A DNA stretch of 52,481 bases from assembly GCF_018448905.1 (NCBI RefSeq), contig NZ_RCWA01000023.1:1-52481 (forward strand). Reading direction: 5' to 3'. Within the stretch, counting starts at the first letter, position 1, and each line of letters starts with the position of its first letter. The stretch comes from Photorhabdus heterorhabditis (GTDB lineage Bacteria > Pseudomonadota > Gammaproteobacteria > Enterobacterales > Enterobacteriaceae). Below, in pieces: positions 1-52,481 of this stretch. The notes beneath the pieces are model-generated. The model had not been told where the DNA came from. It ran no database searches and saw nothing but the letters and a program-made list of their open reading frames with translations. A program made the translations under genes and the position numbers.

Positions 1-232
1 GGACGGCGCCTTGCGTGGCGACATTGAACTCTTTATAAGTATTGTGAGATATCCCCATATCATTTGGCGTAGCAATATTGACCACCGGGACATTGCCCTG
101 ATTTTGGACCTGTGTTTGGGGGCTATCCGGTGTTATTCCCGCGGCAATCGCCGGGTGTAGTGGCTGGATTGCCGTCAGGTAAATTAAAAGATAACTCGTG
201 GTTCTGACCACAGCGTCGTGGCGTTTACTCAT
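1..232 (-). CDS. Two-partner-secretion exoprotein (filamentous haemagglutinin/haemolysin type), N-terminal fragment
   Basis: An open frame starts with ATG at 232 and runs off the left edge; 77 codons are visible. Seen: a purine-rich RBS (aggaaaggga) before the ATG, a hydrophobic segment (SYLLIYLTAIQPLHPAIA) ending in AIAAG that looks like a signal peptide, then VPVVNIATPN and GISHNTYKEFNV. These last blocks are the hallmark start of the TPS secretion domain of FhaB/CdiA/HpmA-type exoproteins, which are recognised by a TpsB outer-membrane pore. Inference: the remainder of a large adhesin, cytolysin or contact-dependent inhibition protein lies left of this window. Which of these it is cannot be told from the N-terminus. 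The TpsB partner is not in the window. Confidence 0.85.
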   Translation of the reverse strand, partial: MSKRHDAVVRTTSYLLIYLTAIQPLHPAIAAGITPDSPQTQVQNQGNVPVVNIATPNDMGISHNTYKEFNVATQGAV

Positions 233-604
233 TGCGTATCCCTTTCCTAATGTAAGTGTTACAAAGTGAGTGAAGCTGACCCATTAAATGCCCCGTTATC
301 TGCGGTCAGGTTGCGGTGATAAAGGCGTCATTTTTCATAAATAATCTGAATAGCTTAATAGTGACGTCATTAAACTATTCTAATGGGTAATTAATTGACT
401 GTCAGAATGGGTAGAGCAAAATGTGATCAGCAATCGTTTTTTAACCCTGACAATGGGGAATGAGATATATTAAATGCTGAAAAGTGGCGATAAGATTAGA
501 GATACCATCTAAAGTCTTTACAACAACATCAACTCTTTTAGTTTCTGCGTAATGGTATTACGTCACCAACCAAGCAGATGTGTGGCATCCTGTTTATTTC
601 CTTT
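233..604. other. Intergenic region upstream of the TPS exoprotein gene
   Basis: AT-rich sequence without a convincing ORF. It should hold the promoter of the leftward exoprotein gene. I see no clear binding site. Confidence 0.4.
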
Positions 605-715
605 TATACCCTTCATCCTTCAAGTTGCTGCTTTGTTGGCTGCTTTCACTTACCCCAGTCTCATCGTTATCTATGCTCTGGGGATGCATTCATTTGCCGC
701 AGCGCTGTATTCACG
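605..715. repeat. ERIC-type repeat, right end degenerate
   Basis: The left end starts with tataccc and continues with the cttcatccttcaagttgctg and ttgttggctg blocks shared by all ERIC copies here. The right end, normally aatctattgggtata, has decayed. A short ORF over this element is an artefact of the repeat. Confidence 0.75.
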
Positions 716-867
716 ATTTTAAAAGGTTATGCCAGATTCAATAAAGGTAAAATAAATGGAGGATAAATTATCGATAAAAAGAAACTTGTTTTATAAACCT
801 AATGCTTTTTTCCTTTTCCTGTATTTGATTGAACCGTGATAATCAAGACGCCAAAAGCCCGCAATCT

Positions 868-890
868 GAACCGGAGTCAAACTCCGGTTC
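868..890 (-). terminator. Hairpin downstream of the NRPS genes
   Basis: A perfect 10-bp inverted repeat (gaaccggagt / actccggttc) with a 3-nt loop lies 15 bp past the stop of the downstream NRPS gene. There is no strong U-tract on the minus strand, so it may act as an mRNA 3' stabiliser rather than a full intrinsic terminator. Confidence 0.55.
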
Positions 891-905
891 TTGAGCAAAA
901 ACAAG

Positions 906-3900
906 TTATATGCTTTGTGAAAGCAAGGAGAAAACCTGCCGAGCATTCTTGCATTTAACTAAAAGTTGAGGCGTCAGAATAACACCAAATTTTTCAGTGA
1001 GACGCCGAGCGATTTCTTTGAGATGAGAAGGTCTTAATCCTAGCGCTAAAAACTCAGAATCTTCATTCAAACCAGATAACGGCTGCGCACCAATGGTATG
1101 CAAATAAATGCCGAGGATCGATTGGTAATATCCATCCTCTGCGCTGTTATTGACTCTTTGGCTCTCTGATACAACGGACTTCTTATCAACCAAATTATCC
1201 GACTTCAATTGCGTAAAGAACGCCCTAATTTGATGGCGATCTATTTTACCGTTTGCAGACAAAGGAAATGCCTGGATATGAGTAAAACGTGTTGGTATAT
1301 GAGAGACAGGTAAAAGCTCATGAGAAAAATCCCGTAATTCGGAAGCAGGAATTTCCCGGTTATTTAGCGTCGTATACATAGCGCCTAACGTTGCATCACC
1401 ATTTTGCTCATTTGGATAATCAACGACCACAATATTATTGATTTGTGGGTGCTTACATAGCTCACTTTCAATATCAGGCAGGGACACTCTAATCCCCCGA
1501 ATTTTGACATAACCATTTACTCTGCTGGCAAAGATAATTGTGCCATCTTTTCGGTAATAACCCTGATCTCCTGTTCTAAATGCTCTTAACTGTTCACCCT
1601 TAGGCGAAGTGATAGTGACAAAATCCTTTTGCACAACAATACCATCTTCAAGATAGCCTAAGGCAAGATTGACGCCTGTCGTATAAATCCGACCCGTCAC
1701 AAACGCCGGGCAATGTTCATTGATATCATTACAGATAAAATATTGAGTCGCAGGCAGTGGTTTACCATAGGGAATAAGGCTAACATCCTCTGAGGTAATT
1801 TCATGCCATATACTCCAAATTGTCGTTTCAGTTGGCCCTCCCAAAGAAAACAACCGGATATCAGGATAAGTTGTTCGAATTTCCGCAATGATCATAGGCT
1901 TAATATAATCACCGCCCTGCGCTATCAATCTAAGGGAAGAGAGAGAATCTCCGTTTTGGCATGCAATTAACATTTCTAAAATCGCCGGCACTGAACACCA
2001 AATAGAAACTTTGTGTTTCGACACCAGCCGATTCCAACGGATAGCATCTTTCTCTTCATGGGATTCAGGGATAACCAATGTCGCACCAATAGTTAGTGAT
2101 GCAAAAAGGTCAAAAACAGACATATCATGATGTAATGGCGTGACGGAAATAAACACATCATTTTGTTTAACCTCCCATTTATTCATGGTTTGCCCGATAA
2201 CATGAGATGTTGCTTTGTTATTGAGCACCACACATTTAGGCTTACCCGTTGTTCCAGAGGTATACAGATAATAAGCGGGTTCAATGCTATGACTCAGTGA
2301 TGATAACGTTTCTAAGGGGAGTGAGACGTTTTCAGAAACCGAGATGAGTAGTGTCTCCAATGTGATGGCTTTATCACTATTCAACTGTTCGGCAGTGACA
2401 ATAAGATCAGGATGGCAATTCGTTAGCAAATAATCCAGTCGTTCAGAGGGAGAATTAACATCAATAGGCACCCAGATAATCCCCAAAAGCGCACATGCGA
2501 TTGTTACCATCACATGCTCAGGACTACGAGGTAAACAAATCGCGACAACACTCCCTTTGCGCAACCCATAATGATTCAGATTATTTACTATCTTTTGAAC
2601 ATCTTCCCCCAACTCAGAATAAGTAATTTGCCGATCCCCACAGATGATGGCAGATTTTTTTAATTTTGCCGTCAATAGGTTATCCGCGATACGCGTCAGG
2701 AAATTTGAACAAATAAAATCACTGTCATCACCGTTATCTTTGTAATGGTGATATTCAATCGCCTGAGAAAAATCCACCGCGAGGTTTCCCTGACGACAAA
2801 TAAGCGTTATTGCCTGAGTGATTGTTTGTAAAATATCTTGCACGATATTTTTTTCCAGGGCTTTTTCTGCATAATCAATGGATAACACCAAGTTTTTATC
2901 CTGATCCAGGGAAAAACGAATATCCATTGCAACTTGTGGTGTCTGAGTTAATCCATCATAAAAAGAGACATCTCCAGATGCAGAGAGTGTTTTCCATGAC
3001 AAGCCATTCGTTAATACAACCGGTAACGCTAAACCTATCTGGTATTGATTAAATATCAGCTTATTAATATCAACACCGGAAAAATCCAGATGTTCCAGAG
3101 ACGCAAAAATATCATTTTGAAAAGCACTCGCTCTTTCCAAAAATGGCACCTGGTCTCTCTTAAAATAAGCCGCAATAAATGAAGACTCATTACTAAACTG
3201 CATTTTCTGACCGGGAATAGCAACCGGAACACCGATACATAACGTACTATCTTGTGTCCAAAATGACATTATCTCCAGAATAATCGTGGATAAAATCGTA
3301 TTTTGAAACAGGCCATAAGATGAAGCTATTTTAGACAAATGATTCAACGTCGCGCTGGGAACAGTGACCTTCTCTCTTCTGTAACGAGAAGATTTAATCG
3401 ATTCGGGTGGTTTCTTCCAAGGCAAAGTCGGGGGGCCAGGATATTCTTTCAGCTTTTCTGACCAATATTGAGCATCACTTTGCTTTTTCAAGCCAGAAGG
3501 CTGAGGAAGCAGGTGAGCGATATTTCTCGTTTGTATATCGCCTTTCTGGTCATTCTCATCCCCCTCAAACAATTTAAACAATATTAGAGAGATAGCTCTA
3601 CCATCTAAAATCAGTGCATCAAAACTCACAAACACTATTGTCGCAAAATGGTCATTACTCTCATCTTCTGGCTCTGCCAATTTAATAACCCAAATATGCC
3701 AAGGAGAACGAGAAAGATCGTGGATTTTATGAGAATACGCCTGCCTCATCTCATCTATCCTTTGATAAGCCACTGAACGAGGAATACCCGTGAAATCAAT
3801 TTCATCAAGATTCAGGGTAATGGCATCGGAAACATGTTGAACCAATGAATTTTCATCTATATGGGTACGTAACGCATCGTATTGCTGCACTAATCTGGTT

Positions 3901-4037
3901 AGCCGAGTCTTAATGACAGAAAACTCGATGTTACCTCTGAATTCCCTGAAATCATGCATGGCAACACCACCCAATGGTAACAGTTCACTCCGGCCTAGTA
4001 GGTATGCACATTGTAATGGTGTCAGTGCGGTATCCAT
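906..4037 (-). CDS. NRPS-type protein: cyclization-like condensation, adenylation and carrier-like domains
   Basis: 1043 aa from the ATG at 4037, chosen because gagg lies 8 nt upstream and the domain homology begins at once (LTPLQCAYLLGR). Residues ~5-430 resemble a heterocyclization (Cy) domain; the DxxxxDxxS motif reads DALILDGRA, with the final Ser replaced. Residues ~460-900 form an adenylation domain with TSGTTGKPK, GGPTETT, FRTGD and SANGKIDR, so the ATP- and substrate-activating residues, including the A10 Lys, look intact. The C-terminal ~75 residues align with a carrier domain, but FLALGLRPSHL puts Pro where the phosphopantetheine Ser should be, with a Ser one position later. There is no thioesterase. 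It follows the Cy-carrier gene by 84 bp on the same strand. Cy-A-carrier order recalls yersiniabactin/pyochelin synthetases; the substrate is unknown. Confidence 0.8.
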   Translation of the reverse strand: MDTALTPLQCAYLLGRSELLPLGGVAMHDFREFRGNIEFSVIKTRLTRLVQQYDALRTHIDENSLVQHVSDAITLNLDEIDFTGIPRSVAYQRIDEMRQAYSHKIHDLSRSPWHIWVIKLAEPEDESNDHFATIVFVSFDALILDGRAISLILFKLFEGDENDQKGDIQTRNIAHLLPQPSGLKKQSDAQYWSEKLKEYPGPPTLPWKKPPESIKSSRYRREKVTVPSATLNHLSKIASSYGLFQNTILSTIILEIMSFWTQDSTLCIGVPVAIPGQKMQFSNESSFIAAYFKRDQVPFLERASAFQNDIFASLEHLDFSGVDINKLIFNQYQIGLALPVVLTNGLSWKTLSASGDVSFYDGLTQTPQVAMDIRFSLDQDKNLVLSIDYAEKALEKNIVQDILQTITQAITLICRQGNLAVDFSQAIEYHHYKDNGDDSDFICSNFLTRIADNLLTAKLKKSAIICGDRQITYSELGEDVQKIVNNLNHYGLRKGSVVAICLPRSPEHVMVTIACALLGIIWVPIDVNSPSERLDYLLTNCHPDLIVTAEQLNSDKAITLETLLISVSENVSLPLETLSSLSHSIEPAYYLYTSGTTGKPKCVVLNNKATSHVIGQTMNKWEVKQNDVFISVTPLHHDMSVFDLFASLTIGATLVIPESHEEKDAIRWNRLVSKHKVSIWCSVPAILEMLIACQNGDSLSSLRLIAQGGDYIKPMIIAEIRTTYPDIRLFSLGGPTETTIWSIWHEITSEDVSLIPYGKPLPATQYFICNDINEHCPAFVTGRIYTTGVNLALGYLEDGIVVQKDFVTITSPKGEQLRAFRTGDQGYYRKDGTIIFASRVNGYVKIRGIRVSLPDIESELCKHPQINNIVVVDYPNEQNGDATLGAMYTTLNNREIPASELRDFSHELLPVSHIPTRFTHIQAFPLSANGKIDRHQIRAFFTQLKSDNLVDKKSVVSESQRVNNSAEDGYYQSILGIYLHTIGAQPLSGLNEDSEFLALGLRPSHLKEIARRLTEKFGVILTPQLLVKCKNARQVFSLLSQSI

Positions 4038-4121
4038 GATATTTCCTCGATTTTTGATGATGAGAAAGAACAAAACCTACGTTAACGAACTTAAACATTT
4101 AGCATCCTTCAAAAAGAAAGA

Positions 4122-5768
4122 TTACTTCGGCTTGCTAAGGATTTTCAGTAGTGCCTCAGCCGTCTTTTCAGCCGCTCCCTGCGATCTCACTGTCATCGTC
4201 TGCGCCAGTGCACTTAATGTTCGATGAGTCTTAATATCGTCAATGATCAGCCCTGCCTGTGGGATATATTTGTTAATAAATCCCGTTAATTCTTCCGCGA
4301 TATCAGCGTCAATATCTAATGCAGAAAGAGAAGTATTAACGTTAATATTTTCTTCATTCGTAAGCCGAGACAGCAGAAGAATGAGCATTTTCTCAACACA
4401 AGAGGAAGTTACCTTTTCAGTCCCCACATCCTGATACAAAGCAGAATGAGATGAGAAAAAATAGTCCAAAGATTGGTTTATCAATTCAGGCGAACGAATG
4501 ATCATTCGAATCAAAGAGAGATATATACCAAACATTCTGCGGATATACGGTTCAGGGAAAACATCCAGACGAACATCCCAATTAACTAAAATTCCTTCAT
4601 AAGCAGGCACAACCTGAACATCCAAAGCAACCTGTGGGCCTTGCGAAATAACAAAAGTCATGTCACCGAAAGCACGGGTGACATTTTCGGAAAATAAATT
4701 ATCGCCACTGATACCAAAACCGGATGTAAAAACGATGGGCGAAATTTGCATATTACCGTGGTATCTGGAGAGATCTCGCATAACACTGACTCCCGGATAA
4801 GTACAGTGAGAGAGGAGTAAAGCGATTTGATCAGCCAAACGACGGCATAATGTAATCATCGGTTCATAACGCTGTAATTCAACACTTAAAATAAATAAAT
4901 CTGAAAAATCACCAACAATTTGCTCCACATCACTGAGGTAACGTTCTCGCTGGAACGTAGGCACATTTAATCTAAATTTGTCAGATTGTGTGCAAATCCC
5001 CACCGTACAAGCGAAAAGAGATAGAAATAATGTTGATAGCGTAATCTGATATTTTTTAGCTGTTGCCTTTAACGATTGCTTTTCTTCTTTAGTCAGTTGC
5101 ACAGCTAATCGCTCACTACAATATTCGTCCTTTGGAAAATGGCTATGAATATGAGATAACTTAGGGGCTGGTGGAATTTGCGCAATACGCGTACTCCACC
5201 ACTTTTTATCACGTTCACGTAGAGTCAATAAAAGTTTATCTGCCTGCATTCGCTCTAAATAGTGAAAATAAGTGCTTCCTCCATTTTTCAGTTGATGGTC
5301 AGGCTGGTGATAAAATCGGGCCAAATCTTCCATAAGGAGACGAAAACTTTGCGCATCACCGGCGATCATGTCCAGATCAACATGCAAACGAAAATCTCCA
5401 TCCTTTAAAAGAGTGACACTCAAATCGATAGGCTGACCATGTTCAAGATTCAGTCTCTGGTGGGTTTTGCTTTTTCGTTTACTTTCCAGAAAATCAGCAA
5501 TGCCTTTTTCGTCATATATGCTGACATCATCAATGTGCAATTTATTATTGGAAGACAGACTTTCTATAGTTTGCATGCCATCCGGTGTAACGCGTAGTCG
5601 TAACATCGGATGAATATCAAAGAGGTACTGTACAGCAATTTTCAGCCGCTCAAGATCAAGCCCAGTACCATCAAACTCGGCATACAAATGTGCGGTAACA
5701 CCACCCAACGTCTGTTCATATTGCCGGCCAACCCAATAAGCGGCCTGCATGGTCGTTAGCTCTCTCAT
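4122..5768 (-). CDS. NRPS-type protein: heterocyclization domain plus degenerate carrier domain
   Basis: 548 aa from the ATG at 5768 (MRELTTMQAAYWVGRQ). A longer reading frame to 5843 would take its first 18 codons from an ERIC element and is unlikely. Residues ~1-430 are a Cy domain: LTTMQAAYWVGR opening and an intact DxxxxDxxS motif, DMIAGDAQS (family knowledge: this motif marks cyclization rather than plain condensation domains). The C-terminal ~90 residues look like a carrier domain, but LSALDIDADIAEEL has Ala at the phosphopantetheine Ser position. There is no adenylation domain. Cy followed by a carrier mirrors the end of HMWP2 of yersiniabactin synthesis. It is first in a two-gene unit with the Cy-A-carrier gene. 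Inference: part of a siderophore-like thiazoline/oxazoline pathway, possibly decayed or working with carriers encoded elsewhere. Confidence 0.75.
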   Translation of the reverse strand: MRELTTMQAAYWVGRQYEQTLGGVTAHLYAEFDGTGLDLERLKIAVQYLFDIHPMLRLRVTPDGMQTIESLSSNNKLHIDDVSIYDEKGIADFLESKRKSKTHQRLNLEHGQPIDLSVTLLKDGDFRLHVDLDMIAGDAQSFRLLMEDLARFYHQPDHQLKNGGSTYFHYLERMQADKLLLTLRERDKKWWSTRIAQIPPAPKLSHIHSHFPKDEYCSERLAVQLTKEEKQSLKATAKKYQITLSTLFLSLFACTVGICTQSDKFRLNVPTFQRERYLSDVEQIVGDFSDLFILSVELQRYEPMITLCRRLADQIALLLSHCTYPGVSVMRDLSRYHGNMQISPIVFTSGFGISGDNLFSENVTRAFGDMTFVISQGPQVALDVQVVPAYEGILVNWDVRLDVFPEPYIRRMFGIYLSLIRMIIRSPELINQSLDYFFSSHSALYQDVGTEKVTSSCVEKMLILLLSRLTNEENINVNTSLSALDIDADIAEELTGFINKYIPQAGLIIDDIKTHRTLSALAQTMTVRSQGAAEKTAEALLKILSKPK

Positions 5769-5785
5769 TTGGTTTCCATAAAGTT

Positions 5786-5927
5786 TATACCCGTCATCTT
5801 TCAAGTTGCCTCTTTGTTGGCTGCACTCACTCACCCCGGTCACATCGTTCTCTATAACATAGTTATCTATGCTCCCGGGGATTCGCTCCCTTGCCGCCGC
5901 GCTGCAATTTGAAATCTATTGGGTATA
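5786..5927. repeat. ERIC-type repeat (142 bp)
   Basis: A complete element from tataccc to gggtata with the insertion variant (extra ctctataacatagttat block). It lies between the NRPS ATG at 5768 and the Fur-like site, so it would form the 5' leader of the NRPS transcript. Confidence 0.9.
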
Positions 5928-5959
5928 GATGATTAACTACAACAAAAATGCGATTACAT

Positions 5960-5987
5960 GAGAATGATAATAAAAATTATTATTATC
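5960..5987 (-). promoter_or_regulatory. Fur-box-like site upstream of the NRPS pair
   Basis: On the minus strand GATAATAATAATTTTTATT (5987-5969) matches the 19-bp Fur consensus GATAATGATAATCATTATC at 15 of 19 positions by eye. The overlapping plus-strand window starting at 5960 matches at 14 of 19. The region is AT-rich, so chance matches are possible, but iron control would suit a Cy-containing NRPS. Confidence 0.4.
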
Positions 5988-6230
5988 TGATAAATAAAGC
6001 AACATGAATATGAATTATCATGATGTTAATAATTAAAACCATATAAAAATATCTATACTTATTAAATAGATAAAACAACACAACGGATGAAAAACCTTAT
6101 TCAATAGAACCATAACGGGGAACACACTATCAAAATTAGATATAAAAATTAATATATCCAATAAATCTGCGGTATTATTCCACCTGAATGTGAATTGAGA
6201 GCAAAGCAAGCTTTTAGTATTAGGGAGACG

Positions 6231-6527
6231 ATGGATAGCAAACAGCCCAAAGGGGAGTCATTTTTCGAGGCGTTCCTGTTTTTCTATGCCTTCTTTTAGC
6301 ATTTCTAACGATGCGCCGCCTGCGGTTATCAGGCAATACGCACGGAACGGGTGAGGATATCAATAACCCTTGCACAAGCAGCATGGATTGCAAGCTCGGT
6401 AGGAAAAATAGTTAACGATGTCAATAATGATGTGGCTAAAAAGCATATTGAAAAAAGTGAAATGACACATAACGCAAGAACTGATTTATTAACTCGAATT
6501 AAACAAATTAACAAAGAGAACAGGTAA
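6231..6527 (+). other. Two very short ORFs, possible gene remnants
   Basis: Two small open frames are visible between ERIC copies. One (6231-6299, 22 codons, MDSKQPKGESFFEAF...) has a good RBS, agggagacg, just before ATG. The other (GTG 6351 to 6527, 58 codons) has a protein-like composition: a hydrophobic start (ITLAQAAWIASSVGKIV) followed by a charged helix-like tail ending KQINKENR. I recognise neither. They may be debris of a larger gene. Confidence 0.25.
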
Positions 6528-6551
6528 AGAATAATATTTGGCAAAAATGAA

Positions 6552-6693
6552 TATACCCGTCATCTTTCAAGTTGCTTCTTTGTTGGCTGCACCCACTCAC
6601 CCCGGTCACATCGTTCTCTATAACATAGTTATCTCTGCTCCCGGGGATTCGCTCCCTTGCCGCCGCGATGCATCTTGAAATCCATAGGGTATA
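6552..6693. repeat. ERIC-type repeat (142 bp)
   Basis: Same 142-bp long variant as the copy at 5786-5927, and nearly identical to it. It lies downstream of fbaA. Confidence 0.9.
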
Positions 6694-6837
6694 GTTCATA
6701 TGAATCGCCATTCATAATTCATACGACGAAAATAAATACTCGGCTAATGCCTAGTCAGTTAAATAACCGGCTGGCCGTTTCAGAAATAGCATTCTGTCGC
6801 ACAATAGAATTTCCTCAAAATAACCGATGCGTGTTGC

Positions 6838-6868
6838 AAAAAGCCCCCGCTATAATCGCGGCGGGAGC
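6838..6868 (-). terminator. Rho-independent terminator of fbaA
   Basis: On the minus strand, GCTCCCGC...GCGGGGGC forms an 8-bp stem with one G-T pair, followed by TTTTT. It starts about 10 bp past the fbaA stop and ends the epd-pgk-fbaA transcript. Confidence 0.85.
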
Positions 6869-6877
6869 AAAAGTCAC

Positions 6878-7954
6878 TCACAATACATCAACGGCATTTA
6901 ATTCCTTGAAAGCCTGTTCCAGACGGGTAGTCATAGAAACCTGGCTTGCACGCAGCCATACGCGTGGATCATAGAATTTCTTATTTGGCTTGTCTGCGCC
7001 TTCTGGGTTACCCAACTGGCCCTGCAAGTAGCCTTCATTCTTTTTGTAGTAGCTCAGAATACCTTCCCAGGTTGCCCATTGAGTGTCAGTATCGATATTC
7101 ATTTTAACAACACCGTAGCTAACCGCTTCTCGGATCTCTTCTGCTGTAGAGCCAGAACCGCCGTGAAAAACGAAATCCAAGCTATTGTGTGGCAAATTGA
7201 ATTTCTCAGAGACATAGTCCTGAGAGTTACGCAGAATTTTTGGCGTCAGTTTAACGTTACCTGGCTTATAAACACCATGAACATTACCGAAAGAAGCAGC
7301 AATGGTGAAACGTGGGCTGATGGCGTTTAACTTCTCATAAGCGTAAGCAACGTCTTCTGGTTGAGTATATAGGGCAGAGCTGTCCATATGGCTGTTATCA
7401 ACACCATCTTCCTCACCACCAGTACAACCCAATTCAATTTCCAGTGTCATATCAATTTTCGCCATGCGAGCCAGATACTTACTGCAAATCTCAATATTTT
7501 CTTCCAAGGATTCTTCTGACAAATCGATCATATGAGAAGAGAACAACGGCTTACCGGTCGCTGCATAATGTTTCTCACCCGCATCCAACAGACCATCAAT
7601 CCATGGCAACAGTTTACGCGCACAGTGGTCAGTATGCAGGATCACAGGAACACCATAATGCTCAGCCATCTGATGAACATGGTGAGCCCCAGAAATTGAA
7701 CCCAGAATAGCCGCTTGTTGACCTTCAGCTTTCAACCCTTTACCAGCGATAAAAGCAGCACCACCGTTAGAAAACTGAATAATAATTGGAGAACGAACTT
7801 TTGCGGCAGTTTCCAAAACTGCGTTGATTGAATCAGTACCTACACAGTTTACCGCTGGCAACGCAAAGTTGTTTTCTTTGGCTATTGCGAACACTTTTTG
7901 AACATCATCACCAGTGATGACACCCGGTTTTACGAAATCAAAAATTTTAGACAT
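6878..7954 (-). CDS. fbaA: Fructose-bisphosphate aldolase, class II
   Basis: 358 aa, colinear with enterobacterial FbaA (MSKIFDFVKPGVITGDD start). The enzyme cleaves fructose 1,6-bisphosphate to DHAP and glyceraldehyde 3-phosphate in the cytosol with Zn2+. Visible motifs are the metal-binding HTDHCA segment and VFHGGSGS in the phosphate-binding region. It is the last gene of the epd-pgk-fbaA series, 53 bp after pgk, and is followed by a strong terminator, as in other enterobacteria. Confidence 0.98.
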   Translation of the reverse strand: MSKIFDFVKPGVITGDDVQKVFAIAKENNFALPAVNCVGTDSINAVLETAAKVRSPIIIQFSNGGAAFIAGKGLKAEGQQAAILGSISGAHHVHQMAEHYGVPVILHTDHCARKLLPWIDGLLDAGEKHYAATGKPLFSSHMIDLSEESLEENIEICSKYLARMAKIDMTLEIELGCTGGEEDGVDNSHMDSSALYTQPEDVAYAYEKLNAISPRFTIAASFGNVHGVYKPGNVKLTPKILRNSQDYVSEKFNLPHNSLDFVFHGGSGSTAEEIREAVSYGVVKMNIDTDTQWATWEGILSYYKKNEGYLQGQLGNPEGADKPNKKFYDPRVWLRASQVSMTTRLEQAFKELNAVDVL

Positions 7955-8007
7955 GTTACGTGGGTCCTGTTTAGAGCGGGCAGATAAAACTGCCCGTCAT
8001 GACTTAA

Positions 8008-9171
8008 TTACTGTTTTGCACGTTCTTCCAGCATCACAACCGCGGGCAGTTTTTTTCCTTCTACAAACTCAAGGAAAGCCCCACCACCGGTAGAGATGTA
8101 AGAAATTTTGTCAGCAATACCGAACAGATCGATCGCTGCCAGAGTATCGCCACCCCCTGCGATAGAGAATGCATCACTATCAGCAATTGCACGGGCTACA
8201 ATTTCAGTTCCTTTACGGAAATTAGGGAATTCAAATACACCAACCGGGCCATTCCACAGAATAGTTTTGGCGTTTTTCAAGATTTCCGCCAGACGTTGAG
8301 CAGATTCATCCCCCAAGTCAAGGATTTGCTCATCATCTTTAATATCACTGGTAGATTTCAGGGTTGCTTCTGCGGTTTCAGAAAATTCGGTTGCTACACG
8401 AACATCAGTTGGCACCGGGATATCACAGCTTGTCAGCAGTTTTTTCGCTTCTGGGATCAGATCATCTTCATATAGGGAACGACCAACATTATGACCTTCA
8501 GCGGCAACAAAAGTATTAGCAATACCACCACCGACAATTAGTTGATCAGCAATTTTTGACAACGAGTCCAGAACAGTCAATTTGGTTGAAACTTTAGAGC
8601 CACCGACGATAGCAACCATTGGACGGGCTGGCTTATCCAGCGCTTTACCCAAGGCGTCAAGTTCTGCGAACAACAAAGGACCCGCACAGGCAACAGGAGC
8701 AAACTTAGCCACACCATGAGTAGAAGCCTGAGCACGATGAGCCGTACCGAATGCATCCATGACATAAATATCACATAAGGAAGCGTATTTTTTAGCCAGC
8801 ACTTCGTCGTCTTTCTTCTCACCTTTATTAAAGCGAACGTTCTCCAGAACAACCAATTCCCCTTCTGCCATATCCACACCTTCCAGATACTCTTTTTCCA
8901 GACGAACTGGAGAAGACAGTTTCTCTTTCAGGTAGTCTACTACTGGTTTCAGCGAGAATTCTTCATTATATTCGCCTTCAGTAGGTCGTCCAAGGTGAGA
9001 AGTCACCATGACTTTGGCGCCCCGTTTTAATGCTGCTTCGATGGTCGGTAAGGAAGCACGGATACGCGCATCAGAGGTGACTTTGCCATCCTTTACCGGA
9101 ACGTTCAGGTCAGCACGGATCAAAACTCGCTTACCCGCTAGCTCTAAATCGGTCATCTTAATTACAGACAT
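8008..9171 (-). CDS. pgk: Phosphoglycerate kinase
   Basis: 387 aa from ATG 9171 ([16 protein letters not shown]), preceded by gagga; this start gives the standard enterobacterial length. It transfers the acyl phosphate of 1,3-bisphosphoglycerate to ADP in glycolysis. Signature [12 protein letters not shown] near the N-terminus, SHLGRP substrate segment, and the C-terminal nucleotide-binding GGGDTLAA and STGGGAFLE loops are all present. It lies 82 bp after epd and 53 bp before fbaA, all on the minus strand. Confidence 0.98.
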
Positions 9172-9253
9172 GGTGAATCCTCTCATTGATTCTCTAAATT
9201 ATTTAATCTTATGCCGTGTGAAAATCTATTATGCACTGTCTGTCAGCAACAGA

Positions 9254-10273
9254 TCATTTGAAACCTGTAGCAGCCATCGCTAACGCTGTATCCAGCATTC
9301 GGTTAGCAAAGCCCCATTCATTATCACACCAGACTAATGTTTTAATCAGATGTTGCCCACTTACCCGCGTTTGTGTGCCATCAACAATCGCGCTGTGGGG
9401 GTCATGGTTAAAATCCGTTGAGACTAACGGCAATTCTGTATAATCAACTATACCACGAAATGAAGTCGCTGCTGACTCTTGCATTAGTTCATTGATTATT
9501 TTGACATTTACCGGAGATTTTACCGTAACGCTCAAATCGATAGCAGTAACGTTAATCGTTGGTACACGTACTGAAATAGCTTCAAAACGGTCACAGAATT
9601 TTGGAAAAATCCGGGTTATTCCCACCGCCAGTTTGGTATCCACCGGAATAATAGACTGGCTTGCCGCCCGGGTACGCCGTAAATCTTTATGATAAGCATC
9701 AATCACAGGCTGATCATTCATTGAGGCATGAATTGTTGTCACTGTGCCAGACTCAATCTCAAATGCATCATCCAACAATTTAATGATGGGAATAATACAG
9801 TTAGTGGTACAAGAGGCATTGGATACAATGCGATCTGCGGCTGTCAATAAGTGCTGATTCACACCATAAACCACCGTCGCGTCTAAATCATTTCCACCCG
9901 GATGAGAAAACAGCACTTTTTTTGCCCCACTGGCAAGGTGTGCCTCCCCATCAGCCTTACTGCCATAAATCCCACTACAATCAAGAACAATATCAATACC
10001 CAATTCCTGCCAAGGTAGCGCCGATACATCTGGTTGATGAAACAAGCGAATATTGTCATCACCAACCTGCAACAAATCATTGTTCAGACGCACATCCCAG
10101 GCAAAGCGACCATGACTGGAGTCATATTTCAGCAAGTGAGCAATCCCTTCAGCATCTGCCAACTCGTTAACAGCAATAACAGCGATCTCAGCCCGGCGAC
10201 CCGATTCATAAAGAGCACGTAAAACACTGCGCCCTATCCTGCCAAAACCGTTTATTGCTACCTTGATTGTCAT
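9254..10273 (-). CDS. epd: D-erythrose-4-phosphate dehydrogenase
   Basis: 339 aa GapA-like enzyme with the Rossmann motif [10 protein letters not shown] at the N-terminus and catalytic Cys155 in SNASCTTN. Family knowledge: Epd oxidises erythrose 4-phosphate to 4-phosphoerythronate for pyridoxal phosphate synthesis. It is assigned as Epd rather than GapA because of its context (tktA-epd-pgk-fbaA) and Epd-type sequence ([20 protein letters not shown]). It is the first gene of the leftward epd-pgk-fbaA series, separated from tktA by about 460 bp. Confidence 0.95.
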
Positions 10274-10679
10274 GTTACTCCCGAATAATAGTAATTATCA
10301 CGCAACCGCTTAGAATAACCGACTCAATCATTAATGTACCGACTGTTTATCACAAAATTGTTAAAACAATGGCACCGAAAACGCCGTCAGACAACAAAAC
10401 GAAACGATTCAGCTACTAGTAAGGAGATTACGGGAAAAGGAAATTGATCGCAATAGCAAAAAGTGATCAACTCACAAGTTGATAAAACTTACTACGGTAA
10501 GGTTATCTATACCCTTGTTTCATTGATATATAATTCAAGATAAATATGGGCGCTAATATTGAAATAATGAATCGCCAATGCGACATAGATCACCAAATAT
10601 ATCCAGATAATCTATTTTCAAATCAATTTTGTTAAATTTTCCAGAATCAACCTTCAATAATTGTATCGCTCAAAATAAG
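10274..10679. other. Intergenic region between tktA and epd
   Basis: About 400 bp without an ORF. It should carry the epd promoter, transcribed leftward. I see no confident operator. Confidence 0.5.
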
Positions 10680-10715
10680 GAGCACATCCGCCCAAAATTT
10701 GATTCGGATGCGCTC
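10680..10715 (-). terminator. Terminator of tktA
   Basis: On the minus strand GAGCGCATCCG pairs with CGGATGTGCTC (one G-T pair) across a ~14-nt loop, followed by CTTATTTTG. It lies 18 bp past the tktA stop. Confidence 0.75.
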
Positions 10716-10732
10716 GCTAACAAATTTACTAA

Positions 10733-12727
10733 TTATTTCAGCAGAGCTTTAGCCTTAGCGACCACATTCTCTACAGTGAAACCAAACGCTTTAAACAGTT
10801 GATCAGCCGGCGCTGACTCACCAAATGTATTCATACCAATGATAGCGCCATTCATACCGACATATTTAAACCAGTAATCAGCAATACCCGCTTCGATCGC
10901 AACACGCGCAGAAACCATAGCAGGCAGAACGGCCTCACGGTACGCCGCATCCTGTTTATCAAAAGCATCAGTAGATGGCATAGAAACTACGCGCACCTTA
11001 CGACCTTCCTGAGTCAGTTGATTGTAAGCCGCCACAGCCAGTTCAATTTCTGAACCCGTTGCGATCAGAATCAGCTCTGGCTGACCTTCACAATCTTTCA
11101 GAATGTAAGCGCCTTTCTCAATATTAGCCAATTGCTCAGCAGTACGCTCTTGCTGAGCCAAATTCTGGCGAGAGAAAATAAGTGCTGATGGACCCGTTTT
11201 ACGTTCGATAGCGTATTTCCACGCCACCGCAGATTCAACCTGATCACACGGGCGCCATGTACTCAGATTTGGCGTTACACGCAAACTTGCAATTTGTTCT
11301 ACTGGCTGGTGAGTTGGACCATCTTCACCTAAACCGATTGAGTCATGGGTATAAACAAAGATGCTGCGAATTTTCATCAGTGCTGCCATACGCACCGCGT
11401 TACGAGCATATTCAACGAACATCAGGAACGTGGCACCGTAAGGTACAAAGCCACCATGCAGAGCAATACCGTTCATAATGGCTGACATGCCAAATTCACG
11501 CACCCCATAATGGATATAGTTACCTGCCTGATCTTCGTTCAACGGCTTAGAACCTGACCACATCGTCAGGTTACTTGGTGCCAAATCAGCAGACCCCCCC
11601 ATAAACTCAGGCAGCACTTTACCGAATGCCTCCAAAGCATTCTGAGATGCTTTACGGCTGGCAATATTGGCCGGATTATTTTGCAACTGTTCGATAAATG
11701 CTTTTGATTCGGCTTCCCAATTTGCAGGCAATTCACCACAGGTACGGCGTTTAAATTCAGCCGCTAATTCAGGGTACGCTTTTTCATAAGCAGCGAATTT
11801 TTCATTCCAGATTGTTTGTTTTGCTTTACCCGCTTCTTTTGCATCCCACTCTGAATAGATTTCCACCGGAATTTCAAATGCTGGATGATGCCAACCCAAT
11901 GCTTCGCGAGTTGCTGCTATCTCTGCATCACCCAATGGAGCACCATGGGAATCGTGAGTACCTGCTTTGGTTGGTGCGCCAAAACCGATCACCGTTTTAC
12001 ACATCAACAGTGAAGGTTTATCAGAAACTTTACGGGCTTCTTCAATCGCTGCTTTGACCGAGTCTGCATTATGACCATCAACGCCGCGAACCACATGCCA
12101 GCCATAAGCCTCAAAACGGCTTGCTGTATCATCTGTAAACCAGCCTTCGACATGACCATCAATGGAAATACCATTGTCATCATAGAAAGCAACCAGTTTG
12201 CCCAGTTTTAACGTTCCCGCCAAAGAACACACTTCATGAGAAATGCCTTCCATCATGCAGCCGTCACCCATAAATACATAAGTGTTATGGCCAACAATAT
12301 CATGACCGGGACGGTTAAATTGCTCAGCCAAGGTACGTTCAGCAATCGCGAAGCCTACCGCGTTGGCAATCCCCTGCCCTAAAGGACCCGTCGTAGTTTC
12401 TACGCCTGGAGCATAACCATACTCAGGATGGCCTGGGGTTTTGGAATGTAACTGACGGAAATTTTTCAAATCTTCAACTGAAACATCATAACCGGTGAGA
12501 TGCAACAGGCTATAAATCAACATAGAACCATGACCGTTAGACAATACAAAGCGATCACGATCGGCCCAATGTGGGTCAGTTGGGTTATGATTCAAATAAT
12601 CACGCCATAAAACTTCAGCGATATCAGCCATTCCCATAGGCGCACCAGGGTGCCCTGATTTTGCTTTCTGCACTGCATCCATACTCAGGAAGCGAATAGC
12701 ATTGGCAAGGGTTTTACGAGTGGTCAT
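10733..12727 (-). CDS. tktA: Transketolase
   Basis: 664 aa, full enterobacterial length, starting [19 protein letters not shown]. It is the thiamine-diphosphate enzyme of the pentose phosphate pathway. Visible features: [18 protein letters not shown] near the N-terminus, the ThDP/Mg-binding [26 protein letters not shown] in the pyrimidine domain, and a C-terminal domain ending AKAKALLK. It is monocistronic with its own terminator. It sits upstream of epd, so the block supplies and consumes erythrose 4-phosphate. Confidence 0.98.
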
Positions 12728-12905
12728 TTTCTACTCCAAGTGGGATAAAAGCGTTTAGGGGGTAATTTTCTCAGCACAGCGTACAAACCGCAATCTTTAA
12801 AGCCCAAAAGGGAAACTATCTTAATTTCACCTGAACGGCAATTCTTTGATTTAGGTCGCTGATTTACATAAATTTCAGTGCTATCAGAGCAATAAATAAA
12901 CGAAC

Positions 12906-13032
12906 TATACCCTATGGATTTCAAGATGCATCGCGGCGGCAAGGGAGCGAATCCCTGGGAGCATAGATAACTCTGTGACCGGGGTGAGTAAGTGCAGCCA
13001 ACAAAGAAGCAACTTGAAAGATGACAGGTATA
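12906..13032. repeat. ERIC-type repeat (127 bp)
   Basis: Classic 127-bp length, inverted relative to the copies at 5786 and 6552. It lies upstream of tktA. A minus-strand ORF of 122 codons spanning it is repeat-derived. Confidence 0.9.
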
Positions 13033-13461
13033 ATTGAGTAATACTAAAGAGATGAGTGAGTTAATTAAACATAACCATGAGCCGCAAATCAAGACATAAG
13101 ATGGTAAAGCATAAAATACCCAATTAAATGAAAATACATCTTTAATTCATGGAAATTTACAAGCATCACATTAATTGTTTATATTGATCATATATACATA
13201 TTAATGTCCTATCGGCATTGTGATTTACAATCATTACCGGAACATCAATAAACGAATCAAATAGTGCAAAATAAAATAATAATCATGGTTATATTTTCTT
13301 ACATAATGAAATTTTTACACAAAATAATAAGCAATTTAATTAACAAATATAGAAAAAATAAAAAAATACTATTTTTTAACGAATTAATTATTGCAATCCA
13401 TTATATGATCGAGTTATTTTAAATATAATAATTAAAATAACCACGCAGATAACTACTTAGA
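13033..13461. other. AT-rich intergenic region
   Basis: No ORF or RNA recognised between the ERIC copy and the MITE. It is strongly AT-rich. Confidence 0.5.
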
Positions 13462-13602
13462 GCCTATCTCAATAGGCGTAATTGTTGCAGGCAGTTTGAA
13501 CACGGACAGCGCGGAAAAACCGGAGCGTACACGTAGTACGTGAGGATTTTGAACACTGCCCAGGTTCAAAATGACAAATAAAATAGCCCTATTGGGATAG
13601 GC
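13462..13602. mobile_element. Non-coding MITE-like element with terminal inverted repeats
   Basis: 141 bp bounded by gcctatctcaatagg and, inverted, gcctatcccaatagg (one mismatch in 15). Its interior contains the ggagcgtacacgtagtacgtgagg-type block, which I recognise as a dispersed enterobacterial repeat. It encodes nothing and lies directly in front of the first LuxR gene, so it may affect that gene's promoter. Confidence 0.7.
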
Positions 13603-13628
13603 AGTTAATTAGTCATTAGGCGATTCTT

Positions 13629-14318
13629 ATGTCATATATGAAAAACAGACCAAATAATATCACTCCGCAATTACTTCATATGTGGGAAAAAAGTGATGAG
13701 CCATGGGGAGCCAAAGATTGCCAGTCAAGATTTATATATGCAAATTCAGCTTTTTACCAGTTACTTAACCTGTCTGAAGATTTCGACATTGCAGGGCTTT
13801 CAGTAGGTGAATTACCCTCAACCATTGCAGAATATGAAGAAGAATTCAACCATCAAGATCAAAAAGTCATTCAAACTATGCAAAAAGTAACTTCATTTAA
13901 AACCCATTTGTTTGGGAACAATAAAGTTAAACAAACCTACCTCTGTGATAAATATCCACTTTGTGATGAACATGGTAACTGTATCGGTATCACTTTTCAT
14001 CTACATGAAATGCAAGATTTTTCTGTTTCTTACTATTATGAAAGAACATCGCCAAAAGCGCTGAAATTCACACCGCCTAATGACACACTAACTCAAATTG
14101 AGTGGGAAGTTCTTTTTTTGGCCCTTCGCTCATTAGATGAAGAAAGCATCAGCGAAAAATTAATGATTAGTACAGAAGATACAATTAATCATATTCAGTC
14201 AATTTACCGAAAATTTAATCTACCGCTGCATATAGAACTAGAAGATTTTTGCAAAGAAAATAATTTTGACCTTTACATTCCTGAAAGGTTTGCCGCTATA
14301 AGCAGCAGAGATTTATAA
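13629..14318 (+). CDS. PAS4-LuxR family solo regulator, copy A1
   Basis: 229 aa. Residues ~10-135 are a PAS4-like sensor (EKSDEPWGAKDCQSRFIYANSAF); residues ~155-215 a LuxR-type helix-turn-helix (LTQIEWEVLFLALRSL...DTINHIQSIYRKFNL). It has no acyl-homoserine-lactone-binding domain and no LuxI partner nearby. Family knowledge: Photorhabdus carries many such solos, thought to sense host or other non-AHL signals. The HTH is the most diverged of the six: the usual SYRTVxxH recognition stretch is STEDTINH, so DNA-binding specificity may have changed. First of three tandem genes. Confidence 0.85.
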   Translation: MSYMKNRPNNITPQLLHMWEKSDEPWGAKDCQSRFIYANSAFYQLLNLSEDFDIAGLSVGELPSTIAEYEEEFNHQDQKVIQTMQKVTSFKTHLFGNNKVKQTYLCDKYPLCDEHGNCIGITFHLHEMQDFSVSYYYERTSPKALKFTPPNDTLTQIEWEVLFLALRSLDEESISEKLMISTEDTINHIQSIYRKFNLPLHIELEDFCKENNFDLYIPERFAAISSRDL

Positions 14319-14400
14319 AATTTCATTAACAACATGACTCAAATACGGCCAGAATTAAAACCAAAAATCGGATGTTTTTTGATAAAATAGGAATTACATT

Positions 14401-15084
14401 GTGCATTACAAAAAATTAGCGGTATCTCCTCAAATTATTAATATGATGGAAACCAGTGATGAACCATGGGGAATTAAAGATAGAGGTTCCCACTTTGTTT
14501 ATGAAAACAGAGCGATGGCTATGCTGCGAGATCTTCCTCCTGGTTATAATGTCGAAGGGCGTCTTGACAATGATTTACCATGGGCAGGAGCAGAATTTGC
14601 CGAACAATTCCAGATACATGACAGAGCAGTCATGCAATCAGAACAAAGAATATGTTCATTAGAAACACATTTATATGGCAAAGAAAAATTACTTTCCTCG
14701 TATTTCTTCGAAAAGTTCCCATTGTATAATGAAAATAATGAATGTGTTGGTACCATTTTTCATGCCTGGAAAGCTGAAGTCTTTTCTGTGACCCGCTTTT
14801 TTTATGGTAAGCTCCCCGCTTCTATCATGTTTCAGCCCCCCTCTGAATTATTTACTCAACGGGAATGGGATGTCATTTTCCTATTTTTACAGAAACACAC
14901 CAGTAAACAAATCGGACGAATATTGAATATTTCTTATCGCACAGTAGAAACGCATATATTTAGAATATATAAGAAAATCGGTATCAACTCTGGTCAACAA
15001 TTGGAAGAGTATTGTCGCCTTAATGATTTCGATCTGTATGTTCCTGAAAGATTTTTAAAACCAGGAAGTAAAATGTTTATATAA
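14401..15084 (+). CDS. PAS4-LuxR family solo regulator, copy A2
   Basis: 227 aa with a GTG start at 14401, supported by aggaa about 8 nt upstream. PAS4 part: SDEPWGIKDRGSHFVYENRAM and DLPPGYNVEGRLDNDLPW. HTH part: FTQREWDVIFLFLQ, then LNISYRTVETHIFRIYKKIGI, a canonical LuxR recognition helix. 82 bp after copy A1 and 17 bp before copy A3, so the three are probably co-transcribed. The C-terminus ends with the FDLYVPERF block shared by all the paralogues. Confidence 0.88.
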   Translation: MHYKKLAVSPQIINMMETSDEPWGIKDRGSHFVYENRAMAMLRDLPPGYNVEGRLDNDLPWAGAEFAEQFQIHDRAVMQSEQRICSLETHLYGKEKLLSSYFFEKFPLYNENNECVGTIFHAWKAEVFSVTRFFYGKLPASIMFQPPSELFTQREWDVIFLFLQKHTSKQIGRILNISYRTVETHIFRIYKKIGINSGQQLEEYCRLNDFDLYVPERFLKPGSKMFI

Positions 15085-15101
15085 TATTAAAAGTAAAAAA
15101 T

Positions 15102-15770
15102 ATGAAAACTAAAAACAATATATCGGCACAGATAATAAACACAATGGAAAATAGTTATGATCCTTGGGGAATTAAGGATATAAATACTTGTTTTATTTAC
15201 GAAAATAAAGCAATGGCTATGTTACAAAATATTCCTGTTGATTTTAATGTTGAGGGGCGTTTTGATAGTGAATTACCCTGGGCAGGTGCTACCTTTGAAG
15301 AACAATTTCAACGACATGATAGAACAGTAATGCATTTGGAAAAAAGTGTATATTCATTAGAAACACATATATTTGGTAAAGAAAGACTTATTTCCTCATA
15401 TTTATTCGAGAAATTCCCTTTTTATAACGAAAATAATGAATGTATTGGCATAATTTTCCACGGGCAGAAAACAAAATCCTTTTCTTTAAAACAATTTTTT
15501 AATGGAAAACTGCCACCTTCCATTATGTTTTGCTCTCCATCAAAACAGCTTTCACCGCAAGAATGGGAAGTTATTTTTCTTTTCCTAAAGAAACACAGCA
15601 AGAGGAAAATTAGTCAAATACTTAACATTCCTTATCTATCTATAGAAAATCATATGGAAAGAGTATATAAGAAACTAGAAATTAATTCTTATTCTCAACT
15701 AGATGAATATTGCCGATTAAATAATTTTAATTTTTATATACCGGAAAGATTTTTATTTCCTTACATATAA
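15102..15770 (+). CDS. PAS4-LuxR family solo regulator, copy A3
   Basis: 222 aa, closest to copy A2 (SYDPWGIKDINTCFIYENKAM; LPWAGATFEEQFQRHDR). The HTH is recognisable (LSPQEWEVIFLFLKKH...LNIPYLSIENHMERVYKKLEI), but the Arg-Thr of SYRTVE is Leu-Ser here. AT-rich. It is followed by an ERIC copy and then a decayed fourth paralogue. Ligand and targets are unknown. Confidence 0.85.
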   Translation: MKTKNNISAQIINTMENSYDPWGIKDINTCFIYENKAMAMLQNIPVDFNVEGRFDSELPWAGATFEEQFQRHDRTVMHLEKSVYSLETHIFGKERLISSYLFEKFPFYNENNECIGIIFHGQKTKSFSLKQFFNGKLPPSIMFCSPSKQLSPQEWEVIFLFLKKHSKRKISQILNIPYLSIENHMERVYKKLEINSYSQLDEYCRLNNFNFYIPERFLFPYI

Positions 15771-15912
15771 ATATTATCTTTATTATAAGTTACATCACAT
15801 TATCAAGGTAAAATATCAATCCGTCAGAGAAGATAAAGAATTTCACTTTAATTACATTAATATAACTTTTATTAAAATCAATAAATTTTCTAAAAATTTT
15901 ATTATTACGTTA

Positions 15913-16039
15913 TATACCCAATAGATTTCAAGTTGCAGTGCGGCGGCAAGTGAACGCATCCCCAGGAGCATAGATAACTATGTGACTGGGGTAAGTGAAC
16001 GCAGCCAACAAAGCAGCAGCTTGAAAGATGAAGGGTATA
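15913..16039. repeat. ERIC-type repeat (127 bp)
   Basis: 127-bp form with intact tataccc and gggtata ends. It separates LuxR copy A3 from the decayed copy. Confidence 0.92.
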
Positions 16040-16093
16040 TAGAGGTAATTAAATTAATCGCCTGTATCTATTATAATTTAGACAATTAACAAC

Positions 16094-16347
16094 ATGTCAT
16101 TACAAAAAAAGCGGGTAATAATCTTTTACTCTGCCATAATATCAGCAATAGATTTATCACTAGTAAAACTAAAATTTCATATCATGTTGTAGAAAAATAG
16201 GATTAAAGTACCCATGTGAAACTATAAATCAATGCAGCTATTAAATTAATAATATTTCGCAAGAATAATGAATTTGACTTTTACATTCATAAAGAACACC
16301 ATAAATATACAGACAATATCTTTATAAACAATCGGTTTCATTATTAA
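16094..16347 (+). pseudogene. Decayed PAS4-LuxR gene (C-terminal HTH remnant)
   Basis: Translated across frames, the segment reads KKRVIIFYSAIIS, then in another frame KISYHVVEK, then after stops KL-INAAIK, then RKNNEFDFYIHKEH. These correspond in order to EWEVIFLFLKK, NISYRTVETH, KKIGINS and RLNDFDLYVPER of copies A2/A3. At least two frameshifts and several stops interrupt it, and the PAS part is absent. It marks a fourth member of this array. Confidence 0.65.
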
Positions 16348-16477
16348 GTATTCTTTTCTATAGCCTGCTCAATTCACCCTAATTGATAATCTGTGCTTAA
16401 TTACTATTAAACAGTAAAAATATCGATGATTTATTTGTTATCAATATTTCCTTATAATTAAAATCAGGAGATTATTC

Positions 16478-16729
16478 ATGTATATCCAAGATTGGCATCC
16501 GGCAGATATTATTGCAGCTCTACGAAAACAAGGAACAAATCTTTCAGCGGTTTCCCGAAAAGCAGGTCTGGCGTCATCTACACTGAGTAATGCCTTACAT
16601 CGTCCGTGGCCAAAAGGAGAAGCCTTGATCGCCATCGAATTAGGTTTACATCCATCCGATATTTGGCCATCACGTTATAAACCTGGCAAAGAAAATAAGT
16701 TCCTGATAAGCAGCATAGAGTGCTGGTAG
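16478..16729 (+). CDS. Ner/Nlp-like winged-helix DNA-binding protein
   Basis: 83 aa, preceded by an ideal RBS (aggag, 8 nt). The sequence DWHPADIIAALRKQG...SAVSRKAGLASSTLSNALHRPWPKGEALIAIELG...IWPSRY is typical of the Ner/Nlp (SfsB-like) family related to Mu Ner repressors. Family knowledge: Nlp proteins are small transcriptional regulators, some linked to maltose or other sugar gene expression. The C-terminal ~15 residues beyond the domain are not conserved as far as I can tell. It stands alone between the LuxR remnant and tRNA-Asp. Confidence 0.85.
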   Translation: MYIQDWHPADIIAALRKQGTNLSAVSRKAGLASSTLSNALHRPWPKGEALIAIELGLHPSDIWPSRYKPGKENKFLISSIECW

Positions 16730-16803
16730 CATTTCGATGCCTTATTTTAATGTCATTTCACGACTGTCCATAAAGAGATTATTACGCAGATGTAACGGAA
16801 ACG

Positions 16804-16832
16804 AAAAAGCCCCGGGAGATTACCCAGGGCTT
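16804..16832 (-). terminator. Terminator of tRNA-Asp
   Basis: On the minus strand AGCCCTGGG pairs with CCCGGGGCT (one T-G pair), followed by TTTTTCG. It begins ~9 bp past the tRNA CCA end. Confidence 0.85.
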
Positions 16833-16840
16833 CGGAATTT

Positions 16841-16917
16841 TGGCGGTGCGGACGGGACTCGAACCCGCGACCCCCGGCGTGACAGGCCGGTATTCTAACC
16901 GACTGAACTACCGCACC
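16841..16917 (-). tRNA. tRNA-Asp (GTC)
   Basis: 77 nt including encoded CCA. Acceptor stem GGTGCGG pairs with CCGCACC; D-arm AGTTCAGTCGGTTAGAA; anticodon loop CTGTCAC gives anticodon GTC; T-arm with GGTTCGAGTCC. All arms can be drawn. The adjacent dnaQ is also a common enterobacterial neighbour of tRNA-Asp. Confidence 0.97.
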
Positions 16918-17046
16918 GCGCAGCGTTCTGGTTGAGAACGTGGTGAATATTACGAACCCAAATTCATTCCGTCAATGTTTTTTATAACAAAAAGGCACAC
17001 CTGATCAACTTTTCACCCCAAAAGGTAATTTATCTGAAATTTTATT

Positions 17047-17793
17047 TTAACTCTGTCCAGAATTCATACGCCACAGACAGCTTCCACCTTTCTTCTCAAC
17101 TAAATCCAATCTGGATTCATGAGCCGCAAGTTCTTCATCTGTTGCGTAAATAACTTTTAACTCAGTTTTAGGACGGGTAATACGGTGCACTTCAGAAACA
17201 TTAGCACCGCCAGATACTTCTCCTTCCATCGAAAACGCAAGAGCAGTCTGCCCGCCTGTCATTATCAGGTAGACATCAGCCAATATCTCCGCATCAAGTA
17301 ATGCTCCGTGTAAGGTTCTCTTAGAGTTGTCTATATCATAACGATCACACAACGCATCAAGGTTGTTTCTTTTCCCCGGAAATAATGCTCTTGCAAGTTG
17401 TAAGCTATCAGTAATCTTACAGAAATCAGCCGTTGGCGGGATATCACGATTCAGTTTCCCAAACTCATAATCCATAAAGCCGATATCAAAGGGGGCGTTA
17501 TGGATGATCAACTCAGCGCCACGAATAAATTCAATAAATTCATCGGCAATATCAGCAAACAGCGGCTTATCCTGCAAAAATTCATCACTTATTCCATGAA
17601 CTTCGAATGCTTCAGGATCGACCAATCTGTCTGGTTTAATATAGATATGAAAATGGCGCCCAGTCAGACGGCGGTTAATAACCTCCACAGCCCCAATTTC
17701 AATAATTTTGTGCCCTTCATAGTGAACACCGAGTTTATTCATACCGGTGGTTTCGGTATCAAGGACAATTTGTCGTGTAATTGCAGTGCTCAT
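17047..17793 (-). CDS. dnaQ: DNA polymerase III epsilon subunit (3'-5' proofreading exonuclease)
   Basis: 248 aa, very close to E. coli DnaQ throughout. DEDDh exonuclease motifs are intact: IVLDTETTG (ExoI), IIHNAPFDIGFMDYEF (ExoII) and the HGALLDAEIL His-Asp pair (ExoIII). The C-terminal ~60 residues, which bind the polymerase alpha subunit in E. coli, end GGSCLWRMNSGQS. Divergent from rnhA, the classic enterobacterial dnaQ/rnhA arrangement with overlapping promoters in the short gap. Confidence 0.98.
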   Translation of the reverse strand: MSTAITRQIVLDTETTGMNKLGVHYEGHKIIEIGAVEVINRRLTGRHFHIYIKPDRLVDPEAFEVHGISDEFLQDKPLFADIADEFIEFIRGAELIIHNAPFDIGFMDYEFGKLNRDIPPTADFCKITDSLQLARALFPGKRNNLDALCDRYDIDNSKRTLHGALLDAEILADVYLIMTGGQTALAFSMEGEVSGGANVSEVHRITRPKTELKVIYATDEELAAHESRLDLVEKKGGSCLWRMNSGQS

Positions 17794-17849
17794 AATGCCT
17801 TTTTATGTCAGACTAAGATTTTGGATTGAATAGGATGAGTCTACCAGAG

Positions 17850-18320
17850 ATGAGCAAACAGGTAGAAATTTTCACCGATGGATCTTGTCTGGGCAATCCG
17901 GGGCCAGGTGGATACGGTGTTTTATTGCGCTATCAACAACACGAAAGAACCCTTAGTGAAGGTTTTCATCACACAACTAACAACAGAATGGAGCTGATGG
18001 CTGCTATTATTGGCCTGGAAACGCTAACACGCCCTTGCAAAATCATACTCACCACCGATAGCCAATATGTGCGTCAAGGTATCACCCAATGGATTCATAA
18101 CTGGAAAAAACGCGGCTGGCGTAAAGCAGATAAATCCCCTGTCAGCAATGTAGATTTGTGGCAACGCCTTGACCAAGCAATTGCCCGCCATGATATTGAC
18201 TGGAAATGGGTCAAAGGCCACGCAGGGCATAGTGAAAATGAACGCTGTGATGAGTTGGCTCGGACTGCGGCAAACTCACCGACAGAAACCGACACTGGAT
18301 ATATCGAAAATACAGATTAA
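17850..18320 (+). CDS. rnhA: Ribonuclease HI
   Basis: 156 aa from ATG 17850 ([23 protein letters not shown]), chosen by homology to the E. coli start. An upstream ATG at 17835 with gga 9 nt before it is an alternative and adds 5 residues. It cleaves RNA in RNA-DNA hybrids. Catalytic residues of the DEDD set are visible in [21 protein letters not shown] and the C-terminal [15 protein letters not shown] carries the His loop. The last 4 bp overlap the convergent methyltransferase gene. Confidence 0.96.
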
Positions 18321-19033
18321 TTACGCTTTCGATAACATTTTGTTGCGCCAACTGCACCGCTTAATTTAGGCTTTAACAACGTTACTTTCATCTGGTTTAG
18401 AGTTAATGGTATTGTCCGTTTACGGGCAATAATCAGACTTATACAACCAAATACAGGCAAGTGCCGATTAAAAAAACCAGTTTCATTTCGCCAGGGTAAT
18501 ACTTGAAAATTCCCGCGATACAGCACTTCATAATTAAGCAGACTTAACCAATCAAGTTGGCGCATCAGGGAAAACATATGACTGCAATAGGGCTGACAGC
18601 GCCATAATCCGGGCACTAATTTTCCTAAGCCAAGCAAACTCAATGAATTGAAGCCACTAATAATAATCCAACCATCATCAATTATCACTCGGTCAACTTC
18701 CCGTAACAAACGATGAGGATCTTCACTGTAAGCCAGCATATGACTCAACAAACAAGCATCAACCGATTTTTCTTCAAACGGCAGATGGTAAGGATCGGTA
18801 ATCACCTGCATATTCTGCCCTTCCTTACCAACATTAATCTGGTTGAAAATCGGGCACGCCTTGCTATCAATTTCGGCACTCAAATTACCGATTTTCAACA
18901 GATGGAAACCAAATATTTTCTGCCACCAGGGTTGTAATTGACGTTCCAAAGCGGCACGGTAATATTCCCCCCAAGGTAAATCAGCCCAAGAAGCCGGGGG
19001 GTTCATGTTCTGTATTGTACGTGCAGATTTCAC
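18317..19033 (-). CDS. yafS: SAM-dependent methyltransferase, YafS-like
   Basis: 238 aa with a GTG start at 19033, supported by aaggaa 8 nt upstream. It belongs to the class I methyltransferase family. The middle region has a Methyltransf_11 pattern ([38 protein letters not shown], shown here only as landmarks: [10 protein letters not shown] and LLREVDRVI). The motif I glycine-rich loop is poorly conserved. It lies between rnhA and gloB, the standard position of yafS in enterobacteria, divergent from gloB. Its substrate is not established. Confidence 0.85.
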
Positions 19034-19076
19034 GGCTTCTTTTCCTTAATAAACTGCTGTTAATAAGAGGTATACA

Positions 19077-19829
19077 ATGAAGCTTATCAGCATTCCGGCC
19101 CTTTCAGATAATTACATTTGGTTACTCTGTGACGAAAATAGACACTCTGTCATCGTCGATCCGGCGGAATCACAACCTGTTCTTGATACCTTAAAATCGC
19201 ATGGCTGGATACCCAATGCGATTCTACTTACCCATCACCATCACGATCATGTTGGTGGCGTTCCAGGCATTCTTGATCAATACCCCGAGCTACCAGTATA
19301 CGGCCCAAAGGAAACACAGAGCAAAGGTGCCACAATGATAGTACGTGGCGGGAATAGCATCAATTTCGGTCATTTTTCTTTCCAAGTTATAGATGTTCCT
19401 GGTCATACTCTGGGACATATTGCTTTTTATCAGGCACCTTACCTCTTTTGTGGGGATACATTATTCTCCGGTGGCTGCGGGCGCCTCTTTGAAGGCACCG
19501 CTGAGCAAATGTATACATCTATAGGGAAAATAGCCGCGCTACCTGATGACACACTCATCTGTTGCGCTCATGAATACACCGTTTCTAATATGAAATTTGC
19601 GCATGCGATTCTACCTAATCAGGCCATCAGTGAATATCAGCAAAAAGTAACCCAAATGAGGGAAAACAATCAACCAACAGTACCAACCACGTTACAAATT
19701 GAGAAAAAAATTAACCTTTTCTTAAAGTGTGATGATGTTGATTTGCAAAGAAATATTGGAATTGAACCCAATACTCAACCGCTTTCCGTCGTTTTCCGTC
19801 AACTCAGAATGAATAAAGACCAATTCTGA
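19077..19829 (+). CDS. gloB: Hydroxyacylglutathione hydrolase (glyoxalase II)
   Basis: 250 aa metallo-beta-lactamase-fold enzyme. The metal-binding [10 protein letters not shown] motif is near residue 52; further ligands are in [21 protein letters not shown] and CCAHEYT. It hydrolyses S-D-lactoylglutathione to lactate and glutathione, the second step of methylglyoxal detoxification. Length and sequence match enterobacterial GloB. Starts 43 bp from the divergent yafS-like gene and precedes mltD by 71 bp on the same strand. Confidence 0.97.
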
Positions 19830-19900
19830 TTAAGATAGTTGCCATATCAAGATAAGATAAGTATTATTGCTCGTCTTTTAAGCAACTATAAAAATTAATC

Positions 19901-21265
19901 ATGAAGACAAAAGCGATTCTGTTCGCATCTGTCTTGCTGGTTGGCTGTCAATCCGGGCCAGATTGGTCAACGACAGCCGGGCAACGGGCACAGAATTCGT
20001 CTTCAACGAGTCTGAAAACAGGCAAGGCAGCAGCAACTGATGATAGCGGCCAGTTTGCTGCCTACTGGAAGGATGGTGATCCTAGCACTCAACAAGAGCT
20101 ATGGGGATACATTCGTGATGAGTTGAAGATGAAGATCCCTGACAATTACAGGGTTCGTGAACAACGAAATTACTACTTAAAACACAAGAGCTATCTCCAC
20201 GATGTAACTTTACGGGCTGAACCGTATATGTACTGGATAGTCGGGCAGATTAAACAGCGCGATATGCCGATGGAACTGGTACTGGTACCCATAGTGGAGA
20301 GTGCTTTTAACCCGCATGCTACCTCACATGCTAAAGCAGCAGGTCTGTGGCAGATTATCCCAGATACTGGCCGCAACTACGGTCTTACTCAAGACAAATG
20401 GTACGATGCACGCCGAGATGTTGCCGCCTCAACAACTGCCGCATTGAACCTGTTGCAACGCCTCAACAAAATGTTTAATGGCGACTGGCTACTGACTATT
20501 GCTGCTTACAACAGTGGCGAAGGCCGTGTTATACGCGCCATGAAAGGAAATGAAGCAAAAGGCAAACCGACAAATTTCTGGTCATTATCACTGCCGAGAG
20601 AAACTGCGCTCTATGTGCCTAAAGTTCTGGCGCTTAGTGATGTCATCCGCAACAGCGATAAATATGGCGTAACGCTGCCAAAATCCAATAATCAACGGGC
20701 TCTTGCACAAGTTGATGTTGGGCAGCAAATCACGCTGTCTCAAGCCGCAGAAATGGCAGGCATGTCCCTAACTTCTATTAAGGCATACAACCCCGGATAT
20801 AAGCGAGGAGTGACATCCCCTAATGGCCCACATTATATTATGCTGCCAAAGTCAAAAGTTGATCAGTTTAAAAATTCATTGACAGATGGAACCGTTTTAA
20901 ACAATATTCGTCAGGAAGTTGCTAAAAATAACCTCCGCCTGAATAAACAAAGCCAATATAAAGTTCGTTCAGGTGATACATTATCCGTAATTGCAAAACG
21001 GTTTAATATTTCTATCCGTGAATTACAACGTATGAATAACCTAAGGACTGCCAATTTATTGAAAATCGGGCAGACATTGAGGGTAAATAACGACAACGCT
21101 ATTATTTACCGCGTTCGTCAGGGTGATTCAGTGGCCAGCATTGCTAAACGTCACGGTATTAATATTAAAGACTTAATGAGCTGGAATGACGGCATAAAAA
21201 TTACAGATGTCAAACCTGGAATTGAATTAACGCTTTATGTCAATGAATTTTCTGATGAAGCTTAA
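19901..21265 (+). CDS. mltD: Membrane-bound lytic murein transglycosylase D
   Basis: 454 aa lipoprotein. The signal peptide ends in LLVGC, a lipobox that predicts lipidation at Cys16. The SLT domain covers ~105-220 with the catalytic Glu in VPIVESAFNPHA and the AAGLWQIIPDTGRNYGL signature. There are two C-terminal LysM peptidoglycan-binding repeats (YKVRSGDTLSVIAKRFNI and YRVRQGDSVASIAKRHGI). It cleaves glycan strands to 1,6-anhydro products at the outer membrane or periplasm. Same order and spacing relative to gloB as in other enterobacteria. Confidence 0.97.
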   Translation: MKTKAILFASVLLVGCQSGPDWSTTAGQRAQNSSSTSLKTGKAAATDDSGQFAAYWKDGDPSTQQELWGYIRDELKMKIPDNYRVREQRNYYLKHKSYLHDVTLRAEPYMYWIVGQIKQRDMPMELVLVPIVESAFNPHATSHAKAAGLWQIIPDTGRNYGLTQDKWYDARRDVAASTTAALNLLQRLNKMFNGDWLLTIAAYNSGEGRVIRAMKGNEAKGKPTNFWSLSLPRETALYVPKVLALSDVIRNSDKYGVTLPKSNNQRALAQVDVGQQITLSQAAEMAGMSLTSIKAYNPGYKRGVTSPNGPHYIMLPKSKVDQFKNSLTDGTVLNNIRQEVAKNNLRLNKQSQYKVRSGDTLSVIAKRFNISIRELQRMNNLRTANLLKIGQTLRVNNDNAIIYRVRQGDSVASIAKRHGINIKDLMSWNDGIKITDVKPGIELTLYVNEFSDEA

Positions 21266-21304
21266 AATCCTTTCCCGGCGGTGTTTTAAGGACGACAATA
21301 ATAG

Positions 21305-21328
21305 ATGGCCCTCTTTTGGGGCCATTTC
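21305..21328 (+). terminator. Likely terminator of mltD
   Basis: atggccc and gggccat form a 7-bp stem, followed by a moderately T-rich stretch (ttcctttat). It is 40 bp past the mltD stop and marks the end of the conserved block. Confidence 0.65.
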
Positions 21329-21420
21329 CTTTATATCCAGTGGGATAAAGCTGAAATTGTAATATTCATAGCAGCTTCATAATCAACATCCCAGGATATT
21401 AAACATGCTATTATTCAATA

Positions 21421-23526
21421 TTATGATTCTACATTAGATAGCGTTATCACCCGATCTGCACAGGCAATCGTCGATGGTCTGTGGGCAATAATTATCCGAG
21501 TTATCGATAAAGCTGAAATCGCAGCATTAATAGAAGCTTCATTATCAATATCTAAGTGACTAGTCGCTTCATCCATGAATAAAATATTGGGGCGACGATA
21601 AAGAGCTCTGGCAATCAATAAACGCTGTTTCTGACCACCTGATAAGCTCCCCCCTAACTCACTTAACATTGTTTCATACTTCATGGGTAATTTAAGAATA
21701 TCTTGATGGATATTGCTCAATATGGCACATTTCTCAACCCATATTTCGTCTCTATTATCATCGAAACCAGAAATATTTTCGGAAATGCTACCAGCAAAAA
21801 GTTTATCTTCCTGTAAAACACAGGCAATATGCTTACGATAATTATTTAGCCCAACATCCATAATATTGATATTATTAAAAAGAATCTCACCATGAGTGGG
21901 TTCTATTAAGCCAGCCATTAATTTCATCAATGTAGTTTTACCGATACCAGAAGGACCAACAATAGCAACACTCTCACCAGATTCAAAGCAAAGATTGAGA
22001 TTATTAATAATTGGCTTACCATATTCATCATATCGAAAAGTTAAGTTCCTGACCTCCAAAGAGGATGCCTTTTCTGGTGCCACAATACGACGTGATTCTT
22101 TTTGCTCTTCTGTTTTAGATAACGCAATATCGGAAATACGCTCATTATGTAACGACAACATTCTGAATTGCAGAGCAATGTTAATTAGATTAGCTGTCCT
22201 ATCCGCAAACAACCCCCTATATGCATTAAATGCCACAAACATTCCTACGGTCATACTCTCATTAATCACTTGATTAGTCGCTAATCCAAGAATAGTAATT
22301 TGTTCTAATGTGACGATTAACGCATTGACTTCAGCAAAAATCATATCAAATTTATTAAGACGAATTTGAGAGTTACTTGCTTCTATATTGAGATTTAGCC
22401 ATTGTTGTGAACGATGTTTGATAAGACCTAATACTTTCAATGTAGTAATCCCATACAATGTCTCCATTAAATGAGAATTTGACCGCGCATTTTTTACAAT
22501 TTGCTCATGGGAAGCTTGTTGATAATATTCATAAGTTATTACCCGAAGTAAGGTATAAATAAGTGTAAATCCTACCACAACCCATAATAGCCAGCCGCCA
22601 TATAATAACATCATGATAAAAACACCCGTTACCATGATACTATCAATAACTCCTCTTACCAAGGTATCGGTAAACGTATCGCGAATAACATCTAATGAAT
22701 TAAAACGCGATTGAATATCCCCAAGTTTTCGTTTTTCAAAATAGACTAAAGGCAACCCCATTAAGTGATTAAATAAGCCATTTTTCCACTGTATTTCGAT
22801 CAAAGCCCCCATAACAATAGAAAGCCAAGATCGAATTAAACTAGCAAATGTCCGAAAAACTGTAAAAACAATCAGTCCAAGGCAAATAAGAACTAATAGA
22901 TCTTTATCCTTTGATAAAATCACATGGTCCATGACCAATTGCGTTCCAATCGGTAAGAGTATATTAACCAGCTCGACAATGATAGATAAGCTAATTAATT
23001 TTACCAGAAATGCCTTAACTCCTTGGACATTATTAAATAATTCTATAAGTCTTACTGGGTTTTGTATAGTTTTAACCTTAACTTTAAACTCATTATTAGG
23101 CCATAACTCAAGAGCCACGCCAGTAAAATGAGAGGCAACCTCTTTTAACCCGATAACTCTACGACCAAATTCTGGATCATGAATAATAAATCGTCCAAAT
23201 CGAATATGGACTAATACGACAAAATGATTCATATCCCAATGTAAGATACAAGGCAATTTTAGATTATGTAATTCATCCAGCTCTAAACTTAACGCTCGTG
23301 ACTGCATCCCTAAATTATTAACTATTTCACCCAAACCTGAAATATTTTTCTCCATATTAGAGGAACCAAAACGCTGCCGCAAAGAAGACAGTTCCACTTT
23401 AATACCAAAAGCATGCCCTACCATCGCAATACATGTTAAACCGCTCTCAGAGGCTTCATTTTGAATAATTTGAGGAACCTTTTGTTTGAAACCTAAATCC
23501 AATTTTTTGTAGATGTCTTTTAACAT
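21421..23526 (-). CDS. Peptide ABC exporter (CvaB/LagD type) with a C39-like domain lacking the catalytic Cys
   Basis: 701 aa. N-terminal C39-like peptidase domain (~1-140), six-helix membrane domain (~160-440) and ATPase domain (~480-701) with Walker A GPSGIGKTT, signature LSGGQKQR, Walker B ILFMDEAT and the AHRPS switch His. In the peptidase domain QNEASESGLTC has Ser28 (AGC) where double-glycine leader peptidases have the catalytic Cys; His101 (MNHFVVL) and Asp117 (IHDPEFG) remain. It probably does not cleave leaders as a cysteine peptidase but may still bind a leader, as C39-like domains do in other exporters. 2 bp after the adaptor gene, so one operon. Substrate unknown; possibly a peptide. 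Confidence 0.88.
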   Translation of the reverse strand: MLKDIYKKLDLGFKQKVPQIIQNEASESGLTCIAMVGHAFGIKVELSSLRQRFGSSNMEKNISGLGEIVNNLGMQSRALSLELDELHNLKLPCILHWDMNHFVVLVHIRFGRFIIHDPEFGRRVIGLKEVASHFTGVALELWPNNEFKVKVKTIQNPVRLIELFNNVQGVKAFLVKLISLSIIVELVNILLPIGTQLVMDHVILSKDKDLLVLICLGLIVFTVFRTFASLIRSWLSIVMGALIEIQWKNGLFNHLMGLPLVYFEKRKLGDIQSRFNSLDVIRDTFTDTLVRGVIDSIMVTGVFIMMLLYGGWLLWVVVGFTLIYTLLRVITYEYYQQASHEQIVKNARSNSHLMETLYGITTLKVLGLIKHRSQQWLNLNIEASNSQIRLNKFDMIFAEVNALIVTLEQITILGLATNQVINESMTVGMFVAFNAYRGLFADRTANLINIALQFRMLSLHNERISDIALSKTEEQKESRRIVAPEKASSLEVRNLTFRYDEYGKPIINNLNLCFESGESVAIVGPSGIGKTTLMKLMAGLIEPTHGEILFNNINIMDVGLNNYRKHIACVLQEDKLFAGSISENISGFDDNRDEIWVEKCAILSNIHQDILKLPMKYETMLSELGGSLSGGQKQRLLIARALYRRPNILFMDEATSHLDIDNEASINAAISALSITRIIIAHRPSTIACADRVITLSNVES

Positions 23527-23528
23527 AT

Positions 23529-24824
23529 CTATTTCCCTATGTCCTGTTCCGTAAGACTTGATTTAATGCCATAGAAAGGCGTAAACATCCATTGGTACAA
23601 ATAGCGTTTTTCCAAAAATACCGTAGTTTGCGCACGCATATTACTACTAATTTCCATGGAATTGCCTTGGTAGATAAAGCGATTTTCATCAAGTGTTGCA
23701 GTGACTTTATAGTAGGATTGATTAGTCATCGTATTGGATATAATAGGAGAATTACTGTAGCTTTTTAGTTCCTGATATGAAGCAGCCACATTAGAAATTG
23801 AAATAATATGTCCACCAAACTGACCAAATTTTTCATAAGGAAAAGCATCATAGCGTATATTGACTCGATCACCAATCTTAACATAGGGAATACTATTATT
23901 TGGCAGCCAGAATACTAAATAATAAAGTCGATCTTTTCCTGGACTGAGTTGTGCTAAACTATCACCTGTGTTAATCATTTGTCCCGGCGTTACACTTAAG
24001 GATTCCACCAATCCATCATAAGGAGCCGTGACTAACATAGCTTCATTTAGATCGATATTAGCCAGTTTTATTTCCAATTCTGAACGTTGATATTGATATT
24101 CAGATATTCTGTTATCAAATTCAACAGCCGTGGTAATCATATCACTCTTCAATTTTTCCACTTGAAGTTGCGCTTGTATTTTTTGACTATAAATATTTTG
24201 ATATATACCTTGTTGCTGATAGAAAAGAGATTTTTGATTTGCTAATTGATCTTTATTAATAAGCCCTTTATGTAGATATTTTGTGTAGGAATTGGAATAT
24301 TTTTCCATTGTAGCCAATCCCTCTTGGGCATCTCTAAGCAAATTTTCTACCGTAGAAATCACCCTAAGATACTCATCAATTTGTTGCTGAATATTCTTAA
24401 GTGTTTGGTTTTTATCTTCCTCTATTTTGGCAATAATTTGCTCAGTCAACATAATTTGACGATTTATCGATAAACGAGACTTTATGCTGACATTGCCTGA
24501 ATCACTAATTTTGCTGGAATCAATTTTATAAAGCTTTGTTCCCCTCGATACAAAATCACCAGGCTTAATATATTGATCTGTAACTATTCCCTGTGTTGTG
24601 GAAAACAAAGTTATCGTTTTAGGCGAAGTAATCACCTCTCCTACTACGTTAATGCGCCGGGTATAACTACCGAAAAATATCAGAAAAATTATGGATAACG
24701 CGATAACGGTAGAGAAGAAAAATACTAATGGTGCAGGAATGACAGAAATAATGTGGGCTTGACCAAGCCATGAGTTTTTATGATTTCTAACGGAATAATT
24801 ATAAGGAGTAATATTGTGTTTCAT
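23529..24824 (-). CDS. HlyD/CvaA-type membrane fusion (periplasmic adaptor) protein
   Basis: 431 aa. One N-terminal transmembrane helix (~residues 30-52, PAPLVFFFSTVIALSIIF), then a lipoyl-like half motif (GIVTDQYIKPGDFVSRGTKLYKID), a long coiled-coil (~115-245), the second lipoyl half (APYDGLVESLSVTPGQMINTGD, landmarks only) and a beta-barrel domain. Family knowledge: these adaptors link an inner-membrane ABC exporter to TolC for type I or microcin-like export. Starts the two-gene exporter operon, divergent from the dynobactin genes ~690 bp away. Export of that peptide is possible but not shown. Confidence 0.88.
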   Translation of the reverse strand: MKHNITPYNYSVRNHKNSWLGQAHIISVIPAPLVFFFSTVIALSIIFLIFFGSYTRRINVVGEVITSPKTITLFSTTQGIVTDQYIKPGDFVSRGTKLYKIDSSKISDSGNVSIKSRLSINRQIMLTEQIIAKIEEDKNQTLKNIQQQIDEYLRVISTVENLLRDAQEGLATMEKYSNSYTKYLHKGLINKDQLANQKSLFYQQQGIYQNIYSQKIQAQLQVEKLKSDMITTAVEFDNRISEYQYQRSELEIKLANIDLNEAMLVTAPYDGLVESLSVTPGQMINTGDSLAQLSPGKDRLYYLVFWLPNNSIPYVKIGDRVNIRYDAFPYEKFGQFGGHIISISNVAASYQELKSYSNSPIISNTMTNQSYYKVTATLDENRFIYQGNSMEISSNMRAQTTVFLEKRYLYQWMFTPFYGIKSSLTEQDIGK

Positions 24825-24886
24825 ATAGTTAATCCATGTTAATCGGTTAGTCGTCAGTAATAGTCAAGATCCTCTGATGTTCAGCA

Positions 24887-25020
24887 TATACCCGTCATCT
24901 TTCAAGTTGCCTCTTTGTTGTCTGCACTCGCTCACCCCGGTCACAGAGTTATCTGTTATCTATGCTCCCGGGGATTCACTCCCTTGCGGTCGCGACGCAT
25001 CTTGAAATCCATAGGGTATA
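24887..25020. repeat. ERIC-type repeat (134 bp)
   Basis: Complete ends (tataccc...gggtata). It sits between the exporter operon and the dynobactin genes. Confidence 0.88.
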
Positions 25021-25344
25021 GTGCAATTACCCATACAAATATTATGTGTATTATTACTACACATTTTCATAAAAAAAATCAATCGCTTTTGGAATGGGTT
25101 TGCTATAACTGGAGCCGATCAGGAAAGTAGAGATAAAAATATGTTAAAGGCTAAACTATTTCATACTTTCCATCATCTCCCCAAATACAGTGAAATTTTG
25201 TGAGACAAAACACATTTTAAAAAATAACCATTGCATTCACAAAAAAAGCGCGTATTTATAATAACCACAATATTTATAAGGTTTATCCGGGTTTAGTACT
25301 AGATATTTTAGTCCTACAGTTTATATTTATATAGATATGCCCGT

Positions 25345-25494
25345 ATGACTCCAGCAGTACGTCAAGAAATATAACATAGTCGAACGAGCATAAATGAACT
25401 GATGATATTCAGTACAATATCAACCCGAAAACCATCGCAAAGTGGAAAGAATATCTATACCCATGATGCACCGATGGGGCCATAACAATGTATA
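25345..25494 (+). pseudogene. Transposase relic (N-terminal HTH part)
   Basis: The frame reads MTPAVRQEI, a stop, then HSRTSINELM; after a frameshift it continues IQYNINPKTIAKWKE and THDAPMGP. This is the N-terminal helix-turn-helix pattern of IS481/IS3-like transposases (RQEI-x-SR-x-S-x-x-ELM-x-xY-x-I-NPKTIAKWKKR). At least one stop and one frameshift inactivate it, and the rest of the element is missing. It lies just 20 bp upstream of the dynobactin radical SAM gene. Confidence 0.7.
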
Positions 25495-25514
25495 TGTAGC
25501 CTGAGGGACAGATC

Positions 25515-26711
25515 ATGAATTTCATCAATGTAATAAAGCCTACTCATGTTTGTAATTTATCTTGTACTTATTGCTACAATGAAGATATCCGCAAGCCAAT
25601 TATGACAGAAGAGACTTTGTCCAGAGTCATTTTCGAAACTTTTTCTTACGCAAATCATTTAGGATGTTTTTCCGGTGTTGAATTTATATGGCATGGTGGC
25701 GAACCATTTATACCAGGCATAAAATTCTACGAAAACGTTTTACGGTTACAAGAAAAATATTCAAATGGAATCTCATATATCAATTCCATACAAACTAACG
25801 GAACACTTCTAACTAATAAATGGGTTAGTTTTCTTTCAAATAATGATTTTCTTGTTAGTCTTTCTATTGATGGCCCGAAAGCATTACATGACGCAAACAG
25901 AATAGATAAAAAGGGAAATGGCAGTTTTGATCGTGTGATGTCTGGAATAAGAAAATTAAACCAAGCAAACCAAAAGTTTGGTAGCGTACTTGTAATTAAT
26001 AAACAAAACAAAGAACATGTTGAAAATATATATGATTTTATGGTATCAGAAAAAATAGCATTCAATGTTATACCAATGACAAAGTCCGGTAGTGCTGTAT
26101 GCTCTTATGAAGATTTAGGTTTAGAAGCAGACGAATATTATGAACCTTGGATTAAGTTATACGATTTATGGTTTGATGCTGAAAATGATAGATATACTTA
26201 TATCTCTGATTTCGTCAGGAAAACACAAGCTATAATGGCAGGAAGGGCAGCTGACTGCATTGGGATGTCACAGTGCGGTAATGCAAACTGTTCCACAGAT
26301 CCCCTTGGTGATATTTACCCTTGTGCCAGCTTATCAGGTCATCCAAATCTTATATATGGCAATATCAATAAAAGCTCGCTTTTAGAAATAATGAATTCTG
26401 ACGTTGCTAAAGAATACCGGACAAGAAAACCAACTAAATACTGTAACGCATGCAAATGGCAACATGTTTGCCATGGCGGATGTCAAGCAAGATCATATAA
26501 ATTCTTTTCGGGTAATTATCATGAGAGAGATTATTATTGCCCTAGTTTATATAAAATATATGAACATATTGAGAAGAAACTTGCCACTAAAGGTATAAAG
26601 GCAAGAGAGCCCTATCCTAATCATATGGATGATGGATTAGGAGGGACACCTGCTTATATAGAATCATATATAAGCAATAAGCACCATCCTATAGAAATAA
26701 CTTTATTGTAA
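25515..26711 (+). CDS. Radical SAM/SPASM peptide maturase of the dynobactin locus
   Basis: 398 aa. RBS gaggga precedes the ATG. The canonical radical SAM cluster motif is CNLSCTYC (Cys13, Cys17, Cys20), followed by WHGGEPF and TNGTLL; the C-terminal SPASM-type region is Cys-rich (CGNANCSTDPLGDIYPC, YCNACKWQHVCHGGC, YYCPS). Family knowledge: such maturases bind auxiliary Fe-S clusters and, in the darobactin/dynobactin group, join side chains across short motifs. For dynobactin A the links are Trp1 C6 to Asn4 Cbeta and His6 imidazole N to Tyr8 Cbeta. The precursor gene follows by 14 bp, so the pair is one operon. The assignment rests on the neighbouring core peptide. Confidence 0.93.
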   Translation: MNFINVIKPTHVCNLSCTYCYNEDIRKPIMTEETLSRVIFETFSYANHLGCFSGVEFIWHGGEPFIPGIKFYENVLRLQEKYSNGISYINSIQTNGTLLTNKWVSFLSNNDFLVSLSIDGPKALHDANRIDKKGNGSFDRVMSGIRKLNQANQKFGSVLVINKQNKEHVENIYDFMVSEKIAFNVIPMTKSGSAVCSYEDLGLEADEYYEPWIKLYDLWFDAENDRYTYISDFVRKTQAIMAGRAADCIGMSQCGNANCSTDPLGDIYPCASLSGHPNLIYGNINKSSLLEIMNSDVAKEYRTRKPTKYCNACKWQHVCHGGCQARSYKFFSGNYHERDYYCPSLYKIYEHIEKKLATKGIKAREPYPNHMDDGLGGTPAYIESYISNKHHPIEITLL

Positions 26712-26725
26712 ATAGGAGAATAGAA

Positions 26726-26905
26726 ATGAAAAAGCTTAACAAAGCTAGCCAAAATAAAACCTGGAACAAAGCGCTTATAGATTGTGTCGGAAAAAAATCA
26801 AACTCACTACAAGGAAAACCTATTCGTTCTAATAAAGTTGAAAAGCTTGTGCAATCAGCAACTATTCCTTCATGGAACAGCAATGTACACTCATATAGAT
26901 TTTAA
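26726..26905 (+). CDS. dynA: Dynobactin A precursor peptide
   Basis: 59 aa with a strong RBS (aggag, 8 nt). Lys/Asn-rich leader of 49 residues (MKKLNKASQNKTWNKAL...), then WNSNVHSYRF at residues 50-59, directly followed by TAA. This decapeptide is, from memory, exactly the sequence of dynobactin A, a BamA-binding antibiotic from Photorhabdus found after darobactin. Trp50, Asn53, His55 and Tyr57 are the residues to be cross-linked. No follower peptide, so only N-terminal cleavage (Ser49/Trp50) is needed; no peptidase gene is adjacent. The symbol is by analogy with darA and should be confirmed. Confidence 0.93.
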   Translation: MKKLNKASQNKTWNKALIDCVGKKSNSLQGKPIRSNKVEKLVQSATIPSWNSNVHSYRF

Positions 26906-26922
26906 TTCCCGGTAATATAACA

Positions 26923-26955
26923 AGAGCCTATTAAGCACAATAGGCTCTTTATGAA
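26923..26955 (+). terminator. Terminator of the dynobactin operon
   Basis: agagcctatt and aataggctct form a perfect 10-bp stem with a 6-nt loop, followed by a T-rich stretch (ttatgaattt). It starts 18 bp after the precursor stop. Confidence 0.85.
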
Positions 26956-27049
26956 TTTATTTAAAGATAGCCACTTCAGATATATATAACCATTCCAATT
27001 AGACATCATATTTTCAGCATGATTCATGCTCATTATTACTGGCATCAAA

Positions 27050-27176
27050 TATACCTGTTATCTTTCAAGTTGCCTCTTTGTTGGCTGCACTCACTCACCC
27101 CAGTCACATAGTTATCTATGCTCCTAGGGATTCGCTCCTTTGCCGTCGCGATGCATCTTGAAATCTATTAGGTATA
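27050..27176. repeat. ERIC-type repeat (127 bp)
   Basis: 127-bp form with slightly diverged ends (tatacctg...aggtata). It lies between the dynobactin operon and the small secreted-protein gene. Confidence 0.88.
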
Positions 27177-27260
27177 AATTAACTGTGCCTGAGGATTAAA
27201 ACAGCACATCTTAGCAAAAACTCAATACCTCAGGCACTTTATTTTTAAACAAATCTTAGA

Positions 27261-27578
27261 TCACAGTACAGTATCAATTACACATTGGATAAAAGGTTTT
27301 ACCTCTTCACTTCTTTTCTTATCTAAAGGTTTTTTTGTTTCATCGGAAACATCAAACTTTCCTTTAAATTTTCCATCTGCATTCGCCGTTTTTTTATCTG
27401 ACTTTCCAGCAATACTAATTGTGTATGAATGCCCTTTGGGCAGTAAATCCGTACATTTACTCAAGGCACCTTTTTCATTTGCATGAATTTCATTATTAAC
27501 ATTATTTACTGATGTTTCCGCAAAAGAAAACGGAATGTAAGCCAAACCAAGTAATAAAGCATATGATAGAAATTTCAT
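27261..27578 (-). CDS. Small secreted/periplasmic protein of unknown function
   Basis: 105 aa, with aaggaaaag directly before the ATG. A typical signal peptide (MKFLSYALLLGLAYIPFSFA, cleavage probable at FA-ET) precedes a Lys-rich mature part of ~85 residues with two cysteines (SKCTDLL and FIQCVID) that could form a disulfide. I recognise no family. It follows the Xre-like and DUF2975-like genes on the same strand, ~60 bp downstream. Could be periplasmic or extracellular. Confidence 0.7.
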   Translation of the reverse strand: MKFLSYALLLGLAYIPFSFAETSVNNVNNEIHANEKGALSKCTDLLPKGHSYTISIAGKSDKKTANADGKFKGKFDVSDETKKPLDKKRSEEVKPFIQCVIDTVL

Positions 27579-27638
27579 CTCTTTTCCTTATTTACTAAAT
27601 TAATCTAACAATTAACAGTACTAACTAACACTAACCAA

Positions 27639-27845
27639 CTAATCTTTCTTAAACTCCAGTATATCTCCAGGTTGACACTCCAAATATTGACATATAGCAT
27701 TTAAAGTAGAAAATCTAATTCCCTTAATCTTTCCTTTTTTTAGTAACGAAAGATTCTGTTCGGTAATTCCTATTGATAACGCGAGATCTTTAGATTTAAC
27801 CTTCCTCTTTGCCATCATGACATCCAGAGTAATATGAATTGACAC
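27639..27845 (-). CDS. Xre-family HTH regulator (YozG-like)
   Basis: 68 aa, almost entirely one HTH_Xre domain: VKSKDLALSIGITEQNLSLLKKGKIKGIRFSTLNAIC (landmarks DLALSIGITEQNLS and LNAICQYLECQPGDIL). Family knowledge: these minimal Cro/CI-like regulators are typically paired with a DUF2975 membrane protein, as here (9 bp gap). Inferred role: control of its own operon, possibly through the membrane partner. Confidence 0.85.
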   Translation of the reverse strand: MSIHITLDVMMAKRKVKSKDLALSIGITEQNLSLLKKGKIKGIRFSTLNAICQYLECQPGDILEFKKD

Positions 27846-27854
27846 AGTGTACCC

Positions 27855-28418
27855 CTATATAATACTCTGATTCTCAGCGTATATATCACAGGCTTGATAA
27901 AGAATACGAGAAATTATAGCCAGACAAGCTGAAAGAAAAAAAGCAACAAAATGGCCGGTGGTTAGACTTATCGACATAAAATGATTTCCCGCCGACTCAT
28001 TCATCGTTAACCATAACGTTAGCAAAGGCTCACATAGAATATCTAACACACTCCAACCAATCACTCCCCAACCAGCAAATCCTAAATACCTTGCTGTTTT
28101 CTTTGAAAAGTAATCCCTTTGACTATAACTTCTAAACAGTTGATGTAAAGCCCACAAGCTAAATATTAATGATGACAACGGGATACTTGTTATGAGAATT
28201 CCACCAATAAGCTGCCACCAACTGAAAGAGTACATATCAAAGTTAGGTAATATTCTCTCCGTGAGAGAAAATCCAAGTCCATACTTCTCTAGGATCAATT
28301 CTGGTTTCAACCAACTAAAAATGTTAATTATAATAGCCACCGTGATGATTAACAAAGAAAATTTAGATATCACTAAGCTAAGGTTAGTCACTCGATCCAA
28401 TTTTGAAGAGTCTGTCAT
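27855..28418 (-). CDS. DUF2975-family membrane protein
   Basis: 187 aa from ATG 28418 (MTDSSKLDRV), chosen because gggggtaa lies just upstream; an in-frame start 6 codons earlier is weaker. Four hydrophobic helices: ~15-40, ~65-90, ~115-140 and ~150-175. A polar loop (RSYSQRDYFSKKTARYLG) lies between helices 2 and 3; the charged RDYFSKKT-type segment is typical of DUF2975. Function unknown. First gene of a leftward unit with the Xre regulator and perhaps the small secreted protein. Confidence 0.75.
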   Translation of the reverse strand: MTDSSKLDRVTNLSLVISKFSLLIITVAIIINIFSWLKPELILEKYGLGFSLTERILPNFDMYSFSWWQLIGGILITSIPLSSLIFSLWALHQLFRSYSQRDYFSKKTARYLGFAGWGVIGWSVLDILCEPLLTLWLTMNESAGNHFMSISLTTGHFVAFFLSACLAIISRILYQACDIYAENQSII

Positions 28419-28886
28419 ACTTACCCCCATCACCAAACATGTTCACACTATAACCAAAAATGACCACAAAACAACATTTTCTTATCGTAAAACGATAATA
28501 ATTTCACACCTTGGATTAGGACAATTAAGTAACAGATTGTTTTTTAAGCATCTTTGGGAAAGTAAAAATGAACCGATAAAGTGGACGAACAATTTTTTCT
28601 TATAGGCAACGGGTATGTGGATTCATTATCTGGAATAAACGCCTATTAGGATAAAGACTAAATACATCCGCTATCAAAATATCAACTCACTAAATAATTC
28701 ACATTGCCAGTGTTATTAATAACAACTATAAAAACAACCATATTTACCGCTAATAAAAATAGCGATAAAAAACAATTATTAAAACCTGGGTATAATGAAT
28801 AAACGGATTAATACACTATAATAGACAAAGAGCAATATATTTAAAAAATTCTTCAAACCCAAAGATAAACAAAGTGGAGATACATT
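28419..28886. other. AT-rich intergenic region
   Basis: About 470 bp between the divergent DUF2975-like gene and the small ORF before the first oxygenase. No ORF with coding character is seen; it should contain both promoters. Confidence 0.45.
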
Positions 28887-28970
28887 ATGTTGAATACAAC
28901 TTATCAGATTCCATTTCCAAACTTCTTTTATTTCGAACTGATAAGAATGGAAGATTGTATACCATTATGA
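28887..28970 (+). CDS. Possible 27-residue peptide upstream of the first oxygenase
   Basis: ATG at 28887 with ggaga 8 nt upstream, reading MLNTTYQIPFPNFFYFELIR then MEDCIPL and stop. It lies 82 bp before the Fe(II)/2OG oxygenase gene on the same strand. The RBS and position make it a candidate leader or substrate peptide, but there is no similar ORF in front of the second oxygenase copy, so chance is likely enough to keep this low. Confidence 0.25.
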   Translation: MLNTTYQIPFPNFFYFELIRMEDCIPL

Positions 28971-29052
28971 ATGGCTAACAAATCTAATCCAAGAATCGAA
29001 AATATTCACGAATAACACAAAAATCCTATCACTACGCCTAAGGAATACGACG

Positions 29053-29988
29053 ATGAAAAACGCCTCAACAATGCGAGCGCCAGTGAAACTACCACCAATG
29101 CCATCTGAAAGCATAGCCTTAAAAACCTATAAATCGGTCAACATGGCACGATCCCATCTGGAAGGGGACGAACTCCTTTTTACTGACAATGATGGCTTCG
29201 AACGAGCCATTCGGCATGGTTTTTTCCTCCTGGAAGCGCCATCCTATATGAATTTTGAATACGGAGAGCGATTTGCATACCATTTCTTTGAGCCCGCCAC
29301 AGAAGGGGAGCTTCGGCCTTATACGGGATTCAAATCGTGCACTTTTTCTAACAATTACGAAGGTTATTCCGACAAAAAACATGATCAATGGGAAAGTTTC
29401 CGCATCACGCGGAAACACTGGAACCTCATTCCAACCGAAGTCGCAACACTTGGCCGCCAGATGGCACACGTAGGTATATGCATATTACGCTCAGTGTTAA
29501 ATTATGTTGGCATTCCTCGCAGTGATTGGGAATTAGTCACAGGCGGCTGTTCAGAAGGGCTGGGAAACCAGAATATGGGGTTTAATCACTACCGATCAGA
29601 GAAAGCCACCCGTGGCTCCAAGTTTCATCGAGATGTAGGATGGGTAACAGTCCTAAGAACAACTGAGCGGGGTCTTTTGGCCTATATAGATGGTGAGCTT
29701 TTGGCTATCGATCCAGTTCCTGGCTACCTAATTATTAACTTTGGTAGTTCAATCGAAGTGCTGACAGAAAATTTAATCAAGAATGTTCGGGCTAGTATAC
29801 ATGGCGTTGTTCGTACCGAACGAAACGGGCAACGCGATAGAGTGTCATATACAACGTCTTTAGTCAGCAATCTGACTGGTAATATCTACAAATATGGTCC
29901 CAAAGGCCCAATCAGCGTTCAATCTGTCAAAGAATTTGTTGCTCAGGAAGTCACCCGGGCATACGATGATGATGATGATACTTTGTAG
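29053..29988 (+). CDS. Fe(II)/2-oxoglutarate-dependent oxygenase (IPNS-like), copy 1
   Basis: 311 aa. The C-terminal half has the double-stranded beta-helix pattern: HRD (SKFHRDVGWVTVL) as the HxD pair, the distal His in VRASIHGVVR, and RDRVSY, the R-x-S type 2OG-binding motif typical of isopenicillin-N-synthase-like oxygenases. The N-terminal half has an IPNS-like feel (AIRHGFFLLEAPSYM). Substrate unknown. It ends with an Asp-rich tail (YDDDDDTL). It is noticeably more GC-rich than its AT-rich flanks, which points to a separate origin. A paralogue lies 1.07 kb downstream and a relic at 39160. Confidence 0.8.
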   Translation: MKNASTMRAPVKLPPMPSESIALKTYKSVNMARSHLEGDELLFTDNDGFERAIRHGFFLLEAPSYMNFEYGERFAYHFFEPATEGELRPYTGFKSCTFSNNYEGYSDKKHDQWESFRITRKHWNLIPTEVATLGRQMAHVGICILRSVLNYVGIPRSDWELVTGGCSEGLGNQNMGFNHYRSEKATRGSKFHRDVGWVTVLRTTERGLLAYIDGELLAIDPVPGYLIINFGSSIEVLTENLIKNVRASIHGVVRTERNGQRDRVSYTTSLVSNLTGNIYKYGPKGPISVQSVKEFVAQEVTRAYDDDDDTL

Positions 29989-30036
29989 ATTGCTTCCTTA
30001 ACGAAAGCACCAAATATGTTAAAACTATTTTCTGGC

Positions 30037-30110
30037 AACCTGTTTACAACAAATTTTTCTCTATCTAAAAATCTGAAACCGAGAAAATAGGAATAGTGTA
30101 AACAGGTTTT
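30037..30110 (+). terminator. Terminator after oxygenase copy 1
   Basis: aacctgtttaca and tgtaaacaggtt form a 12-bp stem with a long loop, followed by ttttcc. A homologous hairpin follows oxygenase copy 2 at 32270-32336, so gene and terminator were duplicated together. Confidence 0.6.
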
Positions 30111-31056
30111 TCCACGTGCTTTTGATTAACATTCACTTTGGTAAAAAATATCAGCGAATACGTATATCATGAATAAATATGACAAAGCGTTATAAGATTG
30201 AAAGAATTTTCTAATAAAATTATATTGTTAACAATATTGCCTATTCATCTCTTTAAGTTACCCATCATCAGCAAATGATGAAATAGCAGCATATGTGAGC
30301 AAGATCCAATTCGTAATAGAATGAAAAAAAACAAATTATTCCTACAACACAGAATAATTATGAAAAAACAACCTCTAATTAATAGGTATTCAATCAATTA
30401 ACATTCTAATCATAAAAATTCTATAAACTTTCTACTGCAAGAGATAATTATATTAATCTCTTACAACGCTTAAACTCAAAATCTGAGTCTGAATTTATAT
30501 GCCTATGAAATAACCATTATTAAACAAGAGATTATATTAAACAGATCGTTCATTATCCTCCTCAATGCCGATAATTACAGTAGAACCAATTCCAATTCTG
30601 GGAAAATTTCACCTATAAATTATCATATTTACAAAAACATAACAAAATGATTTATAAGATTTTTATTAAAAATAAATCTTTAATAAAAAATACATCGTAT
30701 TTTTATTGTAGGAATTTGCATTTTAATTCTTTCTATGCCATATATTAATCACATAGATAAGAAATATTAATTATGTAAATGCATATATGGCGAGATTGTC
30801 ACTTATAGCTATGACAAATAATTATATATCATTTCTTTTCTAAAAAACGGGCAATGTCGAGTGAAGGTAATTTCATTTCTTTAACCTACAATTGGACCAA
30901 ATGGGAGGCTTAATATTTCTATCAAAATGACAAAAATAGAATTTTGACACCAGTAAAACCACTCCTCAATTTTCAAAAGAAGAAGATTGAAGAAATTATT
31001 TACAAATTTCATCTAAATTAATAGTCCTTTTACTACATTATCATAGGACCATAACC
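30111..31056. other. AT-rich intergenic region between oxygenase copies
   Basis: Nearly 950 bp of very AT-rich DNA. Only ORFs under 20 codons are present and none has a good RBS. I see no RNA gene. It must include the promoter of copy 2. Confidence 0.45.
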
Positions 31057-31992
31057 ATGAAAACCTCATCAACAATGCGATCTACAATTAAACTACCACC
31101 AATGCCATCTGAAATAATCGCTGCAAAAACTTATAAATCAGCAAACATAGTACGCTCCCATTTAGAAGGAGACGACCTTATTTTTACTGATGATGATGGC
31201 TTTAACCAGGCTATTCGACATGGTTTTTTCCTTCTGAAGGTTCCATCATATATGGATTTTGAACACGGTGATCGATTTGCATACCACTTCTTTGAACCCG
31301 CCACAGAAGGAGAACTTCGTCCCTATACAGGATTCAAATCATGTACTTTTTCCAACGGCTACGAAGGTTATTTCGATAGAAAACATGATCAATGGGAAAA
31401 TTTCTATCTCAAACGACAACACTGGGACTTAATTCCATCCGAGGTCGCAAAACTTGGTCGCCAAATGGCACACATAGGTATATGTATATTACGCTCAGTG
31501 TTAAATCATGTTGGTATTCCCCGTAGTGACTGGGAATTAGTCACTTGTGGTCTTTCCGAAGGACTTGGACACCAGATGTTTGGGTTTAATCATTACCGCT
31601 CAGAGAAAGCTACCCGAGGCTCCAAATTTCATCGAGATCTAGGATGGATAACTATCCTAAGAACAACTGAACGTGGGCTGTTGGCTTATATAGATGATGA
31701 GCTTTTAGCAATCGATCCGGTTCCTGGTTACCTGATCATTAACTTTGGTAGTTCAATCGAAGTGCTTACAGGAGACTTAACGACAAAAGTTCGGGCTAAT
31801 GTACATGGCGTTGTTCGTACAGAACGAAATGGACAGCGTGATAGAATGTCATATGTGATGCTTTTAGATAATGATGAGGCTGGCGATATCTACAAATATA
31901 GTTCAAAAGGCCCGATCAAAGTTCAATCCGTCAAAGACTTTGCCATCCAAGAAGTTAATCGGGCATACGATAATGATGATAGCGTTTTATAA
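31057..31992 (+). CDS. Fe(II)/2-oxoglutarate-dependent oxygenase (IPNS-like), copy 2
   Basis: 311 aa, the same length as copy 1 and highly similar throughout. The same metal ligands (HRD in SKFHRDLGW; His in VRANVHGVVR) and RDRMSY motif are present, so both look active. Differences cluster near the C-terminus and in the middle (GGCSEGLGNQNMG against CGLSEGLGHQMFG), which could alter substrate choice. More AT-rich at third positions than copy 1. The ERIC at 32035 lies between this gene and its terminator. Confidence 0.8.
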   Translation: MKTSSTMRSTIKLPPMPSEIIAAKTYKSANIVRSHLEGDDLIFTDDDGFNQAIRHGFFLLKVPSYMDFEHGDRFAYHFFEPATEGELRPYTGFKSCTFSNGYEGYFDRKHDQWENFYLKRQHWDLIPSEVAKLGRQMAHIGICILRSVLNHVGIPRSDWELVTCGLSEGLGHQMFGFNHYRSEKATRGSKFHRDLGWITILRTTERGLLAYIDDELLAIDPVPGYLIINFGSSIEVLTGDLTTKVRANVHGVVRTERNGQRDRMSYVMLLDNDEAGDIYKYSSKGPIKVQSVKDFAIQEVNRAYDNDDSVL

Positions 31993-32034
31993 ATATTTTC
32001 AGCACAATAAATCTAAAATATTGCAGTTTGAATA

Positions 32035-32161
32035 TATACCCAATAGATTTCAAGTTGCAGCGCGGCGGCAAGAAAACGCATCCCCAGGAGCATAGATAAC
32101 TCTGTGACTGGGGTAAGTGAACGCAGCCAACAAAGCAGCAGCTTGAAAGATGAAGGGTATA
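32035..32161. repeat. ERIC-type repeat (127 bp)
   Basis: 127-bp form, nearly identical to 15913-16039. It sits between oxygenase copy 2 and its terminator; copy 1 has no element at the equivalent place, so this insertion post-dates that duplication. Confidence 0.92.
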
Positions 32162-32269
32162 AATGATAGATATAAATAGGAATCCAGCAAACTATAAAAC
32201 AGCAAACTTCCGACGTTATTAATAGATTTAATTATATAGTAAAAGATGGTTTCTTCTGGCAATCAGAAT

Positions 32270-32336
32270 AACCTGTTTGCAACAAACTATTCTCTATCTA
32301 AAACCTAGAGAACAGGAATAGTACAAACAGGTTTTT
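32270..32336 (+). terminator. Terminator after oxygenase copy 2
   Basis: aacctgttt and aaacaggtt stem with T-run (ttttt), homologous to 30037-30110 including the loop (tctctatctaaaa). Confidence 0.6.
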
Positions 32337-32463
32337 CCACGTACCCCCTTAATAAACATGAAAAATATTTAATTATTTAAATAGTCTTAAAAGAATTTTT
32401 AAATAAAATTATGGGTTGTCTTAGATAAATAATTTGATCTAGGACAACTCCAATCAATATATA

Positions 32464-32541
32464 TTAGACACATACAGCTATGTCACTTACCACTCGCATG
32501 ATATTACCTCCTTAGATATACACTTTTATTGTATATCCACT
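32464..32541 (-). pseudogene. Remnant of a vapB-type gene: promoter/operator, RBS and first codons
   Basis: The segment 32499-32541 repeats, with few differences, the region upstream of the intact vapB at 40138: inverted repeat gatataca/tgtatatc with a 7-nt spacer, aaggaggtaatat, then ATG. After the ATG it reads only MRVVSDIAVCV and stop (ending 32464), against MQVAKWGNSLAI in vapB. The antitoxin and toxin bodies are gone. Confidence 0.6.
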
Positions 32542-32564
32542 CACTGACCCTCAGTAAAACTGTG

Positions 32565-33749
32565 TCATGACGTGGATTTACGATTTATTAAAATAACCAC
32601 AATAATGGTTGAAAAAATACCTATAAATGTTGCAAAGAAAACAATGCTTGCGGAAAAAAAATAAGATATTGTGGAACCTATCAAAGGGCCAATAAACATG
32701 GAAAAACCAACAGAAATTGACGTTAAACCAAATATTTTAGCCGAGTTATCATTAGTTGCAAATTTCTGCATATAAATGGTAACAATAATATTATTCATAG
32801 ACGATCCTATTCCTATTATTACCATTGCTAAAAACATAAGAAATAAATTGATTTCATCAGGAAACGAATCGTTAAATTGATTTGTTATTCCTATTAAAAG
32901 ATACCCCAACCCCCACAAAAAGAATGAAAACAACATAATATTTAAAGATATGTTAATCTTATATTTTCCAAATACCAAACCAATTAAAACACCTGAAACA
33001 CCAGAAAGACACATGGCAAAACTATAATGGCTTCCATTGAATCCCTGCTCCATAAAGCTAAGAGCTATTAAGCTATCTGATAAATAGCCAAAACAAGTTA
33101 AAGTGGAAATAACAATAAATGAAAACAATATTTTATTATCTTTCATTATATTAAAGTAATTAATTAGCGATATTTTGTTTTTTTTGCGGTTAACATCAAT
33201 CAAAGGTTCTGAAACAAAAACATATAAGACTGCTGAAATAAAATAAAGCATTGATATTAAAATAAGAATCTGTTTTGTTGAGTAGTAGATAAGAATAAAA
33301 CCTAAAAATAACGGGGCTAACATTTTGTATATTTGAAATAAAACTTGCCAATAACTAAAGTTTTTTTCAAACTTTTTGGTTGATATGTTTTTTAATATTA
33401 AAAAATTAGAAGGTCCTAAAAATAAACGAAGGATGTTTTTAATAAAAGAATAAAGAATATATATATTAATGTCATCAATATTGTATTGAAAAGTGGTAAT
33501 AACACCACAAAGTAACGAAATGATAATAATGTACTTTTTGGGTTTTATATTTTCATCTACAAATGACGAAACATAGGGCGTTAGAAATAGTAACGATACA
33601 GCATATGAAATTGTATATAAAGATGAGTATATCGCTCCACCGTTCCAGTGATATGTGATTAATGTGAATGATATTATCATCTCCAAATACAAGGTGAAAG
33701 AATTTCCTGAGGAGGCTAATATTAATTTGCAAAATTGTCTATCCATCAT
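32565..33749 (-). CDS. MFS transporter, probable exporter of the 32.5-38.8 kb cluster
   Basis: 394 aa, very hydrophobic, ~11-12 membrane helices in two halves with a charged central loop (VNRKKNKISLIN) near residue 195. Sequence is AT-driven (Ile/Phe/Asn/Lys-rich), so similarity is hard to judge by eye, but topology and length fit the major facilitator superfamily (MFS_1/MFS_3 exporter-like). It is the last gene of the minus-strand cluster, 46 bp after the thymidylate-kinase-like gene. By position it probably exports the cluster's product or gives self-resistance. Confidence 0.75.
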   Translation of the reverse strand: MMDRQFCKLILASSGNSFTLYLEMIISFTLITYHWNGGAIYSSLYTISYAVSLLFLTPYVSSFVDENIKPKKYIIIISLLCGVITTFQYNIDDINIYILYSFIKNILRLFLGPSNFLILKNISTKKFEKNFSYWQVLFQIYKMLAPLFLGFILIYYSTKQILILISMLYFISAVLYVFVSEPLIDVNRKKNKISLINYFNIMKDNKILFSFIVISTLTCFGYLSDSLIALSFMEQGFNGSHYSFAMCLSGVSGVLIGLVFGKYKINISLNIMLFSFFLWGLGYLLIGITNQFNDSFPDEINLFLMFLAMVIIGIGSSMNNIIVTIYMQKFATNDNSAKIFGLTSISVGFSMFIGPLIGSTISYFFSASIVFFATFIGIFSTIIVVILINRKSTS

Positions 33750-33795
33750 TTTTCTCCAACTAAAATAGCCTCATTAAATATAGAGATTACAGTAA

Positions 33796-34467
33796 TTAAA
33801 TTTTTTTTGGCATTTCCACTTGAATAATATCCACTATTAATTTAATTACTGCATCTTTAGTTAAGGTATCAGTATCAATAATTTTCCAAGTGTCATCATA
33901 AAATGTCTGGCATTGATTAAAAACGTGTTTTTGATATTCTATAAAATCATATTTTTCATTTATCTCTAACTTTCCAGACTCACTAGATTTTAATATTTTC
34001 TTCCTTTTTTCAGCAATATTTGGAGGAACATCAAGATATATCACCATGTCTGGTTTTGTGTTTATCGATAGAACCGACTTACTTAATTTTGCTAATTCCG
34101 TGGATTTCAGTAAGAATCTTGCTAAATATTTATAATACCAACTATCACATATAATAATTTTACCTTGCAATAAACAAGGTTGAATAATTAAACTATCTAA
34201 AACAGCAAACCATGATGCTATCAATAAAATCCAATGCCGGTCACCAAGTTCACCCAATGGAGCAGAAATATCATAATCCCAAAGGACATCTCGTATTTTT
34301 CCCATATGATACATACTATACCCAGATGGTAGTAAAGGATAATTCTTATCTAAAAAAACAATATTATTATAATCTAGAGACAAAATATCATAAACTTCGC
34401 GTGAAATTGTTGATTTACCTGCACCATCATTTCCTTCAAAAGCTATAAATAAACCGCGTTTAATCAT
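33796..34467 (-). CDS. Thymidylate-kinase-like P-loop nucleoside/nucleotide kinase
   Basis: 223 aa from ATG 34467 (MIKRGLFIAFEG); a longer frame upstream overlaps the radical SAM gene and is not needed. Walker A GNDGAGKST fits thymidylate kinases (usually GxDGAGKST), GDRHWILL holds a DR-type Asp-Arg, and CDSWYYKYLARF replaces the usual DRYxxSxxAYQ motif. KPDMVIYLDVPPNIAEKR is the typical late strand plus LID region. Length fits. It overlaps the radical SAM stop by 8 bp, indicating coupled translation. Divergent core motif suggests a substrate other than dTMP, perhaps a modified nucleotide; the housekeeping tmk would be elsewhere. Confidence 0.75.
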   Translation of the reverse strand: MIKRGLFIAFEGNDGAGKSTISREVYDILSLDYNNIVFLDKNYPLLPSGYSMYHMGKIRDVLWDYDISAPLGELGDRHWILLIASWFAVLDSLIIQPCLLQGKIIICDSWYYKYLARFLLKSTELAKLSKSVLSINTKPDMVIYLDVPPNIAEKRKKILKSSESGKLEINEKYDFIEYQKHVFNQCQTFYDDTWKIIDTDTLTKDAVIKLIVDIIQVEMPKKI

Positions 34468-35593
34468 TTCTTTTTTCCCCGTAATACGCTTCAGTATCAA
34501 GTGAATTTCTACCACTACCGATAATAAATGGTTTGAATCCATATTTTTGATATAATTTATGCATCTCAGCATACGTTTTATAAATATCTTCAAAAATAGG
34601 TCTAGGGTGATTTTGATATTCAGAACCATGATCGGGATGAAAGACCGCTATTGCTGGAACTATGCCATTTTTTGAAAAAAAACCCATTCCTTGTACTAAA
34701 TCATTTAAAGGTTCTAATCCCGCTACAAACCCAACATAAACATTGCCTTCACCTAACTCTGAAACAGCAGTCAGGTATGCTTCTAATAGATTATCTCTCC
34801 CGTAGTCCTGTGATTTACCAGGACATATCTGATCAAATAATTTAGGATTAAATATTTCTAAACTAATAGCCCAGCTATCAACGAATTCAGAAATTCCCTT
34901 TATTTTATTTAGATCTTTAGGGGGCATTGATATTAGATGGCTGTTAAGGTTGTTTTTTTCACAAAAAGGTTTTAGCGAAATTAATAATTGTTTGTGCATT
35001 TCAAAACCAAGATCATAATTACGAGTTGTCCCACCATTGATGAGTATTCTTTTATATCTATTAATGTTGTTAGCTTCTATTATATTCATAACTTCAATTA
35101 CTTTTGACGGTCTAATAGACTTTTTATGATCTGATAAACTATTTCTAGCTTCACCTAATGAACAAAATTTACACTGACGACCATCATTAAAATAATAACA
35201 ATGCCCTGGCGAGAAAAAACCCAAAGTTGTATCAACGTACACCGTGACGTATTCTTCTACTCTACTGCCATCTAAAAGTTCTATACCATATATGTCTGGT
35301 TTTATGGGAAATATAACTTTAAATAAAATGTTGTGGGCTTTTATATAAAAATTCCCATTTTTATATATTAAATCATAATCAGAATTTTCATTATAGTTAC
35401 AGGCAATAATTGTACCATCGTCTAAAATAACTTCTTGAGGTACAGAATATGTTGTTTCTAATTTAGAGCTATCACTTGTTCCATACGCCCTTCTTTTTGG
35501 AATAAAATTTCGTTTACTATATTCATATATCACGTTTTTATCATATTTTAATCCAGAACATAACACTCTAATTTTTAATTCTATAGTATTCAT
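34460..35593 (-). CDS. Radical SAM protein with a non-canonical Cx8Cx2C motif
   Basis: 377 aa. Cys132, Cys141 and Cys144 (GHCYYFNDGRQCKFCSLGEA) form a Cx8Cx2C cluster motif instead of CxxxCxxC. RILINGGTT and the later VDSWAISLEIFNP, VYVGFVAGLEPL segments fit the TIM-barrel strands of radical SAM enzymes with the GGE-like and beta-6 regions. The N-terminal ~120 residues (IPKRRAYGTSDSS...) are an extra domain I do not recognise. No SPASM Cys cluster is visible. It lies 2 bp after the inositol-phosphatase-like gene and overlaps the kinase gene. Reaction unknown; could modify a sugar or nucleoside, or the peptide. Confidence 0.75.
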   Translation of the reverse strand: MNTIELKIRVLCSGLKYDKNVIYEYSKRNFIPKRRAYGTSDSSKLETTYSVPQEVILDDGTIIACNYNENSDYDLIYKNGNFYIKAHNILFKVIFPIKPDIYGIELLDGSRVEEYVTVYVDTTLGFFSPGHCYYFNDGRQCKFCSLGEARNSLSDHKKSIRPSKVIEVMNIIEANNINRYKRILINGGTTRNYDLGFEMHKQLLISLKPFCEKNNLNSHLISMPPKDLNKIKGISEFVDSWAISLEIFNPKLFDQICPGKSQDYGRDNLLEAYLTAVSELGEGNVYVGFVAGLEPLNDLVQGMGFFSKNGIVPAIAVFHPDHGSEYQNHPRPIFEDIYKTYAEMHKLYQKYGFKPFIIGSGRNSLDTEAYYGEKRND

Positions 35594-35595
35594 TT

Positions 35596-36441
35596 TTATA
35601 TCCTCATTAATTCTAATATTGTATCTCCTGCACTTTTAGAAGAAACAGCTATGATTGCTTTTTTCTCAAAAAATAAAGAATCTGTAGGTGATAGAGTATT
35701 ATAACTATTTCCATCACGAGTCATTATATATCCCCCTGATTCCTCAAGGATTAGTTTAGCGGCTGCTATATCGACACAACGTTCGTGACCCATAAGTGAT
35801 AAATCGAAGAATGCATGTAAAACGCCACTAGCGATCAAGCATATATCTAAACTTGAACAAGATGAGATTCTTACTTTATTTGCCTCATTAATAATTTTAT
35901 TCTGAACCTCTGTATACTGATTATTTCTCGCCCTATGAAATGATACTCTCAAATCGTTTAGTTGAAATGAGGGGCTTGTATATATTCGCTTGCTGGTATA
36001 TATGCTTTGTATATAAGAACCTTCTCCCAATGATGCTTTATATATAATGTCTCTTGGAATATCATATACCCAGCCCATAATGTATCTATCATTCTTGTAA
36101 ACAGCTATTGATGTAGTATAGGCAGGATAACCCATAAGCAAGTTATGAGTACCATCAATAGGATCAATTAGTAAGGAAACTTTATCTTTAATATTTACAG
36201 ATTGTGATTCAGAATCGTCTTCTGAAATAATGGTGACCTTGAGTTCTGATTTATCCAAGTGCTCGTAAATTATATTATTTAAAATGATATCTATTTCTAC
36301 CGTTTCGCCACAGTATTTGTTATCATATCCGATATGAATAGTGGAAAGCTTAGCAAGCCATATTCTACGAATCTCTTCTCTGAGTTTGTGAAAGTGTATT
36401 TCTAAATAATTACTAACTTCATTATTGAATATATACCTCAT
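35596..36441 (-). CDS. Inositol monophosphatase/CysQ-family phosphatase
   Basis: 281 aa. Metal-binding motifs of the family are clear: ISEDD (in place of GEE), LIDPIDGTHNLLMGYPAYTTSIA (motif DPIDGTxN) and HERCVDIAAAKLILEESGG (D-x-AA-x-LILEEAGG). Family knowledge: Mg-dependent hydrolysis of small phosphate esters such as inositol phosphate, 3'-phosphoadenosine 5'-phosphate or sugar phosphates. It overlaps the upstream PRTase-like gene by 4 bp and is 2 bp from the radical SAM gene, so it is a tightly coupled part of the cluster. Likely dephosphorylates a pathway intermediate. Confidence 0.85.
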   Translation of the reverse strand: MRYIFNNEVSNYLEIHFHKLREEIRRIWLAKLSTIHIGYDNKYCGETVEIDIILNNIIYEHLDKSELKVTIISEDDSESQSVNIKDKVSLLIDPIDGTHNLLMGYPAYTTSIAVYKNDRYIMGWVYDIPRDIIYKASLGEGSYIQSIYTSKRIYTSPSFQLNDLRVSFHRARNNQYTEVQNKIINEANKVRISSCSSLDICLIASGVLHAFFDLSLMGHERCVDIAAAKLILEESGGYIMTRDGNSYNTLSPTDSLFFEKKAIIAVSSKSAGDTILELMRI

Positions 36442-37313
36442 GTGACATGTTCTCCCAAATAAATGAGTTTTTTATGCCAATCCTCGGCTGTTAAATATAT
36501 TATTGTCTTTTTTACATCAAATAATCTACCTGCATAAATTGCATAATCTGACGATGAAAATGCCCCTAATGTTTTTGGAGAAAATGATACTTTATATATT
36601 TTCGATTTGTACCCAACTAAATTTACAAGCATCTTGTAAGCTAATTGAATACTGCCTCCTGTGTAGGATTTATCAATTATCAGCCAACTTTCGTTTTCTT
36701 TTCCTTTAAATTTTGGGTATATTTCATTGAATAATTTTCTTTTATGCAGTAAACCACTATCATTTTCACGATGTATTTCGCAGAAATATATATTTTTGTC
36801 TAGTGTTTTTGCATGATAAGATAACGCAAGGGGGATTCCTCCCGAAATAATAAATAATTTGTTTTTAGCTATCGTAAAAACCTTATCCCACAGGTAATGA
36901 TCTTGGTAAATGTTTTCTATGTTTAATGTAGGGCAAGTTTCCAATGAAAATAAATTAATACTTTTACTGTATTCGTAACGAAACTCATCATATAAATCAA
37001 TTGTTTTTTGTGGGGCATCTTTTAATTTTACTGATTTATCAAGTCCTCTTGAGTATATTAATTCTAATTTGTTTGTTATTCCTTTATTTATTATTGTGGA
37101 TAGGATGTTTTCTTTATTTATTTTTAACTCACATAGTTCAGTACCATATAAGGCTAATTCAGGATCTAAACCATATCCATCTACTAAGTTACCTATGTCA
37201 GAGGTAAGTTTATTTATATTTAAATAATCAACTAGTTCATCCCAAATATGTATTATTTCAGTACTTGATAATCTTGATATGGGTGATGACAAATTACTTA
37301 AGTCCATTAACAT
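36438..37313 (-). CDS. Phosphoribosyltransferase-like protein
   Basis: 291 aa. SWLIIDKSYTGGSIQLAYKML resembles the PRPP-binding loop of type I phosphoribosyltransferases (strand, acidic residue, then TGGS/T), and KLFIISGGIPLALSYHAKTL the preceding phosphate-binding loop region. The N-terminal ~130 residues (DLSNLSSPISRL..., DGYGLDPELALYG) are unrecognised. The second acidic residue of the usual DD pair is Lys here. The start codon is weak (agaagaa before ATG), and the same frame is open upstream back to a stop at 37353, with a 35-codon ORF beyond it. Could form a glycosidic or ribosyl bond in the pathway, or be a PRTase-fold regulator. Confidence 0.6.
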   Translation of the reverse strand: MLMDLSNLSSPISRLSSTEIIHIWDELVDYLNINKLTSDIGNLVDGYGLDPELALYGTELCELKINKENILSTIINKGITNKLELIYSRGLDKSVKLKDAPQKTIDLYDEFRYEYSKSINLFSLETCPTLNIENIYQDHYLWDKVFTIAKNKLFIISGGIPLALSYHAKTLDKNIYFCEIHRENDSGLLHKRKLFNEIYPKFKGKENESWLIIDKSYTGGSIQLAYKMLVNLVGYKSKIYKVSFSPKTLGAFSSSDYAIYAGRLFDVKKTIIYLTAEDWHKKLIYLGEHVT

Positions 37314-37352
37314 TTCTTCTGCATCGCGTAGATGAAATATTGTTTCTTGTAA

Positions 37353-37460
37353 TTAGCATCCATTGTTTATTTGGTTCAAATATTCTTGAATATTATTAGT
37401 TTTAGTTCCCTTTAATGTTCTCCAGCAGTGGTGCTTACTTATAATCTTTATTCTTTCCAT
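37353..37460 (-). CDS. 35-residue ORF in frame with the PRTase-like gene, cut by one stop
   Basis: ATG at 37460 has a good RBS (gggga, 6 nt). It reads MERIKIISKHHCWRTLKG...QINNGC and ends at TAA (37355-37353). After that stop the same frame stays open (LQETIFHLRDAEE) straight into the PRTase-like ATG at 37313. Either this is a separate small protein, or the PRTase-like protein once had a ~49-residue extension and a single nonsense change split it. The ERIC at 37479 is just upstream. Confidence 0.45.
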   Translation of the reverse strand: MERIKIISKHHCWRTLKGTKTNNIQEYLNQINNGC

Positions 37461-37478
37461 GGCATTCCCCATATGTAC

Positions 37479-37560
37479 TATACCCTTCATCTTTCAAGTT
37501 GCTGCTTTGTTGGCTGCGTTCTCTTGCCGCCGCGCTGCAATTTGAAATCTATTGGGTATA
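37479..37560. repeat. Short ERIC-type repeat (82 bp, central deletion)
   Basis: Both ends are intact (tataccc...attgggtata), but the centre, including the ccccggtcac to ctcccggggattcg part, is missing. It is inserted between the nucleotidyltransferase and PRTase-like genes of the cluster. Confidence 0.88.
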
Positions 37561-37561
37561 T

Positions 37562-38602
37562 TCATGTTAATGCCCCTAGTCTTTCGAATTCCGATATATA
37601 AAAATTAGCATTTGCATTAGTTATTCCAAGTTTTTTTAATTCTGAAACAACTTCAAACTCTGTTTTTTCATTATCTATTACTAACCAAACTTTATATGCA
37701 TCCAAATTAATTTCACATAATGCTTTTTTTGCGAAAAGTATTAACTTCCCATCCTTGTACAAGACTCTGTACCATAAATTTTTTACTATTGGTTTATTAT
37801 CTTCATCTGATAATGAAATGTCAGATGTATTAGCTATTCTTTTTTTTGCAAAAGATACATTGTAACTAAAAATATCTTTTCCTTGACAATAGTCTAAAGT
37901 TAATTGCCACATTTTAGCAACTGAATTTATGTAATCAATTGTTGAAACATCATTGATTACATTAAATTTCGAACAAACCATCAAGTATATAGATGTTATT
38001 GGATGGTCTTTTCCAAATACCTTCATTGCATTTTGATAGCGCCACTTTATTAAAGTGGATGTATTTTTACTCGAAGCCAAAATATAATCCATTGCTGAAT
38101 TAACTGTTCGTTCAAAGTTGAATGCCGCTGATATCAGGTCATTATTTAAAATATTCCCAATCCCATCGGAAAAACACTTTTCTCCAAAGTTTTTTGCTTT
38201 GGTCTTAAGTATTTCACATAATTTAGTTTTATTTATACCTCCTTTTAACTTGTTAAAATTATTTGATTTTATAATCGATTCCCCTGTTAGTATCCTATGA
38301 GATAAATGTAATTTATACCAATCGGAATTTGAGCTTCCATTGTTGATTATCTTCATGATTTCTTTTATCTCTTTTAAAGAGATTATTGTCACTTCTAACA
38401 TTCCTATATCGGATGGTATAAATATCTCTTCGCATTCTATTTCTCGTTCTCCCTCCAATATAACATAGACATCATAATCAGATTTTGGTGTTGAAAACCC
38501 TTCAATGACTGAGCCTGACAAGTAACAAGTATACAGATCAGTATCATTAAATTTTTTATTTATTATTACTGTTATTTCCCTTTTTACGTTAATAATGTCC
38601 AT
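37562..38602 (-). CDS. Nucleotidyltransferase with a C-terminal PqqD-like domain
   Basis: 346 aa. N-terminal nucleotidyltransferase (NTP_transf_2/MNT) motif LSGSVIEGFSTPKSDYDVYVI: GS, G and the SDxD metal-binding pair, at residues ~29-48. Middle region (~150-260) helical, HEPN/KNTase-like. The C-terminal ~65 residues (LDAYKVWLVIDNEKTEFEVVSELKKLG...YISEFERLGAL, landmarks only) match the PqqD-like winged-helix pattern found in RiPP recognition elements, ending in FxxxLxxxGAL. The pairing suggests nucleotidyl transfer guided by binding of a peptide. It begins 38 bp after the hairpin that follows the 30-codon peptide ORF. Confidence 0.7.
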   Translation of the reverse strand: MDIINVKREITVIINKKFNDTDLYTCYLSGSVIEGFSTPKSDYDVYVILEGEREIECEEIFIPSDIGMLEVTIISLKEIKEIMKIINNGSSNSDWYKLHLSHRILTGESIIKSNNFNKLKGGINKTKLCEILKTKAKNFGEKCFSDGIGNILNNDLISAAFNFERTVNSAMDYILASSKNTSTLIKWRYQNAMKVFGKDHPITSIYLMVCSKFNVINDVSTIDYINSVAKMWQLTLDYCQGKDIFSYNVSFAKKRIANTSDISLSDEDNKPIVKNLWYRVLYKDGKLILFAKKALCEINLDAYKVWLVIDNEKTEFEVVSELKKLGITNANANFYISEFERLGALT

Positions 38603-38640
38603 GTTTTATGTTTTACCTTATAAATGAAAGGACAAATAAA

Positions 38641-38670
38641 GGAATAAAGGTTATGACATACCTTTATTCC
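38641..38670 (-). terminator. Intrinsic terminator/attenuator between the 30-codon ORF and the nucleotidyltransferase
   Basis: On the minus strand GGAATAAAGG and CCTTTATTCC form a perfect 10-bp stem, followed by TTTATTTG. It lies 8 bp past the small ORF stop and 38 bp before the next gene. In RiPP operons such a hairpin commonly makes precursor mRNA more abundant than enzyme mRNA. Confidence 0.75.
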
Positions 38671-38678
38671 TTATTCTA

Positions 38679-38771
38679 TTAATTAGGGGATGAGCTCATT
38701 AAACCATTATCATAATTTAATTTTTCATCATCAGTTAGCGGCCTAAATGCCTGTGCTATTATCACATTCAT
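38679..38771 (-). CDS. 30-residue peptide ORF, candidate precursor for the adjacent cluster
   Basis: ATG at 38771 with an excellent RBS (aggag, 8 nt). Reads MNVIIAQAFRPLTDDEKLNY then DNGLMSSSPN and stop. It is first in the minus-strand cluster, followed by an intrinsic terminator and the nucleotidyltransferase-PqqD-like gene, the layout of a RiPP precursor ahead of its enzymes. No double-glycine or Cys-rich core. It ends in Asn, as does microcin C's peptide, but no MccB-like adenylating enzyme is present. I know of no family. Confidence 0.55.
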   Translation of the reverse strand: MNVIIAQAFRPLTDDEKLNYDNGLMSSSPN

Positions 38772-39159
38772 TATATGCTCCTATAGGATTTTTTTAAAAA
38801 TATACCAAATCAAAATTTAATTCAGCATAGTAATAATAACAACTTTTTTTATTTCAGTTATGTAATAGTTAAATGTTTGTGAATTACATCACAACTAAAA
38901 ATATAACCCATTGAAAAAACTTAAATTATTTATTGCTTTTTGCGATAAAAAGTGTATCAAGCTTGGTATGCTTTCCAATAGGTTAATTTGACGTAATCAT
39001 CTGAATTTATTGTTATTATTTTTTCGGTCATGTATTCAATGCGGTGTTCATCATGTAAGATTCTGTCATTTATTAAAAGAATTCTTGATGGCCAAAATAC
39101 ACGTTTTTATTATCCTTTCAGGTCACCGTATTCTTCGTTGGCGTAACCGGAATTCATGC
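38772..39159. other. AT-rich region upstream of the cluster
   Basis: Nearly 390 bp without a convincing ORF. It should carry the leftward promoter for the peptide ORF at 38771. A frame of 82 codons crosses its right half but has no RBS and ends in oxygenase debris. Confidence 0.4.
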
Positions 39160-39258
39160 TGTCATCCACGCTTCCCCTCTTACAGTAACCGTCGAAACAA
39201 CAGCATTTGCTACTCGGAACTTGAGCGGGTATACGATAATGATAGTGACGCTTTGTAG
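39160..39258 (+). pseudogene. Relic of a third oxygenase copy (C-terminal end)
   Basis: In one frame PLTVTVETTAFATRN matches PIKVQSVKDFAIQEVN of copy 2; after a frameshift ELERVYDNDSDAL and stop match EVNRAYDNDDSVL. The DNA past the stop (agatattttctgcacaataaat) matches the sequence after copy 2. Nothing upstream of ~39150 is recognisable as oxygenase. Confidence 0.65.
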
Positions 39259-39384
39259 ATATTTTCTGCACAATAAATTGGTGTTATAACGCAGATTTGA
39301 GCTGACAGATACCTTTATATCAGTGTCTGTCAGGTTAAATCGGCAGGTGAACCTCGATCCCTCTCGGGCTCACAAATCCTTAGA

Positions 39385-39510
39385 TATACCTGTTATCTTT
39401 CAAGCTGCTGCTTTGTTGGCTGCATCACTCACCCCAGTCACATCGTTATCTATGCTCCCGGGGATTCGCTCCCTTGCCACCGCGCTGCAATTTGAAATCT
39501 ATTGGGTATA
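39385..39510. repeat. ERIC-type repeat (126 bp) providing the vapC stop
   Basis: Complete element (tatacct...gggtata). Its right end encodes the last residues and stop of the leftward VapC gene. Confidence 0.9.
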
Positions 39511-39927
39511 TGAGAATGGATTTTGAATAACCAAGCTGTCTTCCAACATCTGCCCGTGATTCATGTCTTCACTATAGAGCGCCCGACAACCTGCGATGAC
39601 CGCGGCCGCCACAATACAAGAATCGTAGAATGACAAGTGATAACGCTCTGCAATAAACCTAGCTCGGTCATGAACTTCAACCGTAAGAGGCACGATTTTG
39701 CAAAAACTACGTACAATATCGAGGAACTCCGCTATCTCTTCCCAACTCATCTTAAGTTTACGCACACACACGTGCGCCACTTCATTGAGCACCTGCACAC
39801 TGATGACCGGATTCGCCTTCAGCAACGCTTCGGCACTATCGGCCTTGAGCACATCTTGGGACAGCAGGTACAGCACCACATTGCTGTCGATGAAACCGCA
39901 AGACTTAGCCCCTGTCATTCGCTTCAT
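39499..39927 (-). CDS. vapC: VapC-family PIN-domain toxin
   Basis: 142 aa from ATG 39927 (MKRMTGAKSCGFIDSN), overlapping the antitoxin stop; a start 3 codons later is possible. A longer upstream frame only overlaps vapB and is rejected. PIN acidic residues: FIDSNVVLYLL, LNEVAHV, LSFYDSCIVAAA and YSEDMNHGQ. Family knowledge: PIN toxins are Mg-dependent RNases that cut tRNA or rRNA when VapB is degraded. The last residues (SYTQ) and stop come from the ERIC at 39385, so the natural C-terminus may have been replaced. GC-richer than its flanks. Confidence 0.9.
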   Translation of the reverse strand: MKRMTGAKSCGFIDSNVVLYLLSQDVLKADSAEALLKANPVISVQVLNEVAHVCVRKLKMSWEEIAEFLDIVRSFCKIVPLTVEVHDRARFIAERYHLSFYDSCIVAAAVIAGCRALYSEDMNHGQMLEDSLVIQNPFSYTQ

Positions 39928-40138
39928 CTCTGCTGAACTTGAAATCTGCCGGCAACTTACCGCGGAATGTCCGAAGACGCTCCAACAACACCTCAGATCC
40001 AGGCTTCTTGCATACCGCAAAGGTACGCGGATCATCCACTACAATCTCAATATCATCACCTTCACGCAATTCCAGAATTTCAACTAAGCTAGCCGGCAGA
40101 CGTATGGCAAGGCTGTTACCCCATTTTGCTACTTGCAT
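39905..40138 (-). CDS. vapB: AbrB/SpoVT-type antitoxin (VapB)
   Basis: 77 aa. Perfect Shine-Dalgarno (aaggagg, 7 nt). The N-terminal ~45 residues are an AbrB/MazE swapped-hairpin DNA-binding domain (MQVAKWGNSLAIRLPASLVE, then ELREGDDIEIVV); the C-terminal part (LLERLRTFRGKLPADFKFSRDEAN) should bind and cover the toxin. Overlaps vapC by 23 bp with coupled translation. Upstream inverted repeat gatataca/tgtatatc is the likely autoregulatory operator. Confidence 0.9.
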   Translation of the reverse strand: MQVAKWGNSLAIRLPASLVEILELREGDDIEIVVDDPRTFAVCKKPGSEVLLERLRTFRGKLPADFKFSRDEANDRG

Positions 40139-40153
40139 AATATTACCTCCTTA

Positions 40154-40176
40154 GATATACATTTTTATTGTATATC
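40154..40176. promoter_or_regulatory. Probable VapB operator
   Basis: gatataca and tgtatatc form a perfect 8-bp inverted repeat with a 7-nt spacer, 16 bp upstream of the vapB ATG. The same palindrome is preserved in the remnant at 32515-32537. Confidence 0.55.
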
Positions 40177-40264
40177 CATTCTTGCAAAATACAAGCTTAC
40201 CAAATGTATCTCACCCGAATACGGGAAAGACTTTTACCAAATTTCCTGTGACTAAAAGAATGTA

Positions 40265-40390
40265 TATACCCAATAGATTTCAAGTTGCAGCGCGGCGGCA
40301 AGGGAGCGAATCCCCGGGAGCATAGATAATTATGTGACCGGGGTGAGTGATGCAGCCAACAAAGCAGCAACTTGAAAGATGAAGGGTATA
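40265..40390. repeat. ERIC-type repeat (126 bp)
   Basis: Complete element between vapB and the DASS transporter gene, inverted relative to the copy at 39385. The two bracket the VapBC module. Confidence 0.9.
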
Positions 40391-40482
40391 AATCTTTTTC
40401 CTCTGGCTTTTTTCCCCGCCAGCATATTGGGCGGGGTCGTTATGAGTTATCTTGTTCCGAAAAGCATTAATTAAACTTTCAG

Positions 40483-41868
40483 TTACAGCCAGAAGAACCA
40501 GGCAAATAGAGAAATGATCATGATACAAGCAATATTCAAAACTATCCCCACTCTTACCATTTCAGTCTGTTTGATATGACCAGAGCCAAAAACAATCGCA
40601 TTAGGCGGTGTGGCAACCGGCAGCATAAAAGCACAAGACGCTCCAAAGCCGATAATCAGTGTCAACGTCACCACCGGCATACCCAATGCTTCCGCAACTG
40701 TTGCAAATACTGGCACCAACAAAGCTGCACTCGCTGTATTACTGGTAAATTCAGTCAGGAAGATAATAAACGCAGCCACCGCAACAATGATCACAAACCA
40801 ATGGCTTGCACCGAAAGTAGCAGCCATACCATTCGCCATAATTTCACTGGCACCTGAGTTTTTCAGAATGGCACTTAAAGTCAGGCCACCACCGAACAAC
40901 ATCAATACGCCCCACTCGGTGTTATTCTGAATCTGAGACCAACTCGCAACACCGGTTACACCAATCAGAATAGCGGCACTGACAGCGATAATGGTATCCA
41001 GATCTTTCACCCCTCCCAGAGCGGAGCTAATCGCAGTACTAGAGATCCAGCAAAACACCGCAGACAGAAAAATCAGCATGGTCATCAAACGCTTGCCAGT
41101 CCAATCTAATTTCTCCAACTTCATGTCGAATTTATGATTCAAATTCGGGCGCAACATTAGATACATGACACCCACCATCATTGGCATCAAAATCACAACC
41201 AGAGGAACACCAAATTTCATCCAACTAAAAAAATCAATTCCCAGTTGAGCCGCCGCAATCGCGTTTGGTGGGCTACCGACCAGCGTACCTAAACCACCAA
41301 TACTTGCACTATAAGCAACACCCAGCAATACAAACACAAAAGTATGACGTTCAGAGCGTGTATCTAAATTAGACAAAATCCCTAATACTAATGGCAACAT
41401 CATGGCAGCTGTCGCTGTGTTACTGATCCACATGGAAAGGCCAGCGGTAACACCAAACAACAACATCACCGCTACAGACAAACGCCCACGAGCAATCATC
41501 AGCAGACGGTTGGCGATCAGTCTATCTAGTCCTTGTATATGAAGTGCCGTTGCCAGTGCAAAGCCACCAAAAAACAGAAAGATAATGGGATTAGCAAAAG
41601 ATTTCAGTGCATCTCCCGTATTCATCAATCCCATGCCAACAGCCAGAATTGGAATACATAACGCAGTAATCGTGACGTGAATAGCTTCAGTCAGCCACAG
41701 CACACCAACAAATACCATCAATGCCAAACCCGCATTAGCTTTTTCACCAAACGGCAAAGTATTGAGCAAGATAAACAGTAATAAAATATCCGCAGCCAGA
41801 ATAATTAAGCCTTTTTTATTAGAAAAATTTGGCTTCATGGCTGGAGTTAAAGATTCAGAAGCATCCAT
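40483..41868 (-). CDS. DASS/SLC13-family anion (dicarboxylate) transporter
   Basis: 461 aa from ATG 41868 (MDASESLTPAMKPN), chosen because ggag lies 6 nt upstream; the longer frame adds 21 unlikely residues. About 11-12 membrane helices. Family landmarks: SNTATAAMMLPLVLGI and the matching FTSNTASAALLVPVFATV, the two SNT motifs that bind Na+ and substrate; VGSPPNAIAA and VATPPNAIVFGSG repeat loops. Family knowledge: import of succinate, citrate, tartrate or sulfate, usually Na+-coupled. Monocistronic. Specificity cannot be read from sequence. Confidence 0.92.
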   Translation of the reverse strand: MDASESLTPAMKPNFSNKKGLIILAADILLLFILLNTLPFGEKANAGLALMVFVGVLWLTEAIHVTITALCIPILAVGMGLMNTGDALKSFANPIIFLFFGGFALATALHIQGLDRLIANRLLMIARGRLSVAVMLLFGVTAGLSMWISNTATAAMMLPLVLGILSNLDTRSERHTFVFVLLGVAYSASIGGLGTLVGSPPNAIAAAQLGIDFFSWMKFGVPLVVILMPMMVGVMYLMLRPNLNHKFDMKLEKLDWTGKRLMTMLIFLSAVFCWISSTAISSALGGVKDLDTIIAVSAAILIGVTGVASWSQIQNNTEWGVLMLFGGGLTLSAILKNSGASEIMANGMAATFGASHWFVIIVAVAAFIIFLTEFTSNTASAALLVPVFATVAEALGMPVVTLTLIIGFGASCAFMLPVATPPNAIVFGSGHIKQTEMVRVGIVLNIACIMIISLFAWFFWL

Positions 41869-42227
41869 GGTGACTCCATTAGCGCCGGTGATATCTGATC
41901 CACCATTGCTACAATTGTTAAAAAAATACAAGGCGTGTGAATATAAGGAGTCTGCCCTAAGAAGAAAATGCAGTTTTTTGAATTTTGAGATCTAAAGCGT
42001 GGGAATGGGGTCAATTAAATCATAACAGATGTTATTTCATACAAATTTTTGTTGTTATATCACATTATTACATCTTTATAGGTATAGGAAATATTTACGT
42101 TTTATGCAGGTTTTCTGAGTACAAAATCCGATGCGTTTTACCTTTACTAATTACCTATTAAATCGTAAAAGTGATAAACTCACATAAAAATTATTATAGT
42201 TAACAGTTTAATATGATGGGTGAAATT

Positions 42228-42950
42228 ATGAATGATAAAAGTATGAGTTTCTCTGTAAACAAGGATCTGGATGTTCATTCAAAAAGTTTTGATGCCTTCA
42301 TATCATATATGGAAAACAGCAACGATCTTTGGGTTATAAAAGACAACGAATCCCGATTCGTCTATGTTAATGATGCTACGCTTTATTACAGTGGCCTGCC
42401 TAAGGGGTTTAACATAGAAGGTAAGCTTGATAGTGAATGTCCAGCACCGTGGGCTGAGTTTGCAGATATTATACAAGCTAATGATAAAAACGTAATGACT
42501 AGTTTAAAAACCATTCCGGTACTAAATACCTTAACTTATGGCGGGAAGCAAAAAATAATCCAACCATTTTTAGCCAATGTCACACCGCTAATGAAGGATG
42601 GAAAATGTATTGGGGTTGTTGGTCACGGTAAAAAACTAGAAATTTATTCCATGTATCATTTTGAAAATAATAGACATCCTGATTCATTAACTCTTGGCAC
42701 ACCAACTGATTTATTTACTGATAGAGAGTTCGATATCGTATTTTTTGCGTTGCAATCACTCAGCGCCAAAGATATAGCTAGAAAATTAGGCATTTCATAT
42801 AGAACGGTACAAAGTCGGTTACAATTAATTTATCAAAAAATAGGGATAAATTCATTAAGCCAGTTAAAAGAATTTTGCCGGGGTAAGGGGTATAATAACT
42901 ATGCGCCTACCCGATTTATTAATCCTAACCCCTATATACCTCTGGCATAA
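42228..42950 (+). CDS. PAS4-LuxR family solo regulator, copy B1
   Basis: 240 aa from ATG 42228 (MNDKSMSFSVNKDLDV); an in-frame ATG 5 codons upstream exists, but this start aligns with B2 and B3. PAS4 sensor ~25-150 (ENSNDLWVIKDNESRFVYVN); LuxR HTH ~175-225 (FTDREFDIVFFALQSL, AKDIARKLGISYRTVQSR). No AHL-binding domain. Family knowledge: Photorhabdus PAS4 solos probably sense non-AHL, possibly host-derived, signals. First of a tandem array of three. Confidence 0.9.
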   Translation: MNDKSMSFSVNKDLDVHSKSFDAFISYMENSNDLWVIKDNESRFVYVNDATLYYSGLPKGFNIEGKLDSECPAPWAEFADIIQANDKNVMTSLKTIPVLNTLTYGGKQKIIQPFLANVTPLMKDGKCIGVVGHGKKLEIYSMYHFENNRHPDSLTLGTPTDLFTDREFDIVFFALQSLSAKDIARKLGISYRTVQSRLQLIYQKIGINSLSQLKEFCRGKGYNNYAPTRFINPNPYIPLA

Positions 42951-42983
42951 TAATGCACAACATCGTTGTCTTCACTATGCCAT

Positions 42984-43010
42984 TAGGATTCTGTTTTTAG
43001 CAGAATCCTA
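42984..43010 (+). terminator. Hairpin after LuxR copy B1
   Basis: taggattctg and cagaatccta form a perfect 10-bp stem with loop tttttag. No T-run follows. Equivalent hairpins follow copies B2 (44032-44058) and B3 (45044-45065). Confidence 0.6.
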
Positions 43011-43205
43011 TCCCTCATTAATTTAACCCTATCTTTTATACAGAAGATTTTATCTCGCTATATTCGTGTTTTTGAAATCTGGCATTAATTAGGGCGATTT
43101 TTTAACCCTAACAAATAGTTTTTCCAGAGATTATTGTTTGAAACCCATAAACATAATTACCTATTGCGTCGTAAAAATGATACTCTCACATGGAAGTTAT
43201 TACTG

Positions 43206-43253
43206 TTTTATAGTTTTATAATTTTATAATTTTATAATTTTATAATTTTATAA
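43206..43253. repeat. 8-bp tandem repeat (ttttata[a/g])x6 in the promoter of LuxR copy B2
   Basis: Six head-to-tail units: one ttttatag followed by five perfect ttttataa. The run ends 22 bp before the B2 start codon. Copy B3 has about two such units at the equivalent position and B1 none, so the array expanded locally. Unit-number changes would alter promoter or leader spacing. Confidence 0.85.
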
Positions 43254-43275
43254 TTAAATCATTACGGATAAAATT

Positions 43276-43998
43276 ATGAAAGATAACACGATGAGTTTCT
43301 CTGTAAACAAAGATCTAGATGTTCATTCAAAAAGCTTTGATGCCTTCATATCATATATGGAGAACTGTAATGAATTTTGGTATATAAAAGATAAGGAGTC
43401 GAGATTTATCTATATGAATGATTATGGACTTCATCATAGCGGACTACCCACAGGGTTTAATGTTGAAGGTAAACTGGATAGTGAGTGTCCGGTTTATTGG
43501 TCTGAGGTTGCTGATATCATTCAATCTAATGACCGTAGAGTGATGGAGGAAAAAAAAGTCATTCCTACTTTGATTACATTTATGTATGGAGGTAGGGATA
43601 AAATTATTCAACCATTTATGGCAGATGTCACGCCTTTAATAAAAGATGGAGAATCGATTGGCGTAGTAGGCAGAGCTAGAAAGCTAGAAGTTTTTTCAAT
43701 GTATCATATGGAAATTAATAAACCTCCTGAATCATTATCATTTGGCAACCCAACTGATTTATTTACTGATAGAGAATTCGATATCGTATTTTTTGCGTTG
43801 CAATCACTCAGCGCCAAAGATATAGCTAAAAAATTAGGTATTTCATATAGAACGGTACAAAGTCGGTTACAATTAATTTATCAAAAAATAGGGATAAACT
43901 CATTAAGCCAGTTAAAAGAATATTGCCGGGGTAAGGGGTATAATAACTATGCGCCTACCCGATTTATTAATCCTAACCCCTATATACCTCTGGCATAA
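43276..43998 (+). CDS. PAS4-LuxR family solo regulator, copy B2
   Basis: 240 aa. N-terminus (MSFSVNKDLDVHSKSFDAFI) and the HTH end are identical to B1/B3; the PAS4 interior differs most (ENCNEFWYIKDKESRFIYMN, PVYWSEVADIIQSNDRRVM), suggesting a different ligand. HTH as in B1 (AKDIAKKLGISYRTVQSR). Preceded by an 8-bp tandem repeat that may make expression variable. The DNA of the HTH region and 3' flank is almost the same as in B1. Confidence 0.9.
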   Translation: MKDNTMSFSVNKDLDVHSKSFDAFISYMENCNEFWYIKDKESRFIYMNDYGLHHSGLPTGFNVEGKLDSECPVYWSEVADIIQSNDRRVMEEKKVIPTLITFMYGGRDKIIQPFMADVTPLIKDGESIGVVGRARKLEVFSMYHMEINKPPESLSFGNPTDLFTDREFDIVFFALQSLSAKDIAKKLGISYRTVQSRLQLIYQKIGINSLSQLKEYCRGKGYNNYAPTRFINPNPYIPLA

Positions 43999-44031
43999 TA
44001 ATGCACAACATCGTTGTCTTCACTATGCCAT

Positions 44032-44058
44032 TAGGATTCTGCTTTTAGCAGAATCCTA
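44032..44058 (+). terminator. Hairpin after LuxR copy B2
   Basis: taggattctg and cagaatccta stem, copied with the gene from B1. Confidence 0.6.
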
Positions 44059-44284
44059 TCCCTCATTAATTTAACCCTATCTTTTATATAGAAGATTTTA
44101 TCTCGCTATATTCGTGCTTTTGAAATCTGGCATTAATTAGGGCGATTTTTTAACCCTAAAAAATAGTTTTTCCAGAGATTATTGTTTGAAGTCCATAAAC
44201 ATAATTATCTATTGAGTCGTAAAAGTGATACTCTCATATGAAAGTTATTATTGTTTTATAATTTTATCATAACGGGTGGAAATT

Positions 44285-45007
44285 ATGAAAGATAACACGA
44301 TGAGTTTTTCTGTAAACAAAGATCTGGATGTTCATTCAAAAAGTTTTGATGCCTTCATATCATATATGGAAAACAGCAACGATTTTTGGGTTATAAAAGA
44401 CAACGAATCTCGATTCGCCTATGCAAATGATGTTGCGTTTTATTACAGCGGCCTGCCTAAGGGGTTTAATATAGAAGGGAGGCTTGATGGTGAATGTCCA
44501 GCACCGTGGGCCGAGTTTGAGGATATTATACAAGCCAATGATAGATATGTAATGACTAATCAAAAAACCATTCCAGTACTAGATACCTTCACCTATGGGG
44601 GAAAAGAGAAAAGAATCCAGCAGTTTCTAGTCGATGTTACACCGCTAATGAAGGATGGAAAATGCATTGGGATTGTAGCGCACGGAAGAAAACTTCAAAT
44701 TTATTCCATGTATCATTTTGAAAACAACAGGCATCCTGACCCATTATCATTTGGCAACCCAACTGATTTATTTACTGATAGAGAATTCGATATCGTATTT
44801 TTTGCGTTGCAATCACTCAGCGCCAAAGATATAGCTAAAAAATTAGGTATTTCATATAGAACGGTACAAAGCAGGCTACAATTTATTTATCAGAAAATAG
44901 GGATAAACTCATTAAGTCAGTTAAAAGAATATTGCCGGGGTAAAGGGTATGATAACTATGCGCCTACCCGATTTATTAATCCTGATCCCTATATACCTCT
45001 GGTATAA
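44285..45007 (+). CDS. PAS4-LuxR family solo regulator, copy B3
   Basis: 240 aa from ATG 44285 (MKDNTMSFSVNKD), with ggtgga upstream; a start three codons earlier is in frame but lacks an RBS. The PAS4 part is close to B1 (ENSNDFWVIKDNESRFAYAN; CPAPWAEFEDIIQANDRYVM) and the HTH is essentially identical to B1/B2. Last of the array, followed by its own diverged hairpin. Confidence 0.9.
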   Translation: MKDNTMSFSVNKDLDVHSKSFDAFISYMENSNDFWVIKDNESRFAYANDVAFYYSGLPKGFNIEGRLDGECPAPWAEFEDIIQANDRYVMTNQKTIPVLDTFTYGGKEKRIQQFLVDVTPLMKDGKCIGIVAHGRKLQIYSMYHFENNRHPDPLSFGNPTDLFTDREFDIVFFALQSLSAKDIAKKLGISYRTVQSRLQFIYQKIGINSLSQLKEYCRGKGYDNYAPTRFINPDPYIPLV

Positions 45008-45043
45008 CAATGCACAACATCACTATCGTCACTATATGCTACT

Positions 45044-45065
45044 GGGTTCTGGCTAAGCAGAACCC
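45044..45065 (+). terminator. Hairpin after LuxR copy B3
   Basis: gggttctg and cagaaccc form an 8-bp stem, related to those after B1 and B2 but with different bases paired, so pairing was kept through compensatory changes. Confidence 0.55.
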
Positions 45066-45233
45066 CCTACGTCCCGAAGCGTAGAAGCACCTGTACACCT
45101 CATGTCAGCGATTTTCTCACCTTAATAAATAAGGCATTTGGGATTCTTATCACTTCATTATTAAACTTTCCATTTCAAACCCAGCTCTTCGACATGCCTT
45201 TAATAATCTGTCGAATTGCTCATGGATTAGATA

Positions 45234-45315
45234 TATACCCTTCATCTTTCAAGCTGCTGCTTTGTTGGCTGCGTTCACTTGCCTCCGCCCTGCAATTTGA
45301 AATTTATTGGGTATA
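45234..45315. repeat. Short ERIC-type repeat (82 bp, central deletion)
   Basis: Same deletion form as 37479-37560: intact ends, missing centre. Confidence 0.88.
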
Positions 45316-45597
45316 TATTATTACAGCTTTTTCCCTGAGTCCGCACTGATGCGGAATACTAAAAAATAGCTGTACTAAGACGTTAAACCCCGCTAAGTAC
45401 AGCCAAATATTTTCCGAATGGAAAAACGACTAAAAGGTCATACATGAACTTTAATTGTTCAGCAATGCTCTTTTATAGATATTAGAATATTCAGAAAGTT
45501 TAGTTATTTCTGGAAATATTGGAAGTCGCATTAAGTACGTTAACGAACGTCTTAAAAAAATATTTGTTAAAGCATTTAAGGAGGGTTTTACCCCTCC
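45316..45597. other. Intergenic region between two ERIC copies
   Basis: About 280 bp with no ORF of coding character. A small hairpin (tccgca/tgcgga) at 45340-45355 and a terminator-like stem at 45580-45597 (ggaggg/ccctcc) are seen; the latter could end the leftward eno transcript after it passes the ERIC copy. Confidence 0.35.
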
Positions 45598-45722
45598 TAT
45601 ACCCTTCATCTTTCAAGTTGCTGCTTTGTTGGCTGCTTTCTCACCCCAGTCACATCGTTATCTATGCTCCTGGGGATGCGTTCTCTTTCCGCCGCGCTGC
45701 AAATTGAAATCTATTGGGTATA
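45598..45722. repeat. ERIC-type repeat (125 bp)
   Basis: Complete ends. It lies just 19 bp past the eno stop, so it is transcribed at the 3' end of the eno mRNA. Confidence 0.9.
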
Positions 45723-45741
45723 TACTTAATTACCGATTCGA

Positions 45742-47070
<1,329 letters not shown>

Positions 47071-47115
47071 TCAAGTAAGTGGCAGAACATCTGATACCGC
47101 CACTTACTGCACATC

Positions 47116-48768
<1,653 letters not shown>

Positions 48769-48852
48769 TTAGGTTTAAAGATGATGGATATAACAGGACG
48801 GGAAAGCAGTATACCCTAACCTTAAATGCGCTACAAATAATCTGCGCATAAA

Positions 48853-48975
48853 TATACCCGTTATCTTTCAAGTTGCTGCTTTGTTGGCTGCACTCACCCC
48901 AGTCACAGAGTTATCTATGCTCCTGGGGATTCGCTCCCTTACCGTCGCGATCCATCTTGAAATTCACTGGGTATA
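48853..48975. repeat. ERIC-type repeat (123 bp)
   Basis: Complete ends with small internal deletions. It marks the boundary between conserved pyrG and the toxin-immunity locus. Confidence 0.88.
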
Positions 48976-49204
48976 AGATTATTTTCCCCTTCACAGCATG
49001 TCCAATGTAGACATGAGTACATACAAAAACTTCATTTTTCATGAAGCTAATCGTTATTAGCACTTCTCAACGTCGAATGATTTTATTGCTTTAATTGATT
49101 AAAAAACAGTATGATTGCTTCCGTCGCAATCATTTCGGCTGAATTGCACACAGATAAAAGACCCAGTATAGGTAATAGTAGCTTATGAGTTAAGGGGTGA
49201 TGCC

Positions 49205-49552
49205 ATGATTATACTGACTCAGGAACAATTCGATAAAATTATTGATATAGAGGACAATACTTATATTGAAAAAATCAGGCAATGCATTTTGTCAGAACAT
49301 GCCGATTTGGTTGCGCATGAGGATGAGAAAAATTTGCATAAGCGACTTAAAGAAGCCTATCGGTATTTAATCGAAGACCTAGGCTTTAAAGATAAAAAGC
49401 TGATTAAATCATACCTTTATTTAACAGCATTTAATCGTGACTTCCATGGTGTACCAGAAATCAAAAATGCCCTTGAAGCAGGGGAAAACCCGGAACAACA
49501 ATACAAAGATATCTTGAGAATAATAGATAACTTGCTGAAAAGGAGCAATTAA
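49205..49552 (+). CDS. Small acidic protein upstream of the toxin, unknown function
   Basis: 115 aa (MIILTQEQFDKIIDIEDNTY...), predicted mostly helical, rich in charged residues, no signal peptide or membrane helix. Its stop is 1 bp before the toxin ATG, so the two are translationally linked. By position it could be a chaperone or adaptor for loading the toxin, as the TseT locus of Pseudomonas has dedicated helpers, but I recognise no family and infer this only from context. Confidence 0.75.
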   Translation: MIILTQEQFDKIIDIEDNTYIEKIRQCILSEHADLVAHEDEKNLHKRLKEAYRYLIEDLGFKDKKLIKSYLYLTAFNRDFHGVPEIKNALEAGENPEQQYKDILRIIDNLLKRSN

Positions 49553-49553
49553 C

Positions 49554-50162
49554 ATGCCTTTACCTTTGGTAGTTCCGGTCGCTCTGACTGCGGCTGAATA
49601 TGCAGCATCAGCCCTTACGGGCATATTGGTTGGCGTTGGTGTTGGCCTCGGCGTTACGGAAATGACAAAAGATAAGGATGATGAAAAAGAGCAAGCGGAA
49701 GCCCGAACGGATGTGATCAGTACAACAAGGGAAGAATGCAAGGCTTGCCCAGCCATTGAGAAAGTGAGTCCTAGTTGGGAAAGTACCAGTTCATATTCAC
49801 AGGTTACCCTTGATTATCAACTCCAGATAGCCAAAACCGTTTACAAACCGGACGCAAAACTCATACAGGTATGGGAATGTCTGGGAGTCAGTTTTGATGG
49901 CTGGCGACCAAAAGCATGCCTGTTTCTGGAATCCAAAGCTAAATATGATCAGTTTTTTAAGAATGGAGAACCGATGGGATGGTGGACGGGAGATGAACCC
50001 ATGAAAGATCAAGGAAAGCGACAGCAAGACGTATGTACCTCATTGAACAACATTCCACGCTCTCACTGGCATTTTATGGGGCCTGTGAGCGCGGCTTACT
50101 ATTCAAAAAGATTTTCTAGATATCCCAATATTAAGGTATTTCATACCCCTTTACTTAGATAG
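49554..50162 (+). CDS. Tox-REase-5 domain toxin (TseT-like antibacterial effector)
   Basis: 202 aa. N-terminal hydrophobic segment (~5-40, ALTAAEYAASALTGILVGVGVGLGV in part) then a charged linker, then the toxin domain from ~65: CKACPA, YQLQIA, VSFDGWRP, CLFLESKAKYDQFF, and WHFMGPVSAAYYSKRF near the end. This order is typical of restriction-endonuclease-fold toxin 5 (DNase); FDG and E-x-K supply the catalytic acidic residues and Lys. Family knowledge: TseT of P. aeruginosa carries this domain and is delivered by type VI secretion. No PAAR, Rhs or VgrG part is in this gene, so delivery would need partners elsewhere. Followed by three immunity genes. Confidence 0.82.
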   Translation: MPLPLVVPVALTAAEYAASALTGILVGVGVGLGVTEMTKDKDDEKEQAEARTDVISTTREECKACPAIEKVSPSWESTSSYSQVTLDYQLQIAKTVYKPDAKLIQVWECLGVSFDGWRPKACLFLESKAKYDQFFKNGEPMGWWTGDEPMKDQGKRQQDVCTSLNNIPRSHWHFMGPVSAAYYSKRFSRYPNIKVFHTPLLR

Positions 50163-50175
50163 TTCGAGGCAATAA

Positions 50176-50898
50176 ATGACTATTTTATCACTAGAAATAG
50201 AGTTGTATTTTGACTGGAAAGAATCGTTGACTCCCCAGATAGCACTCACTGACTTGTATGAGATAACACAACAGATTGATCAACTCTTCGGGCGCCCAAA
50301 AACCTGGTATTTGACAGGTCATACCCGTAAGGAAGCATTGGAACACCTTGTTTTTGAAGAAGGCCACCCGACAGAAAAAGCGGTTCAAGAGTTTGAAAAA
50401 AGCTATAGAAAAAATTTCCCTTTTTTAGGAAAGAAAATCTGGGATGGTGAAGTTGATGACCTTATCTGTTCCTTATTTTATGAGAACTACCGTAGAGACA
50501 AGTTAGGACAAACTAATATAACAATAAGACTCAATATTGACGAAAAAGAGTTTCAGTTTTCACGGCTGATTAATTTTATTACCTTTTTAGTTCTCAGCCG
50601 TAATGCTCCCTACATTATGGTAGAAACTAACGGTTATACCTTGAAGCAAAATCAGGTATTCCCCGACAGATTAAGTGCAGGGTGGATGATTTATTTACCC
50701 TTTGTTATAGACCCCGCATTATTACCAATGGCAGATGAAATCTTGCCTATTACCAATGATAAAGAACAATTGGGGACATTAATTATCACCAAACAAGGTA
50801 TTTTTGACGGCGAAAATCAGGATGATATTGATAAAGCCAATGATATTGAAATTCAGTTGTTGAATTTAGGATTACTGCCATTAATTACTGAGGTTTAA
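50176..50898 (+). CDS. Imm52-like immunity protein, copy 1
   Basis: 240 aa, 13 bp after the toxin. Landmarks: LTDLYEITQQIDQLFG, WYLTGHTRKEALEH, NAPYIMVETNGYTLKQNQVFPDRLSAGWMIYLP (in part). The WYLTG motif and overall layout match the Imm52 family, typically paired with Tox-REase-5 (TsiT in Pseudomonas). No signal peptide, as expected for cytosolic protection against a DNase. Being next to the toxin, it is the likely cognate antidote. Confidence 0.78.
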   Translation: MTILSLEIELYFDWKESLTPQIALTDLYEITQQIDQLFGRPKTWYLTGHTRKEALEHLVFEEGHPTEKAVQEFEKSYRKNFPFLGKKIWDGEVDDLICSLFYENYRRDKLGQTNITIRLNIDEKEFQFSRLINFITFLVLSRNAPYIMVETNGYTLKQNQVFPDRLSAGWMIYLPFVIDPALLPMADEILPITNDKEQLGTLIITKQGIFDGENQDDIDKANDIEIQLLNLGLLPLITEV

Positions 50899-50901
50899 TC
50901 G

Positions 50902-50919
50902 CTGCCCTTATCAGGGCAG
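50902..50919 (+). terminator. Small hairpin between immunity copies 1 and 2
   Basis: ctgccc and gggcag stem with a 6-nt loop, 4 bp past the stop. Repeated after copy 2 (51685-51702). No T-run, so probably a processing or attenuation element. Confidence 0.4.
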
Positions 50920-50958
50920 TACTTTACACCCCTTTATTTGGATAGTACGAGGTAATGC

Positions 50959-51681
50959 ATGGCTATTTTATCGACAAAAATAAAGTTGTATTTTGACCTA
51001 CAAGAACCTCTGACTCCCGAAATAGTATTAGCTGATTTGTATCGAATTACTCAACAAATCGATCACTTTTTTGGCCGTCATAAAACCTGGTATTTGACTG
51101 GACACACTCGTAAGGAAGCATTAGAGCATCCTGTTTTTGAAGGGGGCCACCCGACAGAAAAAGCGGTTCAGGTGTTTGAAGAAAGTTACAAAGAAGATTT
51201 TCCTTTTATAGGAAAACAAATCTGGGATGGTGAAGTTGATGACCTTGCCTGTTCCCTATTTTATGAGAACTATCGTATTGATAAACTGGGGAAAATTAAG
51301 CTAACAATAAAGCTTAAGATTGACGAAAAAGATTTTCAGTTTTCACGGTTGATTGATTTTATTACCTTTTTAGTTCTCAGCCGTAATGCTCCCTACATTA
51401 TGGTAGAAACTAACGGTTATACCTTGAAGAAAAATCAGGTATTCCCCGACAGGTTAAGTGCAGGGTGGATGATTTATTTACCCTTCGTTATAGATCCCGC
51501 ATTATTACCAATGGCAGATGAAATCTTGCCTATTACCAATGATAAAGAGCAATTGGGGACATTAATTATCACCAAACAAGGCATTTTTGACGGCGAAAAT
51601 CAGGATGATATTGATAAAGCCAATGATATTGAAATTCAGTTGTTGAATTTGGGATTACTGCCATTAATTACTGAGGTTTAA
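50959..51681 (+). CDS. Imm52-like immunity protein, copy 2
   Basis: 240 aa, same length as copy 1. The C-terminal ~100 residues are almost identical to copy 1, while the N-terminal ~140 carry many substitutions (LADLYRITQQIDHFFGRHK; GKIKLTIKLKIDEKDF). The flanking intergenic sequence is repeated too, so it arose by tandem duplication. May protect against a variant toxin. Confidence 0.78.
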   Translation: MAILSTKIKLYFDLQEPLTPEIVLADLYRITQQIDHFFGRHKTWYLTGHTRKEALEHPVFEGGHPTEKAVQVFEESYKEDFPFIGKQIWDGEVDDLACSLFYENYRIDKLGKIKLTIKLKIDEKDFQFSRLIDFITFLVLSRNAPYIMVETNGYTLKKNQVFPDRLSAGWMIYLPFVIDPALLPMADEILPITNDKEQLGTLIITKQGIFDGENQDDIDKANDIEIQLLNLGLLPLITEV

Positions 51682-51741
51682 TCGCTGCCCTTCTCAGGGC
51701 GGTATTTCACACCCCTTTACTCAGATAATGCGAGACAACAA

Positions 51742-52464
51742 ATGACTATTTTATCACCAGAAATAAAGCTATATTTCGACCGGCAAGAACCGTTGACTCC
51801 CCAAATAGTATTGACTGATTTATATCGAATTACTCAGCAAATCGATCACTTTTTTGGCCGTCACAAGACTTGGTATTTGACAGGTCATACTCGTAAGGAA
51901 GCATTGGAACACCTTGTTTTTGAAGAGGGCTACCCGACGGAAAAAGCAGTTCAGGTATTCGAAAAAAGTTACAAAGAAGATTTTCCTTTTATAGGAAAAA
52001 AAATCTGGGATGGCGAAAATGATGAACTTGGCTGTTCCCTATTTTATGAAAACTATCGTAGTGACAGGTTAGGACAAACCAAAATAAGAATAAATCTTAA
52101 TATTGACGAAAAAGAGTTTCAGTTTTCACGGTTGATTGATTTTATTACTTTTTTAGTTCTCAGTCGTAATGCTCCCTACATTATGGTAGAAACTAACGGT
52201 TATACCTTGAAGAAAAATCAGGTATTCCCCGACAGGTTAAGTGCAGGGTGGATGATTTATTTACCCTTTGTTATAGACCCCACATTATTACCAATGGCCG
52301 CTGAAATCTTGCCTATTGCCAATGATAAAGCGCAATTGGGGACATTAATTATTACCAAACAAGGCATTTTTGACGGCGAAAATCAGGATGATATTGATAA
52401 AGCCAATGATATTGAAATTCAGTTGTTGAATTTGGGATTACTGCCATTAATTACTGAGGTTTAA
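51742..52464 (+). CDS. Imm52-like immunity protein, copy 3
   Basis: 240 aa, complete; stop at 52462-52464. N-terminal half closest to copy 2 (LTDLYRITQQIDHFFGRHK) with its own changes (WDGENDELGCSLFYENYRSDRLG, in part). C-terminal third nearly identical to the others apart from a few changes (PTLLPMAAEILPIANDKAQ). The array may continue beyond the window, since the start of the post-copy repeat (tctgcccttatcag) is the last thing visible. Confidence 0.78.
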   Translation: MTILSPEIKLYFDRQEPLTPQIVLTDLYRITQQIDHFFGRHKTWYLTGHTRKEALEHLVFEEGYPTEKAVQVFEKSYKEDFPFIGKKIWDGENDELGCSLFYENYRSDRLGQTKIRINLNIDEKEFQFSRLIDFITFLVLSRNAPYIMVETNGYTLKKNQVFPDRLSAGWMIYLPFVIDPTLLPMAAEILPIANDKAQLGTLIITKQGIFDGENQDDIDKANDIEIQLLNLGLLPLITEV

Positions 52465-52481
52465 TATCTGCCCTTATCAGT

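What the first reader, a model, noticed from the sequence alone, without database searches (positions are those of the whole stretch)
32565..38771. Unrecognised biosynthetic cluster combining peptide, nucleotide and radical chemistry
A tightly packed minus-strand set: 30-codon ORF with strong RBS, attenuator-like terminator, nucleotidyltransferase with PqqD-like end, PRTase-like, IMPase-like, unusual radical SAM, thymidylate-kinase-like and MFS proteins. Most junctions overlap or are within 2-50 bp, implying one pathway. PRTase + phosphatase + kinase + nucleotidyltransferase points to building a nucleoside- or sugar-phosphate unit; the PqqD-like domain and leading mini-ORF suggest it may be joined to a peptide. 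I know no described system with this set.
Basis: partly seen in the sequence, partly recalled or inferred. Interest (0 to 1): 0.85.

Follow-up and report, generated by a model that had tools for sequence, protein, structure and literature searches.

The report
Undescribed nucleotide-type antimicrobial gene cluster
A compact, horizontally acquired set of genes in an insect-associated bacterium probably builds a nucleotide-like small molecule and, in this lineage only, appears to work on a tiny 30-residue peptide; no described system with this gene set was found, and the copy in this genome looks partly broken.

Summary
Pairwise dN/dS is low for every gene and the cluster is much poorer in G+C than its surroundings, so it looks like a horizontally moving biosynthetic cluster. 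The peptide idea gains support: the 30-codon ORF is conserved and occurs only where the nucleotidyltransferase carries a (weakly supported) PqqD-like C-terminus; 14 of 14 Pseudomonas lack both by the tests used. The nucleotidyltransferase resembles kanamycin nucleotidyltransferase. It is not the 4'-thiothymidine cluster of Photorhabdus, nor microcin C-like. Best reading: a nucleoside/sugar-phosphate antimetabolite pathway whose Photorhabdus branch acts on, or attaches its nucleotide to, a ribosomal peptide. The peptide step and the product are inferred, not shown.

The parts
38679..38771 (-). 30-codon ORF, putative precursor or scaffold peptide; conserved FRxL and (Y/F)(D/N)NG
   Evidence: present in 8 of the 9 Photorhabdus genomes that keep any part of the cluster (GTG start in 3 of these, altered end in G001) and in G394; pairwise dN/dS 0.07-0.35 in 6 comparisons
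38639..38672 (-). 13-pair hairpin with a short, imperfect T-rich tail between the small ORF and the nucleotidyltransferase (terminator/attenuator-like)
   Evidence: G394 has an unrelated hairpin at the same place by eye, which the terminator scan did not call
37562..38602 (-). Nucleotidyltransferase: polymerase-beta/ANT-like NTase domain + helical domain + PqqD-like C-terminus
37562..37795 (-). PqqD-like (RRE-like) C-terminal domain of the nucleotidyltransferase
   Evidence: weak; no Pfam/NCBIfam hit
37479..37561 (-). ~80-bp copy of a dispersed repeat between the nucleotidyltransferase and the PRTase-like gene; absent at this place in four Photorhabdus relatives
   Evidence: limits read by eye
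37353..37490 (-). N-terminal part of the PRTase-like gene, ending at an in-frame stop
36438..37313 (-). Remainder of the PRTase-like gene (same frame, from an internal ATG); PRPP-loop-like WLIIDKSYTGGS
35596..36441 (-). Inositol-monophosphatase-family phosphatase
34460..35593 (-). Variant radical SAM enzyme (NF045502), Cys motif CX8CX2C
33796..34467 (-). Thymidylate-kinase-like P-loop kinase; start overlaps the end of the radical SAM gene by 8 bases
32565..33749 (-). MFS exporter

Best explanation
A horizontally transferred natural-product cluster. Core (shared with Pseudomonas): a PRTase-like enzyme, an IMPase-family phosphatase, a CX8CX2C radical SAM enzyme and a TMK-like kinase make a phosphorylated nucleoside- or sugar-type unit; an ANT-like nucleotidyltransferase transfers a nucleotide; an exporter (MFS here, MATE in most of the Pseudomonas) removes the product. 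In the Photorhabdus/G394 branch the nucleotidyltransferase carries a PqqD-like peptide-binding end which, I infer, holds the 30-residue peptide by its conserved FRxL stretch so that the nucleotide unit is built on or attached to that peptide. Shown: gene conservation, order, low dN/dS, families, co-occurrence of peptide and PqqD-like end. Inferred: order of steps, substrate, peptide role, antimicrobial purpose. The window's own copy probably does not run to completion because the PRTase-like gene is interrupted.
For: Six large genes in order in G394, 43-64% identical, with a small ORF in front; core + NTase in 14 of 14 Pseudomonas genomes found with it, MATE in 12 of 14, one of these split by a frame break; pairwise dN/dS 0.07-0.35 over all genes, small ORF included, among Photorhabdus; cluster G+C 29.6% vs 39.2/39.8% flanks, 32.8 vs 55.6 in G394, 41-44 vs 60-63 in the three Pseudomonas loci examined; the small ORF of G010 resembles that of G394, a score 4 of 5000 shuffles reach; NTase C-termini of 5 of 5 peptide-bearing loci tested (four of them near-identical Photorhabdus) outrank all 400 shuffles on a PqqD profile, while 14 Pseudomonas NTases give at most 1.4 bits; FRxL resembles, with F in first place, the W/Y/LxxP/L/I motif bound by many RREs (section 7 of PMC12710340); kanamycin nucleotidyltransferase-like fold.
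Against: No PqqD hit in curated libraries; hhalign probability only 37, over 41 columns. PRTase assignment weak, its structure model unusable. The NTase fold match has low TM-scores. In the peptide comparison one unrelated ORF of 169 in the same locus scores 37, above the candidate's 36. No recognised protease is in the cluster. The Pseudomonas version works without such a peptide, so the peptide could be regulatory. No product is known.
Confidence: 0.45

Rival explanations
1. Small-molecule pathway without any peptide in the product: the 30-codon ORF and hairpin are a regulatory leader (attenuator), and the C-terminal domain of the nucleotidyltransferase is an unrelated winged-helix-like extension.
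For: Pseudomonas runs the core with no similar small ORF; a terminator-like hairpin follows the ORF; PqqD support is weak.
Against: The small ORF has no run of one amino acid that an attenuator leader would sense; its protein sequence, not just its reading frame, is conserved (dN/dS 0.07-0.35), also to a modest degree between genera; it co-occurs with the extra domain.
Confidence: 0.3
2. The nucleotidyltransferase is self-resistance (it inactivates the product as ANT enzymes inactivate aminoglycosides) and the other four core enzymes make the product.
For: Closest folds are aminoglycoside nucleotidyltransferases; a resistance gene inside a small nucleoside cluster has precedent in thmC (section 7 of PMC12691670).
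Against: It is the first large gene beside the peptide and is the one with the peptide-binding-like end; the gene kept open in all 9 Photorhabdus genomes with remnants is the kinase, whereas the nucleotidyltransferase gave no match in the G001 and G004 loci and is frame-broken in G005.
Confidence: 0.15
3. It is an anti-phage defence or toxin-antitoxin set built round an MNT-like nucleotidyltransferase.
For: Sub-threshold similarity to MntA (19 bits against a cut-off of 60) and to PADLOC candidate PDC-S09 (E 0.011-0.015).
Against: No PADLOC model matches PRT, IMP, rSAM or MFS, and those on the kinase cover only the P-loop; exporters and a biosynthetic enzyme set fit a secreted metabolite.
Confidence: 0.05

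Closest known systems
4'-thiothymidine cluster thmA-C of Photorhabdus asymbiotica (PMC12691670)
   Same: Photorhabdus; radical SAM next to a P-loop kinase; nucleoside-type antibiotic; small cluster with changing neighbours
   Different: Three genes (radical SAM, nucleoside kinase, NTPase). The candidate thm locus in DSM 15149 (L160; identified here by gene content, not by locus tag) has no convincing similarity to this cluster (best 22% over 152 aa, E 0.014 in a database of eight sequences, kinase to kinase)
Microcin C-like peptide-nucleotide antibiotics
   Same: Would be a ribosomal peptide joined to a nucleotide, with an MFS exporter (exporter type recalled)
   Different: No ThiF/MccB-type adenylyltransferase among the cluster's Pfam hits; the vast majority of precursors there have 7 residues (start of abstract of PMC6495379 in the search listing), here 30
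Nit1C cluster / MSMEG_0568 radical SAM
   Same: Related radical SAM family (TIGR04043, 63 bits)
   Different: Below that family's cut-off of 303.7; CX9CX2C in the one example read (L175) instead of CX8CX2C; its neighbours are nitrilase etc., none shared
Aminoglycoside nucleotidyltransferases (ANT, kanamycin nucleotidyltransferase)
   Same: NTase domain + helical domain, best PDB matches by Foldseek
   Different: About 12-15% identity and low TM-scores, no ANT family cut-off reached, extra PqqD-like end
Agrobacterium pusense plasmid locus L022
   Same: Radical SAM 29% identical over 97% with the same CX8CX2C spacing, with an MFS gene nearby
   Different: Neighbours are a second radical SAM, NUDIX and GalE; none of the 14 annotated features in the 19 kb is a PRT, IMP, kinase or NTase by name

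Membership tests
RiPP pathway | Short precursor ORF next to the modification genes, conserved with them | tested here: met
   (similarity between genera modest)
RiPP pathway | RRE/PqqD-type leader-binding domain | tested here: inconclusive
   weak profile support, roughly right order of elements in a low-confidence model, no library hit
RiPP pathway | The ribosomal peptide is enzymatically modified | not testable with these tools
   needs biochemistry
Microcin C-like | ThiF-like MccB adenylyltransferase and, typically, a 7-residue precursor | tested here: not met
   precursor 30 residues
4'-thiothymidine (thmA-C) cluster | Homologues of ThmA, ThmB and ThmC | tested here: not met
   against the candidate locus L160; identity of L160 as thmA-C inferred from gene content
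NCBIfam NF045502 variant radical SAM | Score above the curated cut-off of 125 | tested here: met
   257.7 bits; Pseudomonas orthologue in L036 333 bits
MSMEG_0568 family (TIGR04043) | Score above 303.7 | tested here: not met
   63.4 bits; 111.2 for the L036 orthologue
dTMP kinase proper (TIGR00041) | Score above 83.25 | tested here: not met
   55.8 bits; member of the wider Pfam family (51.8 against 27)
Phosphoribosyltransferase | PRPP-loop motif and PRTase fold | tested here: inconclusive
   loop region aligned with a one-residue gap, hhalign P 0.005-0.015 when it is included, 0.12-0.56 otherwise; no Pfam hit; AlphaFold model pLDDT 49.5, Foldseek matches shown are not PRTases
Anti-phage defence systems in PADLOC | Model matches over most of the proteins | tested here: not met

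The most novel reading that the evidence does not exclude
A new class of ribosomal peptide in which an ANT-type nucleotidyltransferase, aimed by a fused RRE at a 30-residue peptide, attaches a radical-SAM-built unusual nucleotide (a second, independent route to peptide-nucleotide compounds beside microcin C); the same nucleotide pathway in Pseudomonas makes the free compound.
Probability: 0.3. Interest if true: 0.85.

Novelty: new variant of a known kind. Interest (0 to 1): 0.6.

Why it matters
It would be an undescribed route to a nucleotide-type natural product with an uncharacterised radical SAM family at its centre. The paired natural versions (with peptide and RRE-like domain in Photorhabdus/G394, without either in Pseudomonas) make the role of the peptide directly testable. 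Nucleoside and peptide-nucleotide antibiotics are few (recalled), and Photorhabdus and Pseudomonas genomes with apparently intact clusters exist.

Tried and rejected
Rejected: identity with the 4'-thiothymidine cluster; microcin C-like (no ThiF); defence system; MSMEG_0568/Nit1C membership. Plasmid or phage origin: no plasmid match to the cluster DNA, the NTase or the PRT; the radical SAM has 427 plasmid matches, all below 60% identity, the best 28.9%; in phages only the radical SAM was searched, one distant hit of 23.8%; no viral contig with the radical SAM or PRT; no E. coli match to 994 bases of the radical SAM gene.

Led nowhere: AlphaFold of the PRTase-like protein (pLDDT 49.5) and its Foldseek search (best E 9e-3, mostly methyltransferases); PDB sequence searches with the PRT, NTase and radical SAM alignments (no significant match); a peptide ORF upstream of the Pseudomonas NTase (none conserved by eye; best score to the G010 peptide 21 among 14 genomes).

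Limits: the whole-collection scan with the radical SAM used only two short peptide patterns, so more distant clusters can have been missed. Genome surveys were samples, own genome counted: PRT in 1 of 369 class genomes (with the window fragment only) and 1 of 299 phylum genomes, both the window's own; 11 of 348 Pseudomonas; peptide-type NTase in 2 of 198 family genomes and 5 of 392 (2 of 154 genera). The PqqD test used 27 of the 30 fetched PqqD loci (L072, L076, L078 were cut off at contig ends). The PRTase test used 28 of 30 (L096 and L118 not read).
Full report
WHAT IS THERE. The window lies in a Photorhabdus genome: genomes of its own genus share contigs, by length and position, with named P. 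noenieputensis, P. asymbiotica, P. bodei and P. thracensis records. The minus strand from 38771 to 32565 encodes, in order, a 30-codon ORF, a hairpin, a nucleotidyltransferase, a PRTase-like gene, an IMPase-family gene, a variant radical SAM gene, a thymidylate-kinase-like gene and an MFS gene. The kinase most likely starts at 34467, over the end of the radical SAM gene, not at 34629. The hairpin region folds with z -3.8; it is the only terminator-like hairpin called in 38400-39300 (on both strands; shuffles average 0.2), with an imperfect T tail.

The PRTase-like gene is interrupted by an in-frame stop (37353-37355), and about 80 bp of a dispersed repeat (10 copies in the window, 0 expected) lie between it and the nucleotidyltransferase. 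Of 13 genomes of the genus (G000-G012), at least 9 keep some part: 8 by the radical SAM and G009 by the nucleotidyltransferase. Among these nine, all seven genes are open in G007 and G010 only. G000 (window) and G002 carry a stop in the PRTase-like gene, G012 a frameshift in the radical SAM gene, and G001, G004, G005 and G009 have lost whole stretches. G394, another genus of the same family, also has one stop in the PRTase-like gene with its other five large genes open. The three stops lie at different places. The PRTase-like gene is open over the aligned stretch in 14 of 14 Pseudomonas (the one stop reported, in L030, is at its natural end). I cannot explain why this gene is hit repeatedly. 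The kinase frame is open in 9 of 9 Photorhabdus genomes with any remnant.

CONSERVATION. G394 has the six large genes in the same order; radical SAM 64%, PRT 53%, kinase 53%, IMP 51%, NTase 46%, MFS 43%. In front of them, behind a GGAGG site, it has a small ORF, MNKECLVPFRMLDKQESADFNNGRADSLSNGE, against MNVIIAQAFRPLTDDEKLNYDNGLMSSSPN here; tblastn did not pick it up. The similarity is modest: G010 peptide to G394 peptide, score 36, reached by 4 of 5000 shuffles; of 169 short ORFs in the locus one other scores 37. Position, ribosome-binding site and low dN/dS add to it. A scan of the GTDB contig collection with the radical SAM alignment gave 14 loci, 10 of them Pseudomonas; a survey of 348 Pseudomonas genomes gave 11 hits, 7 of which repeat those 10 (same handles or contig lengths), so 14 distinct genomes. 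All 14 have NTase-PRT-IMP-rSAM-kinase in order; a MATE gene sits between NTase and PRT in 12 of 14 (no match in L026 and L029; split by a frame break in L031). In L029 the NTase frame is broken near its start. No upstream short ORF in the 14 resembles the peptide (best score 21) and none looks conserved among them by eye.

SELECTION AND TRANSFER. Pairwise dN/dS against Photorhabdus relatives is 0.07-0.35 for the small ORF (6 comparisons) and 0.09-0.29 for the six others, the PRT from its internal ATG only. Cluster G+C is 29.6% against 39.2/39.8% of the window's two ends; 32.8 against 55.6% in G394; 41-44 against 60-63% in three Pseudomonas loci. With the scattered distribution this indicates horizontal transfer.

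PROTEINS. Nucleotidyltransferase: Foldseek of a low-confidence model (pLDDT 54) puts kanamycin nucleotidyltransferase and other ANT enzymes first, with low TM-scores; the Photorhabdus and Pseudomonas proteins match each other by profile over 215 columns (probability 91, E 1.2e-6), without the C-terminal 80 residues. Those residues are PqqD-like: on a profile of 27 PqqD domains all 5 (window, three Photorhabdus, G394) score 10.5-13.3 bits against at most 8.5 for 400 shuffles; profile-profile P is 3.6e-4 over 41 columns (probability 37), against 0.005 for a window overlapping half of the domain, 0.07 or worse elsewhere in the protein, and 0.03 or worse for ten windows of the Pseudomonas NTase alignment. 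On the same profile the full window NTase scores 9.2 bits and 14 Pseudomonas NTases at most 1.4. This is suggestive, not proof; curated libraries give nothing. PRTase-like: no library hit in Pfam and only insignificant ones in NCBIfam; the only signal is the PRPP-loop region, P 0.005-0.015. Radical SAM: NF045502, with an invariant CX8CX2C in nine orthologues; one MSMEG_0568 protein read has CX9CX2C. Kinase: related to thymidylate kinases of known structure (best E 2.7e-16).

MECHANISM. From the families I infer that the core makes a phosphorylated nucleoside or sugar unit: PRPP-dependent coupling (PRT), dephosphorylation (IMP), a radical rearrangement or insertion (rSAM), rephosphorylation (kinase), nucleotidyl transfer (NTase) and export. 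The order of steps is a guess. In the Photorhabdus/G394 branch the co-occurrence of a conserved short peptide and a peptide-binding-like end on the NTase suggests that the peptide is the carrier or acceptor. Its conserved FRxL resembles, with F in first place, the W/Y/LxxP/L/I motif reported for many RREs (section 7 of PMC12710340, read). [quoted passage not shown] our model shows three strands, then a segment called a fourth strand, then two helices, partly at pLDDT below 50.

RELATION TO KNOWN SYSTEMS. The nearest published Photorhabdus case is 4'-thiothymidine (PMC12691670: abstract, passages and sections 7 and 19 read). Its gene set (radical SAM, AbmG-like kinase, NTPase) fits locus L160 of P. 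asymbiotica DSM 15149 (radical SAM, P-loop kinase, NUDIX), which is unlike this cluster, although that genome also carries this cluster with an interrupted PRTase-like gene. Nine paper searches were made, seven aimed at this set or its parts; no listed paper describes the set, but several lists were cut and most subscription papers are not in that library. Other papers were seen only as listings.

VERDICT. A real, conserved, apparently undescribed biosynthetic cluster; most likely a variant of nucleoside/nucleotide antimetabolite pathways, with a possible peptide-linked branch. Interest 0.6, tempered by the weak domain calls, the unknown product and the interrupted copy in this window.

Noticed in passing
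window 21421-26905: Dynobactin-type cluster: radical SAM 25515-26711 scores 610 bits on NF041298 (cut-off 450); the ORF 26726-26905 ends in WNSNVHSYRF, which I recall as the dynobactin A core; a C39-ABC transporter and an HlyD protein lie beside it.
   Followed up: partly
window, 10 places incl. 37523-37549: Dispersed repeat (core GATTTCAAATTGCAGCGCGGCGGCAAG, up to 3 mismatches), 10 copies in 52 kb against 0 expected; one sits inside the cluster.
   Followed up: partly
window 36438-37490, L024, L014: The PRTase-like gene carries a single, differently placed stop in three clusters whose other large genes are open; none in 14 Pseudomonas. Unexplained.
   Followed up: partly
window 33796-34467 and L015-L021, L174: The kinase frame is open in all 9 Photorhabdus genomes that keep any part of the cluster, even where PRT/IMP/rSAM are deleted; it might protect against the product.
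   Followed up: partly
L160 (P. asymbiotica DSM 15149): Radical SAM, P-loop kinase and NUDIX genes in a row: probably the published 4'-thiothymidine cluster.
   Followed up: partly
L022 (Agrobacterium pusense plasmid): A radical SAM 29% identical to ours with the same Cys spacing, beside a second radical SAM, NUDIX, GalE and MFS: perhaps another pathway of this enzyme family.
   Followed up: no
window 39499-40138: PIN-domain and MazE-like genes (toxin-antitoxin-like pair) about 0.7 kb upstream of the cluster.
   Followed up: no
window 29053-29988 and 31057-31992: Two 311-codon 2OG-Fe(II) oxygenase-like ORFs on the other strand beyond the MFS gene; whether they belong with the cluster was not tested.
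   Followed up: no
window 50176-52464: Three consecutive 240-codon ORFs of equal length and spacing, perhaps a tandem duplication; not compared with each other; no NCBIfam match for the first.
   Followed up: no
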